Positions 1 to 64,000 of a stretch of DNA of 64,000 nucleotides are shown piece after piece. The translations under genes were made by a program, and so were the position numbers. Below the pieces are notes generated by a model. The model saw only the letters and a list, made by a program, of their open reading frames with translations, was not told where the DNA came from and made no database searches. Location of the stretch: assembly GCA_025766275.1 (NCBI GenBank), contig JAFKAC010000030.1, positions 124,001 to 188,000 on the forward strand, read 5' to 3'. Source of the stretch: Lactarius indigo. Lineage: Eukaryota > Basidiomycota > Agaricomycetes > Russulales > Russulaceae. Position 1 is the stretch's first letter; each line of letters starts with the position of its first letter.

Positions 1-925
1 TAGCCCACTCTAACCTCTAAAAATGTCTTTGTCATGTTAATGGCCCACTTCTCAGAACTTTTCCCTGCCGACTTTATCTGGACGCTCAACACCAGTTCCC
101 TAAGCCGCCGCAGAGATTGTCGATGGTTTTTCTCTATATCGAGGATATATCCGGCTCTACCCTGCATACGAACCAAGGAGGACCAAGAGAGATGAACTGT
201 CTAAGGTCTTCCATGGGAGCGCAAAGACTAACTTGAAGAATTCAAAGCGTGACACTTGTCACCCTGGTCGGAGCGCGAGTCGATGACTCTGACTGCCGGT
301 TGCGAGCGAGCTGGTTGGGTGCTATAATTTGTGCGTTCTGACATTTCCTGTTCTACCACTTATCCTGCTGTCTCGTGTCGCTAATCACTCTCTCAACAGT
401 GACACAGGAATCGGTACCACGAGGCTTCTCCAGCATCACCGTCAACGTCTCGCTTCCAGCACGTCGCGTTCGAACGGTTGCCTTAGCATCATTCATCACA
501 CTTTCCTCCCCTGGGCCCATTTACGACTCGATATGTGTCTAATTCTTTCAACTTGGGCCTCAATTTTTTTCTCAACTTTTCTTCTGACTGAGGTGAGCTT
601 TTTATCCTTTCGACATTTGTCACCATAATATTAACAGTCTCATAGTATAGTACACGATGCGTGGTCATGTTTATCAGTCGTGTTAAGCTCCCATAAATGC
701 CGTCTACTGTAGTGCCATAGGGTCATCATGTCCTAACTCAGGTTTTCCCGATTAGGTCTCCTATCATATAACAATCGCTCTTTCACCAGCTTCGGGTATT
801 TACGTACAACTCGGGGCACCTCAGATACAATCGCGTCTCCTAACTATAATGGGCTCTCGTTACGACATGTCTGTCTTGGATATGTGGAGTGCGAGTAGGT
901 CAACCTTTCTCATGCTCAGTGTCTC
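1..925. other. Flank downstream of the DUF6535 gene, no gene recognised
   Basis: This stretch lies beyond the stop codon of the minus-strand DUF6535 gene. The longest open frame (329-628, plus, 99 codons) has no recognisable domain and a composition like random sequence. I see no LTR termini, tandem repeats or tRNA here. It probably holds the 3' UTR and intergenic DNA. Confidence 0.5.
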
Positions 926-3501
926 CTAGATAGCTCTTGCAGTGGGCATGTCTGGATCAGTAACTGGCAGCAGTGACGGGGGTTGTGGCGGAAGATCTAG
1001 GGTAGCCATAGTGGTTGCGTCGATTGTGCGACTCACTGAGGGGAGATCAAGTGTGTCCCTGTTTTTGTGCAGACCGGGCTTCGGGCTACCATCGTCCTCG
1101 GTAGCAGCGCTCATCTCAGAAGCGCTGGTAGTAGTGCCTACTTTAGAGCGACGAGATTTTTGCCAAGACAGGGAGAGGTCAGATCGAGTCATGGGTGGAT
1201 GTGAAGACAGCGGCGGACATGTAGGGAGCGTATTTTCGAGAACCGGATTAGAAGAAGGGAGGATTGGTGTATCGGAAGGCGTCAGGAGCTGGAGGGCAAC
1301 GGTAGCGGGTGGGGAGGTAGTGGAAAGAGGACGAGCGGATGTGGATGTGGATGTTTCGGGAGGGGGGTGGGGCGTTGTCGTCACTAAGTTGATAATGTCC
1401 CGTATTGCGCTCGCAGCGGCTGGATTCGGTGGTGTAAAAGGAATGCAGGGGCTTTCGGTGGTTGTCTGATGGACGAGGTGGAAGTTGTCGAGTGGTGGTA
1501 AATCCGCGAGGCTTTCGACTGCATGGGGAGGGAGTACGGACAAGGAAGGCGTATCGGGACTGCCAAGGGAAGCAGGGGACAGCGCGGCGCTATCATGCAA
1601 GACAGTTGGAGTAAAAGAGGCGCTGTAGGTCTGAGGTGTTGGGTCCGGATGATGACCACGGACATTGCATGCCGGATACGAGGTCGGGTCGAACAGAATC
1701 CGGTTGCGATTGCTAGTAGAGGCGGAGTACCTTGTTGGGGTGGCATCGGTATCTTGATGTAGGGCGCTGTGGACGTTACGGATAGGTCTGAGGATTTGGA
1801 ACGCCATCCACCGATGGTCGTCGTCTTGTGCTTTGAGAACGATTTGATTCCAGAGCGCACAGAACTCGTGCTGCAGTTCGGGTGTTGTATCTAGTACATT
1901 GAAATTCGAAGCCGTCTCTAGAATGAACGAGAACTCGACCGACGGCCAAGACGATTCCCCGTAATGGTCGAATTGCCGACGAGTGATGTGGATCAAGATG
2001 GCAAGTGACAGGCTGTCACCGTGCGTGGCGTAGTCTCGGAGGACAGCTTCTTGGACACCGAGTTCAGTCGAGGCAAGAATAAACCAAGAGTCATCGCGTT
2101 GTTGCGGCCTTGCAAGGATTTTGGTGAATGTAGCTTCGGCAATCGAAACAATATCCTCGCGCATGTTGTAGCCCCAGCTCCTCACAGTCCGCACAATTTC
2201 GGCAACAAGCGGACCGCTCTGTTGGTAGTTGGCCAAAATCCTCTCGAGAATTATCAATGCCGTGGGAGTGATTATCGGATCGGTGGCCTTCGCACATATT
2301 ATGGCCCTCCGCTTTTTGACAGGCTCGGGTAGCAAATCGGATGAGAAAGTGCGGTCAAACAACCCCATCAACGCCGTCGAAAACTTCTTCTGCTGATCCC
2401 AAGGGAGACTGGGCAGTGGATCGTTGACCACTTTCGAGCTGCGGAAGCCAGGTAAGCCGGCAAAGAAGCGCTCCAGTTCGTGGTCTTCGTCCAAACTGTC
2501 GAACGTCCACATAAATGCGCGAGTATCAATCTCCAGTGGTGAGTTCAGGGCAGTTTCCTCGGCTGTCTTCTGTATGCCTTGCACAAGCATCTTGCGATAA
2601 CTTTCCTCCAAAAAGCGACAGCGACGATAAACTTCGCCACTGAAATAATCCAGTTGAGTGAGGCGCCGAAGAGCCCGAAAGACGACGAACGGTATCCCAA
2701 CGATGATGGGCCACGTCAGCGATGTAAGCGGTGTGTAGTACGGGCTGTCGTGGCGAAAAATTGGAATGAAAGTGAAACATCCGTACAGGGCCGTGCAAAC
2801 GCTGACCCACGACAACACCATTTTGAAGATAGTGAGATTGACGTTGCATAGGAGTACCACCAAGCCGGCAAAGAATAGGAACAGAGAAATGTGTAGCAGT
2901 GTGGGCAACGCTTCAATCACCCACGGAAGTGAAAACTTTTCGACCCCTTCAAAGTAGAACGCACGGATCCGCACTCGCTTGTGTGGACTGTAGCGTGGCT
3001 GAGTGACCTTGAGGTACCTCCGTGCCCACTGCTGTAGCAACGTCGCAAGGAAAGCACAGGTAAGACTGATAACCAAGCTCATGACCCAAAGTGAGTTGAC
3101 CCAAACTGCATAATTTGGCGGGGAGAATGTGGGTGGAGAAGTAAGGAGAGAACTCGAAATGTTTGGGTCGAAAACAGTGTGATAGATATTTGCAAGGTAG
3201 AAATTAGAGGTGTCTTGCGGGTTCAGCCGAATGTCCTGAATTGATACTGAGATCAACGACGCGACAGCAGCAGAGAATAAACCGGTCTTCGATAGATGAG
3301 TCAGAACGAAGAATGGTATTAGAAGATTGTGACGCACAAAGATGAGGATCCCGTCAGCGTCGGCTTTCCATCCATCAGCCATCTTCTTGTCTTCTTCCGA
3401 GGCCATTTCCAGATACATCGAAAAAATAGGTCCGGAGCCATCAACGAAATTAGATACACCATGCGATACTTGATTCTGTACCGACTGGGGTGGGTAGTCA
3501 C
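926..3501 (-). CDS. DUF6535-domain membrane protein gene, exons 2 and 3 (5' end displaced)
   Basis: Exon 2 is 3501-3338 and exon 3 is 3286-926, about 840 codons ending in ARAI and TAG. The N-terminal part carries the DUF6535 signature (FVDGSGPIF, then ADADGILIF joined by splicing to TGLFSAAVASL). About four hydrophobic helices follow: the TGLFSAAV segment, the VWVNSLWVMSLVISL segment, the ISLFLFFAGLVVLLC segment and the SWVSVCTALYG segment. The rest is a long soluble region with a Pro/Ser/Thr-rich tail. The family is abundant in Agaricomycetes and its function is unknown. Exon 1 is not adjacent. A LINE sits directly upstream of the exon 2 acceptor, and exon 1 is found on the other strand at 18800. 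An apparent open frame continues upstream to 3562, but those residues, including a lysine run, are LINE sequence and its poly-A tail. The gene is probably silenced or broken in this allele. Confidence 0.85.
3287..3337 (-). other. 51-nt in-frame intron of the DUF6535 gene
   Basis: On the minus strand the segment begins GTGCGT and ends CGAAG, with a CTGAC branch-like motif about 15 nt before the acceptor. Its length is a multiple of three and it contains no stop, so it reads through as coding and would be missed by ORF calling. Removing it joins ILIF directly to TGLFSAAV, the uninterrupted order usual in this family. Confidence 0.8.
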
Positions 3502-3504
3502 CTA

Positions 3505-3526
3505 TTTTTTTTTTTTTTTTTTTTTT
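3505..3526 (-). repeat. Poly-A tail of the LINE
   Basis: A run of 22 T on the plus strand is the 3' poly-A of the LINE read on the minus strand. It abuts TAGGTGACTACCC (rc of 3492-3504). The same 13 bases stand at 18913-18925 just before the first LINE base, so they form the LINE target-site duplication. The copy next to the gene contains the TAG acceptor of DUF6535 intron 1. Confidence 0.88.
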
Positions 3527-3846
3527 GAATCGATTTTTATTCCGGGGCAGTACATAATACAAAGCCGGTCTTCAGTCGATGGTACGAGAGAAATATTGTA
3601 AGTTAAGTAAGCCGAGACTCACATGCGGGCATCACAGGTAAATAACTGAGAAAATTAACTCAGCTAGGTGTCACCTCCCAGAGGAAATGAGTCAGGTTCG
3701 TAGAAAAGGATTATGTAAGATGATGTCACTGAAGCACAAGGGACCCTTATAAGGGCACGGAGCACAAAAGGGGGAGCACTTACAGGGCTGTGCTGGGCAC
3801 AGGGTGGCGGTTGCGGTCCGAGAGCTCCTTCATCCAGGGTTTCTGG
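3527..3846 (-). mobile_element. LINE 3' end: last codons and 3' UTR
   Basis: This is the 3' part of the LINE, read on minus. Once the solo LTR is removed with one TSD copy (TCTGG, 3842-3846 and 15477-15481), the LINE frame from 15482 continues for a few codons (AAYAPRRPR, then NPG and TGA). About 300 bp of 3' UTR and the poly-A tail follow. The open frame at 3664-3897 is not thought to be a gene. Confidence 0.75.
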
Positions 3847-4316
3847 TGTCATGAACTCCCCGGTCACCTTTTCTTTTGCAGTTCCTATCTGATTCATTCC
3901 CTTTATTGGCAGTTACCTTCTCAGACCTCTGCTTCCCCTTATCTGATTGTTCTAGCACCTTCTGTGCTATTCTTGTCCACCCTTCTCCTGCCTTGCTGGC
4001 ATGATACCATCTTGCACAATGTTGACACCATCTTGCCAGCACATTACTCTATCTACTCTATCTATAGCAACCAGTAGCACTATGCGCTCAGGCGCAATCC
4101 TGTACTATATAAGGAACCCTGTAGTGCGCCTTAGCTTCTTAGCTTTGGCTTAATCAACTATCTGCGTTGTATCTCCCATTGACTCCTTGAGTGCCTCAGT
4201 TCCTTCAGCACTCAAGCCCTTGACCCAGAACCTCTGACCCTTGACCCTTATCCCCTTTGGGTCACTCCCCTCTCAGCCTCTGTGCAGGCTTCCCTTTGAC
4301 TTCGCTCTCACCCTCC
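3847..4316 (+). repeat. Solo LTR of the cyclin-element family, first part
   Basis: It begins TGTCATGAACTCC, the same as the LTRs of the element at 30196-43376. It is broken at 4316 by Copia-1 and continues at 15198. The flanks carry TCTGG on both outer sides (3842-3846 and 15477-15481), so it is a true solo LTR inserted in the LINE. It includes the same TATA box and predicted transcription-start motif AGCTTTGGCTT as the complete element. Confidence 0.9.
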
Positions 4317-4618
4317 TGTAGAAGTTTCTGGAAATGGGCGATGATCCCCGCTGATGAAACAGGGGAATTACGAATTTACCCTTACGAGTCTTTGGCATGC
4401 ATAAACGGAAAATACCTTATATAGTCGATTACATGCTTGTATGCGCCCTCAGCTCGTTGCTCCAGCACGCTGAGGGAGTAAGTGACTTTACTCATACTTT
4501 ACCTACTGACACCTAACTGACTCCAAACCGTAGTAGCGACTCTTGTTAGGTACGGTATCATAATCCCAGCTCGTTGCTCCGGCACGCTGAGGGATAGCGA
4601 CTCTTGTTAGATCTTAAA
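4317..4618 (+). repeat. Copia-1 5' LTR
   Basis: 302 bp, starting TGTAGAAG and ending TCTTAAA. It contains two copies of a CCAGCTCGTTGCTCC-like motif with short inverted repeats. It differs from the 3' LTR at about three positions by eye. Both LTRs end in AAA rather than the usual CA. Confidence 0.9.
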
Positions 4619-4630
4619 GGTTATGGGCCC
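4619..4630 (+). promoter_or_regulatory. Copia-1 primer-binding site (half-tRNA iMet type)
   Basis: GGTTATGGGCCC directly follows the LTR. It is complementary to the anticodon arm of eukaryotic initiator tRNA-Met, the site used by Drosophila copia, which is primed by a 5' half of that tRNA. The identical 12-mer follows the 5' LTRs of Copia-2 and Copia-3. Confidence 0.8.
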
Positions 4631-4750
4631 TGAGGGTCTCGCCTGACAAATCCCGCCCAACGCTATCGCTCTCAGTGTGCACACGCTTGCAAAGAAAACC
4701 GTTCTGTGTCTGTTAAACTTGCCGATAGTCTCTGACCTGAAAAGCCCAAG

Positions 4751-7700
4751 ATGTCACTGCCAGTGACGGACGAATCCCCCCTTAGTAGTCTCACTCATTT
4801 GTTGCAACTCTCGTCTCCTGCAGGAGCTGCGTCTGCGGACAAGCCCCAAACTCAAATACGGTTTATACCCCCGCTGGGGTTTCGAACTTTGCCAATACCG
4901 CCATCAGAGAATATTGCTGCTGCTGCTGCTTCCATACCATACACACACTCCACACAATTAGCTGACTTTGATACCCGGTCACATGGGTCAGCCCCCATGT
5001 CCTTGACGTCGCCCGCCGCAGCTACAGGAATGCCATCATATACACACATGTCTCCATCCATGCACTCGCTGCCGCCCCTGACACCGCCCCTATTCATGCA
5101 TGGACTGTTCAGTCAACCCCTGTCGCCGACGTCGTACCCAACTCAGCAGCCAGGGTTAAACCCATATTACCTCACCCCTCCCCAACAGCAGCAACAGCCG
5201 ATCAGCACACGCCATTCCAATAACATCCACCAGCCACAGCCCCTGCTCAACGGACTACGCACTCCCAAAGAGCCCACGGTCAAACGGGAGTTGCTCTCCG
5301 GAATGCCACCCTGGCCCAGCGACCTGAAATTGTCGCTCAACGCCAACAACTGGCTCAAATGGTCACGCCATCTCCTTGGGGCACTCGCCATGAACCAACT
5401 AGACGAGTATCCCCTTGGGTTACTGCGCTGCCCAGACATCAACAGAGACTCAGTCGGCCATTGCTTCTGGAATGGCAACGACCAGATGATCCTGGGATAC
5501 ATGCGGTCCCAGATGTTCACCGCCGAGGTTCAGTATATCGCCTCCTGCGCCACTTCCACGGACGCATTCAACCAGCTCCGCTTGCGACATGAAAAGCGAA
5601 GTGGGATGACCCAAATTCAACTCATTCAACGAATGATGCAGATCCGCTTCGACGATGATCCGAATAATTATGACGCCACTATGGCATCATTTCGAGATCT
5701 TGTCTATCGAATTGACAGTATCGGTCAAATCGACACAGCGAAACTGGGTCTTCTGTTTCTCATCCTTGGGCTGAAGACGACGCATCCATCAGTACATGAC
5801 GCCCTGGCCCCCTCCCTGATGGATGGTACAATCAGCATTGAAGCGATGGACCTCCGCATGCATTATTACTACGAGCTGCGCTCGGCACAACTTGCCCAGA
5901 ACTCCTTGCCCAGCTCATCTTTCGCTCTTCCGGCGTCCCTCCCTCCACGTGCTAACATATGCCCAAACTGTAAGAAACCCGGCCACACGGTCGAGTTCTG
6001 CGTTGCCCCAGGTGGGAAGATGGCTGGCCAGTCTGCCCGCGATGCCGTGGCACAGCAGCGGGCTGCTCGGGAAGCTTCCCGTCCCCAGTCTGACAACCCT
6101 TCACGCATGCGCGTTGAAGATGACGGCACCACTCTTGTGATCGGCAACTTCCGGTTTAAACTAGACAAACTGGCTGCCAATCTTGCCGACGCGGACATGG
6201 ACTTACCTATGACGCCTGCCGATCAGGGGGAGTATACCGAGTGGGCCGCCAGTAACTCAGACTCTGCTCAACTTGACACGAGCTCCGTGCTTCTAGCGTG
6301 CGACATTGCCCTGCTCAGCCAATCCTCTAGCCTCCCCTTCTATCTTGACTCCGGTGCTTCTGTCCACATCAGTTGCGTCAAATCAGACTTTATTTCCCTT
6401 CAACCCATCGAGCCCCGCCGTATTTCTGGTGTTGGTAACTACTCCATCTTCGCAAACGCTACTGGGACAATTGAGCTGTCAATACAAGGCAAATCCGTTA
6501 AACTTGACGGCGCCTTGTACGCTCCCAATGCCGGAGTTCGCCTTCTCTCCATCAGCCGTTTGAGCGACTTGGGGAACATAATCGCCTTCACCCCAACACA
6601 ATGCCTCATTATTGGCCAGAATGGGCAACTCATTGCAACAGGGGAACGAACTGGCTCCAACCTCTATGCATTGCCTGATGATTGTGCCTGCAAAACATCA
6701 CCCAAAAACCCCTCGCTCGCGCTGCGGAGCCTGGTAACAGTACCAAACCTGGAGACCTGGCACCGTCGACTTGGGCATGCCAACTACAAAACCATACTCG
6801 ACATGGCGTCCAATGGCATAACTGCAGGTATGCCAATCGACTTGTCGACCGCTCCTCAGGCTTGTGACCATTGTATTCGTGGCAAGCAGACACGATCATC
6901 GATACCAAAGCAGCGCGAAGGGATGAAGGCGAGTAGGAGGCTTGAGCGAGTCTATGTGGACTTTTCTGGACCACACTCTGTCATTTCGCGATCCGGGTTT
7001 CAGTACATAATGAATATCATTGATGATTTCTCAAGTTATCACTGGACCCGGCTGCTCAGATCAAAATCGGACGCTGCTCGAGCACTTCGAGAATGGCTGA
7101 ATGCGGTTGAAACACAATCCGGAGAAAAGCTAACATACTTGCTCACGGACAATGGTGAACTGCGGTCAAACAAGGTAGCTGAGTGGTGCGCGCTGCAGGG
7201 AATCACACACCAATTCACTGCCCCGTATACTTCGGCTCAGAATGGTTGAGTTGAACGCCTGCACCGCACGCTAATGAACAAAGCCCGCACTATGCGACTC
7301 ACGTGCAATGCCCCTCTGCATATGTGGGACGAGTTCATACTGACCTCCTCCTACCTCTCCACGCTCACCGCCACAAAATCACTTGAGGGACGATCCCCTT
7401 TCGAGATGTGGTATAAAAAGAAACCTTCGCTGTCACACCTGCGGGAAATCGGCTGCCACGCATTTGTGCTGATCAACGGTAGTAACCCGAAGATTGCTGC
7501 ACGATCCATCGAATGCGTATTAATCGGGTACACACCCAATTCCAAAGCGTACCGATGCTGGCACCGGGAAAGTGGATGAGTCGTTGACTCATACCACGTC
7601 TCATTCATTGAACACCTCAATGCACCCGCTCTACCCTCAGATGACACGCCTGCTCACTCCATTACCCCAGACGATACACCAGCCGACGTCACCGACCATG

Positions 7701-8154
7701 AGTCAAGACCTGACGCTGTTGCATTACGACGATCGTCACGACAGCATGTCCCAGTTCCGTCACGAGAAAGCACCAATGATGGGCTTAGTCATGGGAGGGC
7801 AATGACTCGAGCGCTTGAACAAGTTCGAGCGGCAGCAGCTGCGAAACAGGCGGACAAAGCGTCAGCAAATAACCTCGCGCAGTACACCGAGAACACCGAC
7901 AATCCCACCACACTCCTTATCGACGTCGATGACCCAGATGCACCATCATGGGCAGAGGCAATGGGCTCAATCGACAAAGAAGAATGGTTGGCTGGCGCTC
8001 AATCAGAGCTTGACAGCCTACGAGAGATGGACGTGTTCGAGCTGGTCCCCAGGACTGCAGTGCCTGTCGACCGAAAGGTGTTGCGAGGACGCTTCGTCTG
8101 CAGACTAAAACGTAATGGGCATGGTGAGCCTGTGCGGCACAAGGTGCGTTGGGT
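4751..8154 (+). pseudogene. gag-pol: Copia-1 Gag, protease, integrase and start of RT
   Basis: One frame starts at the ATG at 4751. A Pro/Gln-rich N-terminus is followed by a Copia-type Gag, the zinc knuckle CPNCKKPGHTVEFC near 5960-6001, protease motif YLDSGASVHIS near 6343, the integrase HHCC region (WHRRLGH onward near 6760) and the integrase core. In-frame TGA codons at 7247-7249 (after SAQNG, where relatives have R or V then ER) and 7577-7579 break it. Both fit CGA to TGA. The N-terminal RT region reaches KVRWV at 8154, where FB1 enters. The frame resumes at 12886 without loss once FB1 and one 7-bp TSD copy are removed. Confidence 0.88.
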
Positions 8155-8499
8155 CACATAATGATCTGCCATGACTTCCATAACTGATGGGCCAACCGAC
8201 GGTGAGAGTCTTACATATGTCATGGGCCAGCCGATGTCGGCCGACGCAGGAGATTCCTCCAAAACTCATGGGCCAGCCGATGTTGGCTCGGAGACATTTA
8301 CTCCGGAGTTGTGGTCCGAAGGAGTAGATATGGGAGTGCACAGGGATTTTCAGATATCTAGAAATCATTAGTGGAGAGATGGAACTGAAGGAAGCACTCC
8401 AAGACCATATGTGTATAATGGAGTGGGGTGTATAAACATCTGCAGGTCCAAGGAAATTGCACATGTTCTGGAGGAGCACATCCAAGATTATATAGGTGT

Positions 8500-10570
8500 G
8501 CCAGAGGGTATAAACATGTATGGGTGTCCGAGATATCTCAGACATGCTTTGGACCAATATGTCCGAGATTACATCCACATACTGGAGGGTATTAACATGT
8601 ATGGGTGTCCAAGATATCTCGGACATGCTTCGGACCAATATGTCCGAGATTACGTCCACATATTAGAGGGTATTAACATGTATGGGTGTCCGAGATATCT
8701 CGGACATGTTATGGACCAATAGGTCCGAGATTATATAGGTGTACTGGAGGGTATAAACATGTACTGGTGTCCAAAAAATCTCGGACATGCTTCGGACCAA
8801 TATGTCCGAGATTATGTCCATATACTGGAGGGTATAAACATGTATGGGTGTCTGAGATATCTCGGACATGCTTCGGACCAATATGTCCGAGATTGTGTCC
8901 ACATATTAGAGGGTATTAACATGTATGGGTGTCCGAGATATCTCGGACATGCTTCGGACCAATATGTCTGAGATTATGTGCACATACTGGAGGGTATTAA
9001 CATGTATGGGTGTCCGAGATATCTTGGACATGCTTCGGACCAATATGTCCAAGATTACATCCACATATTAGAGGGTATTAACATGTATGGGTGTCCAAAA
9101 AATCTCGGACATGCTTCGGACCAATAGGTCCGAGACTATATAGGTGTACTGGAGGGTATAAACATGTATGGGTGTCCGAGATATCTCGGACATGTTACGG
9201 ACCAATAAGTCCGAGATTATATAGGTGTATTGGAGGGTATTAACATGTATGGGTGTCCGAGATATCTCAGACATGCTTCGGACCAATATGTCTGAGATTA
9301 TGTCCACATATTAGAGGGTATAAAAATGTATGGGTGTCCAAAAAATCTCGGACATGCTTCGGACCAATATGTCCGATATTACGTCCACATACTGGAGGGT
9401 ATTAACATGTATGGGTGTCTGAGATATCTCGGACATGCTTCGGACCAATATGTCCGAGATTGTGTCCATATATTAGAGGGTATTCACATGTATGGGTGTC
9501 CGAGATATCTCGGACATGTTACGGACCAATAGGTCCGAGATTATATAGGTGTATTGGAGGGTATTAACATGTATGGGTGTCCGAGATATCTCGGACATGC
9601 TTCGGACCAATATGTCTGAGATTATGTCCACATATTAGAGGGTATTAACATGTATGGGTGTCCGAGATATCTCGGACATGTTACGGACCAATAGGTCCGA
9701 GATTATATAGGTGTATTGGAGGGTATTAACATGTATGGGTGTCTGAGATATCTCGGACATGCTTTGGACCAATATGTCCGAGATTATGTGCACATACTGG
9801 AGGGTATTAACATGTATGGGTGTCCGAGATATCTCAGACATGCTTCGGACCAATATGTCCAAGATTGTGTCCACATATTAGAGGGTATTAACATGTATGG
9901 GTGTCCAAGATATCTCAGACATGTTACGGACCAATAGGTCCGAGATTATATAGGTGTACTAGAGGGTATAAACATGTATGGGTGTCCAAAAATCTCGGAC
10001 ATGCTTTGGACCAATATGTCCGAGATTACATCCACATACTGGAGGGTATTAACATGTATGGGTGTCTGAGATATCTAGGACATGCTTCGGACCAATATGT
10101 CCGAGATTGTGTCCACATATTAGAGGGTATTAACATGTATGGGTGTCCGAGATATCTCAGACATGTTATGGACCAATAGGTCCGAGATTATATAGGTGTA
10201 TTGGAGGGTATTAACATGTATGGGTGTCCGAGATATCTTGGACATGCTTTGGACCAATATGTCCGAGATTATGTCCACATATTAGAGGGTATTAACATGT
10301 ATGGGTGTCCAAGATATCTCAGACATGTTACGGACCAATAGGTCCGAGATTATATAGGTGTACTGGAGGGTATAAACATGTATGGATGTCCAAAAAATCT
10401 TGGACATGCTTCGGACCAATATGTCCAAGATTATGTCCATATACTGGAGGGTATAAACATGTATGGGTGTCTGAGATATCTCAGACATGTTCAAGAGCAA
10501 TATGTCTGAGATTATGTGGGTATACCAGAGGGTATAAACATGTACAGGTGTCCAAGATATCTCTGGATGA
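8500..10570 (+). repeat. FB1 left array of 81-bp repeats
   Basis: About 25 direct units of roughly 81 bp. Each holds GAGGGTATTAACATGTATGG, a perfect 20-bp palindrome TGTCCGAGATATCTCGGACA (with variants), and a second near-palindrome CGGACCAATATGTCCG. Units vary by point changes and by replacement of the palindrome centre with a run of A. The array is the reverse complement of the right array. Confidence 0.92.
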
Positions 10571-10574
10571 TTAG

Positions 10575-10965
10575 CCTAGAGTGTCTAGCCATGTGTATGC
10601 ATTCAGAGACTAGAACCCCATAGATATATTCTGCATGAATTGTTTCCACAGCCAAGGCTCATGTATGTGTACTTATTATGTTCTCTCCCATTGTAATGAT
10701 TACCCCATGTTACTTGATTGGAACATGTACACTTCCTTTATTATTAGTTATTAGTCTAATTGATCAGGCACAAAGGACAGTATGTGTCATTTCCATTCAT
10801 TTCAGAGTATTTAGTAAGTTCTCTTTGTTATGACTTGACACATCCAGTGTTATAGTGTAAGCTCCACTCAACCATTTCTACACTTGATGACTTCCACAAA
10901 GCCTTGAAGTGTTTCCTGCCTGATAAACTCCAGCACACCCACATAATGTATTGCTCCAGAACATG
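10575..10965. other. FB1 central spacer
   Basis: About 390 bp of non-repetitive AT-rich sequence between the two inverted arrays. It is the presumed loop of the foldback structure. No ORF of note and no recognised motif. Confidence 0.6.
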
Positions 10966-10969
10966 TCCA

Positions 10970-12600
10970 AAATATCTTGGACATCCATACATGTTAATAC
11001 CCTTTAGTATGTGCACATAATCTTGGACATATTGGTCCAGAACATGTCTGAGATATCTTGAACACCCATACATGTTTATACCCTCCAGTACACCTACTAT
11101 ATAATCTTGGACATATTGGTCCAAAGCATGTCCGAGATATCTTGGACACATATACATGTTAATACCCTCCAGTATGTGGACGTAATCTCGGACATATTGG
11201 TCTGAAGCATGTCCGAGATATCTTGGACACCCATACATGTTAATACCCTCCAGTATGTGGATGTAATCTCGGACATATTGGTCCAAAGCATGTCCGAGAT
11301 TTTTTGGACACCCATATATGTTTATACCCTCTAATATGTGGACATAATCTTGGACATATTGGTCCGAAGCATGTCCGAGATATCTCGGACACCCATACAT
11401 GTTAATACCCTCCAATACACCTGTATAATCTCGGACCTATTGGTCCGAAGCATGTCCGAGATATCTCAGACACCCATACATGTTAATACCCTCCAGTATG
11501 TGGATGTAATCTCGGACATATTGGTCCGAAGCATGTCCGAGATTTTTTGGACACCCATACATTTTTATACCCTCTAATATGTGGATGTAATCTCGGACAT
11601 ATTGGTCCGAAGCATGTCCAAGATTTTTTGGACACCCATACATGTTAATACCCTCTAATATGTGGACATAATCTCAGACATATTGGTCCAAAGCATGTCC
11701 GAGATATCTCGGACACCCATACATGTTAATACCCTCCAGTATGTGCACATAATCTCGGACATATTGGTCCGAACCATGTCCGAGATATCTCAGACACCCA
11801 TAAATGTTTATACCCTCCAGTATATCATGATGGACATAATCTTGGACATATTGGTCCAAAGCATGTCCAAGATATCTTGGACACCCATACATGTTAATAC
11901 CCTCCTGTATGTGGATGTAATCTTGGACATATTGGTCCGAAGCATGTCTGAGAATTTTTGGACACCCATACATGTTTATACCCTCCAGTACACCTACTAT
12001 ATAATCTTGGACATATTGGTCCGAAGCATGTCTGAGATATCTCGGACACCCATACATGTTAATACCCTCCAATACACCTATATAATCTCGGACCTATTGG
12101 TCCGTAACATGTCCGAGATATCTCGGACACCCATACATGTTAATACCCTCCTGTATGTGGATGTAATCTCGGACATATTGGTCCAAAGCATGTCCGAGAT
12201 TTTTGGACACCCATACATGTTTATACCCTCTAGTACACCTATATAATCTCGGACCTATTGGTCCGTAACATGTCCGAGATATCTTGGACACATATACATG
12301 TTAATACCCTCCAGTATGTGGATGTAATCTCGGACATATTGGTCCGAAGCATGTCCGAGATTTTTTGGACACCCATACATGTTTATACCCTCTAATATGT
12401 GGACATAATCTTGGACATATTGGTCCGAAGCATGTCCGAGATATCTCGGACACCCATACATGTTAATACCCTCCAATACACCTATATAATCTCGGACCTA
12501 TTGGTCTGTAAAATGTCCAAGATATCTCGGACACCCATACATGTTAATACCCTCCAGTATGTGAACATAACCTCGGACATATTGGTCCAGTACATGTCCG
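10970..12600 (-). repeat. FB1 right array of 81-bp repeats (inverted)
   Basis: The same unit as the left array but on the opposite strand (CCATACATGTTAATACCCTC), about 20 copies. From 12600 to 12740 there are shorter divergent repeats, such as ATACATTCTCGGA and variants, followed by the right terminal repeat. Confidence 0.92.
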
Positions 12601-12885
12601 AGGTATCTTCACCATCTGGCCAAGATACATTCTCAGACATGGTTCTTAGCCATCTGTCTGAGATACATTCTCGGATGTGGTTCTTAACTATCTGTCCAAG
12701 ATATGTTCTCGGACTCGGAGATATTTATACATTTTGTCCGTCCGAGCTGATGTCGGTTGACTCATGAGTCTTGGGAGATTCTTTGCTGTCGGCCGACGTC
12801 GGCTGGCCCATGACATATCAAAGATTCTCACCATCGGTTGACCCATCAGTTATGGAAGTCATGCCGGATCATTGGCTGGTTGGGT

Positions 12886-13179
12886 GGCGAAGGGATTTCA
12901 GCAGGTGTGGGGGAGGGACTTTACAAAAACCACCTCCCCCACAGCACGCCTTGAGTCCTTCCGCGCGATCCTACATATCGCTGCATCGAACGGCTGGCGC
13001 TTAGAACAATATGACGTGAAGACCGCTTTTCTATACGGAGTTCTGCCGGAGGAGGAAACCCAATACATGGAACAACCCTCCGACTTCATTGAATCCGGCA
13101 AGGAGACGCACGTCTGGAAGCTCAAGCGCAGTCTGTACGGAATGAAACAGTCGTCACGCATATGGAACAAGACCCTCCA
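12886..13179 (+). pseudogene. pol: Copia-1 RT, middle part
   Basis: It continues from 8154 after FB1. The frame AKGFQQ, then DVKTAFLYG and LKRSLYGMKQ, is the standard Copia RT core, up to WNKTLH where a solo LTR interrupts it. The segment is in frame with 4751-8154 because FB1 plus one TSD copy is 4731 bp, a multiple of three. Confidence 0.88.
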
Positions 13180-13758
13180 TGTTATGATCCGACGCTTCGG
13201 ACCTAAGTCACAGTATGTCTCCCTCTTGTTTTCCCCTTCTGTACTATACCTTGTTACCAAAGGAGCTACTGTTACTAGTGGCGCTGTTCCTTTGCTTCTG
13301 AACTTCTGTTTACTCCGTTTAGTCTCTTTGATATTGTGTGGACTTGTGTTCATGTTGTTTGGAACCCTGTCCTATATAAACCTGTACCATAGACTGTAGG
13401 AAGCCAGACTTGGCTTCGTTTGCAATCTAGCAACCTCGCCTCCATACTTTGGTGTGACCTCGTCTTATCCCTCTCTTCTTGTGCACCCCCTACCTCAGTC
13501 CCTAACCAGGACACTTCGAAGTCTTTGCAGTTGAACTATATCAACGCGTTACACCTGTTATACTCTGTGCACTAGCAAGATCAAGTGTAGAGAAGTGTTA
13601 GACACTTTGGACGAGGAGTCCTACATTACAGAGTAGTGCTGCACCTTGTGCCACACTTTTATCACTCGTATTTCATAGCAATAAGACAACAGAGGTCTTC
13701 GCTTGATACTTGTGTGATTCAGAACCTCTAGAACCCACGCCCCTGCTAGGGCGTAACA
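13180..13758 (+). repeat. Solo LTR (579 bp) in the Copia-1 RT
   Basis: It starts TGTTATGATCC and ends GGGCGTAACA, with a 5-bp TSD CTCCA (13175-13179 and 13759-13763). A TATA-like TATATAAA lies near 13372. Removing it with one TSD copy joins LH to EAFIEWGFER, restoring Copia RT. The ends resemble Gypsy-D type LTRs (TGTTACG to GCGTTACA), but no internal region is present. Confidence 0.9.
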
Positions 13759-13763
13759 CTCCA

Positions 13764-14883
13764 CGAAGCATTCATCGAATGGGGGTTCGAAAGATTCGAA
13801 TGCGAGTGGTGTGTTTACTCGCGTCGCACCGATGAGGGTATCACCGTTGTAGCCGTACATGTTGACGACATGATAGCGGCATCGTCTAGTGATGCTGAAG
13901 CAGCCCAGTTCCACGCTGACCTCCAGTCGAAATGGCAGATAACAGCGCTTGGGGAGCCCAAACTCGTAGTTGGGATCGCACTGGAGCGAAACTTGGAATG
14001 CGGAACAATCTCACTCAGCCAAACCGCGTTGATTGACAAGATCATAACTACTTATGGTCAGACCGACGCCAAGCCCGCTAGCACGCCTATGGTACACGGC
14101 GCGCAGCTTACACGCCCCACTCCCCAGGAACCAATAGATGAGGGGGAGCAGGAACGACTTGCGTCTCTCCCATATCGCTCATTGGTTGGCTCGCTGATGT
14201 ACGTTGCTTGCGGCACTCGTCCAGACATTGCATTCACAGTCAGTAAACTCTTGGGTTTTGTCGACTGCTACCATGAAGTCCACTGGCGTGCGGCACTCCG
14301 GGTAGTACGCTACCTGAAGGGAACGCGTGACTTCGTGCTGAGACTTGGGGGTCTTGACTCCGCTCCTTCCTTACTTGGTTACAGTGACTCAGATTATGCG
14401 AACGATCCCGGACCACATGGGCGGCGATCCGTCAGCGGTTACTGTTTCAGCCTTGGGAGCGGCATGATTTCTTGGTCCTCAAAGAAACAGCATACAATTG
14501 CGGACTCCACCTGCGCCGCCGAGTATATGGCAGCATCTGAAGCCGGACACGAACTAATATGGCTCAGGAGTCTACTTGGAGAGCTCGGCTACAAACCTGC
14601 GCAGGCTACCCCACTCTTATGCGACAATACTGCTGCTGTGCTACTGTGCGGGGACCAAGCCTTTCACAACCGAGCCAAGCATCTCAATGTGCGATATCAT
14701 TGGATACGAGAGCACGTTGATGAAGGAAGAATCATCGTGGCCCAGATTCTGACAACAGATAACGTCGCGGATATTCTAACGAAGCCGCTTCCAGGGCCAC
14801 TATTCTTCCACCTTCGTGGCTGCTTGGGCCTACATCAGGTTTTGGAGAAGGACTTGACAGCACTGAATCAGAGTTCGCGCTGA
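13764..14883 (+). pseudogene. pol: Copia-1 RT C-terminus and RNase H
   Basis: It begins EAFIEWGFER after the solo LTR. It then has the RT catalytic box as VHVDDM near 13858, in the variant form VDD of the usual YVDD. The Copia RNase H follows, with YSDSDYAND near 14384, STCAAEYMAASEA near 14508 and LLCDNTAAV near 14617. The stop is at 14881-14883. This part has no nonsense codon. It reads in a different frame from the RT segment at 12886 only because the inserted LTR plus TSD is 584 bp. Confidence 0.88.
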
Positions 14884-14890
14884 GGGGGAG

Positions 14891-15192
14891 TGTAGAAGTT
14901 TCTGGAAATGGGCGATGATCCCCGCTGATGAAACAGGGGAATTACGAATTTACCCTTACGAGTCTTTGGCATGCATAAACGGAAAATACCTTATATAGTC
15001 GATTACATGCTTGTATGCGCCCTCAGCTCGTTGCTCCGGCACGCTGAGGGAGTAAGTGACTTTACTCATACTTTACCTACCGACACCTAACTGACTCCAA
15101 ACCGTAGTAGCGACTCTTGTTAGGTACGGTATCATAATCCCAGCTCGTTGCTCCAGCACGCTGAGGGATAGCGACTCTTGTTAGATCTTAAA
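14891..15192 (+). repeat. Copia-1 3' LTR
   Basis: 302 bp, preceded by the purine tract GAGGGGGAG and followed by the TSD CCTCC. Near-identical to 4317-4618. Confidence 0.92.
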
Positions 15193-15197
15193 CCTCC

Positions 15198-15476
15198 TTC
15201 TGTCCTACTGGTCAGCCCAGTGACACGTGACCTTTGGACTTAGGCCATCGAGCTCGTCCATTGCCACAGACTCAGTCACCTTATCACAAGGGGCTGTTAC
15301 AGACGGACCTTTCCCACCTTAGCACAGGGGGATTGTCGCAGACTCAGCTACCTCAGAGCAGGAGCTGTTACAGAAGACCTTAGGAGTCCTTCCACTCAGT
15401 GGGGGTCCGACTCAGAGTCCTTTGCCTCAGGCAGGATCTGTTACAGAACGACGCACGCCCCCACAGAGGCGTGACA
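15198..15476 (+). repeat. Solo LTR of the cyclin-element family, second part
   Basis: It continues the LTR broken at 4316 and ends GAGGCGTGACA. It is followed by TCTGG, the TSD shared with 3842-3846. With the first part it totals about 749 bp, against 739 bp in the complete element. Confidence 0.9.
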
Positions 15477-15481
15477 TCTGG

Positions 15482-16320
15482 GGCGCCTGGGGGCATAAGC
15501 AGCAATTGACTTTTGCAGGAAAAGGCACAGGTGATACTCCAGCACATAGAATATGCGGAGCGGGTTGGTGTACTGGTTGAGGTAGAAGTGGAAAGCGTCG
15601 CGACGTGCCATGACGTACAAGGGGCAGTGTAGGATTTGGTGATTGAATGAGTTCGCCACCTTGCACGCTGGGCATAGGGAATCGCTTAGCGGGAGGTCAG
15701 GACGGTGTGATAGGGTGTAGTCGGATGTGAATGAGTGGAGTGTTGCGAGTTGCATAGCAGTGGCATGCGCGCGACGGTTAATGTGCACATAGTCATCACT
15801 GGGCTTTTTGGGGGGTATGGCGGCCAGCCATAGGGGGTGGTTACGACCATCTGGTGGTCTGGTGGTGTCAATAGAGTGTCTGTAGGCGTGGGGACGGTGT
15901 GGTTTGGATATAGTGGTATGCCAGTCCGCCGCCCATGAGCGAAAGGCGGCGCCTCTGAGTTGTTTCCGTACCCATGTAACAGAACGGATTGGCTGGGTGG
16001 TGGAAGGGGATGGGTGTTGGCATGCCTTGAGTGCTGCTTTGTGGGCGCGGGAATCTGGAGCTCTCTTCTGGTCAACTGGCGACCACACAAGGGTGATCCT
16101 TGTGTCCCTAGGCTGTGCAAAGAAAGAAGTGAGAGCGCGGTGCCATGCGAGCACCTCCTTCTGATTATCGTATGAGTGGTAAGACGTAATATGAGCCAAA
16201 GCAGACTCATTGTGGGATAGTATGTAAATGGATTTGGGAGCCGCATGTGAGTACTCAGCTAGGATGAACTCCGCCGTTTTGGCTAGGCTGAACAGCGCTA
16301 CATCATTGTCTTCCACCTCC
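15482..16320 (-). pseudogene. LINE RNase H domain and C-terminal zinc motif
   Basis: Read on minus from 16320, this frame starts at MEVEDNDVALFSLAKTAEFIL and has the RNase H features AEF, then SIYILSHNESAL and a following VWSPVDQKRAPDSRAH. A C-terminal CPAC-X-HX4C motif (LCPACKVANSFNHQILHC) is typical of fungal LINE ORF2 proteins. It is the direct continuation of the plus-strand LINE ending at 22936 (KGWAMG). Both breakpoints are bounded by GGTAT. The two halves now lie on opposite strands because of the inversion described in the findings. It ends at the solo LTR and finishes at about 3830. Confidence 0.85.
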
Positions 16321-16325
16321 ATACC

Positions 16326-16854
16326 TGTAACGTTGTCACGACATTAGCTCGACTTGAGCTCGAGAGAGGCGGTAACAACTTAGCGAAAGGTTCTTGCTGA
16401 CACGACAACACAAAGGTCCGTGCTCCTGCCTTGGTGAATACTCAAAGGTACACCAGCAAGACTCGACAACTTGTCACAAACGAAGTTGGACTCGAAAGGT
16501 TCTTAGGGTAGACGTGAAGAAAGAAAGGAAACAAGTGACGATTCAAGAAGACCAAGATGGCATATCTTGGTCTTCACAAGCAATCTTAAATACATATCCA
16601 GCAGGCTTTGAAGCGCTGCTATGAGGCACCGTAAAGTAGCGTCCAACGTATCGCAGAAACAACTCAAACCCTAATACTACTAGTACCCGTACTAGTGGCG
16701 TTGGTCATCAGTCAGCTATCGTACCATATCTCCTATCGCACTACCGTATCACCGTAGGTAAGTCTGCAACTAATCTACCTTACCGCCATAGTTGCAACCG
16801 GTACAGTAAGGGTCCCCCGTCGTACTATCAGTCCCTCCGAGTCGAAACGTGACA
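16326..16854 (-). repeat. Gypsy-B type LTR, minus orientation (inversion breakpoint 1)
   Basis: 529 bp, the same length as and near-identical to 22937-23465 and 43463-43991. On minus it starts TGTCACGTTTCG and ends ACGTTACA. Its left flank (16321-16325, rc GGTAT) matches the base run before 22937. Its right flank (16855-16859, rc CAGCT) matches the bases after 43991. Neither flank matches the other flank of the same LTR, so this LTR is a recombinant. Confidence 0.92.
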
Positions 16855-16965
16855 AGCTGGCAAAACTACATGATACGTGGCATATGAGCTGGCAAGAGAA
16901 CTGAAATGCTGGCAATCGATCGCTGACGAGTCAAAGCGTGACCGTGATGTCACGTGGGTGTGACA
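16855..16965 (-). repeat. First 111 bp of the Gypsy-C 5' LTR (relocated by inversion)
   Basis: On minus it starts TGTCACACCCACGTG and runs to CAGCT. The LTR of Gypsy-C resumes at 43997, after the CAGCT that follows Gypsy-B. Together they make an LTR of about 343 bp ending CTGTGACA. The outer flank (16966-16970, rc CCGAG) is the predicted TSD of Gypsy-C; its partner lies beyond the window. Confidence 0.75.
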
Positions 16966-18793
16966 CTCGGACATATTGGTCCAAAGCATGTCCAAGATAT
17001 CTCAGACACCCATACATGTTAATACCCTCCAATACACCTATATAATCTTGGACCTATTGGTCCGTAACATGTCTGAGATATCTTGGACACCCATACATGT
17101 TAATACCCTCTAATATGTGGACACAATCTCGGACATATTGGTCCGAAGCATGTTCGAGATATCTCAGACACCCATACATGTTAATACCCTCCAGTATGTG
17201 GATGTAATCTTGGACAAATTGGTCCGAAGCATGTCCGAGATTTTTTGGACACCCATACATGTTTATACCCTCTAATATGTGGATGTAATCTCGGACATAT
17301 TGGTCTGAAGCATGTCCGAGATATCTTGGACACCCATACATGTTTATACCCTCCAGTACACCTATATAGTCTTGGACCTATTGGTCCAAAGCATGTCCAA
17401 GATTTTTTGGACACCCATACATGTTAATACCCTCTAATATGTCATGTTTCGACTTGTATGACCCGGACCCTTACTGTACCGGTTGCAACTACGGTGGTAA
17501 GGTAGATTAGTTGCGGACTTACGATAGGCGATACGAGTACGATAGGAGATTACGCGTTGATTGCTGACTGAGGACTACGCCACTAATACTAGCAGTAGTA
17601 GTATTAGGGTTCGAGCTACTTACGCGACACGTTGGACGCTACGATACTGTGACTCATAGCAGCGCTTGAAAGCCTGCTTAACTTGTATTTAAACTGTGTT
17701 GTGAAGACCAAGATACGCCATCTTGGTCTTCTTGAATCGTCACTTAGTTCCTTTCTTATCTTCTTCTCACCTTTCGCCTTTGCTTCAAGACCTGCTCAAC
17801 TCCGTTCGTAATCAAGACATCAGCTTGCCAGTGTACCTTCGCGTATTCACTAAGGCAAGGACTTGGACCTACGCGTCTTCAAGTCAGCAGACCAATATAT
17901 CGCTAAGTTGTTATCGCCATTCGCGCTCAAGTCGAGCTAACGTCGTGACGACGTTACATAATATGTGGACGTAATCTTGGACATATTGGTCTGAAGCATG
18001 TCCAAGATATCTCAGACACCCATACATGTTAATACCCTCCAGTATGTGCACATAATCTCAGACATATTGGTCCGAAGCATGTCCAAGATATCTCAGACAC
18101 CCATAAATGTTTATACCCTCCAGTATATGGACATAATCTCGGACATATTGGTCCAAAGCATGTCCAAGATTTTTTGGACACCCATACATGTTTATACCCT
18201 CCAGTACACCTATATAATCTCGGACCTATTGGTCCGTAACATGTCTGAGATATCTTGGACACCCATACATGTTAATACCCTCTAATATGTGGACGTAATC
18301 TCGGACATATTGGTCCGAAGCATGTCCAAGATATCTCGGACACCCATACATGTTAATACCCTCCAGTATGTGGACGTAATCTCGGACATATTGGTCCAAA
18401 GCATGTCCAAGATATCTTGGACACCCATACATGTTTATACCCTCTGGCACACCCATATAATCTTGGATGTGCTCCTCCAGAACATGTGCAATTTCCTTGG
18501 ACCTGCAGATGTTTATACACCCCACTCCATTATACACATATGGTCTTGGAGTGCTTCCTTCAGTTCCATCTCTCCACTAATGATTTCTAGATATCTGAAA
18601 ATCCCTGTGCACTCCCATATCTACTCCTTCAGACCACAACTCCGGAGTAAATGTCTCCGAGCCGACATCGACTGGCCCATGAGTTTTGGAGGAATCTCCT
18701 GCGTCGGCTGACATTGGCTGGCCCATGACATATGTAAGACTCTCACCATCGGTTGGCCCATCAGTTATGGAAGTCATGGCAGATAATTATGTG
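16966..18793 (-). mobile_element. FB3, one half of a foldback element of the FB1 subfamily
   Basis: On minus it begins at 18793 with CACATAATTATCTGCC, the same terminus as FB1 and FB2. The terminal region (18530-18793) is almost identical to the FB1 left end at 8155-8420, and 81-bp units like those of FB1 follow. The array is cut at 16966 by Gypsy-C and at 17440-17958 by a solo LTR. The other half is not in the window. The base run next to its end is AACAACA (18794-18800), the predicted 7-bp TSD, which overlaps the A of the DUF6535 start codon. Confidence 0.85.
17440..17958 (+). repeat. Solo LTR (519 bp) in FB3
   Basis: It starts TGTCATGTTTCG and ends ACGTTACA, with a 5-bp TSD TAATA (17435-17439 and 17959-17963). 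It is a divergent member of the Gypsy-B LTR family: it has the same GTACCGGTTGCAACTA block and the same AAGACCAAGAT to ATCTTGGTCTT inverted pair. Confidence 0.9.
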
Positions 18794-18799
18794 AACAAC

Positions 18800-18854
18800 A
18801 TGTCGTGGGCTCCTCACGAGGCAACCGACCTACCCAATGTAGGATCTGGTATAG
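18800..18854 (+). CDS. DUF6535 gene exon 1 (displaced to the plus strand)
   Basis: An ATG at 18800 opens MSWAPHEATDLPNVGSG. Two phase-1 donors fit: GTATAG at 18849 and GTGCAC at 18855. The acceptor TAG at 18913-18915 is followed by GTGACTACCC, the same bases that begin exon 2 at 3501. Joining exon 1 in phase 1 to exon 2 gives GSG then DYPPQSV with no frame conflict. The acceptor segment is the LINE TSD. This exon was on minus with the others before the inversion. I cannot choose between the two donors. Confidence 0.7.
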
Positions 18855-18925
18855 GTGCACTACTTCCACGTGGCCCTGTCTTCACTGTTCTCACCTACTC
18901 CTGCCGCCCAAATAGGTGACTACCC
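18855..18925 (+). other. DUF6535 intron 1 remnant and 5' LINE target-site duplication
   Basis: The intron runs from one of the donors to AAATAG. The 13-mer TAGGTGACTACCC at 18913-18925 repeats rc 3492-3504, so this is the upstream LINE TSD. The intron acceptor is duplicated, once here and once next to the poly-A tail. Confidence 0.75.
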
Positions 18926-19463
18926 TAATAGAGTGCCTTAGCAAACTACTCGAGAAAATCATGGCCAAGCGTATCACATATTGCATGGACAAGTATTCAC
19001 TCATGCCCACAACCCAGTTTGGCACAAGAGCCTTTTCGTTGACCATTGACGCTGGCCTCACCCTTGTCCATGATGTACAGTCTGCCTTCCACGCTAACTG
19101 GAAATGTGCAGCCCTACTCTTCGACATCAAGGGTTTCTTTGATCATGTCCACTCCGGACAACTGACAGCCACACTCCACAATCTAGGCTTCCCCCCACAG
19201 ATCTACAACTGGGTGGCATCCTTCCTCAACAGGTGACAGGTCAAAATGTCGTTCAACGGCACCACTGACACATCCCGACCCCAGCCAATCGGTACACTGC
19301 AAGGGTCACCGATATCACCTATCCTCTCAGCCATCTACACGTCCACCCTTCTCAAACTTGCTCTGACACACACTAACACCACCTTGGGTATGTATGTGGA
19401 TGACAGGTTGTTATTCGCACATGGAAACACCTGGCAGGAGGTAAACACCACACTCAGGGAATG
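18926..19463 (+). pseudogene. LINE reverse transcriptase, first part (5'-truncated)
   Basis: The LINE starts inside its RT domain: LIECLSKLLEKIMAKRITYCMD, then ALLFDIKGFFDHV (RT motif with catalytic Asp), LQGSPISPILSAIYTS and the catalytic box MYVDDRLL near 19390. A TGA at 19234-19236 sits after SFLNR, before QVKMSF, where Arg is expected. There is no endonuclease domain, because insertion was 5'-truncated, as is common for LINEs. FB2 interrupts at 19463 after LRE. Confidence 0.85.
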
Positions 19464-19639
19464 CACATAATGATCTGCCATGAATTCCATAACTCATGGG
19501 CCATCCGACGGGAAGAACCCCTCATGACTCATGGGCCAACCGACGTCAGCTGATGCACAAAATTCTTCCAAAATTGATGGGCCAGCCAATGTCGGTTGAG
19601 GCTGCTTTGGTTCCAGAGCAATTTCCGAACTAGAGATTG

Positions 19640-20340
19640 TTATTGACTGATTCTGAAGACAGGAAAGTGGATTCCTATCCAGGATGCAATCCGGAAAGTA
19701 TTCTGGATTTCCGTCTATGTCCAGGAAACTGGATTTCTATGTGGGACAGAATCCGGAAAGTATTCTGGATTTCCATCTATGTCTAGGAAACTGAATTCCT
19801 ATCCAGGATGCAATCTGGAAAATACTCCGGATTTCCATCTATGTCCAGGAAACTGGATTTCTAACCAGGACAGAATCCGGAAAGTATTCCAGATTTCTAT
19901 CTATGTCTAGGAAACTGGATCCCTATCTGGGACACAATCTGGAAAGTATTCTGGATTTCTGTCTATGTTCAGGAAACTGGATTCCTATCTAGGATAGAAT
20001 CCAAAAGTTACTCTGGATTTCCATCTGTGTCTAGGAAACTGGATTCCTATGTAGAATGCAATCCAGAAAATACACCAGATTTCTATCTACGTCCAGGAAA
20101 CTGGAAGTCTAACCAGGACAGAATCCAGAAAGTATTCTAGACTTCCTTCTATGTCCAGGAAACTGGATTCCTCTCTGGGACTGAATCTGGAAAGTACTCT
20201 GGATTTCTGTCTATGTCTAGGAACCTGGATTTCCATCTGCAAAGAGGACACTGGCTTCCTATCTACAACAGAATCTAGAAAACACTCCACATTTTCATCT
20301 GCAGACAGACAACTAGATTCCTATCTGAAATAGAATCCAG
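19640..20340 (+). repeat. FB2 left array of 62-bp repeats
   Basis: About 11 direct copies of a unit of roughly 62 bp built from GGAAAGTATTCTGGATTTCC, ATCTATGTCCAGGAAACTGG and ATTCCTATCCAGGACAGAAT. The right array (20630-21720) holds about 17 copies on the other strand. The spacer at 20340-20630 carries looser variants. Confidence 0.88.
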
Positions 20341-20629
20341 AACAAACTCTAGATCTGCATTTGTAGACAGGAAACTGGACTCCTATTAGGAACAGTGGAT
20401 TTATATCCATGAATTGGAATAGTCAATTTCCATCTTATCAGCAGACTCCTAGTAGATTTATAACTATAGGTGGGAACATAGATTTCTATCTACAAGTGAA
20501 AGCAGATTCCCATCTGTGGAAGAAAATATGGATTCTCATTTAAGAAAGAGTGTATGGTAGAGTAGATTCCCATTTCACAAAAGGGAACAGTGGATTTATA
20601 TACATAGGAGTAAGGGGATGATAGCACTT

Positions 20630-21720
20630 TCCACATTGTGTCCCAGATAGGAATCCAGTTTCTTGGACATAGACGGAAATCCAGAATACTTTCTGGATTC
20701 TATTCTAGTTAGACATCCAGTTTCCTGGACATAGATGAAAATCCAGAATACTTTCTGGATTGTGTCCCAGATAGGAATCCAGTCTTTTAAACATAGATGG
20801 AAATCCAGAATACTTTCCAGATGCTGTTCTAGTTAGACATCCAGTTTCCTAGACATAGACAGAAATCCGGAATACTTTCCGGATTCTATTCTGGTTAGAA
20901 ATCCAGTTTCCTGGACATAGATGGAAATCCAGAGTATTTTCTGGATTGCGTCCTAGATAGGAATCCAGTTTCCTAAACATAGATGGAAATCCAGAATACT
21001 TTCTGGATTCTGTCCCAGATAGAAATCCAGTTTCCTAAACATAGACAGAAATCCAGAATACTTTCCAGATTGTGTCCCAGATAGGAATCTAGTTTCCTAG
21101 ACATAGATAGAAACCTGGAATACTTTCCAGATTGTGTCCCAGATAGAAATCTAGTTTCCTGGACATAGATGGAAATCCGGAGTATTTTCCGGATTGCATC
21201 CTGGATAGGAATCCAGTTTCCTAAACATAGATGGAAATCCAGAGCACTTTCCAGATTGTGTCCCAGATAGGAATCCAGTTTCCTGGATATAGATGGAAAT
21301 CTGGAATACTTTCTGGATTCAGTCCTAGTTAGACATCCAGTTTCCTGGACATAGACGGAAATCCAGAATACTTTCCAGATTGTGTCCCAGATAGTAATCC
21401 AGTTTCCTGGACATAGATGGAAATCCTGCATACTTTCCGGATTGTGTCCCAGATAGGAATCCAGTTTCCTAGACATAGATAGAAATCTGGAATACTTTCC
21501 GGATTCTGTCCTGGTTAGAAATCCAGTTTCCTGGACATAGATGGAAATCCGGAGTATTTTCCAGATTGCATCCTGGATAGGAATTCAGTTTCCTAGACAT
21601 AGATGGAAATCCAGAATACTTTCCGGATTCTGTCCCACATAGAAATCCAGTTTCCTGGACATAGACGGAAATCCAGAATACTTTCCGGATTGCATCCTGG
21701 ATAGGAATCCACTTTCCTGT
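20630..21720 (-). repeat. FB2 right array of 62-bp repeats (inverted)
   Basis: Same unit as the left array, reverse complement, and longer than the left by several units. The asymmetry suggests unequal expansion after the foldback formed. Confidence 0.88.
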
Positions 21721-21922
21721 CTTCAGAATCAGTCAATAACAATCTCTAGTTCGGAAATTGCTCTGGAACCAAAGCAGCCTCAACCGACATTGGCTGGCCC
21801 ATCAATTTTGGAAGAATTTTGTGCATCAGCCGACGTCGGTTGGCCCATGAGTCATGAGGGGTTCTTCCCGTCGGATGGCCCATGAGTTATGGAATTCATG
21901 GCAGATCATTGGCTGGGGAATG

Positions 21923-22936
21923 GTATAGGGTTTGTGAAGACTGGCTGCGACGCTCCAACTTGGAGTGTGAGCCAGATAAAACGGAACTCATCTACTTTTC
22001 CAAACCATGGTCTAGGAACAAATCCCCACCCCCAAAAGTGCTCTACTTGCCAGATCCTGTCCACGCAACATATTACAGCGTCACCCCCTCCGACAACATC
22101 CGCTACCTAGGCTTCTTCATCAACTACAAGCTGAACTGGGAGAATCATGTCAACATCATGTGTAACCGAGCACGGGCATCAATAAAGTCAATTCAACTTC
22201 TTGGCAACACCCGCAAAGGGATCGCCTCCGTCAGCTGGCGTCTTCTCTTCAACGCAATCTGCCTACCGGTACTGTCATATGGGTGCCAACTGTGGATGAC
22301 CAAGAAACGCAAGGCTGGACTGATCCACAAGGTCCAATTGGTAATGAACGAAGGGGTAAAACTTATTTCTGGTTCCTTTCGCACTGCACCTCGTGGCCCT
22401 CTGCACGAGTTGGTCCGGGTTCTCCCGGCCAAACAATATTTGGAGAAACTGATCGCAACCTCCTCCCTTAGGCTGTTCCATGTTCCCCTTACTTCCTAAC
22501 TTCTGATCCGACTCAGAGAGGAATGGGGTGGCGAGGTCCAGAGCGGCCCACACTCCAGCAATGGAGGGGTGGTGTGTAACAGTTCACTATGGGTTTGGTC
22601 TGGAAAAACCCAACAGTGCCCCACTGCCTTGGAGGCTCTTGCCAGCAAAGTTGACCCCTTGTTGACTGAGTGGGTTGACGTCATGGCCATCGCACCCTGG
22701 GAGGTTCCCAACTGGGGGGCGTATGTGAACTGTGAAGGGAAGTCGGACCCCAAGTCCCGAAAGAAGGCAGTCAACAGGCTTTATGCCAATTGCCAGTCCT
22801 CGAGTAGGGTTATAATCTGATTGGCCAGCACCATTTCGAACCGACACCAGTTCGACAACAAACATGTGGGCGGAGCTGCGATTGACATTACATCAGGTCA
22901 CACGCCCCCTAGGATGAAAGGTTGGGCTATGGGTAT
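21923..22936 (+). pseudogene. LINE reverse transcriptase second part and start of RNase H
   Basis: Continues from 19463 after FB2: WYRVCEDWLRRSNLECEPDKTELIYF, then the thumb-like region with NIRYLGFFINYKLNWENHV and LSYGCQLW. A TAA at 22497-22499 and a TGA at 22818-22820 break the frame. The last codons (GAAIDITSGHTPPRMKGWAMG) are the start of RNase H and continue at 16320 on minus. It is cut at 22936 by the Gypsy-B type LTR, with GGTAT before it. Confidence 0.82.
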
Positions 22937-23465
22937 TGTCACGTTTTGACTCGGAGGGACTGATAGTACGACTGGGGACCCTTACTGTACCGGTTGCAAC
23001 TACGGTGGTAAGGTAGATTAGTTGTGGACTTACCTACGGTGATACGGTAGTGCGATAGGAGATATGGTACGATAGCTGACTGATGACCAACGCCACTAGT
23101 ACGGGTACTAGTAGTATTAGGGTTTGAGTTGTTTCTGCGATACGTTGGACGCTACTTTACGGTGCCTCATAGCAGCGCTTCAAAGCCTGCTGGATATGTA
23201 TTTAAGATTGCTTGTGAAGACCAAGATACGCCATCTTGGTCTTCTTGAATCGTCACTTGTTTCCTTTCTTTCTTCGCGTCTACCCTAAGAACCTTTCGAG
23301 TCCAACTTCGTTTGTGACAAGTTGTCGAGTCTTGCTGGTGTACCTTTGAGTATTCACCAAGGCAGGAGCACGGACCTTTGTGTTGTCGTGTCAGCAAGAA
23401 CCTTTCGCTAAGTTGTTACTGCCTCTCTTGAGCTCAAGTCGAGCTAATGTCGTGACGACGTTACA
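22937..23465 (+). repeat. Gypsy-B 5' LTR (inversion breakpoint 2)
   Basis: 529 bp, TGTCACGTTTTG to ACGTTACA. The left flank is LINE sequence ending GGTAT, whose partner GGTAT is beside the minus-strand LTR at 16326. A TATA-like TATTTAAG is at 23199-23206. Confidence 0.92.
23199..23243 (+). promoter_or_regulatory. Gypsy-B promoter and self-primer
   Basis: TATTTAAG at 23199 is 34 nt before ATCTTGGTCTT (23233-23243). That 11-mer is the exact reverse complement of AAGACCAAGAT at 23468-23478, two bases after the LTR. In Tf1 the first 11 nt of the RNA anneal to such a site and prime reverse transcription, so 23233 is the predicted RNA start. A second AAGACCAAGAT lies at 23217-23227, so the LTR itself can form a hairpin here. 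Confidence 0.72.
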
Positions 23466-23467
23466 TT

Positions 23468-23478
23468 AAGACCAAGAT
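23468..23478 (+). promoter_or_regulatory. Gypsy-B self-primer-binding site
   Basis: AAGACCAAGAT, complementary over all 11 positions to 23233-23243. I recognise no tRNA 3'-end complement (none starting TGG) at the LTR edge. Confidence 0.72.
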
Positions 23479-23483
23479 CCACC

Positions 23484-25538
23484 GTGGCCGTAACAACCAG
23501 AGACCAGTGGACGAGTTTCCGTCCCTATTTGCTCCATAGAAGAGGAGATCGCAACGTCCCTACGCGCTTCCTAGGTGCCACAGCTTGGAGGGACAGACAG
23601 GAAGAAACAGGATACTTTGTAGAGTTCAATGGACCAAGCTGGTTCCGACCAGTTGAGTTCAACTTTGACCACTTGTGTTGGACAGAAGTTACATGGAACC
23701 CGATAGACGCACACTGGGACGTCGTTAGACCAGCAGGACCGAGATATCACTGCGACATCGACGCACGAGAACTCAATAGCAGAACAGATTGGGGCCCTAT
23801 CGACGGGCAACTACGAGAGCACACCACCAGAGAGGCCGTGTCAGAAGCAACCGAAGGCACCGAACAGAGTGACGAAGAAAGTGAGGGACGACACCCAAAC
23901 CAAACCGAAAGCAGCAGGGGAGCAATACAAGATCTCCTTATTGAACGAGCTGAGTCCGCACACATCACAGAGCCAGAACCAATTCATATTTGATCACCAG
24001 CCCTTATGGCAACTATAACACAAACAATGGAAGAAGTCACGCTGGAAGAATCACGTGCAATACGAGCAGAAGCAAGAGAAATACTTATGCCCATCAACCA
24101 AGAGACCGGACAACGGATGACTGCCGACGACGTGGCAATATTCCAAGCCATAGGATCCAACAGAGGAGACCCACCATCAGGAAGACCTCCTACGCTAGAA
24201 CTACCGCCCGGAACAGGAGGACCCAGCGGTGACCCACCGCCACCACCCAATGGAGGGATCCCCTTTGATATAAGAAGAACCGAACCACCACGAGGACCGC
24301 CTACGGGACCCCCAGGAGGCAGAGGTGGAGGCGGTGGAGGAGGAGGAGGACATGCTGGAGGAGGAGGACATCATAACGAGAAACTCACCGGCGAGCCACC
24401 TTCCATTTTTGACGGGGACAGACTCAAAGTAGACCAATTCCTGACACAGTGGCATGTCTACTGGGGGATGAACCTGGACGCCCCCATCATGCAAAACGAC
24501 TACCGAAGATGCCTCCTGTTCCTGTCTTACATCAAGGGCGGGGCAGTCAGCAAATGGGTCTTGTCCTTCCTGAATTGGCTCAACAGACAAATACAACGAG
24601 GGATTAGTCCCTATACCCGCAAATTATGGGAAGCTGTAGCCGACGGCTTCAGCCAGCAATTCGAAAACACGCTGGAACAAGAACAAGCGCAAGCCATACT
24701 ACGAAAAGGCTTCAAGATGGTAGGAGAGGACATTGACAAGTATGTCAATGACTTCGAACAGCTCGCACGGAAGGCTCATTACTGCCTTAACGAACCACAA
24801 ACCATCGACCTCTTCACATTGGGTTTGCCCAAGGAACTATTCAAAAACGCATTCCAGTTCGACGACCCGGTCACATTCGATGACTGGAAGAGGGCTGTTC
24901 TAAAGCGGCAGAAGAACTACATACACCTCAAGGCGAGGCTCAACGAATACAAGAACACGATGACGCAGCCGAAGAAGCAGGGAGGAAACACAGGATGGAC
25001 GCTTCCACAGAACCTACCACAAACCAATCCATGGGCGATGGACACGTCCACGGATCGCGCGAAAGTCCGACTCGCGGGATCGGAAGACATCGACTTCAAC
25101 AAACTACCTCACATGGGAGCCCCGCCTCCGTTCCCACCGAGGGGAGGACCTGGGACCCGCGGACAAGGAAGAGGGGGGTCTCGCAGGGACTTAAGGAACG
25201 TCCTTTGTTATAACTGTAATGCTCCAGGACACCTCTCACAAAATTGCCCATATCCGCAAACCCAAAGACAGTGGCAGAATGCCCCCTCCAGCAGCAGAAT
25301 GACCGAAACTACATGGTACCCCCAAGGGCCGGTGTCACAATACGAGCCATCGGTGCAAGGTTATGCGTCACCCCCAGTAAGCGCGACGCCCATGCCACAG
25401 ATTAATGCGGCTACTACTGCCAAAACCGCTGGAGAACAAGTGAAAGAATGGCTCACGCAGGTGGCCAATAGTACGGACGAGGTGAAAGACCTCATACTTC
25501 AAGATTTGTGGGGAAAAGAGGGTTTTCGGGACGCCTAA
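23484..25538 (+). pseudogene. gag: Gypsy-B Gag
   Basis: The frame opens just after the primer site with no in-frame ATG; the first plausible codon is GTG at 23484. An N-terminal domain (ATAWRDRQEETGYFVEF and following) resembles the start of Gypsy-D Gag. A TGA at 23991-23993 splits it from the main Gag in the same frame, whose ATG is at 24006. Then come a Pro/Gly-rich linker, the retrotransposon Gag region (24390-24960) and zinc knuckle CYNCNAPGHLSQNC (25207-25248). It ends at TAA 25536-25538. The Pol frame is -1 relative to Gag. Confidence 0.85.
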
Positions 25539-25545
25539 ACCCGTC
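25500..25545 (+). promoter_or_regulatory. Gypsy-B gag-pol frameshift window
   Basis: The Gag end reads GGT TTT CGG GAC GCC TAA. The -1 frame reads TTT TCG GGA CGC CTA AAC CCG and continues into Pol. Gypsy-D has the same arrangement (GAT TTT CTG AAC GCT TGA, then AACCC). A slip on the T run four codons before the stop would fuse Gag and Pol. This rests on conservation between two elements; no canonical heptamer or pseudoknot was shown. Confidence 0.55.
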
Positions 25546-28500
25546 AGTCTGGGTGAGGGCCTTACAATGTAATTCTGTAATTGTGACAACGCGCTATTGA
25601 TCTCTACGAATTCCAGTGACTGTCTGAACGAATTACCAAACGACTGAAACCAAAGCGTTGGTCGACTCAGGAGCGACTGACAACTTTATTCGACCAAGCA
25701 TGGCAGCCCAGGCTGGGATCCCAGTGCAACCCCTAGAAACGCCTCGCAAGATCTGGAACATAGATAACACGGAAAATAAAGCTGGGTTGATCACTCATTA
25801 CGTCAACTTAGAAGTAAAAACATGAGGACAGATCAAGAAAATGACCTTCCTGGTCACCGATCTCGGAAGCAAAGACATGGTGCTGGGCTATCCATGGCTA
25901 AGTGCCTTCAAACCCACTATCAACTGGACAACGGCGACCATACACCCCGACATGCAGCCGGTGGTACTAGCTACTACCAAAGATCTACTTACAACAACTG
26001 CCATTCGAGCCCTAACAGTGGCCAAAAAGGAAAATATGATGCAAGACTTGAACGAAGCTACCTTCGCTAGGGCGACTACCTTGACGGAGTTAGCCATACA
26101 AGCAAAGCAGCAACAGACCGCGGCCATGTTACCTCCAGTATATGCTGCATTTAGTAAGCTTTTTAACGAGCAGGCCTCTCACCGTTTTCCCCCGACATGG
26201 CCGTGGGATCACATGATAGACTTTAAGCCGTTGGCACCCGCTGCCATCGACTGCAAGATATACCCCATGACGCAAAAGGAAGAGAGCGAATTGAAGGAGT
26301 TCCTTGAAGAAAAGTTGAAGCAAGGGTATTTATGCCCTTCAATCTCCCCGTATGCCTCCCCCTTCTTCTTCATTAAAAAGAAGGACGGGAAACTGTGCCC
26401 AGTACAGGATTACCGGGTTATCAATTCTCACACCATCCGCAACCAATACCCGCTTCCCTTGATTCAAGACCTCATCCTGGACCTCAGCAACGCCCATATT
26501 TATACGAAACTAGACATCCGTTGGGGCTACAATAATATACAAATCCGCGACGGCGATCAAGAGAAAGCGGCGTTCAAAACCAAGTTTGGCCTTTTTGAGC
26601 CGACAGTCATGTTCTTCGGCCTTACCAACTCCCCCGCTACCTTCCAAGCCATGATGAACCACATTTACCGTGACACAATAGCAAAACATGAACGATTGGG
26701 CACCACGATACGTGTTTACATGGATGACATCGGCATAGCTACTCATTTTCATCACGACCTCACAGCCCACGTGGCCGCAGTCAGCGACGTCTTGCACGTA
26801 GTGGAGGAACACGACCTCTACTTCAAACTGGAGAAGTGCCTATTCCATCAGCCGCGAATGGATTACCTGGGGGTAATCCTTGAAAGGGGGGTAACTTGAA
26901 TGGACCCTGTAAAAGTTCAAGGCATCAAAGACTGGCCAACACCGACAAAAGTCAAGGACGTTCGATCCTTCCTAGGCTTTTGCAACTTTTACAGACTTTT
27001 CATTCGCAGCTTCGCAAATCACACCAAACCGCTAACCAAACTGACACGAAAAGATGAGGAATGGTGATGGACGGAGGAGGAGGATAAGGCGTTCAATACC
27101 TTGAAACGCCTTGTGACGGAAGAACCAGTGCTGGCGCACCCCGTTCTCCAAGACCCGTTCGAACTAGAGGTCGACGCCTCAGGTTACGCGGTGGGAGCCA
27201 TTCTATTACAAAAGAAATCTGACAACAAGCGACATCCCATAGGCTATTACTCGGCAACGCTCTCCGAGGCCGAACGAAATTATGACATCTATGACCTGGA
27301 ACTGCTGGCAATAGTGAAGGCCCTGTGAAATTGGAGGCCATTACTCGCAGGAGCCCCCCATAAAATCAAAATCTACTCAGATCACCTGAACCTACAATAC
27401 TGGAAGTCACTGCAAAAGATTAGCAGATGGATTGCAAGGGAAGTACTCGAACTTTCTGAGTATGACTTTGAGATTCATCACATCAAGGGAAAGAACAACG
27501 GAAGAGCAGACGGTCTATCAAGACGGCCTGACTATGACCAAGGAGTCGAAGACAACAGTGAAGTCATTGTCCTACCCCCTGAAGTCTTCGTGCGAACTCT
27601 CAACACCGCGTGCACCTTCGTCGCAAACCCAAACCTACTTCAACCACGTCACCAACAAGACGAAGAAGTAATCAAGCTGTGGGCGGACCCTCACCGCCTC
27701 AAGAAGATACAAGGGGAATGGTATAAAGATGGCAAGTTTGTAATAACCGGACCTGCATCCACGCAGTGAGTGCTAATACACAATCATCATGACCTGCCCA
27801 TACACGGCCACCCGGGAATTGCAAGGACCCAGCACATCCTGGAATGACATTACTGGTGGCCGAGACTCCGAAAAGACGTGTACAAGTACGTACAAGGCTG
27901 CGCCGAATGCCAGAGAAACAAAGTAAACACGAGGCCTATACGAGCCGCGCTGCACCCCATCACGCCAACACTCGAAGCCATGCCATTCCATACAGTAGCG
28001 GTGGACTTCATCGCCAAACTCCCCTTGTCCGGGGGATATGACAGCATACTAACCGTCACAGACCATGATTGCAGCAAAGCTTCTGTTTTCATTCCATGCT
28101 GAGAAGAAATCACCGCAGAGGAAACAGCAATGCTGTACGTCACCCACATGTTTAAATGTTTCGGATTACTGCGTAAAATCATCAGTGACCGCGACCCTCG
28201 TTTCACGTCCAAGTTCGCCAGAGAGGCCTGTTGCATTCTGGGAATTCAACAGAACATATCAACGGCGTACCACCCGCGCACTGACGGCCAGTCCGAAAGA
28301 ACTAACCAGTGGCTGGAACAGTACCTACGCTTCTGGGTAAACGAGCGTCAAGATAACTGGACCACCTATCTGCCAATCGCCGAATTTGTGCACAACAACT
28401 GGCCGCACGAGCACACGAAACAGTCGCCGTTTCAGCTCCTGATGGGATATGATCCGCAAGCCGATTGGACTGATAAGCCTTCCCCTATCCCTCAGGTGAC

Positions 28501-29040
28501 GGCACGGCTAACACAGCTAAAAGAAGCTAGGCAAGACGCCCAACGCCTCATGAAGAAGGCCCAAGAAGCATGGGTGCGCAGCAAAGATACGCCCAAGTTC
28601 TGTGTCAACGACCTTGTGTGGCTAGAAGGGAAGCATCTCCGGACCAATCAACCTACGGCGAAATTAGCGGCACGACGCCACGGACCCTTCCATGTGATAC
28701 AGGTGATGTCACCATACAACTATCGCCTGGAGCTTCCCACGCAGTGGACTATTCACTCAGTGTTCCACATTGATCTTCTCACCCCGTACAAGCAGACCAC
28801 CCTTCATGGCAAAAACTTCACACGACCGCCACCGGAACTTATCGATGGAGAAGAAGAATACGAGGTCGAGGCCGTTCTGGATGCCTGGCATTTCTGAAGG
28901 AAGAAATGCCTCCAATACCTCATCAAATGGAAGGGCTACTCCGACTCGGAGAACCAGTGGGTCGACAAAGACAACATCTTTGCGCCGGAAGCAATTCGTC
29001 TATATCAGGAAATGCAAGCGTGTGGGCAACAAGTTAAAAC
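25539..29040 (+). pseudogene. pol: Gypsy-B Pol: protease, RT, RNase H, integrase, chromodomain
   Basis: The protease region is around 25660 (ALVDSGATDNFIR in the -1 frame). RT starts near 26200, with LDIRWGYNN near 26510 and catalytic YMDD near 26717. RNase H has FELEVDASGYAVGAIL near 27160. The integrase HHCC region is near 27800, the core has VDFIAKLP near 28002 and ISDRDPRF near 28180, and the chromodomain near 28855-28990 has YEVEAVLDAW and LIKWKGY. TGA codons stand at about 25823, 26897, 27065, 27326, 27767, 27845, 28100 and 28895. At many of these Gypsy-D or -C has Arg, so CGA to TGA is the simplest cause. It is inactive. Confidence 0.87.
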
Positions 29041-29098
29041 AAGCAGTGCGAAAGTCGACGGAAGTCATCCTTCTTTCCTCTGTCGCATCGTCTCTCAT

Positions 29099-30195
29099 AT
29101 GCCTACCTCCCCTCTGCAACATGTCACCCAAGCAGCGCTCCTCAACTCCCTCGCACAAGACGCCCGTGCCCTCATGGCTGAGGACGACAACACCGAAGTA
29201 CCCGACACTCAGCTCACGCCATGGACACCTCTTGCACCAGCAGAGGGGCCCATCACCGCGCAAGAATGGGCCCACGTCATCACCAGATTCCCTGACCCAG
29301 CGACTACCCCCGACGACAAATCCACCGTCGTCCACGTCTTCCAAAATGGTAACGGCGAACAAGAGCCGATCGCCGCTATCCCCCCAAGCGACGACCTCAT
29401 CGGTGTTCGTGGAGTTTTCCCGAGCAACGACCAGCGTTCAAGTGCTGATGGAGTACGAGCTGGAGGGGTGGAGGAGAGTGGCAGCGGAGTGGCAGAAGGA
29501 ACAGCTCGACTCCGCAGCGGCCCGACTGAGGGAGATGCGCGAGCGGCGGCAGCGATGGCGGCAGCTGAGGCTGGCCATGACAACGACGATTACTACCCAG
29601 CGAGCCACGCCTTCCTTCGAATGAAAAGCGACCCTACTAATCCCCTCATCACACCCTGGCTCGTCTACACCGACGGGTCCCCCATGTATTGAGGATGTGT
29701 GCGCGTGCCTGGCGCCGCCGATCATCGTCCGTTCACCGCCGCCGATGACCCCGCACATGTCATTGTGCCTGAAGGGTTCAGGGCGAACCGAAGACCCCAT
29801 CACATTCGATACCCCATCACCGGACCCGATGGAGTAGAGCGGGACGCGTCGCATGTCCAGATCATCGGAGGGGCTGACCCCCTCATACTAGGAGTCATTC
29901 CAGGGTCGCCGCACGTGTACGGTAAGCCCTTCTACACCGAGCCGCACGTGTCGGCTGCCCTTCGCCCCACGTACCCTCACGAGGACCTCGTTGTCTTCGA
30001 GGCGGACCGTGTTACCGACTGTGCACTCAATTGCATCAACGACGAGTCACTCACGGCTGAGATCACGCGCTTCCACACGACCAGCTATGAGCTCAACCGA
30101 CTCCGCGCATGGGTAAGTCAACTCCGTGCCATGATCGAGTGTGCACAAGATGACAGGCGCAACTCGATCTACCGCCTGGAGCGCGCCACCGCCTT
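29099..30195 (+). pseudogene. Gypsy-B ORF3 (5' part)
   Basis: ATG at 29099 is 5' of a frame that resembles Gypsy-D ORF3: a short N-terminal helix (MPTSPLQHVTQAALLNSLA), a Pro-rich part, and a region near 30010-30070 with ESLTAEITR, matching SPRLTAEITR in Gypsy-D. A TGA at 29690-29692 breaks it. An overlapping frame (29430-29570) encodes a charged heptad-like helix (EGWRRVAAEWQKEQ), so small compensating frameshifts are possible. The cyclin element enters at 30196. The ORF ends at 43431-43433 after ALKRIADEQRDWPARDFQ. Unlike Gypsy-D there are no C-terminal zinc knuckles. Function unknown. Confidence 0.65.
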
Positions 30196-30934
30196 TGTCA
30201 TGAACTCCCCAGTCACCTTTCCTTTTGCAGTTCCTATCTGATTCATTCCCTTTATTGGCAGTTACCTTCTCAGACCTCTGCTTCCCCTTATCTGATTGTT
30301 CTAGCACCTTCTGTGCTATTCTTGTCCACCCTTCTCCTGCCTTGCTGGCATGATACCATCTTGCACAATGTTGACACCATCTTGCCAGCACATTACTCTA
30401 TCTATAGCAACCAGTAGCACTATGCGCTCAGGCGCAATCCTGTACTATATAAGGAACCCTGTAGTGCGCCTTAGCTCCTTAGCTTTGGCTTAATCAACTA
30501 TCTGCGTTGTATCTCCATTGACTCCTTGAGTGCCTCAGTCCCTTCAGCACTCAAGCCCTTGACCCTGAACCCCTGACCCTTGACCCTTCTCCCCTTTGGG
30601 TCATTCCCCTCTCAGCCTCTGTGCAGGCTTCCCCTTGACTTCGCTCTTACCCTCCTCCTGTCTTACTGGTCAGCCCAGTGACATGTGACCTTTGGACTTA
30701 GGCTGCTGAGCTCGTCCATTGCTACCGACTCAGTCACCTTAGCACAAGGGGCTGTTACAGAAGGACCTTCCCACCTTAAGCACAGGGGGATTGTCGCCGA
30801 CTCAGCTACCTCAGTGTAGGAGCTGTTACAGAAGACCTTAGGAGTCCTTCCATTCAGTGGGGATCCAACTCAGAGTCCTTTGCCTCAGGCAGGATCTGTT
30901 ACAGAACGACGCACGCCCCCGCAGAGGCGTGACA
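30196..30934 (+). repeat. Cyclin-element 5' LTR
   Basis: TGTCATGAACTCC to GGCGTGACA. TATATAAG at 30446-30453 is 35 nt before AGCTTTGGCTT at 30481. Confidence 0.93.
30446..30491 (+). promoter_or_regulatory. Cyclin-element promoter and self-primer
   Basis: TATATAAG (30446) is followed at 30481-30491 by AGCTTTGGCTT. That 11-mer is the exact reverse complement of AAGCCAAAGCT at 30936-30946, one base after the LTR. It is the same layout as in Gypsy-B, -C and -D, so the element probably uses Tf1-type self-priming. Predicted RNA start at or near 30481. Confidence 0.72.
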
Positions 30935-30935
30935 T

Positions 30936-30946
30936 AAGCCAAAGCT
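30936..30946 (+). promoter_or_regulatory. Cyclin-element self-primer-binding site
   Basis: AAGCCAAAGCT, complementary over 11 of 11 positions to 30481-30491. Confidence 0.72.
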
Positions 30947-31092
30947 ACTCAGAACCTAGCCAACGCACTGGCCAGGATTCCAGAAGAAAGACCATCGATA
31001 GTGACACTTGCTAGTGCACTAGTACCACCGACGTACACCCAGAATCGCTCACACTCCAGGAGCACCCGACAGAACTCCGAAGAAACTCCAGC

Positions 31093-33871
31093 ATGCCATC
31101 GATGCACCAGATGCAGGAGCAGGCCCAAGAAATGACTTCTGAAGAGAAGTGGAATGCCTACGAGGCACGACGAGTGGCGCGACGCCAGCTGCGACGAAGA
31201 GGGGTGACAGCAGCACCCTCCATCCCGAAACCTGACCTTGCCGACATAACTGTGGCATCCGAAGCACCAGAGAAGGACATGACGTCCCAGACGAGTCACC
31301 CTACCTGCATTGACCTAAGCAGTGTGGCTGCAGCAGAAGAAGAACCCTACCAACCAGCAACAGAAGCAGGCAGCACGGCAATGGTAGACGACATACCAGA
31401 ATGGATAGTCAAAAGACACCTTGAACGACGATTTGGCGCGATAGAAGTCGAAGCCCCTACTAGGGGAGACGCATTCGTGCCAGACAAAGCTCCAGAACTA
31501 GAAAAGACACTGATCAATTCAGAAAAACCTGAATGGGCAGTCAATAGACGCCTCACACGACGACCCGGTATAATAGAAGTCGAAGCTCCCATTGGGAGAG
31601 ACGCATTTATGCCAGAAGAGACCTCAAGAACAGGGGACACGCCATATTTAAATAACATGGCTATAGTCTCCGATGAACCCGAACGGGTAGCAGAAGGACG
31701 CCTTACACCCACACGACGATCCAGTACGATAGAAGACGAAGCTCCCATTGGGAGAAACGCCTTTGTACCGGAAAGAACCCTAGAGTCTGAATGGACAACC
31801 AGAGGATGGGCAACGATAGCCTACGCACCCCGGACCCCAACGATCGAACCAGGTGATGAAAGGAACTCACCTGGAAGCCCAGAATGGACTACCGTGTCCT
31901 ACAAAAAGACGACTGGTCATCGTACCAGTCCTATCAACAGAAGACACAAGCATGAGATGACCAGAAGTAGAGATGAACCAGAAAAGAATCGAAGTGGACG
32001 ACCTCGATGGAGAGGAATTCCAGAACCAGAGATCAGTCCCCGAGCACCCGGAATAGACACGGGAGGGGACCAAAAGACCAGAGAATCCGACGAAAAACCG
32101 ATAAGTCGAAGCCCTTGTAAGGGAGACGCACGGGAATTTGCGGAAAGAAGCAGAATGCTCCTGCAACAACTGAAAAATAACCCAGAATTCGCTGCTCTTC
32201 CCAGAAGCGAACAGCGATCACTACTTGCCGAGCTGATGGAAGATGATGCGGAGGAAAATGATCCGCCAGCTACAGCCATGACCCAACCTGAGGGGGATCA
32301 CAACGAAACCCTCGCGCTACTTGAAGAAGACGACAGATGGCAGGAAAACGATAACCTGCAAGGGAATGACACAGTAAGCGACGAACAGAGAAGTCGAAGC
32401 TCATGCATGAACCATGCATGTAAAGACGCACCTATGGAACAAAGTCGAGAACTCCTAGGAATATTGTGAAGAAATCCCGAATTTGCAGCTCTTCCCCAAA
32501 GCGAACAACGACTGGTGTTCGCCGAGCTGTTGGAAAACGAAGAAGAGTGTAAATACCTCCTCGCCCAGTCAAGAGAAGAAAGCTGTGATAACGTGAGCAA
32601 TGCCTTAACAGGAAAGGACAACGATTCCCTCATCAGGCAAAAGAACGGCATCTTCATTTTACCAGAAGAAAGTATCCACCCTGAAGGAACTGATGAGCAA
32701 CAGTGGCTGCCAGAACTCGGAAGGGATGATTGGACAGATGAACCAGAGGACGACGCGAACCCAGGAACGGCTGATTATTGGATCCAGCTAATCAGGAACC
32801 TCACGAAAGAAGAATCGAATGAATTTCTTGACGACTTACTGGAGAGAACAACCGATGGCCTGCCAAACGATGGGTTCAACGATTCTGCATGGGATGAAGC
32901 AGCCATACAGCTCCCCAACAGCGGCTTCACGCAAGAAGAAGTCATAGACCTAATTCAGAACAACAGCGAAGGAGCACGCCCAGCCAACGACTCAAGAAAT
33001 GTTCTATCGCCCCAAGTACCAACTTCAACTCGGAATAACATCTCACCAGTCCATTTGACAACATCCTCAGTCACCCCTAGTCAGGGACAGCCAACGGAAA
33101 GTACAATCACAACTGAAGAATTAAAACCTCTGAACGATCTCCAACAAGGTGGAGTAAATTCAGAAGAACAGCAAATGATCCGAGCGGCAGAATATGAAGC
33201 GCGACGACGACAGCGACGCAGGGCAGCCAAAACGACGTCCTGGGACACGGTTGAATACCAATGGAACATAGAAGCAACTGGACGGACGGTGGCACCAATA
33301 ATAAGGGAAACCGAACCGACAACGATAACAATTACATCAGTGCCCGAAACAGCGGAAAACAACCCAGGACGGGACCAGAACGACCACCAGGAGGTACCAC
33401 AAGGATGTAGTAACCCTGAGGCAACGGACACGAACGCCTTAGGACGGGAACGAACGCTCTGGGCAACAGAAGCAGTCAAAAATGACCACGCATCCCCTCG
33501 ACATACCACGGTACCACGCATGTTTCCAGAAAGCCGAAAACCCGATACCCGAAATAAACTAGAACAAGAGGACGACACCACAAAAGAGAGGATGACTCCT
33601 TTGCTCGAAAACCCCGAAACGGCGACACCTGAAAGCGCCGGGATGACCAGAAATGAAAGAGGGATGACCAGGGATGAACGGACCCTGGAAAGCAAACACC
33701 GGCCGGAAACCGATGAAAACAATCGCCCAGAAGTCCAACGACCGCAGACGAACGACGCCAGCACGCTCTGGTCCACAGACCGATCCCAGAACGCCCTAAA
33801 ATCACCAAAACAACCGGATAGAACCATAGAACGATCGATGGACAACGCAACACTGCAGCACAGATTGAGTG
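31093..33871 (+). CDS. Cyclin-element ORF, N-terminal two thirds
   Basis: ATG at 31093; an in-frame TAG at 31012 sits upstream. The protein is hydrophilic and low in complexity. An early basic helix EARRVARRQLRRRG is followed by three repeats of about 50 residues (each with an IEVEAPIGRDAFVPE-like core, 31440-31780) and two copies of NPEFAALPRSEQR (32180 and 32475). An acidic stretch and a second basic block EARRRQRRRA (33200) follow. A single TGA at 32467-32469 interrupts the frame, which is otherwise open. No Gag, zinc knuckle or enzyme motif is seen. Copia-3 enters after base 33871. The frame continues at 40864. Confidence 0.75.
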
Positions 33872-34270
33872 TGTTGCGCAGCAAAAGCCTTATAGGCCAA
33901 AGCGCAGCACGCAGGAAGGACGTTCTCACCTTTGAGTAGGTTGAGAGACTAATGAGAGAGGAGAATGTGCACAAGCAAAGTGGGTGATGTTCTGTATTCA
34001 CCTCTCTCCCCACATAGGAGGGTATTTATGCTCTATGGCCCCACCATGTCCATTTGTGGTTAAGTGATGAGTAAAGGCGTCCACAATATCGCGTTTTTAC
34101 ACACGCCTAATGTGTTTTGCCCTTCTGAGATAGTCATAAGACTTCTCCTCATCATGGGACATGATACGCCTGCTATTGTACGTATCGTGACTGCCTAATA
34201 TGGTAAATATAGTACAGTAATGTCGTAACTGCTATAGATAAGGTCCTTACGTACTTATCACGTTTCAACA
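33872..34270 (-). repeat. Copia-3 3' LTR
   Basis: 399 bp; on minus it begins TGTTGAAACGTG and ends TGCGCAACA. Compared with 40460-40858 it has about five substitutions, mostly C/T or G/A. Confidence 0.92.
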
Positions 34271-34830
34271 CTCCCCTTTGCTTAGTGCAGCTAGTAAAGC
34301 GCATCTAAGCAAAGACCTTACATTAAAGACATTTTTATAGAGGGATCGGTAATAAGCATCAACCAAGGATGCTTCGATCCTCAAATGTCAGAGGGATGTA
34401 TAGGGGATTAGGTGTGGGGTCATAGCAACATCCCTTCATAGAATGAAAGGGACGCTTAACCCCAACAATGGTCGTCTATCCTCGGTTTAGTGAGCAGTTA
34501 TACTATGCTGGTGATAGAACAGGATGTGTGAGCTTCCTGCTGGTAAGAATACCAGGGTTGTTTGACACAAAACCATAGAAGGCTTAGAGTCGGATGACTC
34601 AATAAACTTTTATGATTTGTGAGAGAACAATTCTCGCGGGACAGTCTTCTCAGAAATCATAAAAGCTTAGGGTCATAAGACTCAATAAGCTTGTATGGTT
34701 CTTTGAGAAGAACAAGTCGTTCGTGACTCATTTCTTATGTATTCCCTATTACTGGGAAAGAAGAAACGATGTACACGGAGGAGCTACAAAAGACCCTTTT
34801 ATTCTACCTCCAACCATAGCGTTGAGCTGC
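34271..34830 (-). other. Copia-3 3' untranslated region
   Basis: 560 bp between the Pol stop and the 3' LTR, ending in the purine tract GCAAAGGGGAG. No ORF on minus. Confidence 0.7.
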
Positions 34831-37167
34831 TCAAGCTCTCGTGGGCGAGTGAAATTCCAGCCCAAGCTGTTCCCTGAATTTAAGGAATTTAATGCGACCC
34901 AGATTCTTAGTAAAAAGATCTGCGGGGTTCTCAGCTCCTTCTATAAAGAATAGTTCTATCTTCTTATCTCGAATTACTTCACATATGTAGTGGTGATGCA
35001 AATCGATATGTTTAATCCGTTTTTCTTGAACCGGATTAGAAGATAGAAATATGGAGCCTTGATTATCTCCGCATAATGGAATTGGTTCTAGATTTATTCC
35101 TAGCTCAAGAAAGAGCGAACGTATCCAGACCAACTGTCTGCTTGTATCACACAGCGACATATATTCTGCTTCAGTGGATGAAAGCGCAATTGATTTTTGT
35201 GCTCTCGAATTCCAGCAGAATATTCCATTAGCCATTTTTACTAAATAGCCCGTAGTGGACTTTCTAGTGACTGGATCTGAGGCCCAATCAGAATCCGCGT
35301 ATGCTATTATACCACCATCACTTTTGCCGTCATAGACTAAAGCATAATTGGAGGTGCCAAGTAAATAGCGGCATATGTAAAGTGCACGCTTTAAGTGGTC
35401 CTCAGATGGGTTGGCAGCGAACTGCGCCATTTTGGTAACAGCATAAGCAATATCTGGTCGCGTTCCAATCATTATGTATAGGAGTGAACCTATCACTTGT
35501 TGGTATGAAGCGCGAAGTTCTGGAGATGCAGATTCCTTATTAGGAGTAGGATGATACCCTTCCGGTAATGGAGTTGGTACTGATTTGGCGTTAATCAGTT
35601 TGAAGCGCTGTAGTACTTTCTGAAGGTAGTCCTGTTGATCAATGAGGATTCTACCCTTAGATCGTAGTATGCGCATTCGAAGAAACTCCTTGGTATCTCC
35701 AAGATCTCTGCATTCCCAGATCTTCATGAAGCGCTGCTTCAGGGAATCAATATGTTTTTTATTTTTTCCGAGGAAGAGGACATCATCAACATAGACAATT
35801 ACGACAATTGTCTTTTCCTCATTTACAAAAAGACCTGAGTCTGATTGTAGACGTGTGCAGCTTAGAGTACCCATAGACTTATCTAGCGCTCTCCACCAAG
35901 CGAGAGCAGCTTGCTTAAGTCCATAAATGGCTTTTCTAAGGCGCATCACTTTGTTTTGTTGACCAGGGATTTTAAACCCTTCAGGTTGTTCCATGTAGAG
36001 TTCCTCATCGAGGTCCCCATACAGGAATGCTGTTTTGACGTCTAGTCCAGAGATGTGCCAATCTTTAAGCGCTGCAAGCGCAAGCATCATCCGGACAGTC
36101 TCAAACCGTACCACAGGCGAGAATATTTCGTCATAATCAATGCCTTCAACCTGAGAAAAACCTTTGGCAACTAGCCTGGCTTTCTTTCGGCCATCTGACT
36201 TTAAGTCAAATACCCATCGATTCTTGATAACCTTTCTGCCTTTCAGCGGGTTAACAAGTTCATAGACTTTGCGATTGCGAAGGGAAGCTAGTTCCTCTTT
36301 GCACGCATTACGCCACTCCTCCTGAGAGTCGCTTGGCATCTTTAGAATGTCCCGATAAGTCCATTCTCGAATATTAGAGGTATCAGGTGCGTCTAGATCT
36401 GTTGGTGAAACTGCTTTGGCTAGCAGAAGATCTAGAAATTTGACTCCCCCTTCCTGAGCAAGGCGGGTGAGCAATTGCTGCTCTACTTCATCGTCCGAGA
36501 GGTGCGGATTATCACCCGAAGCACGAGGAGGACCAGACTCGGGTTGCTCAGGAAAATCTCCTGGTACCGTCTGATCTTGACGTGAACGCAACCGAGAGCT
36601 ACTCGGCTGGTCACCAGTCAACTGTCGCCATGTGCGAGTCCGCTCAATGTCACGAATAATCGCAGTAGGAGGCCTATCTCCATAGACATTATCTGGACGA
36701 GAAGTTTGTTTCCTTGTACGCGCCGACCTCCTAGGTTGGCTAGGACCTGGTACGGGTTGCGGCGGTAAAGGCGGAGGTAGCTGCGATCCACTTCCTCCAG
36801 TAGACGTACTAGGAGGAGGTGCCACAGGGGCTTGTGGAGCGCTCCTCACTTTAGGAGGCTCAGGTGGAGGGTCGTCATCAACACCAGGAGTGGTATCGTC
36901 ATGTAACAGCTCATCATCAGAAGCTGTATCATCTAACTGAGTAATACCTTTGGGTTTACTCTGAACACTGTCCGATGGACATTTAGGAAACAATGCTTCA
37001 TCAAAGAGGGCTTTGTCTGAGTAAAATAAGGTATTTGGAGTACGCATGAAGACATCAGCCTTCATTCCAGATCCCCTACCAAGGTAGATCATAAGTTCGC
37101 TTTTAGGGGAAAGTTTATTCACCCGGCGAGCTTCAGGGATATGGACATAAGCACCTGATCCAAAGAC
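34831..37167 (-). pseudogene. pol: Copia-3 RT and RNase H
   Basis: Same frame as 37168-40083 after one TGA. It follows integrase and has a Pro/Ser linker (QAPVAPPPSTSTGG), RT starting near 36370, VKTAFLYGDLDEELYMEQP near 36025, catalytic VYVDDVLF near 35790, RNase H with YADSDWASD near 35300, STEAEYMSLCD near 35160 and LCGDNQGSIF near 35070. It ends ...EFHSPTRA. Apart from the single stop it is complete, so it was inactivated recently. Confidence 0.9.
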
Positions 37168-40083
37168 TCAAAGATGAGCAATGTCAGGTTTCTCATTGTA
37201 TAATAGTCCATAGGGAGTCTGCCATTGAAGGCGACTGATTGGAGTTCTATTATAACAATGTGTAGCATGTAAAACTGCAAATTCCCACCAACTCTGAGGT
37301 AAACAAGCATCAAGGTGCATGGCCTGAGCTTTGTCCATGACTGTACGCATAAAGCGCTCAGTGCGGCCATTCTGCTGTGGGGTATGTGGCGCGGACTGTA
37401 GCACTGTAATGCCAGCATCCTTTAGCTGCTTCAGAAAAGCATCCAATTTGTATTCACCGCCAGCATCAGACATCCACTCTTTTATGGTAGCGTCAAATTG
37501 ATTTTTAATCAGCGCAAGCCACTGCTTTAAAGCAGTAATAGCAGAGGCTTTATCCCGTAAGAGAGTGATCCAAGCAAAAGAAGTATAATCGTCGAAGAAG
37601 ACGATAAAATACTTGTACTTGTGATATGATGGTATAGGGAAGCTTTTTAGATCAGAATGAATCCGACTAAAAGAGGCTTTAGCCCTAGTCTCGGAAGGAG
37701 GATGAGATGCTGCAGGCATTTTGCCTTGCGCACATCCTGGGCATAGTTTATCAGAGGTCGGAATTATAATCCCATCAGGGAAACCCTTAGTGTTCTCCTT
37801 AGATCGTCTTAGAACCTCTTTAGATGGATGTCCGAGGCGACGATGCATAAGGTCATAATCTACATTATGCAATGCAGATATGTTGGCGTAATCTAACTCA
37901 GTTAGATTAGATATAGAGGCATCTAGCCAAAATAGTGATTGCCCGTGAATAAGGGGTTTACATTGGACAATTATTTTATTTTTTCTTAGCAAGTCTACAT
38001 GCTGCGAATTCCCCAAAACGCGCAATCCTTGCTGTAGGAATACTCCCATTGATAGTAACCGTGTGCTCATAGAAGATATGTGAAAGACTGGATAAACTCG
38101 TGTAGTTACAAGTTTGTCTGCGATATAATGTTCTAGCAAGACAGTACCAACTCCTTCAACATATATCATGTGAGCCGCGGTTTTGACAGGTATTCTGTCA
38201 GACTTGGCTAGCAACTTATACTCAATAAAATCACTAAGACTATTGGTAAAGTGCGCTGAGGCTCCTGAGTCAAGAAGCCACATATTTTTAGTACGCTTCA
38301 AACATTCTGCGCATTGACTGAAGTACTCATTGTGCTCACACTCAAGAAAATCGAGAAGAGCACTAGTGTAATTGTACATTTCAGGCAACTTCTTTACATG
38401 TGACTCCAGTACGTTACAGTTAGATCTGCCACCCCTTAGATTTTTTGGGGGCTGGACTAATTCTGTACCGTGATCAGCACGTAATAGGCAAAATGAAGGA
38501 GTAACGTACTCTTCTTCATCGGAACCCCAATCCAGGATCTCATCTGGACCGGTTAGAAAATGTTCGGGGGTTATAGAACGCGATCCTGACGGGGATATCA
38601 AAGTACCGAAGTCAGGGTGCGTAGGAAGCCCATGGTCATATAAATATTGCTGATTCCTAGTCCATGCGGCAAGAATTAGCTCCGCAGAAGGAATTTTTGG
38701 AATAGAACCAGCGCCAGTAAATGAAGGTTGTTCCCACATTTTTGTTATCTCTTCAGCCTCAATTGCCTCCGGATCAACATATTCCGGTGTCGGAGCTCGG
38801 TTTTCTTTATCTGAGTCAACATCCGATATAGTTAGATCACTCAAGTCTAATTGTAGAGCGTTTGAAGACTCACTACAATAGGCGGCAATCTCAGAGTCGT
38901 CTAGACTCTCGATGTCGACAATGGGTCGAGCGCCAGCAGGGGGTGCTCGCGTCATGTCAATGTCGAAATCGGAGTCATATTCTTCGTCAATAAATTTATC
39001 GATCCGAGGGTGCATCTGGGCGTCCACATCGGCGAAACGCTGCTCAAGCGTCTTTGCGGTCTGAACTGTAGCTGGTACATTCAGCCGCTCTGCGAGCGTC
39101 ATAGCGGTATTAACAGAGGGAAAGAAGCCAGGGGTCCTCTGAGGCGAAGAGGATTCGACTTCTGTGCGAGTAGAGACGCCAGATGACCCAATATGGATCA
39201 CCTTGTGAGAGGTGGGTGGAGATAATGCAGCTACAGAGGCTATGTGGGAATGCTGGGGAGCGCCGCCACGCGCTTTGCCTTTACCTTTTCCTTTGCCTCG
39301 CCCAGATCCTCGTCCTCCGCGCTGCCGGTTAGGCTGCTGCTGAGAAGACGGGCCGGGGGCATTGGAAGAGGAAGACTGTTGCTGCTGCTGACCACCCTGC
39401 TTCGAAAAGCGAGGGTTTTCGCGCTTGTGTTTAACGGCAGAAAGTTTCTGCGCGTTGTGTGCTCCCTTATGCTGTCCGCGATTAGTTTCAGTTTCAAACT
39501 GGCCAATAACTATGCCAGAGACTGAAGCAAGTTTGAGATCAGCAGTTGCAACACCGCTGCAGATAATGGGGATAAGGTTTTCCCATTTCTGAGGAAGCGC
39601 GGACATGGCTATCAAAGCCTGAAGGGGAGGAGATATCGCAAGCGTTGTTTGATTAGGAGCAGTGCCAATAGTAACGGCACCAAGTCGAGAGAAGGCGGCA
39701 GCCATTTTCTCGAAAGTTGCTACTGGGTTTTGGTTAGGATTGAAGCGAATAGAAACTGCTTCTTTAAAATCCTTGTAAATGCGTGGCAAAGAGACCGCTC
39801 CATAGCGATCTTGTACAGCATCCCAGAGCAATTTGGCAGAGGTGCTGGTGACAGCTTGCTGGATAGCAGGAGAAAGGCGAAGAGTAAGATTACCCCTTGC
39901 CATTTCATCACTGCGACGCCAAGCAGCTTGAATTTCAGCGGTGGCAGTAGTGTCGAGAGGGATAGAACCATCGACATAACCCCAGAGACCTTGGGACATG
40001 AAGAAGGCTTGCATGGCATTGGACCAAAGGGTCCAGTTAGAGCCATCGAAGACGGAGACAAGAGTAGTTAATTGAGATGACAT
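37168..40083 (-). CDS. gag-pol: Copia-3 Gag, protease, integrase
   Basis: ATG at 40083. UBN2-type Gag (FDGSNWTLWSNAMQAF) comes first. Instead of a CCHC knuckle there is an RG-rich basic stretch (RQRGGRGSGRGKGKGKGK, near 39320-39280). The protease has MWLLDSGASAHF near 38280, integrase HHCC has HRRLGHPSKE and CPGCAQGK, and the core has HSDLKSFP, SDAGGEY and QQNGRTER. It ends IAHL then TGA at 37168-37170, where the next codons VFGSGAYVHIP continue the frame. That is CGA to TGA by the pattern seen elsewhere. Confidence 0.9.
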   Translation of the reverse strand: MSSQLTTLVSVFDGSNWTLWSNAMQAFFMSQGLWGYVDGSIPLDTTATAEIQAAWRRSDEMARGNLTLRLSPAIQQAVTSTSAKLLWDAVQDRYGAVSLPRIYKDFKEAVSIRFNPNQNPVATFEKMAAAFSRLGAVTIGTAPNQTTLAISPPLQALIAMSALPQKWENLIPIICSGVATADLKLASVSGIVIGQFETETNRGQHKGAHNAQKLSAVKHKRENPRFSKQGGQQQQQSSSSNAPGPSSQQQPNRQRGGRGSGRGKGKGKGKARGGAPQHSHIASVAALSPPTSHKVIHIGSSGVSTRTEVESSSPQRTPGFFPSVNTAMTLAERLNVPATVQTAKTLEQRFADVDAQMHPRIDKFIDEEYDSDFDIDMTRAPPAGARPIVDIESLDDSEIAAYCSESSNALQLDLSDLTISDVDSDKENRAPTPEYVDPEAIEAEEITKMWEQPSFTGAGSIPKIPSAELILAAWTRNQQYLYDHGLPTHPDFGTLISPSGSRSITPEHFLTGPDEILDWGSDEEEYVTPSFCLLRADHGTELVQPPKNLRGGRSNCNVLESHVKKLPEMYNYTSALLDFLECEHNEYFSQCAECLKRTKNMWLLDSGASAHFTNSLSDFIEYKLLAKSDRIPVKTAAHMIYVEGVGTVLLEHYIADKLVTTRVYPVFHISSMSTRLLSMGVFLQQGLRVLGNSQHVDLLRKNKIIVQCKPLIHGQSLFWLDASISNLTELDYANISALHNVDYDLMHRRLGHPSKEVLRRSKENTKGFPDGIIIPTSDKLCPGCAQGKMPAASHPPSETRAKASFSRIHSDLKSFPIPSYHKYKYFIVFFDDYTSFAWITLLRDKASAITALKQWLALIKNQFDATIKEWMSDAGGEYKLDAFLKQLKDAGITVLQSAPHTPQQNGRTERFMRTVMDKAQAMHLDACLPQSWWEFAVLHATHCYNRTPISRLQWQTPYGLLYNEKPDIAHL

Positions 40084-40447
40084 TGTTGGTAAATCTGTTG
40101 GCTTTATAGTACGTCAGTATTTAGAATTTTTCATCATAATACTGAGTGAGATAATAAAACCAGCATTAATCCCTTCGGCTACAGAACGTATTCTGTAGCA
40201 GACATTGGTCTTTGCAGACTACCAATTGTCTATGCCAAAAGAACTGCTCGACCATGTCAACGTTAGACAGTGGGCCAAGTCTATGTACTCCTCTAGAGTA
40301 CAATACTGGGTCTGTTATGAACCAGGGTGCCTCCCGGGGTCTGCTCGCTGTTTTCTCGTTACCACTCTGTTCATAGATACAGAGGGTAGGAGTGCGATAC
40401 CACCAGGTGCAACTTCGTCTAGAAGTGCAGCGGCAAGCCCTGTAACA
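40084..40447 (-). other. Copia-3 leader
   Basis: About 364 bp between the primer site and the Gag ATG. No recognised feature. Confidence 0.6.
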
Positions 40448-40459
40448 GGGCCCATAACC
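40448..40459 (-). promoter_or_regulatory. Copia-3 primer-binding site (half-tRNA iMet type)
   Basis: On minus it reads GGTTATGGGCCC directly after the LTR end TGCGCAACA, identical to the sites of Copia-1 and Copia-2. Confidence 0.8.
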
Positions 40460-40858
40460 TGTTGCGCAGCAAAAGCCTTATAGGCCAAAGCGCAGCACGC
40501 AGGAAGGACGTTCTCACCTTTGAGTAGGTTGAGAGACTAATGAGAGAGGAGAATGTGCACAAGCAAAGTGGGTGATGTTCTGTATTCGCCTCTCTCCCCA
40601 CATAGGAGGGTATTTATGCTCTATGGCCCCACCATGTCCATTTGCGGTTAAGTGATGAGTAAAGGCATCCACAATATCGCGTTTTTACACACGCCTAATG
40701 TGTTTTGCCCTTCTGAGATAGTCATAAGACTTCTCCTCATCATGGGACATGATATGCCCGCTATTGTACGTATCGTGACTGCCTAATATGGTAAATATAG
40801 TACAGTAATGTCGTAACTGCTATAGATAAGGTCCTTACGTACTTATCACGTTTCAACA
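40460..40858 (-). repeat. Copia-3 5' LTR
   Basis: 399 bp, flanked outside by TSD GAGTG (40859-40863) and inside by the primer site. Confidence 0.93.
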
Positions 40859-40863
40859 GAGTG

Positions 40864-42599
40864 GTACGAAGCACGAAAGCCTCCACAACACACCGGCCCG
40901 GATCGACCCTGTGAACCGAAGTACTCAGGTACCAAACGACTCTGGAATCAACGCATCCTGCTCGCACCATGCGCTGAATATATTTGACTGCCCGCAATTG
41001 CATCCTTCACGCCCCGAATTGGCCACTGTACCTGGAACAGTCTATGCCATCCCTGGCACGATTTCACTGGCCCTAACCGATGAACCGACCTGCTGTGTTG
41101 CCGTGGAAGGCAACCACTTTGGGAAGGGGGTAATCACCTCACCCTGCTTCGTTTTCAACCCCTTGCCTTCCCAAAACAACCCTCTAGATCGAAAATACCT
41201 CTTGACTGAAACCCTAGCACTTCAAAATCGATGCACAAGATATACGGAACACCCAGAACTGGTCCTACCACGCCTCAGCCACAACCCGGTCGAACCCATT
41301 GTATCAACCACCCTAGATGACACCTGCCCAAGCAAGGACACCACGAAGATTGGAACATCGAAACAGCTGATGATACTACCTAAAAACAACCCTGAGCAAC
41401 CCAACACAGCGATACCTGACCAATCCAGAGACGCCTCCACGCCAGCTGACATTCAAGTCCCACTTCCCAGATGTTCCGGTCACGTTGGAGACCCTGGGAT
41501 AGCTTGTGCAGGGCACCTGACCCCCCCTTACCCTTCGAAACACCACGACGAAGTCCCCACAAGAAGATCGATGGCCAGCACAACAATATGGGAGCTACAG
41601 GATGCTAATGATGCCGACGCGTCGACTGCCAGCACTAACACCACCTTTGGGGACTTCTCCCTTACGCCCAGCCCACAAACAGAAGGACTGCGACCTGTGA
41701 CCCCCTGTACTAACTGGATAAAAGCACCCTGCAGTACAGAAAGGACCAGCAACACACCAGACAACGCCCTTCTCTACCCTTGCCTCCTAACAATGAACTA
41801 CGTCACTCCCATCTACTCCCAGACCCTTGCTGGACTAGCTGACCAGAATCCCTTACACTCAGCCATTGAGTGTCTGGCTACCACCACAATTGCAGTTATT
41901 GATGCTGCTATTGACCGCTCTCCCCCTATCCCCACTGCGATTAATGTGCGACGACCAGAAGAACCTGCCTTTATCAGGTGGACCACTGGGATTGTGATCA
42001 GGTCCCAGATCAGAACCCCCATCCTTCTAACCGCCCTCACCTACTTGAATAGGGTTAAGCCCTATATCTGCACCAATACCCTTAAATGGGCCGAGATACG
42101 ACTGCTCTTAGGAGCCCTCATCATTGCTGACAAATACATGGATGACAATGCCCTCAGTAACGCACAGTGGGCCATAGTTACAAAAAGGTTTACCAGGTGG
42201 CAGGTTGGGCAGATGGAACGAGAGTTCCTGAGTGTCCTTAACTGGAAACTCGGAGTATCCCAGGAAGATCTTCTGATGTGGCATGATGCCACCATCATTC
42301 CCCTTACCCCTATCTTGATGGCACCCCCTCTACCTCAGCTTGCCATCAAATCACACCCGTTCAAGAAGAAGCTGGCGGCTCCCCCCAAACTTAGTCACCC
42401 CCCATTTACCCTCAAAACCAATCCAATCCGATGGCAGTGGAGGAAGTCCCTAAAACTTCCTGAGAAGAAGTCTCAAATCAAATGGCGACGACACCAGAAA
42501 GCCAGGGTTTATAGCCCTGAAGAAGACGCCACCTTTAGGGCTCTACTCCAAATCCTGGAAGAGTCCAGGTCTAGCCTCACTAACCTGGCTACCACATGA
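40864..42599 (+). CDS. Cyclin-element ORF, C-terminal third with cyclin box
   Basis: Continues codon by codon from 33871 (the split codon is completed by 40864-40865). A Pro/Thr-rich segment leads to a cyclin box at about 41955-42290: TPILLTALTYLNRVKPY, RLLLGALIIADKYMDDNALS and MEREFLSVLNWKLGVSQEDLL. This is the Pho80/Pcl (Pho85-type) cyclin pattern, including the conserved K in ADKY and E in EREF that contact the kinase. A basic tail (HPFKKKLAAPPK, IKWRRHQKAR) may act in nuclear import. TGA stop at 42597-42599, 38 bp before the 3' LTR. Whether it binds a host CDK is unknown. It could also be a fossil transduced host gene. Confidence 0.8.
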
Positions 42600-42637
42600 C
42601 TTGGCGACGTGGAATTCACCCCTTAGAAAGGGGGTAA

Positions 42638-43376
42638 TGTCATGAACTCCCCAGTCACCTTTCCTTTTGCAGTTCCTATCTGATTCATTCCCTTTATTGG
42701 CAGTTACCTTCTCAGACCTCTGCTTCCCCTTATCTGATTGTTCTAGCACCTTCTGTGCTATTCTTGTCCACCCTTCTCCTGCCTTGCTGGCATGATACCA
42801 TCTTGCACAATGTTGACACCATCTTGCCAGCACATTACTCTATCTATAGCAACCAGTAGCACTATGCGCTCAGGCGCAATCCTGTACTATATAAGGAACC
42901 CTGTAGTGCGCCTTAGCTCCTTAGCTTTGGCTTAATCAACTATCTGCGTTGTATCTCCATTGACTCCTTGAGTGCCTCAGTCCCTTCAGCACTCAAGCCC
43001 TTGACCCTGAACCCCTGACCCTTGACCCTTCTCCCCTTTGGGTCATTCCCCTCTCAGCCTCTGTGCAGGCTTCCCCTTGACTTCGCTCTTACCCTCCTCC
43101 TGTCTTACTGGTCAGCCCAGTGACACGTGACCTTTGGACTTAGGCTGCTGAGCTCGTCCATTGCTACCGACTCAGTCACCTTAGCACAAGGGGCTGTTAC
43201 AGAAGGACCTTCCCACCTTAAGCACAGGGGGATTGTCGCCGACTCAGCTACCTCAGTGTAGGAGCTGTTACAGAAGACCTTAGGAGTCCTTCCATTCAGT
43301 GGGGATCCAACTCAGAGTCCTTTGCCTCAGGCAGGATCTGTTACAGAACGACGCACGCCCCCGCAGAGGCGTGACA
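42638..43376 (+). repeat. Cyclin-element 3' LTR
   Basis: 739 bp, preceded by AGAAAGGGGGTAA and followed by TSD GCCTT. One difference from the 5' LTR by eye. Confidence 0.93.
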
Positions 43377-43381
43377 GCCTT

Positions 43382-43433
43382 GAAGCGCATTGCAGACGAA
43401 CAGCGAGATTGGCCAGCGAGGGACTTTCAGTGA
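43382..43433 (+). pseudogene. Gypsy-B ORF3, last codons
   Basis: Continues from 30195 after removing the cyclin element and one GCCTT. The joined frame reads into KRIADEQRDWPARDFQ and stops at TGA 43431-43433. It lies 29 bp before the 3' LTR, after a purine tract. Confidence 0.7.
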
Positions 43434-43462
43434 GTCGGGGTCTCACGCTGAAAAGGGGGTGA

Positions 43463-43991
43463 TGTCATGTTTCGACTCGGAGGGACTGATAGTATGACGG
43501 GGGACCCTTACTGTACCGGTTGCAACTACGGCGGTAAGGTAGATTAGTTGTGGACTTACCTACGGTGATACGGTAGTGCGATAGGAGATACGGTGCGATA
43601 GCTGACTGATGACCAACGCCACTAGTACGGGTACTAGTAGTATTAGGGTTTGAGTTGTTTCTGCGATACATTGGACGCTACTTTACGGTGCCTCATAGCA
43701 GCGCTTCAAAGCCTGCTGGATATGTATTTAAGATTGCTTGTGAAGACCAAGATACGCCATCTTGGTCTTCTTGAATCGTCACTTGTTTCCTTTCTTTCTT
43801 CGCATCTACCCTAAGAACCTTTCGAGTCCAACTTCGTTTGTGACAAGTTGTCGAGTCTTGCTGGTGTACCTTTGAGTATTCACCAAGGCAGGAGCACGGA
43901 CCTTTGTGTTGTCGTGTCAGCAAGAACCTTTCGCTAAGTTGTTACCGCCTCTCTCAAGCTCAAGTTGAGCTAACGTCGTGACAACGTTACA
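43463..43991 (+). repeat. Gypsy-B 3' LTR
   Basis: 529 bp, TGTCATGTTTCG to ACGTTACA, followed by CAGCT (43992-43996). The partner of that TSD is the inverted AGCTG at 16855-16859. Confidence 0.92.
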
Positions 43992-43996
43992 CAGCT

Positions 43997-44228
43997 CACC
44001 TGTAGTTCGGAAAGTACCAGAAAATAGTCCCGAAAAACAACAGTATGTACGAGTATATAAGATGTAGCTTCAAGAGTAGAACAAGTCGTCTACTCTTCGT
44101 CTTGAATCCAGTAGTTGTCTCCTCACTTGCGTGCCTTTGAGCATTCCAAGTCAGCATCTTCCGCTTGTCTAAAAACAACAAGCTCTCGCACACGATTACG
44201 TCACGTACGGTCAGCTGGTACTGTGACA
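43997..44228 (+). repeat. Gypsy-C 5' LTR, second part
   Basis: Ends CTGTGACA and is followed by the primer site and Gag. The first 111 bp are at 16855-16965 on minus. Gypsy-B was inserted in this LTR, and the first part later moved with the inversion. Confidence 0.75.
44054..44097 (+). promoter_or_regulatory. Gypsy-C promoter and self-primer
   Basis: TATATAAG (44054) is 34 nt before GTCTACTCTT (44088-44097), the reverse complement of AAGAGTAGAC at 44230-44239, one base after the LTR (10 nt). A second AAGAGTAGA lies just upstream at about 44072, so the LTR can also form a hairpin, as in Gypsy-B. Confidence 0.68.
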
Positions 44229-44229
44229 T

Positions 44230-44239
44230 AAGAGTAGAC
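44230..44239 (+). promoter_or_regulatory. Gypsy-C self-primer-binding site
   Basis: AAGAGTAGAC, complementary over 10 positions to 44088-44097. Confidence 0.66.
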
Positions 44240-44271
44240 CCTCATCTTCCCGCCAAGCGACACAGCGCCTA

Positions 44272-45273
44272 GTGGTCGCACGAACACAAACTGGCAGACG
44301 CTCCGGACGGACTGTTTGCATACATCGAACCCGCCACCGACTTAAACGACAGCACCGAAAAACGACTGGTGCTCAGATGAACGACACCCAATCTCACCGA
44401 TCTCATGGTAAAAGGCCTCGTGTGGGAGCACCACAGGGGATACACGCTAGAACGTTCACCGGACCCAAGCCTCGACATCGAATATTTTGAAAACGAAAAC
44501 ACCTGGTACGAAGTACTACTAGATTACCTGGGTTGGGCGACATATAATAGCGCTCGCATCGAGCGACCACACGACTGGGGACTGCGCATCCGATCCGACA
44601 TCCAAACTGTTCCAGAATACGACTGGAACACTCACCGATTAGCCGTCATCTCACTAAAACGAAAAGGAAAACGACACTCACCGCAGCAACCCCCACCGTT
44701 TACACCACTCCCATTCCCAACCGCGGTTCCACCTACTCCGATGGCAAGCGGTTCCAGTAGTACGCCCACTGCAACGACCAATGGCCCACTCCAGGGAGGA
44801 GCGCCTACATACTTCGATGGAAATAGAGCAAAGAGTGCTCAATTCCTACACGAGTTTAATCAGTACCGACGAGTCAACCGCACTAACGAACGAATGGTTT
44901 CACCATACCAACGGGTCGCGTTAGCGCTGACCCTTATACAAGGACCTGACGTAGAAAATTGGAACCAGTCACAGGATAAGAAACTGGATGACAAAATCAA
45001 CCACGCTACGCACCCCATCACCAAAACCGACAAGTGATTGTGGAACGAGTTCATAAACGATTTTAAAAATGCCTGGACCAATACGCTCAGTAAACAGAAC
45101 GCGTACGCCAAGCTAACCGCTTTGACGATGAACAGTGAGGCGATCGACGAATACATCACCTGGTTTGAACAACTTGCGGATGCAGCAGGGTGGGACATGA
45201 CTGCCATCGGGACGGTCGACTTGTTTCAACGAGGCCTAAAGAAAGGACTCCTCGTCGCCTGCCTGAAGCGCGG
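44272..45273 (+). pseudogene. gag: Gypsy-C Gag, N-terminal part
   Basis: There is no ATG right after the primer site; a GTG stands at 44272, as in B and D. The first about 45 codons and the next block are in different frames (shift near 44400). The readable frame (LDIEYFENENTWYEVLL, 44405 on) is the counterpart of the N-terminal Gag domain of B and D. Then come a Pro-rich linker and the Gag core (YFDGNRAKSAQFLHEF). A TGA at 45035-45037 breaks it. It is interrupted at 45274 by a solo LTR. Confidence 0.75.
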
Positions 45274-46013
45274 TGTCACGAACCACCTACTACTTTTCCC
45301 TTCTTGTCCTTATCTGATCCATCTCCTTTCCTGACTGTTACCTTTCTTGGACCTATGCTTCCCCTTTATCCGATCGTTCTAGCACCTTCTGTGCTATTCT
45401 CGTCCACCCTTCTTCTGCCTTGCTGGCATGACACCATCTTGCACGATATTAACACCATCTTGCCAGCACATTATTCTATCTATAGCAACCAGTAGCACTA
45501 TGCGCTCAGGCGCAATCCTGTACTATATAAGGAACCCTGTAGTGCGCCTTAGCTCCTTAGCTTTGGCTTAATCAATCATCTGCGTTGTATCTCCATTGAC
45601 TCCTTGAGTGCTTCAGTCCCTTCATCACTCAAGTTCTTGACCCTGAACCCTTACCCTTGACCCTTATCCCCTTTGGGCCATTCCCCTCTCAGCCTCTGTG
45701 CAGGCTTCCCCTTGACTTCGCTCTCATCCTCTTTCTGTCTTACTGGTCAGCCCAGTGACACGTGACCTTTGGACTTAGGCCTCCGCGCTCGTCCATTGCT
45801 ACAGACTCAGTCGCCTTAGCACAAGGGGCTGTTACAGAAGGACCTTCCCACCTTAGCACAGGGGGATTGCCACAGACTCAGCTACCTTGGTACAGGGGCT
45901 GTTACAGAGGACCTTAGGAGTCGTTGCACACAGTGCCGATCCGACTTGGCTATCGACTGCCACGTGACAGGAAGCCATTACAGAACAACGCACGCCCCCA
46001 CAGAGGCGTGACA
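45274..46013 (+). repeat. Solo LTR of the cyclin-element family in Gypsy-C Gag
   Basis: 740 bp, TGTCACGAACC to GAGGCGTGACA, with TSD CGCGG (45269-45273 and 46014-46018). It is divergent from the complete element but retains TATATAAG and AGCTTTGGCTT. Excision restores the Gag frame (LKRGVMPVTMDDW). Confidence 0.92.
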
Positions 46014-46018
46014 CGCGG

Positions 46019-46762
46019 AGTCATGCCTGTCACCATGGACGACTGGAAGGTCGCAACAAGGGAGGAGGTCCAACGGTTCCACACAATTACTAACTGCATA
46101 GCCGCTCTAGGCAAGGGAACGGCACCGCCACCAAAACTGATAGCACCTCGGCCAACTACCTGTAATGAGATCGTACCAATGGATGTCGACGCTGTAAATA
46201 CGTTTATCCCTTGACAGAAAACCCCCCAAGAACAAGCAGAATGGGAGCGCTGCAGAAAAGAGGGCCTTTGCTTTCGCTGTAAACAGTCGGGGCACCTTTC
46301 GCACGATTGCCCAAAAAAGAGGACGAACCCTAGTCGGGTTAACGAGATCACCACGACCCAAATGCAACAACTATCAACGAACTCCGCACCTGCACTTGAC
46401 AAACAAACGCTCATCTCCGGTTTGCTGGGATTATCCAACGCTGATTGAAGGCAGATGATATCTCAAATGCTCATCGAAGCCGGAGTCGATGACGACGATG
46501 ACCTAGAGGAAGGCAGCGTAACTGAGATTAACGCCCTCTCGTCCGACGATGGGACGACACTCACAGTTCAGATAGCAGTCGAAAGTGGGGGCAAGGTGCC
46601 AGCGTTACTCAACTCAGGAGCTTCACAGAACTTCATCAATACCACTCTTATCCAACGGCTCAGAATGGCCACGATCAGAATACCACCAGAAAAGCATACA
46701 ATGCCAATGGGACTCCTAACCAATCGGGAACGATCACTGAGGCATGCCTGGTCACACTCTCC
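46019..46762 (+). pseudogene. gag-pol: Gypsy-C Gag C-terminus, zinc knuckle and protease
   Basis: Continues Gag (VMPVTMDDWKVAT). TGA at 46212-46214. The zinc knuckle CFRCKQSGHLSHDC is near 46271. TGA at 46446-46448. The protease has ALLNSGASQNFI near 46605, where the catalytic Asp of DSGAS is Asn, a G to A change. A frameshift around 46700-46740 separates this frame from the one that continues at 53616 (TEACLVTLSWGGHAY). Copia-2 interrupts at 46763. Confidence 0.8.
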
Positions 46763-47307
46763 TGTTGAGACGCGACTGTTAAAGTTACATGTCTCGTGGG
46801 ATCTGATTGAGTCAGCCCACATACTATATACGGTATCTGTCCTTTATGGACTTATGGACACTCCGGACTCATACGGACCGCTTTTGTTTATCTTTATTGT
46901 TAAGACCTATATATGGTTCTTATTGTTCTTTCTATTGTTAAGATACCGGTATTGTCTGCTTTAGGCAGTTATTGTTCTCTGCCATCCAATGGCATTTCTC
47001 CCTCTGGCGCACAGACCATCTGTATTGTGTTTGGATCACCAGTGCGCACAGACCATTATTAGCTAAGCGTCCTGTATATAAGGACTGCTGTTTTCGCCTC
47101 TACACTTCAGAGTTCCTTCTACCTCTGAAGTGTAAGTTCCTTCCATCTACCTTACTCTCTTCACCTTTACTTATAAGATGTTCTATAGAACTTGTCTGTC
47201 TCTAGGTGTGTAGTAATGGTATTAGAGTTCCTTCTACCTCTGAAGTAACTTGTCTGTCTCTAGCTGTCCAAGCTTATTTCTTGCTTGTTAGTTCTGCGCT
47301 TCAAACA
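46763..47307 (+). repeat. Copia-2 5' LTR
   Basis: TGTTGAGACGCG to TTCAAACA, with TATATAAGGAC near 47076 as a TATA candidate. It contains an internal duplication of AGAGTTCCTTCTACCTCTGA. Confidence 0.94.
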
Positions 47308-47319
47308 GGTTATGGGCCC
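47308..47319 (+). promoter_or_regulatory. Copia-2 primer-binding site (half-tRNA iMet type)
   Basis: GGTTATGGGCCC immediately after the LTR, shared by all three Copia elements in the window. Confidence 0.82.
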
Positions 47320-48316
47320 TGACGCCTAATAACTAACTTGCTTTATCAGATCTACTTGTGTCATCTTGCTCTCTCAGCCGACCACAACTTTTTTTGTCGT
47401 CACCTACACTTTCAGTGAGCATCCTCTATCCTCTTTCGACACACCCTCCTTTTCTTGTCCACCATGACTTCAGTCATGTGCCATTTTGGCTAGCCTCCTA
47501 AGGAGGTTCTCATGAGAGGTTTTACATAAACCTCAAATTCCTCTGTGCGCACTACTATATCTTCATTACCCAGTTTTCGTCTGGAAGTGCTTTAATAGGC
47601 CAATAGGGGAAGACCCTTGCGGCTATAGGCCTCTCTAATGGTTGGGTGATACTCGGTTAATACCTGGGTCACTTTAAGGGGTGTGAAGGCCTGGTTAATA
47701 GTCAAACCCAGAAGTCCTTCCCTCTGACACAACTAGGAGACGCTACTTAGTACTATACACAGTAGCTATGACTAGACCTCTGCTAGGAGAAGTATTCGCT
47801 CCCTTTGTGCAGGATTCGCTGCATAGCAAGTATCACTAGTCTAGTTACTTAGTACCAAGACCCTTAATGGTCTGTTCTAGAGACTCCACAGACGGAAGAT
47901 TCAGTTGTTATGGGAGTTGATCCCTATCACTGTCTCTTGAACTCGCTGTTGGCTCCTCTCTAGGGTACTACCCTTTACTATAGATCCTTAGTAGCCCCAG
48001 CATCAAGGCTGTAAGGCTGAGGGATACAGAGACTTAGTAGTCCTTCGCCGGACCAAAAGCTCCTATTCCGTCGAAGCCAACAAAGCTGTTGCATGACTAT
48101 TACCCATAGTAACATTTGGGCTTTGTGGGTCTTAGTATAAGGCAGCCATCAGTACAATGATTCCACTATATAATTATACCCAAGTCGCACACACTTGAGG
48201 CATGACACCATATGTGTTATGGAGTATAGCGCTCCTATGGCTGGACCATTACTTTCTCTACCAAGATCTGAGCTGGTTCTGACTGCTCCTCGGAACCAGA
48301 TTTACAAACATCTCAA
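47320..48316 (+). other. Copia-2 leader
   Basis: About 1 kb between the primer site and the Gag ATG, unusually long for Copia. It has no sizeable ORF and several short upstream ATGs, so efficient translation would need an intron, re-initiation or internal entry. I see no convincing intron pair. Confidence 0.6.
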
Positions 48317-51300
48317 ATGTCTTTCCACCTCGTCTTCCCTCCGTCCGTCACCCTCGCCAAGTTGGATGGCACCAACTGGCAGACTTGGTCTGCCACCTTT
48401 ACCTCCCTCATGCTGATGAATGGGTGCAGCAGGCACCTTACACACGGTGCTCCTGCTTCAGTGCCCCAACATCCCCCTCTCGCAGCAGGTGCTGTGGGGC
48501 CCACTGGCCCTACAGATGAGGGACTCGCCATCCTTGCCCTCTGGGCAAAACAAGAGGAGGTCATCACTGGCCTCTTATTTTTATCAGTGACAACGGAGGT
48601 CCTATCTGGTATTCACTCCTCTCACATCTTCCCAACTGTCCATGACAAGTTTGTGGAGTTGGAGAACCTCTATGGTCAGGTTGGCTCTATGGCCACCTTC
48701 AATATTTGGGTGGGCTTGGCAAACACCAAGCTTCAGGAAGGTAGCCCCTTCCTGCCTCAGCTCCAAAAAATGCTGGATCTGAGGAACACCCTGGTGGAAC
48801 AAGGGATGCCCGTCTCGGACATGCAAATGTCCTTTATTCTTCTAGACGCGCTCCCCCCATCCTACAGCACCATAGCTGGCACCATCCTGGCCTCTGGCCC
48901 CCCCTCTAACCTCCAACCTCAGGACCTCATCAACAGGTTCATCAACGAGGAATCTCGTCTCGCCGGTCCCGTGGCGTCCTACAACAAGGTCGCCCCCGTT
49001 AAGAAATCTTCGGCCCCTCACGCTCATGAGGCGCGGCCATCGGGCAGCTCTGTGTCTTCGGACATAATCTGCCATTACTGCAAAAAGCCTGGCCATAAAA
49101 AGCCAGAATGTTACAAACTCAAACGGGACCAGGAGAATGCTAAGAAGGGGAAGGCAGGACAGCGGGCAAAGGCCGCCCAGAATACCACAGTAGAAGTGCC
49201 GGACTCACTTCCGGCAAACAGGTTAAATAGCATACCTGTACCAAAGAGCCGACTATTTACTATAGTCAATGGCTCTGGCAAAATAGAGGAGGTACATGAA
49301 GTACCTCAGGTTTCCCTTTACACGATGGGTACACACAGTACCCAGATTGCATCAAAATGGATGATGGACAGTGGGGCATCAGCACACTTTACCCCTCACA
49401 TAGAAGACTACGACACCTACACTCCTCACAAAGGTGTTGAAGTACTTCTAGGAGATAACTCCTTGCTAAGGAGTGTTGGTACTGGAACGGTAACAATCCA
49501 TACCAACTTTGGGTATGACCTAAAAATCTCCAATGTGCTGCACCTACCTAATACGCATTCGCGTATACTGTCCACCCCTGCCCTAACAGCTAAGGGGGCC
49601 ATAGTAAGTTTTGATGCCACTACCTTTGCTATAAGGTATGATGGGAAAACCATTGCGGAAGGACACAAGGCTTCAGGCCTATACTGGCTTGATGGGCACC
49701 ATAAAGTAAATGCCCAAGCAACTGCATCTGCTAGCCTTGATGTCTGGCATCGGCGCATGGGACATATGTCCAAAGAAGCGCTCCAAAGATATGCTCCGAA
49801 GTCCGTAAAAGGACTTAACATAGATGAATCCCCTGAGGAAGAAGGTCCCTGTCATGGGTGTGAACTTGGCAAGTCCACCCGCAAACCTTTTCCTCCTTCC
49901 CAGAAGCGTGCACAAGAATCCCTTGAACTTGTGCACAGTGACCTTGTTGGCCCACTACAGAGTAACTCTATCCAGGGCAACAAATACTTTGCCACCTTCA
50001 TAGATGACTTCTCAAAAGCTGCAGTTGTCATCCCTATGAAGTCCAAAGACGAGTTTACGGGTGCCTTCCTACACTACAAGGCATGGGCTGAAAAACAACA
50101 AAATAAGCCCATTAAAACCCTGCACTCAGATCGTGGTGGCGAGTATGTCAACAATGTCCTTAAAGACATTCTTCTGGAGGAAGGGATTGAGCATATGCTT
50201 ACGATGCCTTATTCCCCACAACAGAACGGGAGAGCCGAGCGGTTTAACCGCACTATCATGGAAAAAGGCACCAGCATGCTTCATCATGCAGGTCTTAGCC
50301 TTGGCTTTTGGGAACAAGCAGTTCAAACTGCAGTGCACATCTATAATCGCACTCCCACCCGTTCTAATGAGTGGAAAACTCCGCTGGAGCTCTGGGATGG
50401 TACAGTTCCAGATGTCTCTTACTTTAGAGTATTCGGCTGCAAAGCCTACTATCATGTACCAGAACACAACCGGCGCAAATTAGATCCTAAATCAAAGGAA
50501 GCCGTGTTTGTGGGCTATGAACCCAATTCAAAGGGTTACAAACTCTGGGATAGACATAGCCGGTGCTTCGTCTCTTCACGAGATGTTACATTTGACGAAG
50601 CTACCTTCCCATCCCTGAGTGACCTGACTAGTCACTCCAACCAACCAATCACTTCTCCCGTGTCCGGCGAACCTGCTAAAGGGGCTGCTGTTGCCGGTGA
50701 GATATTCTTTGTAGTGCCTAGTCAGCCTACGCCAGCTGTTGCCCCTGCGGCACCTCAGACACCAGTCTTTGTCTTACCACCTGTCCAGGTGCCTGCAGTA
50801 CCAATACAACAGCCTAGCACACCCCCCAACACTTCTCCAAATCCCGCCGACCAGACTATCTATCACACTCCTCCATCCCAAGCACCTGCACCTACCACCC
50901 CAAGGCGCCCTCGCACTCGCTCGCAAGGGAGACCGCCTGTAGTAACTGCCCCAATCCCTGCCCCTAACTTCAATAGGGACATCTCTCCTCCTAGGGAAAC
51001 ACCTAGATCTCCGAGGAATGGGCAAGTTACTTCACCCCCTCGCCCAAGGCGTGGGACCAGGGTACGATTCACAAATCCTCGCTACTACACAGAGGAGAAC
51101 GATGAATTTGTGCCTGGGAGTAGCAGACTGGGTATGATGGACTTGCTGAACGCTGCCGAGGTTCCTGGCTACAAGGACCCGCAGACCTTTAAGCAAGCTA
51201 TGGAATCTGACCAAGCTGTCGATTGGCTTGAAGCATGCCAGTATGAACTGGACGCTCTCGACAAGCTTGATGTCTGGAGGCTAGAACCCCTTCCTGAAGG

Positions 51301-52720
51301 AAGGAAGGTGGTTAAGTGTAAATGGGTGTTTAAAAAGAAAGCGGATGGACGCTTTCGTGCTAGGCTAGTGGCAAAAGGGTTCACCCAACTAGAGGGGGTG
51401 GACTTTGACGAAACTTTCTCCCCAGTTGCCCGCTTTGAGTCCTTGCGACTCCTTCTCGCGTTGGCTACGCTTGAAGACTGGCATATTCACCAGATGGATG
51501 TCAAGTCGGCATTCCTTCATGGGGAACTGGAGGAAGAAATTTACATGGAGCAACCAGTCGGTTTCGTCACAGCTGGCTCCGAGCACCTTGTGTGCCGGCT
51601 ACAGAAGGCCCTCTATGGCCTGAAACAAGCTTCCCGCGCATGGAATGTGCAGTTCCATGGGGTCTTAGTCGACCTAGGCTTCACGCGGACGTACTCTGAT
51701 GCAGGAGTATACGTGTATCATCTTCAAGAGGGGGGTGATACACTTTTCGTGATCTTATATGTAGATGACATCACTATACTCGGAAGTTCCTTATCAAAGA
51801 TCAATGATCTGAAGGCTTCTCTATCTAGTCGATATGAGATGACCGATCTGGGAGAAATCCAGTCTTATCTCGGTGTTAACATCACCAGAGATCGTGCTAA
51901 TCGCACTATGGAAATCAACCAGTCAGACTACATCCGCGATGTGGTGGAACGATTTGGAATGTCTGATTCCAATCCGGTATATACCCCTCTTCCCTCTGGC
52001 GCCGAGGCACACTTGATCAAGTACACAGATCAGGCCTCTACTTCTGAGATTAAGAAGTATCAACAGATAATCGGGTCTCTGCTATATGCGCAGATTGGAA
52101 GCAGACCTGATATTTCCTTCGCTGTTGCGCGCCTTAGCCAATTTGCTTCCAACCCCTCACCTCAGCATTTACGCCTAGCCAAGTATGTCCTAGCCTATCT
52201 TAATAGCACCAAGGACTACTCATTACGCTATGCTGGAGGGAATGGCAATAGTGGTGAAGGCCTTCATGGCTACTGCGACGCTTCCTGGGGAGATCAGGAA
52301 GAAAAGCACTCCACCTCAGGTTTTGTCTACCTGCTTGCAAATGGAGCCATCTCTTGGTGTACCAGAAAGCAAAAGACAATTGCGCAGTCTACCACTGAGG
52401 CAGAATACATGAGCCTCTCAGACGCCTCCAATCAGGCTCAGTGGTATGCCACCTTCCTTGGAGAACTGGGGTATGAGGTATCCTCCCCCATTCCTCTGCA
52501 CTGTGACAATAAGGGTGCTGTGGACTTAGCTCTCAACCCTGTCACTGGGAGACGCTCTAAACACATCCTGATCAAACACCATGTAGTCAGGGAGTACGTA
52601 GAGAACAAGGTCATACACCTGATACGTACACCCACAGGGGAAATGGTTGCAGATGGACTTACTAAGTCACTGCCCAGAGAACCCTTTGAAAAAATGGTTG
52701 TTGATCTAGGAATGGTGTAA
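48317..52720 (+). CDS. gag-pol: Copia-2 Gag-Pol polyprotein
   Basis: 1467 residues, no stop or frameshift. Gag starts with LAKLDGTNWQTWSATFTSLM. Zinc knuckle CHYCKKPGHKKPEC at about 252-265. Protease MMDSGASAHFT at about 349. Integrase HHCC at about 478-520 (HRRMGHMSK, CHGCELGK). The integrase core Asp residues are in HSDLVGPL (about 541) and SDRGGEY (about 604) and the Glu in NGRAERF (about 637). A Pro-rich linker spans about 790-900. RT runs from about 960, with VKSAFLHGELEEEIYMEQP and catalytic YVDD at about 1148. RNase H has YCDASWGD (about 1318), TEAEYMSLSDA (about 1361) and CDNKGAVDLA (about 1395). All catalytic residues are present. A single frame means Gag and Pol are made as one product. 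Confidence 0.95.
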   Translation: MSFHLVFPPSVTLAKLDGTNWQTWSATFTSLMLMNGCSRHLTHGAPASVPQHPPLAAGAVGPTGPTDEGLAILALWAKQEEVITGLLFLSVTTEVLSGIHSSHIFPTVHDKFVELENLYGQVGSMATFNIWVGLANTKLQEGSPFLPQLQKMLDLRNTLVEQGMPVSDMQMSFILLDALPPSYSTIAGTILASGPPSNLQPQDLINRFINEESRLAGPVASYNKVAPVKKSSAPHAHEARPSGSSVSSDIICHYCKKPGHKKPECYKLKRDQENAKKGKAGQRAKAAQNTTVEVPDSLPANRLNSIPVPKSRLFTIVNGSGKIEEVHEVPQVSLYTMGTHSTQIASKWMMDSGASAHFTPHIEDYDTYTPHKGVEVLLGDNSLLRSVGTGTVTIHTNFGYDLKISNVLHLPNTHSRILSTPALTAKGAIVSFDATTFAIRYDGKTIAEGHKASGLYWLDGHHKVNAQATASASLDVWHRRMGHMSKEALQRYAPKSVKGLNIDESPEEEGPCHGCELGKSTRKPFPPSQKRAQESLELVHSDLVGPLQSNSIQGNKYFATFIDDFSKAAVVIPMKSKDEFTGAFLHYKAWAEKQQNKPIKTLHSDRGGEYVNNVLKDILLEEGIEHMLTMPYSPQQNGRAERFNRTIMEKGTSMLHHAGLSLGFWEQAVQTAVHIYNRTPTRSNEWKTPLELWDGTVPDVSYFRVFGCKAYYHVPEHNRRKLDPKSKEAVFVGYEPNSKGYKLWDRHSRCFVSSRDVTFDEATFPSLSDLTSHSNQPITSPVSGEPAKGAAVAGEIFFVVPSQPTPAVAPAAPQTPVFVLPPVQVPAVPIQQPSTPPNTSPNPADQTIYHTPPSQAPAPTTPRRPRTRSQGRPPVVTAPIPAPNFNRDISPPRETPRSPRNGQVTSPPRPRRGTRVRFTNPRYYTEENDEFVPGSSRLGMMDLLNAAEVPGYKDPQTFKQAMESDQAVDWLEACQYELDALDKLDVWRLEPLPEGRKVVKCKWVFKKKADGRFRARLVAKGFTQLEGVDFDETFSPVARFESLRLLLALATLEDWHIHQMDVKSAFLHGELEEEIYMEQPVGFVTAGSEHLVCRLQKALYGLKQASRAWNVQFHGVLVDLGFTRTYSDAGVYVYHLQEGGDTLFVILYVDDITILGSSLSKINDLKASLSSRYEMTDLGEIQSYLGVNITRDRANRTMEINQSDYIRDVVERFGMSDSNPVYTPLPSGAEAHLIKYTDQASTSEIKKYQQIIGSLLYAQIGSRPDISFAVARLSQFASNPSPQHLRLAKYVLAYLNSTKDYSLRYAGGNGNSGEGLHGYCDASWGDQEEKHSTSGFVYLLANGAISWCTRKQKTIAQSTTEAEYMSLSDASNQAQWYATFLGELGYEVSSPIPLHCDNKGAVDLALNPVTGRRSKHILIKHHVVREYVENKVIHLIRTPTGEMVADGLTKSLPREPFEKMVVDLGMV

Positions 52721-53070
52721 AGATGGGTTCTAGGACGTCGAACTATTGTGTATACTAGCAATAGAACTCCTAGTTTAATAGCTAAGAAAAACCCTTCTTA
52801 GAGAACTGAAGAAGTTGGACCTGTTCCAACTTATCTCCCAGTTGATGGCTCTTCAAAAAGTAGTTCTTCTGAACTACATTATCCTCATAGAGCAGTGCAT
52901 GAAGACCTCCAAAAGGTTGTCCTTTATCAGGACTTCTGCGTACATAGATTCTTTCTAACCAGAGAATCGAAACATTTCTCATAAGAACAGTAAAGCAACA
53001 AAGTGTCCTGTCAAGGCACTTTCACTCAATGCTTGCACCACACTTGTGGACTGTCTCTATCATGGAGGGA
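52721..53070 (+). other. Copia-2 3' untranslated region
   Basis: 350 bp between the Pol stop and the 3' LTR, ending in the purine-rich ATGGAGGGA before TGTTGAGACG. No ORF. Confidence 0.65.
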
Positions 53071-53615
53071 TGTTGAGACGCGACTGTTAAAGTCACATGT
53101 CTCGTGGGATCTGATTGAGTCAGCCCACATACTATATACGGTATCTGTCCTTTATGGACTTATGGACACTCCGGACTCATACGGACCGCTTTTGTTTATC
53201 TTTATTGTTAAGACCTATATATGGTTCTTATTGTTCTTTCTATTGTTAAGATACCGGTATTGTCTGCTTTAGGCAGTTATTGTTCTCTGCCATCCAATGG
53301 CATTTCTCCCTCTGGCGCACAGACCATCTGTATTGTGTTTGGATCACCAGTGCGCACAGACCATTATTAGCTAAGCGTCCTGTATATAAGGACTGCTGTT
53401 TTCGCCTCTACACTTCAGAGTTCCTTCTACCTCTGAAGTGTAAGTTCCTTCCATCTACCTTACTCTCTTCACCTTTACTTATAAGATGTTCTATAGAACT
53501 TGTCTGTCTCTAGGTGTGTAGTAATGGTATTAGAGTTCCTTCTACCTCTGAAGTAACTTGTCTGTCTCTAGCTGTCCAAGCTTATTTCTTGCTTGTTAGT
53601 TCTGCGCTTCAAACA
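53071..53615 (+). repeat. Copia-2 3' LTR
   Basis: 545 bp, one base different from the 5' LTR by eye, followed by TSD TCTCC. Confidence 0.95.
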
Positions 53616-53620
53616 TCTCC

Positions 53621-55756
53621 TGGGGAGGACATGCATATAACACTCACCTCTACGTCACTATCCTAGGGCGACCACAAATTATACTAGGACACGCCTGGTT
53701 CAGAGACACTAATCCCGACATCGACTGGACGAGAAATCAACTACTTGGACCAGACAGGCAACTCACCTATGAAAGACGAGACTCCATTGACACCATCGCG
53801 CAGCAGATGGCGGAAAGGTTCGGTTCAAGCAGAGCCGAAAAACTACCGCCACAATATGCACAATATGCCACCGTCTTCTCGGAAGAAGCCGCTAAACGAT
53901 TCCCACCTGAACACGTAGATGACCACGTGATCACCTTACTCCCCGACGCGCCACCCACACTCCAATGTAAAATATATCCGCTAAATGCAAAAGAACTGGA
54001 ACACCTCAACAAATTCCTACAGGAGCATTTAGAAAAGGGGTATATTCGTGAATCGAAGTCACATTACGCGTCGTCGTTTTTCTTTCTAAAGAAAAAGGAC
54101 GGCAAGCTACGACCGGTCCAAGATTACAAACCACTCAACAAAATAACGGTTCGGGACACTTATCCGATCCCACTGATCTCGAATATCCTGGACAGACTGG
54201 CCGACAAAACCTTGTTTACTAAGTTCGACATTCGCTGGGGATATAACAATATCCAAATCAAAGATGGGGATCAATGGAAAGCCGCATTTAAAACGCCCCA
54301 CGGATTGTTCGAACCTATGGTCATGTATTTCGGATTAACGAACTCACCAGCTACCTTTGTACATGCAATGAACCAGATCTTCCGTTCCTTACTCAATCAG
54401 CATCCAGCGGAACTATTCGTTTACATGGATGATATACTCATCGCCACTACTCACGACGTTCAACGACATTGACTGATCGTTAACAAAGTCTTACAGATCC
54501 TCCTTGACGAGAGTTACTTTCTGAAACTCTCCAAGTGTGAGTTCGAGCGTACCGAGATCGACTACCTTGGCATGACCATTGCTGGCGGAACGATTCAAAT
54601 GGGACAAGACAAAATATCGGGTCTTCATGACTGGCCACGCCGACTCACGACTGTCAAGCAAGTACGCAGTGTTCTCGGCATACTAGGATATCAACGACCG
54701 TTCATTCCACATTACACACATTTAGCCCAACTGCTCACGCAGCTTCTTCGCAAAGATACTCTGTTCAACTGGACCATGGAACATACCACAGCTCTTGACA
54801 AACTTATCACCTTCGCCTGTTCGCGCCCAGCACTGAAACAACCGGATGCTGACCTACCATACTCCCTCCAAACCGATGCCTCCTTGTACGCCATGGGCGC
54901 CATTCTGACTCAACCGGACTCACGGAACAAAAATCAAGCGGTCGGATATTTTTCACAGGCATTCTCACCCACGGAACAGAACTACGACGTTTACGATCGC
55001 GAATTTCTCGCCCTCGTCCATGGACTCGAACATTGGCGACACCTCTTGGTTGCCGCCCGCCACCCGGTTACCGTCTTTACTGACCACGCCAATCTCCTTC
55101 ACTACCGGTCTCCGCAGCACATCAATCGACGTGTTGCACGCCTCGTCAACATCCTCGCCGACTACGACCTTCGCCTTCGTCATGTGCCCGGACCTACTCT
55201 CCACGCCGACTCACTTTCTTGTCATCCATCCCTTGTGCCTGGCACTGACGACAACACCGGCGTAGTCGTCCTACTGCCCGCCTACTTCATCAATGCTGCT
55301 TGCGTTGTTTCTCTCGATGACCGGTGTCGTCAGGCGCAGCTTCTCACTCTTCCGTCGGACTAGGTCGATCGTTACCGCTTGGACCATTCATCAACTCCCC
55401 CTTCGCTTGCCTTTCACCACGGCTGCCTTGTGATCGTGGACGATCTCACCCTAAGGAGGGGGGTGATCGAATCCTTCCATGATTCGATTACTGCCGGTCA
55501 CCCCGGCCAGACGAAAACTATACAGGCGATACAAAAACACTACTGGTGGCCAAACATGACAAAGGACATCACTGACTACGTCATAGGATGCCATACCTGT
55601 CAAGCCAATAAAAACCTGCCCGGTCGCCCAAAACCACCAATATCGCCCATCTACCCTACAGAAGCAGCATTGCCATTTCACGTAGTGGCTCTCGACTTCA
55701 TCATTAAACTTCCTAAATCAGGAAAGTACGACACCATCCTTACGATCACCGATCAA
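53621..55756 (+). pseudogene. pol: Gypsy-C Pol: protease end, RT, RNase H, integrase start
   Basis: Continues after Copia-2 (WGGHAYNTHLYVTILGRPQIILGHAWF). RT has FDIRWGYNN near 54226 and catalytic YMDD near 54424. A TGA at 54470-54472 follows QRH. RNase H has LQTDASLYAMGAIL near 54868, and FTDHANLLHYR near 55077. A TAG at 55361-55363 follows LPSD. Integrase HHCC has AGHPGQTKTIQAIQKHYWWP and CHTCQANK. The core begins LDFIIKLPKSGKYD near 55693. A solo LTR is inserted at 55762. Confidence 0.85.
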
Positions 55757-55761
55757 GGATG

Positions 55762-56387
55762 TGTTGATAAGTGACCCTTGCGCACTTAGCGGCTCGTACG
55801 GACCGGACTTGCAGCATGGACTGCTTTAGATTAGATACACAGGACTTGTAGATTAGATACTGTTTGATCTGTACAATCTGGACTTACCATTGCGTCATCT
55901 ATGACATCACTGTACTTCTATGACATCATACATCCGGACTCTGCGTTGTATAACGCCTTTGTACTTTCCTTTGTTCTTTACTTAGTATTATCCTTATTAT
56001 GATGTCAGTATGATATCATCTAGTTCTGGACTCTTCTTGTTCTCCTCTCCCTTGTTCTCAAAGCGTCCACTCTTTTGTCCCTTTGTAGAACAATAGCACC
56101 TTTGTATTCTGTGACTAGCGTTACTTATCTTGTACTACTGTCACCCTCTGTAGGAGTATAAGTAGAGTACTATGTACGCTCCTGGTCCACATCAGTTCTC
56201 ACTGCTTGTGTGCCAGGTAAGCCTCCTTTCTTCCAATGTAACAACATCAGTTCTCACTGCTTGTGTGCCAGACATCTCTGCTTTACTTTGCTAGATCTCC
56301 TGTTGCTGCTTTCCAGCCACCCAGCTTGTCTCACCACAGAACACTTTGTCCCTCTGTGAGTAAGCTATCTATGTGTGCTGTTCATCA
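55762..56387 (+). repeat. Solo LTR (626 bp) in the Gypsy-C integrase
   Basis: TGTTGATAAGTG to TTCATCA with TSD GGATG (55757-55761 and 56388-56392). It contains a direct duplication of CATCAGTTCTCACTGCTTG. Excision restores ITDQGC then LKASIFIPC. I recognise no full element of this family in the window. Confidence 0.9.
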
Positions 56388-56392
56388 GGATG

Positions 56393-56585
56393 TTTGAAAG
56401 CAAGCATATTCATTCCGTGTAGAGAATCGATAGACGCAGAACAGACGGCCATGCTATACCTCCGATACGTGGTACCGCACTACGGACTTCCCACCAAGGT
56501 GATATCCGACAGAGATCCACGTTTCACCGCCATGTTTACTAGGGCATTATGCGCCGCGCTAAAGGTGGATCAGAACATCAGTACT
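56393..56585 (+). pseudogene. pol: Gypsy-C integrase core, middle part
   Basis: LKASIFIPCRESIDAEQTAMLYL, then VISDRDPRF with the second catalytic Asp, then KVDQNIST, where Gypsy-D enters at 56586. The rest should resume after the Gypsy-D 3' LTR outside the window. Confidence 0.85.
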
Positions 56586-57153
56586 TGTTACGACTTTCTT
56601 GGACTCGTCCCTTTTCTTACCATTATTCTCTTCCCACACTATACGAGCCCTGTATGATTACGCGGACGTTACGATTACCCGGTTTCCATCACGCGCCCTG
56701 CTTATCTATGTTCTCTTTTGATAAAGCTTGACATGTGCTAGTTTCCGACTTGTTCCCTCTCACGCGCGGCCCCGCGTGATTCTCCATTATCCTCGATATA
56801 GCCCTGCCTTGTTCCCTATATGCTCACTCCTTTCTTCCTTGGTTTGGCGATGGCGCCATCTGTTTGTAATAACCATACAGTGCGATCTCTATTTAAACCT
56901 AGTCATACCTAGCTTGTACGGTAGACTAGACTTCTTGTGTAATACTACACTCGTCTACGCAAAGTCTCCTTGACCCCCGACCCTTGCTTTCGCTAGGCCT
57001 TCGAGTCTTAGCTCTCCTCTATAGTCCAAGTGACACACGTCCTTGTGACTCTTGTGCATCATCCATACTGAAGTCGAGCCTTTGAGCTTTGACTACCGAG
57101 CGATTGACTGACTTAGTACAGGTCGTACTTAACGCCCCTGTAGTGGCGTTACA
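56586..57153 (+). repeat. Gypsy-D 5' LTR
   Basis: 568 bp with TATTTAAA at 56890-56897 and AGACTAGACTT at 56923-56933. Confidence 0.92.
56890..56933 (+). promoter_or_regulatory. Gypsy-D promoter and self-primer
   Basis: TATTTAAA at 56890 is 33 nt before AGACTAGACTT (56923-56933), the exact reverse complement of AAGTCTAGTCT at 57156-57166, two bases after the LTR. Pairing stops at exactly 11 nt at both ends, the length used by Tf1. Confidence 0.75.
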
Positions 57154-57155
57154 TT

Positions 57156-57166
57156 AAGTCTAGTCT
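57156..57166 (+). promoter_or_regulatory. Gypsy-D self-primer-binding site
   Basis: AAGTCTAGTCT, complementary over 11 positions to 56923-56933. Confidence 0.75.
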
Positions 57167-57171
57167 CCACA

Positions 57172-58833
57172 GTGGCTCTCACCAGCCGAAGCCGAACACA
57201 GTTCGTAAAAGAATACCTGGAGCGGCATCCTTACGACGACCTAAGGCCTTCGATCAAAGGAACCGCTCTTTGGAGGAATACCCCACACGACGAAGGGTAT
57301 TACGTCTACGACCCCGATAAACTCACATACGAACCAATCGAGTATATTGAAGACCAACACATTTGGGCCTACGTTGCCTACTCCGATTCAAAACACTCCT
57401 GGTACTCCTATAAACCCGTCCCCGCACACTTAGGCCTAGGACCAGGAAAAGGACAAATCAGCGCCATCGAGGCTGACTCCGATATCGAAGAACCATCTTC
57501 CGAACCCGATCTAGACAACCCAACACTTACGCCCACCATCCAACGACCTGTGGACTTCGCATCATATGCCAACATGTCCACCACCCAACTTTCCACCACC
57601 CTCACCTCCGCGCAACCAACCGCAGGCTCCTCGGCAGCGAATCCTACAAGTAGTGGAGGACATCCTGTGGGAGGAGGTATGCCGACAAGCGGAGGAAGCA
57701 CTGCGGGAGGCGCAGGAAGCCATCATGGAGGCGGTGCGCCTGGAGGTGGAGGCGGTGCGCCTGGAAGTGGAGGCGGTGCGCCTGGAGGCGGAGGCGGCGC
57801 GCCTGGAGGTGGAGGCGGCGGAGCAGCAGCAGGTCCCGCCGCCGGAGGACTCCCACCAAACGGGCGACTTGGAGGAAATCCCCCACCAGAATTCACCGGG
57901 GATCGAGAAGCCAGCAGAGCCTTCCTAAACGCCTTCGCACTCTACCGAGGAATGAACCCGAACGTCCAACAATTAACCCTTCCTTATTCATGCGCCATGA
58001 CCCTCCTCTCGTACATTCGAGGACCATTAGTGGACGACTGGGTTGAAGAACAAATACAATGGCTAGCCGACCAATTGGCGGGAGGAGTAGCCATGAATGC
58101 CGAAAACCTGTGGAACACTATCGAAACAAGGTTTATCCAAGCATACACCGACACTACTCAACAGCAAAAAGCCCGCCATGCCATTCAAAACCTACGAATG
58201 GACAAAGAAGATATCGACACTTACATAGCCAAGTTCTCTAACCTGGCCAATAAGGCGGGATACAATAAGGACGAAGCCACTACCCTGGAGATTTTCCAGA
58301 AAGGCCTCCCAAATGCGCTAGTCATAAACGCAATCAAGTTCCACCACCCCGTAGATTGGGACGACTGGAAAACAGCGGTTACGCTCCAGCAAGCAGAATA
58401 TCTCCTCCTCAAAGATAGACTCACTAAGGGAAGAACGGACAAGAAAGGAGGAGCCTCCCGCGACCAATGGCTGAACGCCCTCAACAAAACCAGAGATCCA
58501 AACACCATGGACGTCAGCCGAACTCGCGCAAGAGCAGCAATGACGGAGGATGAAAAGAAGCTACTTCAAAAAGAAGGAAGATGCTTCCGGTGCCGAGGAC
58601 AAGGACACATCTCCAGATTCTGTCCTCAAAAAACGGCCCCAACCGTCAAGGCCACAAACACGAGCGACTCCACTCCAACTACCGCCACCATTTCAATGAC
58701 CGCATCACGCCCCCTTTCCAATGAGGAACAAGCGGACGCTCAAGTAGCAGCCTTATTCGCCCAAACCCCCGAAGTACGAGAGCTAATGGTGGATAAACTC
58801 TTCGGGCAAAAGAAGGATTTTCTGAACGCTTGA
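57172..58833 (+). CDS. gag: Gypsy-D Gag
   Basis: The frame has no in-frame ATG before the first domain. GTG at 57172 is the first plausible start (non-AUG), in the same place as GTG 23484 of Gypsy-B, and the frame is closed upstream by TAA at 57130. N-terminal domain GTALWRNTPHDEGYYVYD (about 24-85) is shared with B and C. A Gly-rich linker (about 180-225, with GGGAP repeats) precedes the Retrotrans_gag region (about 242-400). The zinc knuckle CFRCRGQGHISRFC is at about 471. TGA stop at 58831-58833. The first natural ATG (57573) would remove the N-terminal domain. Confidence 0.88.
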   Translation: MALTSRSRTQFVKEYLERHPYDDLRPSIKGTALWRNTPHDEGYYVYDPDKLTYEPIEYIEDQHIWAYVAYSDSKHSWYSYKPVPAHLGLGPGKGQISAIEADSDIEEPSSEPDLDNPTLTPTIQRPVDFASYANMSTTQLSTTLTSAQPTAGSSAANPTSSGGHPVGGGMPTSGGSTAGGAGSHHGGGAPGGGGGAPGSGGGAPGGGGGAPGGGGGGAAAGPAAGGLPPNGRLGGNPPPEFTGDREASRAFLNAFALYRGMNPNVQQLTLPYSCAMTLLSYIRGPLVDDWVEEQIQWLADQLAGGVAMNAENLWNTIETRFIQAYTDTTQQQKARHAIQNLRMDKEDIDTYIAKFSNLANKAGYNKDEATTLEIFQKGLPNALVINAIKFHHPVDWDDWKTAVTLQQAEYLLLKDRLTKGRTDKKGGASRDQWLNALNKTRDPNTMDVSRTRARAAMTEDEKKLLQKEGRCFRCRGQGHISRFCPQKTAPTVKATNTSDSTPTTATISMTASRPLSNEEQADAQVAALFAQTPEVRELMVDKLFGQKKDFLNA

Positions 58834-58836
58834 ACC
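58812..58836 (+). promoter_or_regulatory. Gypsy-D gag-pol -1 frameshift site (candidate)
   Basis: Gag ends GAT TTT CTG AAC GCT TGA. Pol is in the -1 frame (TTT TCT GAA CGC TTG AAC CCG), open well upstream, so a slip on TTTT four codons before the Gag stop makes Gag-Pol. Gypsy-B has the same arrangement. No ATG starts Pol. Confidence 0.6.
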
Positions 58837-61800
58837 CGGCGGCCTGGGCTAGAGCATTAAAACTTAGCGTGTACAATAGCAGATTCCGATCCATGCGAAT
58901 TCCAGTACTTTTCAAATCTGCTCACGCGACGGCCGAACGAAACGTTTTGGTAGACTCGGGCGCAACAGACAACTTCATAAGCGCAAACCTCTTGAGGCGA
59001 CTCAAAATAGCCTGGCTACCTACTGAACGTTCCATCAAGATATGGAACGTAGATGGAACCCACAATCAAGGAGGAGAGATCACATCTTTCACCGACCTCA
59101 CCGTTAAAACCGGAGGAAAGACTCAAAACCTTCGATTCCTCATCACAGACCTAGGAAACGACGAAGTTATACTGGGATATCCCTGGTTTACGGCTTTTGA
59201 ACCCAAGTTCCATTGGCGAGACGCCACACTCGATGAAGAGTTCCAACCGGTGGTTATTACCAGTCTGCATCTGTCCGACGAAGCCATGCCTCTTGAAGCA
59301 ACTATCAAGGCATTGGAGACGTATCAACTGGACGAATCAGCCTGGGAACAGCTACAAGAAGAAGACGAACCTTCGATCCGACTGCGAAAAACGACAACAG
59401 CATCGGAACTGGCACAGCAGGAAGCGGCTAAAAGACCCCAGAAAACCTTCGAAGAGATGGTCCCGGAAGAATACCGGAGGCATCAGAAAGTTTTCAGCGA
59501 AGAAGCATCCCAGCGCTTTCCCCCTTCACGCCCGTGGGATCACGCTATCGATCTAGTCCCAACCGCCCCTGAAACAATGGATTGCAAAGTATATCCACTC
59601 ACGATCCCAGAAAACGAAAAACTAACAGAATTCATAACCGAACACTTGGAAAAGAAGTACATCCAACCATCCAAGTCTCCTTACGCATCTCCCTTCTTCT
59701 TCATCAAAAAGAAGGACGGGAAACTACGCCCGGTACAGGACTACCGCCGTCTTAACGAACTGACCGTAAAAAATCACTATCCACTCCCCCTAATCCCCGA
59801 ACTCATTGACAAGATCCGAGAAGCAAGACTTTATTCGAAACTTGATATCCGATGGGGATACAACAATGTTCGAATCAAACAAGGGGATGAATGGAAGGCG
59901 GCGTTCAAGACAAATCAGGGATTATTCGAACCGCGAGTCATGTTTTTCGGCCTCACTAACTCCCCAAGCACCTTCCAAACTATGATGGACACTATCTTCC
60001 GGGAGTTAGTGCTGACAGGAGAAGTGATCGTCTACATGGACGATATCCTAATCGCAACCGCGGACAACCGTGCCCACCACAGAATGGTGCTACACCAAGT
60101 CCTTGACCTCTGTGACAAACACGACTTATACATCAAGCCAGAGAAATGCGTATTCGAAGTCTATGAAGTAGAATACTTGGGACTAATCATCGGGCACGGA
60201 CAGTTGCGAATGGACCCAATCAAAGTGCAGGGGGTCCGAGAATGGAAGGCGCCGACATCACTCAAAGAAGTACGAGCCTTCTTAGGATTCTGCAATTTTT
60301 ACCGGCGATTCATACGGGGATTCTCTACAATTGCGAGGCCCCTCCACGACCTTACGAAGAAAAACGTCCCCTGGGAATGGACGGAAGCTAGACAAAAAGC
60401 CTTTGACACCATCAAAGAACGAATCAGTTCGGAACCGGTTTTGTTGTTCCCGAAACTAGACCAACCCTTCGAAATCGAAGTTGACGCTTCAAGCTACGCT
60501 CTAGGGGCCGTCCTAAATCAGAAGGGAGAAGACAACAAAATACATCCGGTCGCATTCTATTCCGAGTCCCTATCAGAAGCCGAACGTAATTACGACATTT
60601 ACGACAGGGAGCTACTAGCAATTGTCAAAGCGCTACGCACTTGGCGAACATACCTCCTGGGATCCCCCCATTTAATAACGATCCATACAGACCATGCCAA
60701 CCTGCAACACTGGAAAGAACCCAGGAAAATTAGTCGACGAGTAGCGCGGGAGTTCCAAGAGCTATCGGAGTACAACTTTATACTCAAACATATCCCTGGT
60801 ACCAAGAATACGCAAGCAGACTCCTTATCGAGAAGGCCCGACTATGATGACGGCACCAGTGACAATGATCACGTCACAGTACTCCCAGACGACGTATTTC
60901 TCAAAGTCACCCAAACGTCCATGCACGATATGGATATATGGACTCAAATTGCACAGAATATGGACGAAGCAGCACTCCTCCCGTGGATCGAACCCCACGA
61001 CCTAAAGAAACACAATGGGTTGTGGTGGAAGGGCGATGCTCTCGTTGTTGTGGGAAACAACGAACTTAAACGGGGGGTGATCACCTTTTTCCACGATACT
61101 CCAAGCGCAGGACACCCAGGAATTGCAAACACTCTAGAGCTAGTACGACGCGACTTCTGGTGGCCCAACATGCGCAAAGATGTGGAAGCCTACGTCAAGG
61201 GGTGTGCAACATGCCAAAGCAACAAAATCAATCATCACCGACAGAAGCCCCATTTGTTTCCCATTACCACCGAACCATCGGCCGAACCGTTTGAAGTGGT
61301 AGCCATGGACTTCATAGTCAAACTCCCAATATCAAAAGGGTTCGACTCAATCCTCACTGTCACGGACCACGACTGCTCGAAAGCGGCGATATTCATACCG
61401 TGTAACGAAACCATAACGTCGGAAGGTGTGGCAAAACTTTATCTCCGACATGTCTATCCCCACTACGGCCTACCCCGAAGGATCATATCCGATCGAGACC
61501 CAAGATTCGCGTCTATGTTCATGCGACAACTGTGCAAAACGCTGGGGATACAGCAAAACGTATCATCAGCATATCATCCGCAAACGGACGGTCAATCAGA
61601 ACGAACAAACCAATGGTTAGAACAATACCTGCGACATTGGTGTAACGTGCAACAAGACAACTGGGTGGAACTTCTACCAATGGCACAATTCGCTCACAAT
61701 TCCTGGAGAAATGCCACCACCAAGCACTCCCCCTTCTCTCTCATTATGGGATGGGAACCACGAACCGTGTGGACACCAAAACCATCACACAGCCCCACGG

Positions 61801-62363
61801 TGAACCAAAGATTGGAAGAATTGCAGATACTCCGACAGCACGCACAAGATAGTATCAAGCACGCACAACACCTCATGGCCCAACGAGGAAAAGCAGGATT
61901 CACACCTTATCAGCAAGGGGACCAAGTATGGTTAGAAGGGACCAATCTCCGTACCTTCTACCCCACAAGCAAATTAGCCCCGAAGCGGTACGGACCCTTC
62001 AACATCGTCAAGGTTCTATCAGACGTTTCATACGAATTGGAACTTCCGACATCATGGAAAATACACCCAGTATTCCACGCGAATCTTCTAACGCCATACA
62101 AAGAAACGGAGATGCACGGCGCAAATTATACCCGACCTCCGCCGGACCTTATCGATGGAGAAGAGGAGTACGAGGTGGAGCAGATCGAAGACGCCCAGGA
62201 ACGGGGAAGAGGGCGCAAACTCCACTACCTAGTAAAGTGGAAGGGATTCCCACCAAGCGATAACACATGGGAACCTGCAACAAACATGACCCACGCCACA
62301 GACGCCATCAAAAACTTCTACCAACGATACCCGACCGCCAAAGGGGCTGGACGAACGATATAA
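58830..62363 (+). CDS. pol: Gypsy-D Pol polyprotein with chromodomain
   Basis: 1177 codons without a stop, entered by frameshift. Protease VLVDSGATDNFIS at about 41. RT begins near 265, LDIRWGYNN at about 340 and catalytic YMDD at about 401. RNase H has EIEVDASSYALGAVL at about 548 and IHTDHANLQHW at about 617. Integrase zinc region has GHPGIANTLELVRRDFWWP to GCATCQSNK at about 757-796, and the core has MDFIVKLP (about 826), SDRDPRF (about 887) and the Glu of DGQSERTNQW (about 922). GPFNIVKVL-type beta fold follows, and the C-terminal chromodomain YEVEQIEDA to VKWKGFPPSDNTWEPA lies at about 1113-1155, with aromatic residues Y, W and W suited to methyl-lysine binding. Such domains direct integration to heterochromatin, which fits the nested setting. 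Confidence 0.95.
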   Translation: MNPAAWARALKLSVYNSRFRSMRIPVLFKSAHATAERNVLVDSGATDNFISANLLRRLKIAWLPTERSIKIWNVDGTHNQGGEITSFTDLTVKTGGKTQNLRFLITDLGNDEVILGYPWFTAFEPKFHWRDATLDEEFQPVVITSLHLSDEAMPLEATIKALETYQLDESAWEQLQEEDEPSIRLRKTTTASELAQQEAAKRPQKTFEEMVPEEYRRHQKVFSEEASQRFPPSRPWDHAIDLVPTAPETMDCKVYPLTIPENEKLTEFITEHLEKKYIQPSKSPYASPFFFIKKKDGKLRPVQDYRRLNELTVKNHYPLPLIPELIDKIREARLYSKLDIRWGYNNVRIKQGDEWKAAFKTNQGLFEPRVMFFGLTNSPSTFQTMMDTIFRELVLTGEVIVYMDDILIATADNRAHHRMVLHQVLDLCDKHDLYIKPEKCVFEVYEVEYLGLIIGHGQLRMDPIKVQGVREWKAPTSLKEVRAFLGFCNFYRRFIRGFSTIARPLHDLTKKNVPWEWTEARQKAFDTIKERISSEPVLLFPKLDQPFEIEVDASSYALGAVLNQKGEDNKIHPVAFYSESLSEAERNYDIYDRELLAIVKALRTWRTYLLGSPHLITIHTDHANLQHWKEPRKISRRVAREFQELSEYNFILKHIPGTKNTQADSLSRRPDYDDGTSDNDHVTVLPDDVFLKVTQTSMHDMDIWTQIAQNMDEAALLPWIEPHDLKKHNGLWWKGDALVVVGNNELKRGVITFFHDTPSAGHPGIANTLELVRRDFWWPNMRKDVEAYVKGCATCQSNKINHHRQKPHLFPITTEPSAEPFEVVAMDFIVKLPISKGFDSILTVTDHDCSKAAIFIPCNETITSEGVAKLYLRHVYPHYGLPRRIISDRDPRFASMFMRQLCKTLGIQQNVSSAYHPQTDGQSERTNQWLEQYLRHWCNVQQDNWVELLPMAQFAHNSWRNATTKHSPFSLIMGWEPRTVWTPKPSHSPTVNQRLEELQILRQHAQDSIKHAQHLMAQRGKAGFTPYQQGDQVWLEGTNLRTFYPTSKLAPKRYGPFNIVKVLSDVSYELELPTSWKIHPVFHANLLTPYKETEMHGANYTRPPPDLIDGEEEYEVEQIEDAQERGRGRKLHYLVKWKGFPPSDNTWEPATNMTHATDAIKNFYQRYPTAKGAGRTI

Positions 62364-62386
62364 GAACACCTCCCCTTCACATCCCC

Positions 62387-63853
62387 ATGTCCCCCAACGC
62401 AACAATGACCGACACCCCAGTATCTGACACCACTCTCATCAACATCCTCAGCAACCCCCAACTTGAAGCCGCCCTCGAACGAGGGATTGTCACCCTCGAC
62501 CTCACCAGCATCCCTCGCCTATCACCACCACCGTCCCCCCAACACGTTACCACCGTCGCCCCTATCCCTGTCGAACGAGAACCCGGGGAACTTACCCCGT
62601 CTACACCGGAGGAAGGGCAATACTCTCCAACACCACCTCCTCAGCAACAGCCGACCCCTCCACCCAAATCACGACCTCAATCACCACCATCTTCCCCATC
62701 GTCCACACCACCTCCGCCCCTAGAGCCGTTCACCCCGGTCCGCGTCCACACCCCCATTGACTACAACCGACCCGACTCCCCTTCTGACGACACAGATGAT
62801 CCCAGTGCTCCATTTTTTCCAAACGTTCCTGGCACCCCCAAGTACTACCCATTACAGATCCCGCTACCAGACGGTGGATCTAACCCGGCGAAGTATATTT
62901 ACTATCGCAAGGGATTCACCGAGGTAGTGGGGACAATGGGCAGGGGACAACCTCACTACGGAGAGGAAGTTTACCTCTCGTCACTCCGACCGAACGTCTC
63001 GGCACCCCCTTTCACAGCGGAACAACTGCAGTTCTTTGACCCTCATGACATCCGCGCCTGTGCTCTAGACGAAACACTCATGGAGCTCAATTCACCTCGT
63101 CTTACGGCCGAGATCACTAGGCTAAGAACGGGACTTTTGGCGCTCAAAGAACTCGACGAGAAGTACGAAAGGCTGGAAGAGGACACACGCAAACTACGAG
63201 CGGAACGGCTTACGGTCGATCTAATGCTAGCCAGCACCAAAAGACGCCTTCAGTACGCGGGGGCGCTGGCTACCATAGGTAACGAATATGCACGTATGAC
63301 GGCCCTACCAGCCCCACTTCGCTACTCCCGCTACGCCATCCCATTCTCCCCGCGACGCGGAGGACCATTAGAATTCCCCCGCCTTGCCGACAAACCCCAC
63401 CGCCGACGCTGCTATCATTGCAATAGCCCCCATCACATCGTACGCGACTGCCCCACCAGACCGCGGCCTGCTTGCCGACACTGCCAAAGCCAGGAACACC
63501 AATCCCATCGATGCATATTCCGCCGTGCCGGTATGGTCGAAGAAGTGATCACGACCCATCAGGCAGACGAGCGCATACGACAAGCAGTGGCTACGGAGGC
63601 CACCACTTCCTTCACCGTCCCCGAACCACCAACGATCGCGGCCCACACCCACGGGAGGTGGTGCGGGCGGTGCTTTCGCACCGATGCCAATCATGACGAG
63701 ATCCGGTGCCCACAGTACGAAATGTGTCGCAAGTGCGGCAAACGCGGACCCTTCCTTTTCCTCAAAACACATTACTGCCGACTCGACATCTCCCCGTGGC
63801 CGGAGAATGACCTCGACGCTGACATCTATGACCTCATAGATCCGGAGTCCTGA
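62387..63853 (+). CDS. Gypsy-D ORF3, zinc-knuckle protein of unknown function
   Basis: 488 codons from ATG 62387, 23 nt after the Pol stop. A short helix (VSDTTLINILSNPQLEAALERG) is followed by a long Pro/Ser/Thr-rich region, a central segment (PNVPGTPKYYPLQIPLPDG), a coiled-coil-like helix with SPRLTAEITRLRTGLLALKE (about 240-290), then Cys/His motifs: CYHCNSPHHIVRDC, CRHCQSQEHQSHRC, CGRCFRTDANHDEIRC and CRKCGKRGPFLF with later H and C (about 341-463). Gypsy-B carries a relative without the zinc part. It is not an envelope: no signal peptide or membrane helix. A nucleic-acid chaperone or RNA-packaging role is a guess. Confidence 0.75.
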   Translation: MSPNATMTDTPVSDTTLINILSNPQLEAALERGIVTLDLTSIPRLSPPPSPQHVTTVAPIPVEREPGELTPSTPEEGQYSPTPPPQQQPTPPPKSRPQSPPSSPSSTPPPPLEPFTPVRVHTPIDYNRPDSPSDDTDDPSAPFFPNVPGTPKYYPLQIPLPDGGSNPAKYIYYRKGFTEVVGTMGRGQPHYGEEVYLSSLRPNVSAPPFTAEQLQFFDPHDIRACALDETLMELNSPRLTAEITRLRTGLLALKELDEKYERLEEDTRKLRAERLTVDLMLASTKRRLQYAGALATIGNEYARMTALPAPLRYSRYAIPFSPRRGGPLEFPRLADKPHRRRCYHCNSPHHIVRDCPTRPRPACRHCQSQEHQSHRCIFRRAGMVEEVITTHQADERIRQAVATEATTSFTVPEPPTIAAHTHGRWCGRCFRTDANHDEIRCPQYEMCRKCGKRGPFLFLKTHYCRLDISPWPENDLDADIYDLIDPES

Positions 63854-63887
63854 AGTCGAGGCGTCTTCAGACCAAGACGGGGGGTAA

Positions 63888-64000
63888 TGTTACGACTTTC
63901 TTGGACTCGTCCCTTTTCTTACCATTATTCTCTTCCCACACTATACGAGCCCTGTATGATTACGCGGACGTTACGATTACCCGGTTTCCATCACGCGCCC
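63888..64000 (+). repeat. Gypsy-D 3' LTR, partial
   Basis: The first 113 bp of the LTR, the same as 56586-56698, cut by the end of the window. Confidence 0.92.

Follow-up and report, generated by a model that had tools for sequence, protein, structure and literature searches.

Cyclin-bearing LTR retrotransposons in Lactarius indigo, probably self-priming and likely helped by a Ty3/gypsy chromovirus

The element in the window

The window, the whole 64,000-nucleotide stretch of Lactarius indigo DNA analysed here (contig JAFKAC010000030.1, positions 124,001 to 188,000), contains an LTR element that carries a cyclin box, with a second element nested inside it and further LTRs of the same family on either side. 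Its features, in window coordinates, are as follows.

30191..30195 and 43377-43381, no strand: left and right copies of the target-site duplication GCCTT
30196..30934, plus strand: 5' LTR, 739 bp, with ends TGTCATGA...GCGTGACA
LTR offset about 250, plus strand: TATA box TATATAAG in the 5' LTR
30480..30492, plus strand: putative self-primer TAGCTTTGGCTTA, LTR position 285; the TATA box starts about 34 nt upstream
30935..30947, plus strand: primer-binding site TAAGCCAAAGCTA, immediately 3' of the 5' LTR
31093..32466, plus strand: N-terminal part of the ORF, from the ATG at 31093 to a premature TGA at 32467-32469
32470..33871, plus strand: middle part of the ORF, extending to the nested insertion
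33872-40858, minus strand: nested Ty1/copia element (gag, integrase, RT), foreign to the cyclin element, with 399-bp LTRs and target-site duplication GAGTG
40866..42599, plus strand: C-terminal part of the ORF, terminating with TGA
about 41970-42251, plus strand: cyclin box (Cyclin_N / PF08613, Pfam; PDB neighbour Cyclin-Y)
42625..42637, plus strand: polypurine-rich tract AGAAAGGGGGTAA, upstream of the 3' LTR
42638..43376, plus strand: 3' LTR, 739 bp
45274-46013: further LTR of the family, target-site duplication CGCGG
3847-4317 and 15193-15476: further LTR of the family, in two pieces

With TG..CA ends, a target-site duplication, a primer-binding site and a polypurine tract, the structure is that of an LTR retrotransposon. 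An earlier note on this DNA had described 739-bp LTRs inside a 5-bp duplication, a single difference between them and two more family LTRs nearby, and each of these points held: the LTR pair has one mismatch in 739 (position 489), GCCTT lies on both sides, and the two additional LTRs are present, one of them in two pieces. Pfam scans of the window copy's three ORF pieces, and of three open copies from elsewhere in the genome, detected neither gag nor pol domains, in agreement with the claim that no retroviral enzyme is encoded. The cyclin box was the sole domain above cut-off in the window element's ORF, and the gag-pol of an autonomous Ty3/gypsy or Ty1/copia element is absent from it. The single ORF of about 1500 codons that the note had read here does not exist as such in the window copy, where it is broken twice, by the in-frame TGA and by the antisense copia element; frames of 1486-1549 codons are found in the three open copies.

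The cyclin element apparently inserted in a gypsy remnant, amid other gypsy and copia elements. Being nested in it, the copia element was inserted later than its host sequence, yet the copia LTR pair has 5 differences in 399 positions, against 1 in 739 in the enclosing element. The window copy is also without a near-identical sibling: among the matches listed, the best have 73-75% protein identity across the whole 577-residue C-terminal piece, and shorter cyclin-end pieces reach 85-88%. The suggestion that the element moved recently is favoured by its nearly identical LTRs and disfavoured by the more divergent LTRs of the later copia and by the missing sibling. Given these observations together, the composite may have moved as one or the LTRs may have been converted; the numbers of differences compared are small.

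The family and its cyclin

We searched the 90.3-Mb assembly (291 contigs) and examined 18 regions besides the window (L029-L046). The N-terminal 484-residue piece gave at least 50 matching rows and the C-terminal 577-residue piece at least 56, both lower bounds with two haplotypes included. The 56 rows were read as at least 22 element places spanning the cyclin box wholly or partly, more fragments and one host gene. The LTR query returned 43 rows from the best 40 of 318 candidates. A stop-to-stop open frame was present in three of the 18 regions: L030 (1549 codons, the final ~25 residues running in another frame than in other copies), L032 (1545 codons) and L031 (1486 codons). Elsewhere the ORF was split by stops, truncated or interrupted.

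The ORF lies between two LTRs at seven distinct loci (the window, L029, L030, L031, L032, L037=L040 and L038=L039), the 5' LTR being partly matched in L032 and split in L039. L037 and L040 have the same flanks (98.7% and 99.8%), and L038 and L039 are probably allelic, since they have the duplication TTGAG in common. Exact target-site duplications were found at five loci (window GCCTT, L029 AATGT, L030 GTCTA, L031 GCTCA, L038/L039 TTGAG); the flanks of L037/L040 do not match as a duplication. LTR pairs, measured at six of the seven loci (L032 left out), have 1-4 differences in 725-744 bp: one in the window and L037, one plus three gap columns in L040, two of 725 sites in L031, three each in L029 and L030, and four in L038. 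The earlier note had made its reading depend on other full-length copies with the same ORF and not with ordinary gag-pol; such copies exist, gag-pol being absent by Pfam from the window copy and the three open ones.

The compared copies differ by 20-34% in nucleotides, yet three retain the full frame. In each of the 15 pairs compared, the LTRs differ by 7-15% between copies, as against 20-39% at the fourfold sites of the ORF. Had LTR and ORF simply descended together, this mismatch would not be expected, so that one has to invoke homogenisation of the LTRs, their recombination with others or a constraint on them.

The cyclin box proposed in the earlier note was recovered by profile search. In the window copy, Cyclin_N scored 37.0 bits (cut-off 23; E 3e-9) and PF08613 22.8 bits (cut-off 21). 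All three open copies exceeded the Cyclin_N cut-off; for PF08613 one stood at the cut-off (21.0) and two scored 20.1 and 19.5. In a PDB sequence search, Cyclin-Y was the sole match at E up to 0.1 (E 5.5e-8). Of the two residues said to be conserved, both align in the Cyclin-Y match; in alignment A1 all five copies have the E, whereas two have R in place of the K. Protein searches beyond this genome, with the C-terminal region taken from the window piece and from one open copy, gave no relatives, and an alignment search that scored the 7998 candidates with most words in common gave three proteins, all from Lactarius indigo. One scan of viral contigs gave no relatives. AlphaFold on five close copies gave a model too poor to use (pLDDT 42.5), and the Foldseek search with it, which had no matches at E of 0.001 or less, is uninformative; nothing here relies on either.

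The host-gene comparison took in six host loci. Among the matches listed, the sole non-element ones in the genome search fell at C112:2661127-2661791 (L051), which aligns with the element in two stretches of 40% and 37% identity (joint E 1e-24). In L051 these stretches are separated by a 56-nt intron (GTGAGC..CCGTAG, GT..AG) placed exactly between ASK and YLND, where the element reads IADKYMDD unbroken. Since the host intron is absent from the element, capture via spliced RNA is the simplest account; the event, with a host mRNA as its source, is probably ancient. As in gene-transducing, Bs1-like elements, host-gene sequence minus its intron (one, in this case) lies between LTRs. L051 is the closest non-element gene found in the genome at 37-40% identity, and the donor may have been another cyclin.

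The comparison of dN/dS across copies, which the earlier note had proposed, set the cyclin end (0.09-0.15) apart from the ORF elsewhere (0.31-0.62); the values are Nei-Gojobori approximations, to which high dS (0.44-1.41) adds noise. Eight pairwise comparisons, drawn from the window copy, the three open copies and two others, underlie the cyclin-end figures. Between open copies (three pairs), dN/dS was 0.098, 0.092 and 0.150 over the cyclin plus tail and 0.315-0.618 over the other three ORF segments. For the window piece against five others, it was 0.094-0.124 in the cyclin part (one value on 61 codons only) and 0.407-0.570 in the pre-cyclin part, and the N-terminal and middle window pieces gave 0.343-0.476 against other copies. 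We conclude that the cyclin is under purifying selection across copies.

Self-priming, a chromovirus and a shared hairpin

The primer site TAAGCCAAAGCTA is the exact 13-nt complement of TAGCTTTGGCTTA in the element's own LTR, and its first 10 nt are identical in 11 of the 12 copies compared, the window included (L035 has TAGG). At the level of sequence, this is the arrangement of Tf1-type self-priming, in which the primer-binding site can pair with the 5' part of the element's own transcript, and the cyclin elements are probably self-priming. For Tj1 and Tf1, a primer-binding site complementary to a 5' LTR segment is described as usable as a self-primer (PMC4600332).

The pattern GTGACATAAGCCAAAG, which joins the LTR end to the primer-binding site, has 47 exact sites in the genome and five more with one mismatch (control, 3). 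Eighteen of the 47 fall in the window copy or the examined cyclin copies. Four sites, in L041, L042, L044 and L046, lie nested inside cyclin copies, with gag/pol-type ORFs after them. At three of four sites outside known cyclin copies (L047, L049 and L050) the same gag-like ORF begins, with another gypsy element soon after its start in L050; the fourth, L048, has no gag-like ORF after the site and retains, as a remnant, 42 residues from the N-terminus of the cyclin element. In the parts of L047 and L049 that were scanned, RT, RNase H and integrase zinc-finger domains were well above cut-off, gag reached the cut-off in L047 and narrowly missed it in L049, and the integrase core and CCHC knuckle fell below it. 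A protease was seen in L049, and L047 ends in a Tf2-1-type SH3 plus chromodomain. The LTR of the L041 copy, compared over 459 nt with two terminal bases excluded, is colinear with the cyclin LTR: identity is 94% in the first 16 nt, 73% in the TATA/self-primer region and 89% in the last 101 columns (E 4e-34). This Ty3/gypsy chromovirus and the cyclin element thus have in common LTR ends, a primer site and a covarying hairpin described below. On these shared signals, the chromovirus is likely the helper of the cyclin element, which it may mobilise in trans.

The coding parts of the two elements meet at one place. A stretch of about 50 residues of the cyclin ORF matches the PR-RT linker of the helper (blastp 46%, E 1.4e-4; profile E 6e-5), and this was the sole significant match when nine cyclin-ORF segments were compared with helper gag and pol profiles (next best P 0.035). 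In the cyclin ORF, weak look-alikes of the RT YMDD box and of the H2C2 region (E of at least 0.84) were rejected. Degenerate RT/RNase H is present in a third family (L052/L053).

The hairpin has the form GUC-GAAG-stem-A-GAC, in DNA GTCGAAG-stem-loop-AGACGC, and the ORF of the window copy holds four strict sites and one weaker site.

31447..31473, plus strand: hairpin site 1
31579-31605, 32105-32130 and 32393-32430, plus strand: further strict hairpin sites
about 31735-31760, plus strand: weaker hairpin site

Within the cyclin element, at least one strict site, and up to four, occurs in 13 of the 18 regions L029-L046, and none in five. Six of the seven helper copies examined have one hairpin, L050 having none. 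Genome matches to GTCGAAGC..GACGCA numbered 113 against 17 for the reversed pattern; among the matches listed, a few sites stand twice and some are chance matches without a stem. We assessed pairing by shuffling. In the first test, all 12 unique 13-nt inserts paired at four positions, whereas shuffling gave 9.4 (p about 0.001). Because the forms are related to one another, the shuffle figures are not probabilities: the 16 unique 27-nt forms had 96.9% of cells paired versus 92.8% shuffled and 9 double changes versus 3.5 (0/500 shuffles reaching either), with 3 pairs having double changes versus 1.2 (14/500), and the 23 unique 38-nt forms had 94.2% paired versus 87.1% and 27 double changes versus 9.5 (0/500), with 5 such pairs versus 3.1 (4/500). 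For further pair types, neither set exceeded its shuffles, of which 497 and 309 in 500 were as high, and the outer GUC/GAC pairs, being nearly invariant, are little informative. When the hairpin partners were slid, all pairing fell. Folded singly, short forms were mildly better than shuffles (z -1.3, -0.9) and long forms better (-1.9, -3.2). For L030 and L047, Rfam contained no match at E of 1 or below.

Translated, the motif appears in the cyclin ORF as both ..VEAP.. and ..SRSP.., from two reading frames, and it does so even inside a single open frame of the third family (L052), an indication that the nucleic acid and not the peptide is constrained. In the helper, the hairpin is located in the PR-RT linker, and the protein around it is the one cyclin-ORF stretch significantly similar to gag-pol. 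The hairpin may have a role in packaging.

Interpretation and known systems

The reading that we favour, and hold to be likely, is that of an LTR element dependent on a helper, with a cyclin that promotes the element's spread, probably via a host kinase of the Pho85/CDK14-16 type; kinases of this type are the partners of Pcl and Y cyclins. The family would consist of non-autonomous, probably self-priming LTR retrotransposons with a single gene, encoding a protein of about 1500 residues in which a long N-terminal part with no recognisable domains precedes a C-terminal cyclin nearest to Cyclin-Y. A Ty3/gypsy chromovirus of the same genome would provide gag, protease, RT and integrase in trans, and the cyclin would be kept intact through its help to the element's own spread. 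It would most likely bind a host Pho85/CDK14-16-type kinase, and the bound kinase might be directed to the particle of the element or of the helper, or to the cell-cycle state. We infer the helper use, the benefit to the element and the kinase partner. A more specific proposal, which we put forward tentatively, is that the hairpin (one site in the helper, up to four strict ones per cyclin copy) is an RNA code marking chromovirus, cyclin-element and third-family RNAs for packaging by the helper, while the cyclin turns a Pho85-like kinase to the benefit of the element or its particle.

It is rather unlikely that a host cyclin mRNA, once caught in a non-autonomous LTR element, has been hitch-hiking with no role in its spread. 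Host-gene sequence in an LTR element is known from Bs1 (PMC5408686), and many of the present copies are truncated or broken by stops, but passive cargo should drift towards a dN/dS of 1, whereas the cyclin end stands at about 0.1 in the eight comparisons and the rest of the ORF at 0.3-0.6; this argument rests on an approximate method. Such strong constraint would also be expected if the cyclin were maintained for the host, the copies being domesticated genes and the element a relic. We regard this as unlikely: LTR pairs differing at 1-4 sites and exact duplications at five loci are what moving elements should show, full frames persist in three copies despite their nucleotide divergence, and a single conserved locus was not seen within the L. 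indigo genome. That the ORF is a wrecked gag-pol with a chance resemblance to a cyclin appears very improbable. The match to the PR-RT linker and the degenerate RT/RNase H of the third family could be cited in its favour; the cyclin match, however, exceeds Pfam cut-offs, the nearest PDB sequence is a cyclin, and the nine segments gave no other significant match to the helper profiles.

Non-autonomous LTR elements of the LARD and TRIM kinds rely on the enzymes of other elements, as the cyclin element likely does; we know of no conserved long ORF of their own, unlike the one found here. Transduced genes in LTR elements are usually decaying fragments, and maize Bs1 reportedly carries gene fragments at low copy, in contrast to one cyclin box in many copies under purifying selection. 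Both Bs1 (PMC5408686) and the cyclin element are LTR elements with host-gene sequence. With the self-priming Tf1/Tj1 elements of Schizosaccharomyces (PMC4600332), the likeness lies in the primer-binding site complementary to a 5' LTR segment, together with the Tf2-1-type end of helper L047; the difference is that the cyclin element, known here from its sequence, has no recognisable gag, PR, RT or IN. A cyclin aboard an LTR retroelement also has a parallel in walleye dermal sarcoma virus, whose Orf A is a retroviral cyclin that binds cdk8; this is a complete fish retrovirus with the cyclin as an accessory gene, less than 20% identical to metazoan cyclins (PMC3185748), whereas in the present element no domain but the cyclin is recognisable, and it is nearest to Cyclin-Y. 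Our literature searches found no cyclin-bearing fungal LTR retrotransposon, and within that literature the earlier note's remark that it knew of no described family with this content stands. Helper-dependent LTR elements with a transduced gene are already known; what sets this one apart is which gene it carries, how constrained that gene is, and that no other domain is recognisable.

In this family a regulatory protein occupies the usual place of the enzymes, and the constraint within the ORF is strongest on the cyclin. Whether retrotransposons manipulate the host cell cycle thereby becomes a question that a fungus can be used to test. To our knowledge, the way helpers recognise non-autonomous LTR elements is poorly known outside retroviruses, and the hairpin held in common with the chromovirus is a concrete candidate for such recognition. 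Should the RNA-code proposal be true, the family would be the first among retrotransposons to be defined by a cyclin, and covariation would have revealed a trans-packaging signal.

Further LTRs and neighbouring elements

Additional LTRs of the cyclin element family, the retrotransposons whose only recognisable domain is a cyclin box, were located on the contig of the window (C216), together with other elements and frames.

G000:C216:227785-232947, same strand as each other: two cyclin-family LTRs, ~3.7 kb apart
window 3847-4317 and 15193-15476: one cyclin-family LTR in two pieces
window 926-3571, minus strand: 881-aa frame with DUF6535 (E 2.5e-51)
window 48272-52720: complete-looking copia gag-pol frame, 1482 aa
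window 57133-62363: gypsy chromovirus gag and pol with chromodomain

Neither part of the window copy's ORF (N-terminal, 484 residues; C-terminal, 577 residues) matched at the LTR pair, among the genome matches listed. The two-piece LTR is split by ~10.9 kb containing copia pieces. The strict hairpin pattern (GTCGAAG-[stem-loop]-AGACGC) was not found in the gypsy chromovirus at 57133-62363.

The probable helper and a third hairpin-bearing family

The likely helper is a Ty3/gypsy chromovirus sharing LTR ends, primer site and hairpin with the cyclin element; L049 is one copy.

L049 50-1798: helper gag frame
L049 1756-4950: helper pol frame
G000:C219:385100-388400, minus strand: third family (pieces L052 and L053), hairpin as in the cyclin element and helper

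The gag and pol sequences overlap in different frames, which suggests a frameshift between them. In the third family, where this hairpin occurs three times in tandem, L052 and L053 each hold a long open frame when taken separately. The downstream frame, a degenerate RT/RNase H, matches helper L049 at 25% (E 1.7e-23), and the YxDD box is absent from the stretch aligned.

LTR divergence

LTR differences were greater in the nested copia (window 33872-40858; 5/399) than in the outer cyclin element (30196-43376; 1/739), the opposite of what the nesting order predicts. Across 15 pairs drawn from the window copy and the copies in regions L029, L030, L031, L032 and L037, 4-fold sites of the ORF were ~2 to 5 times more diverged than the LTRs.
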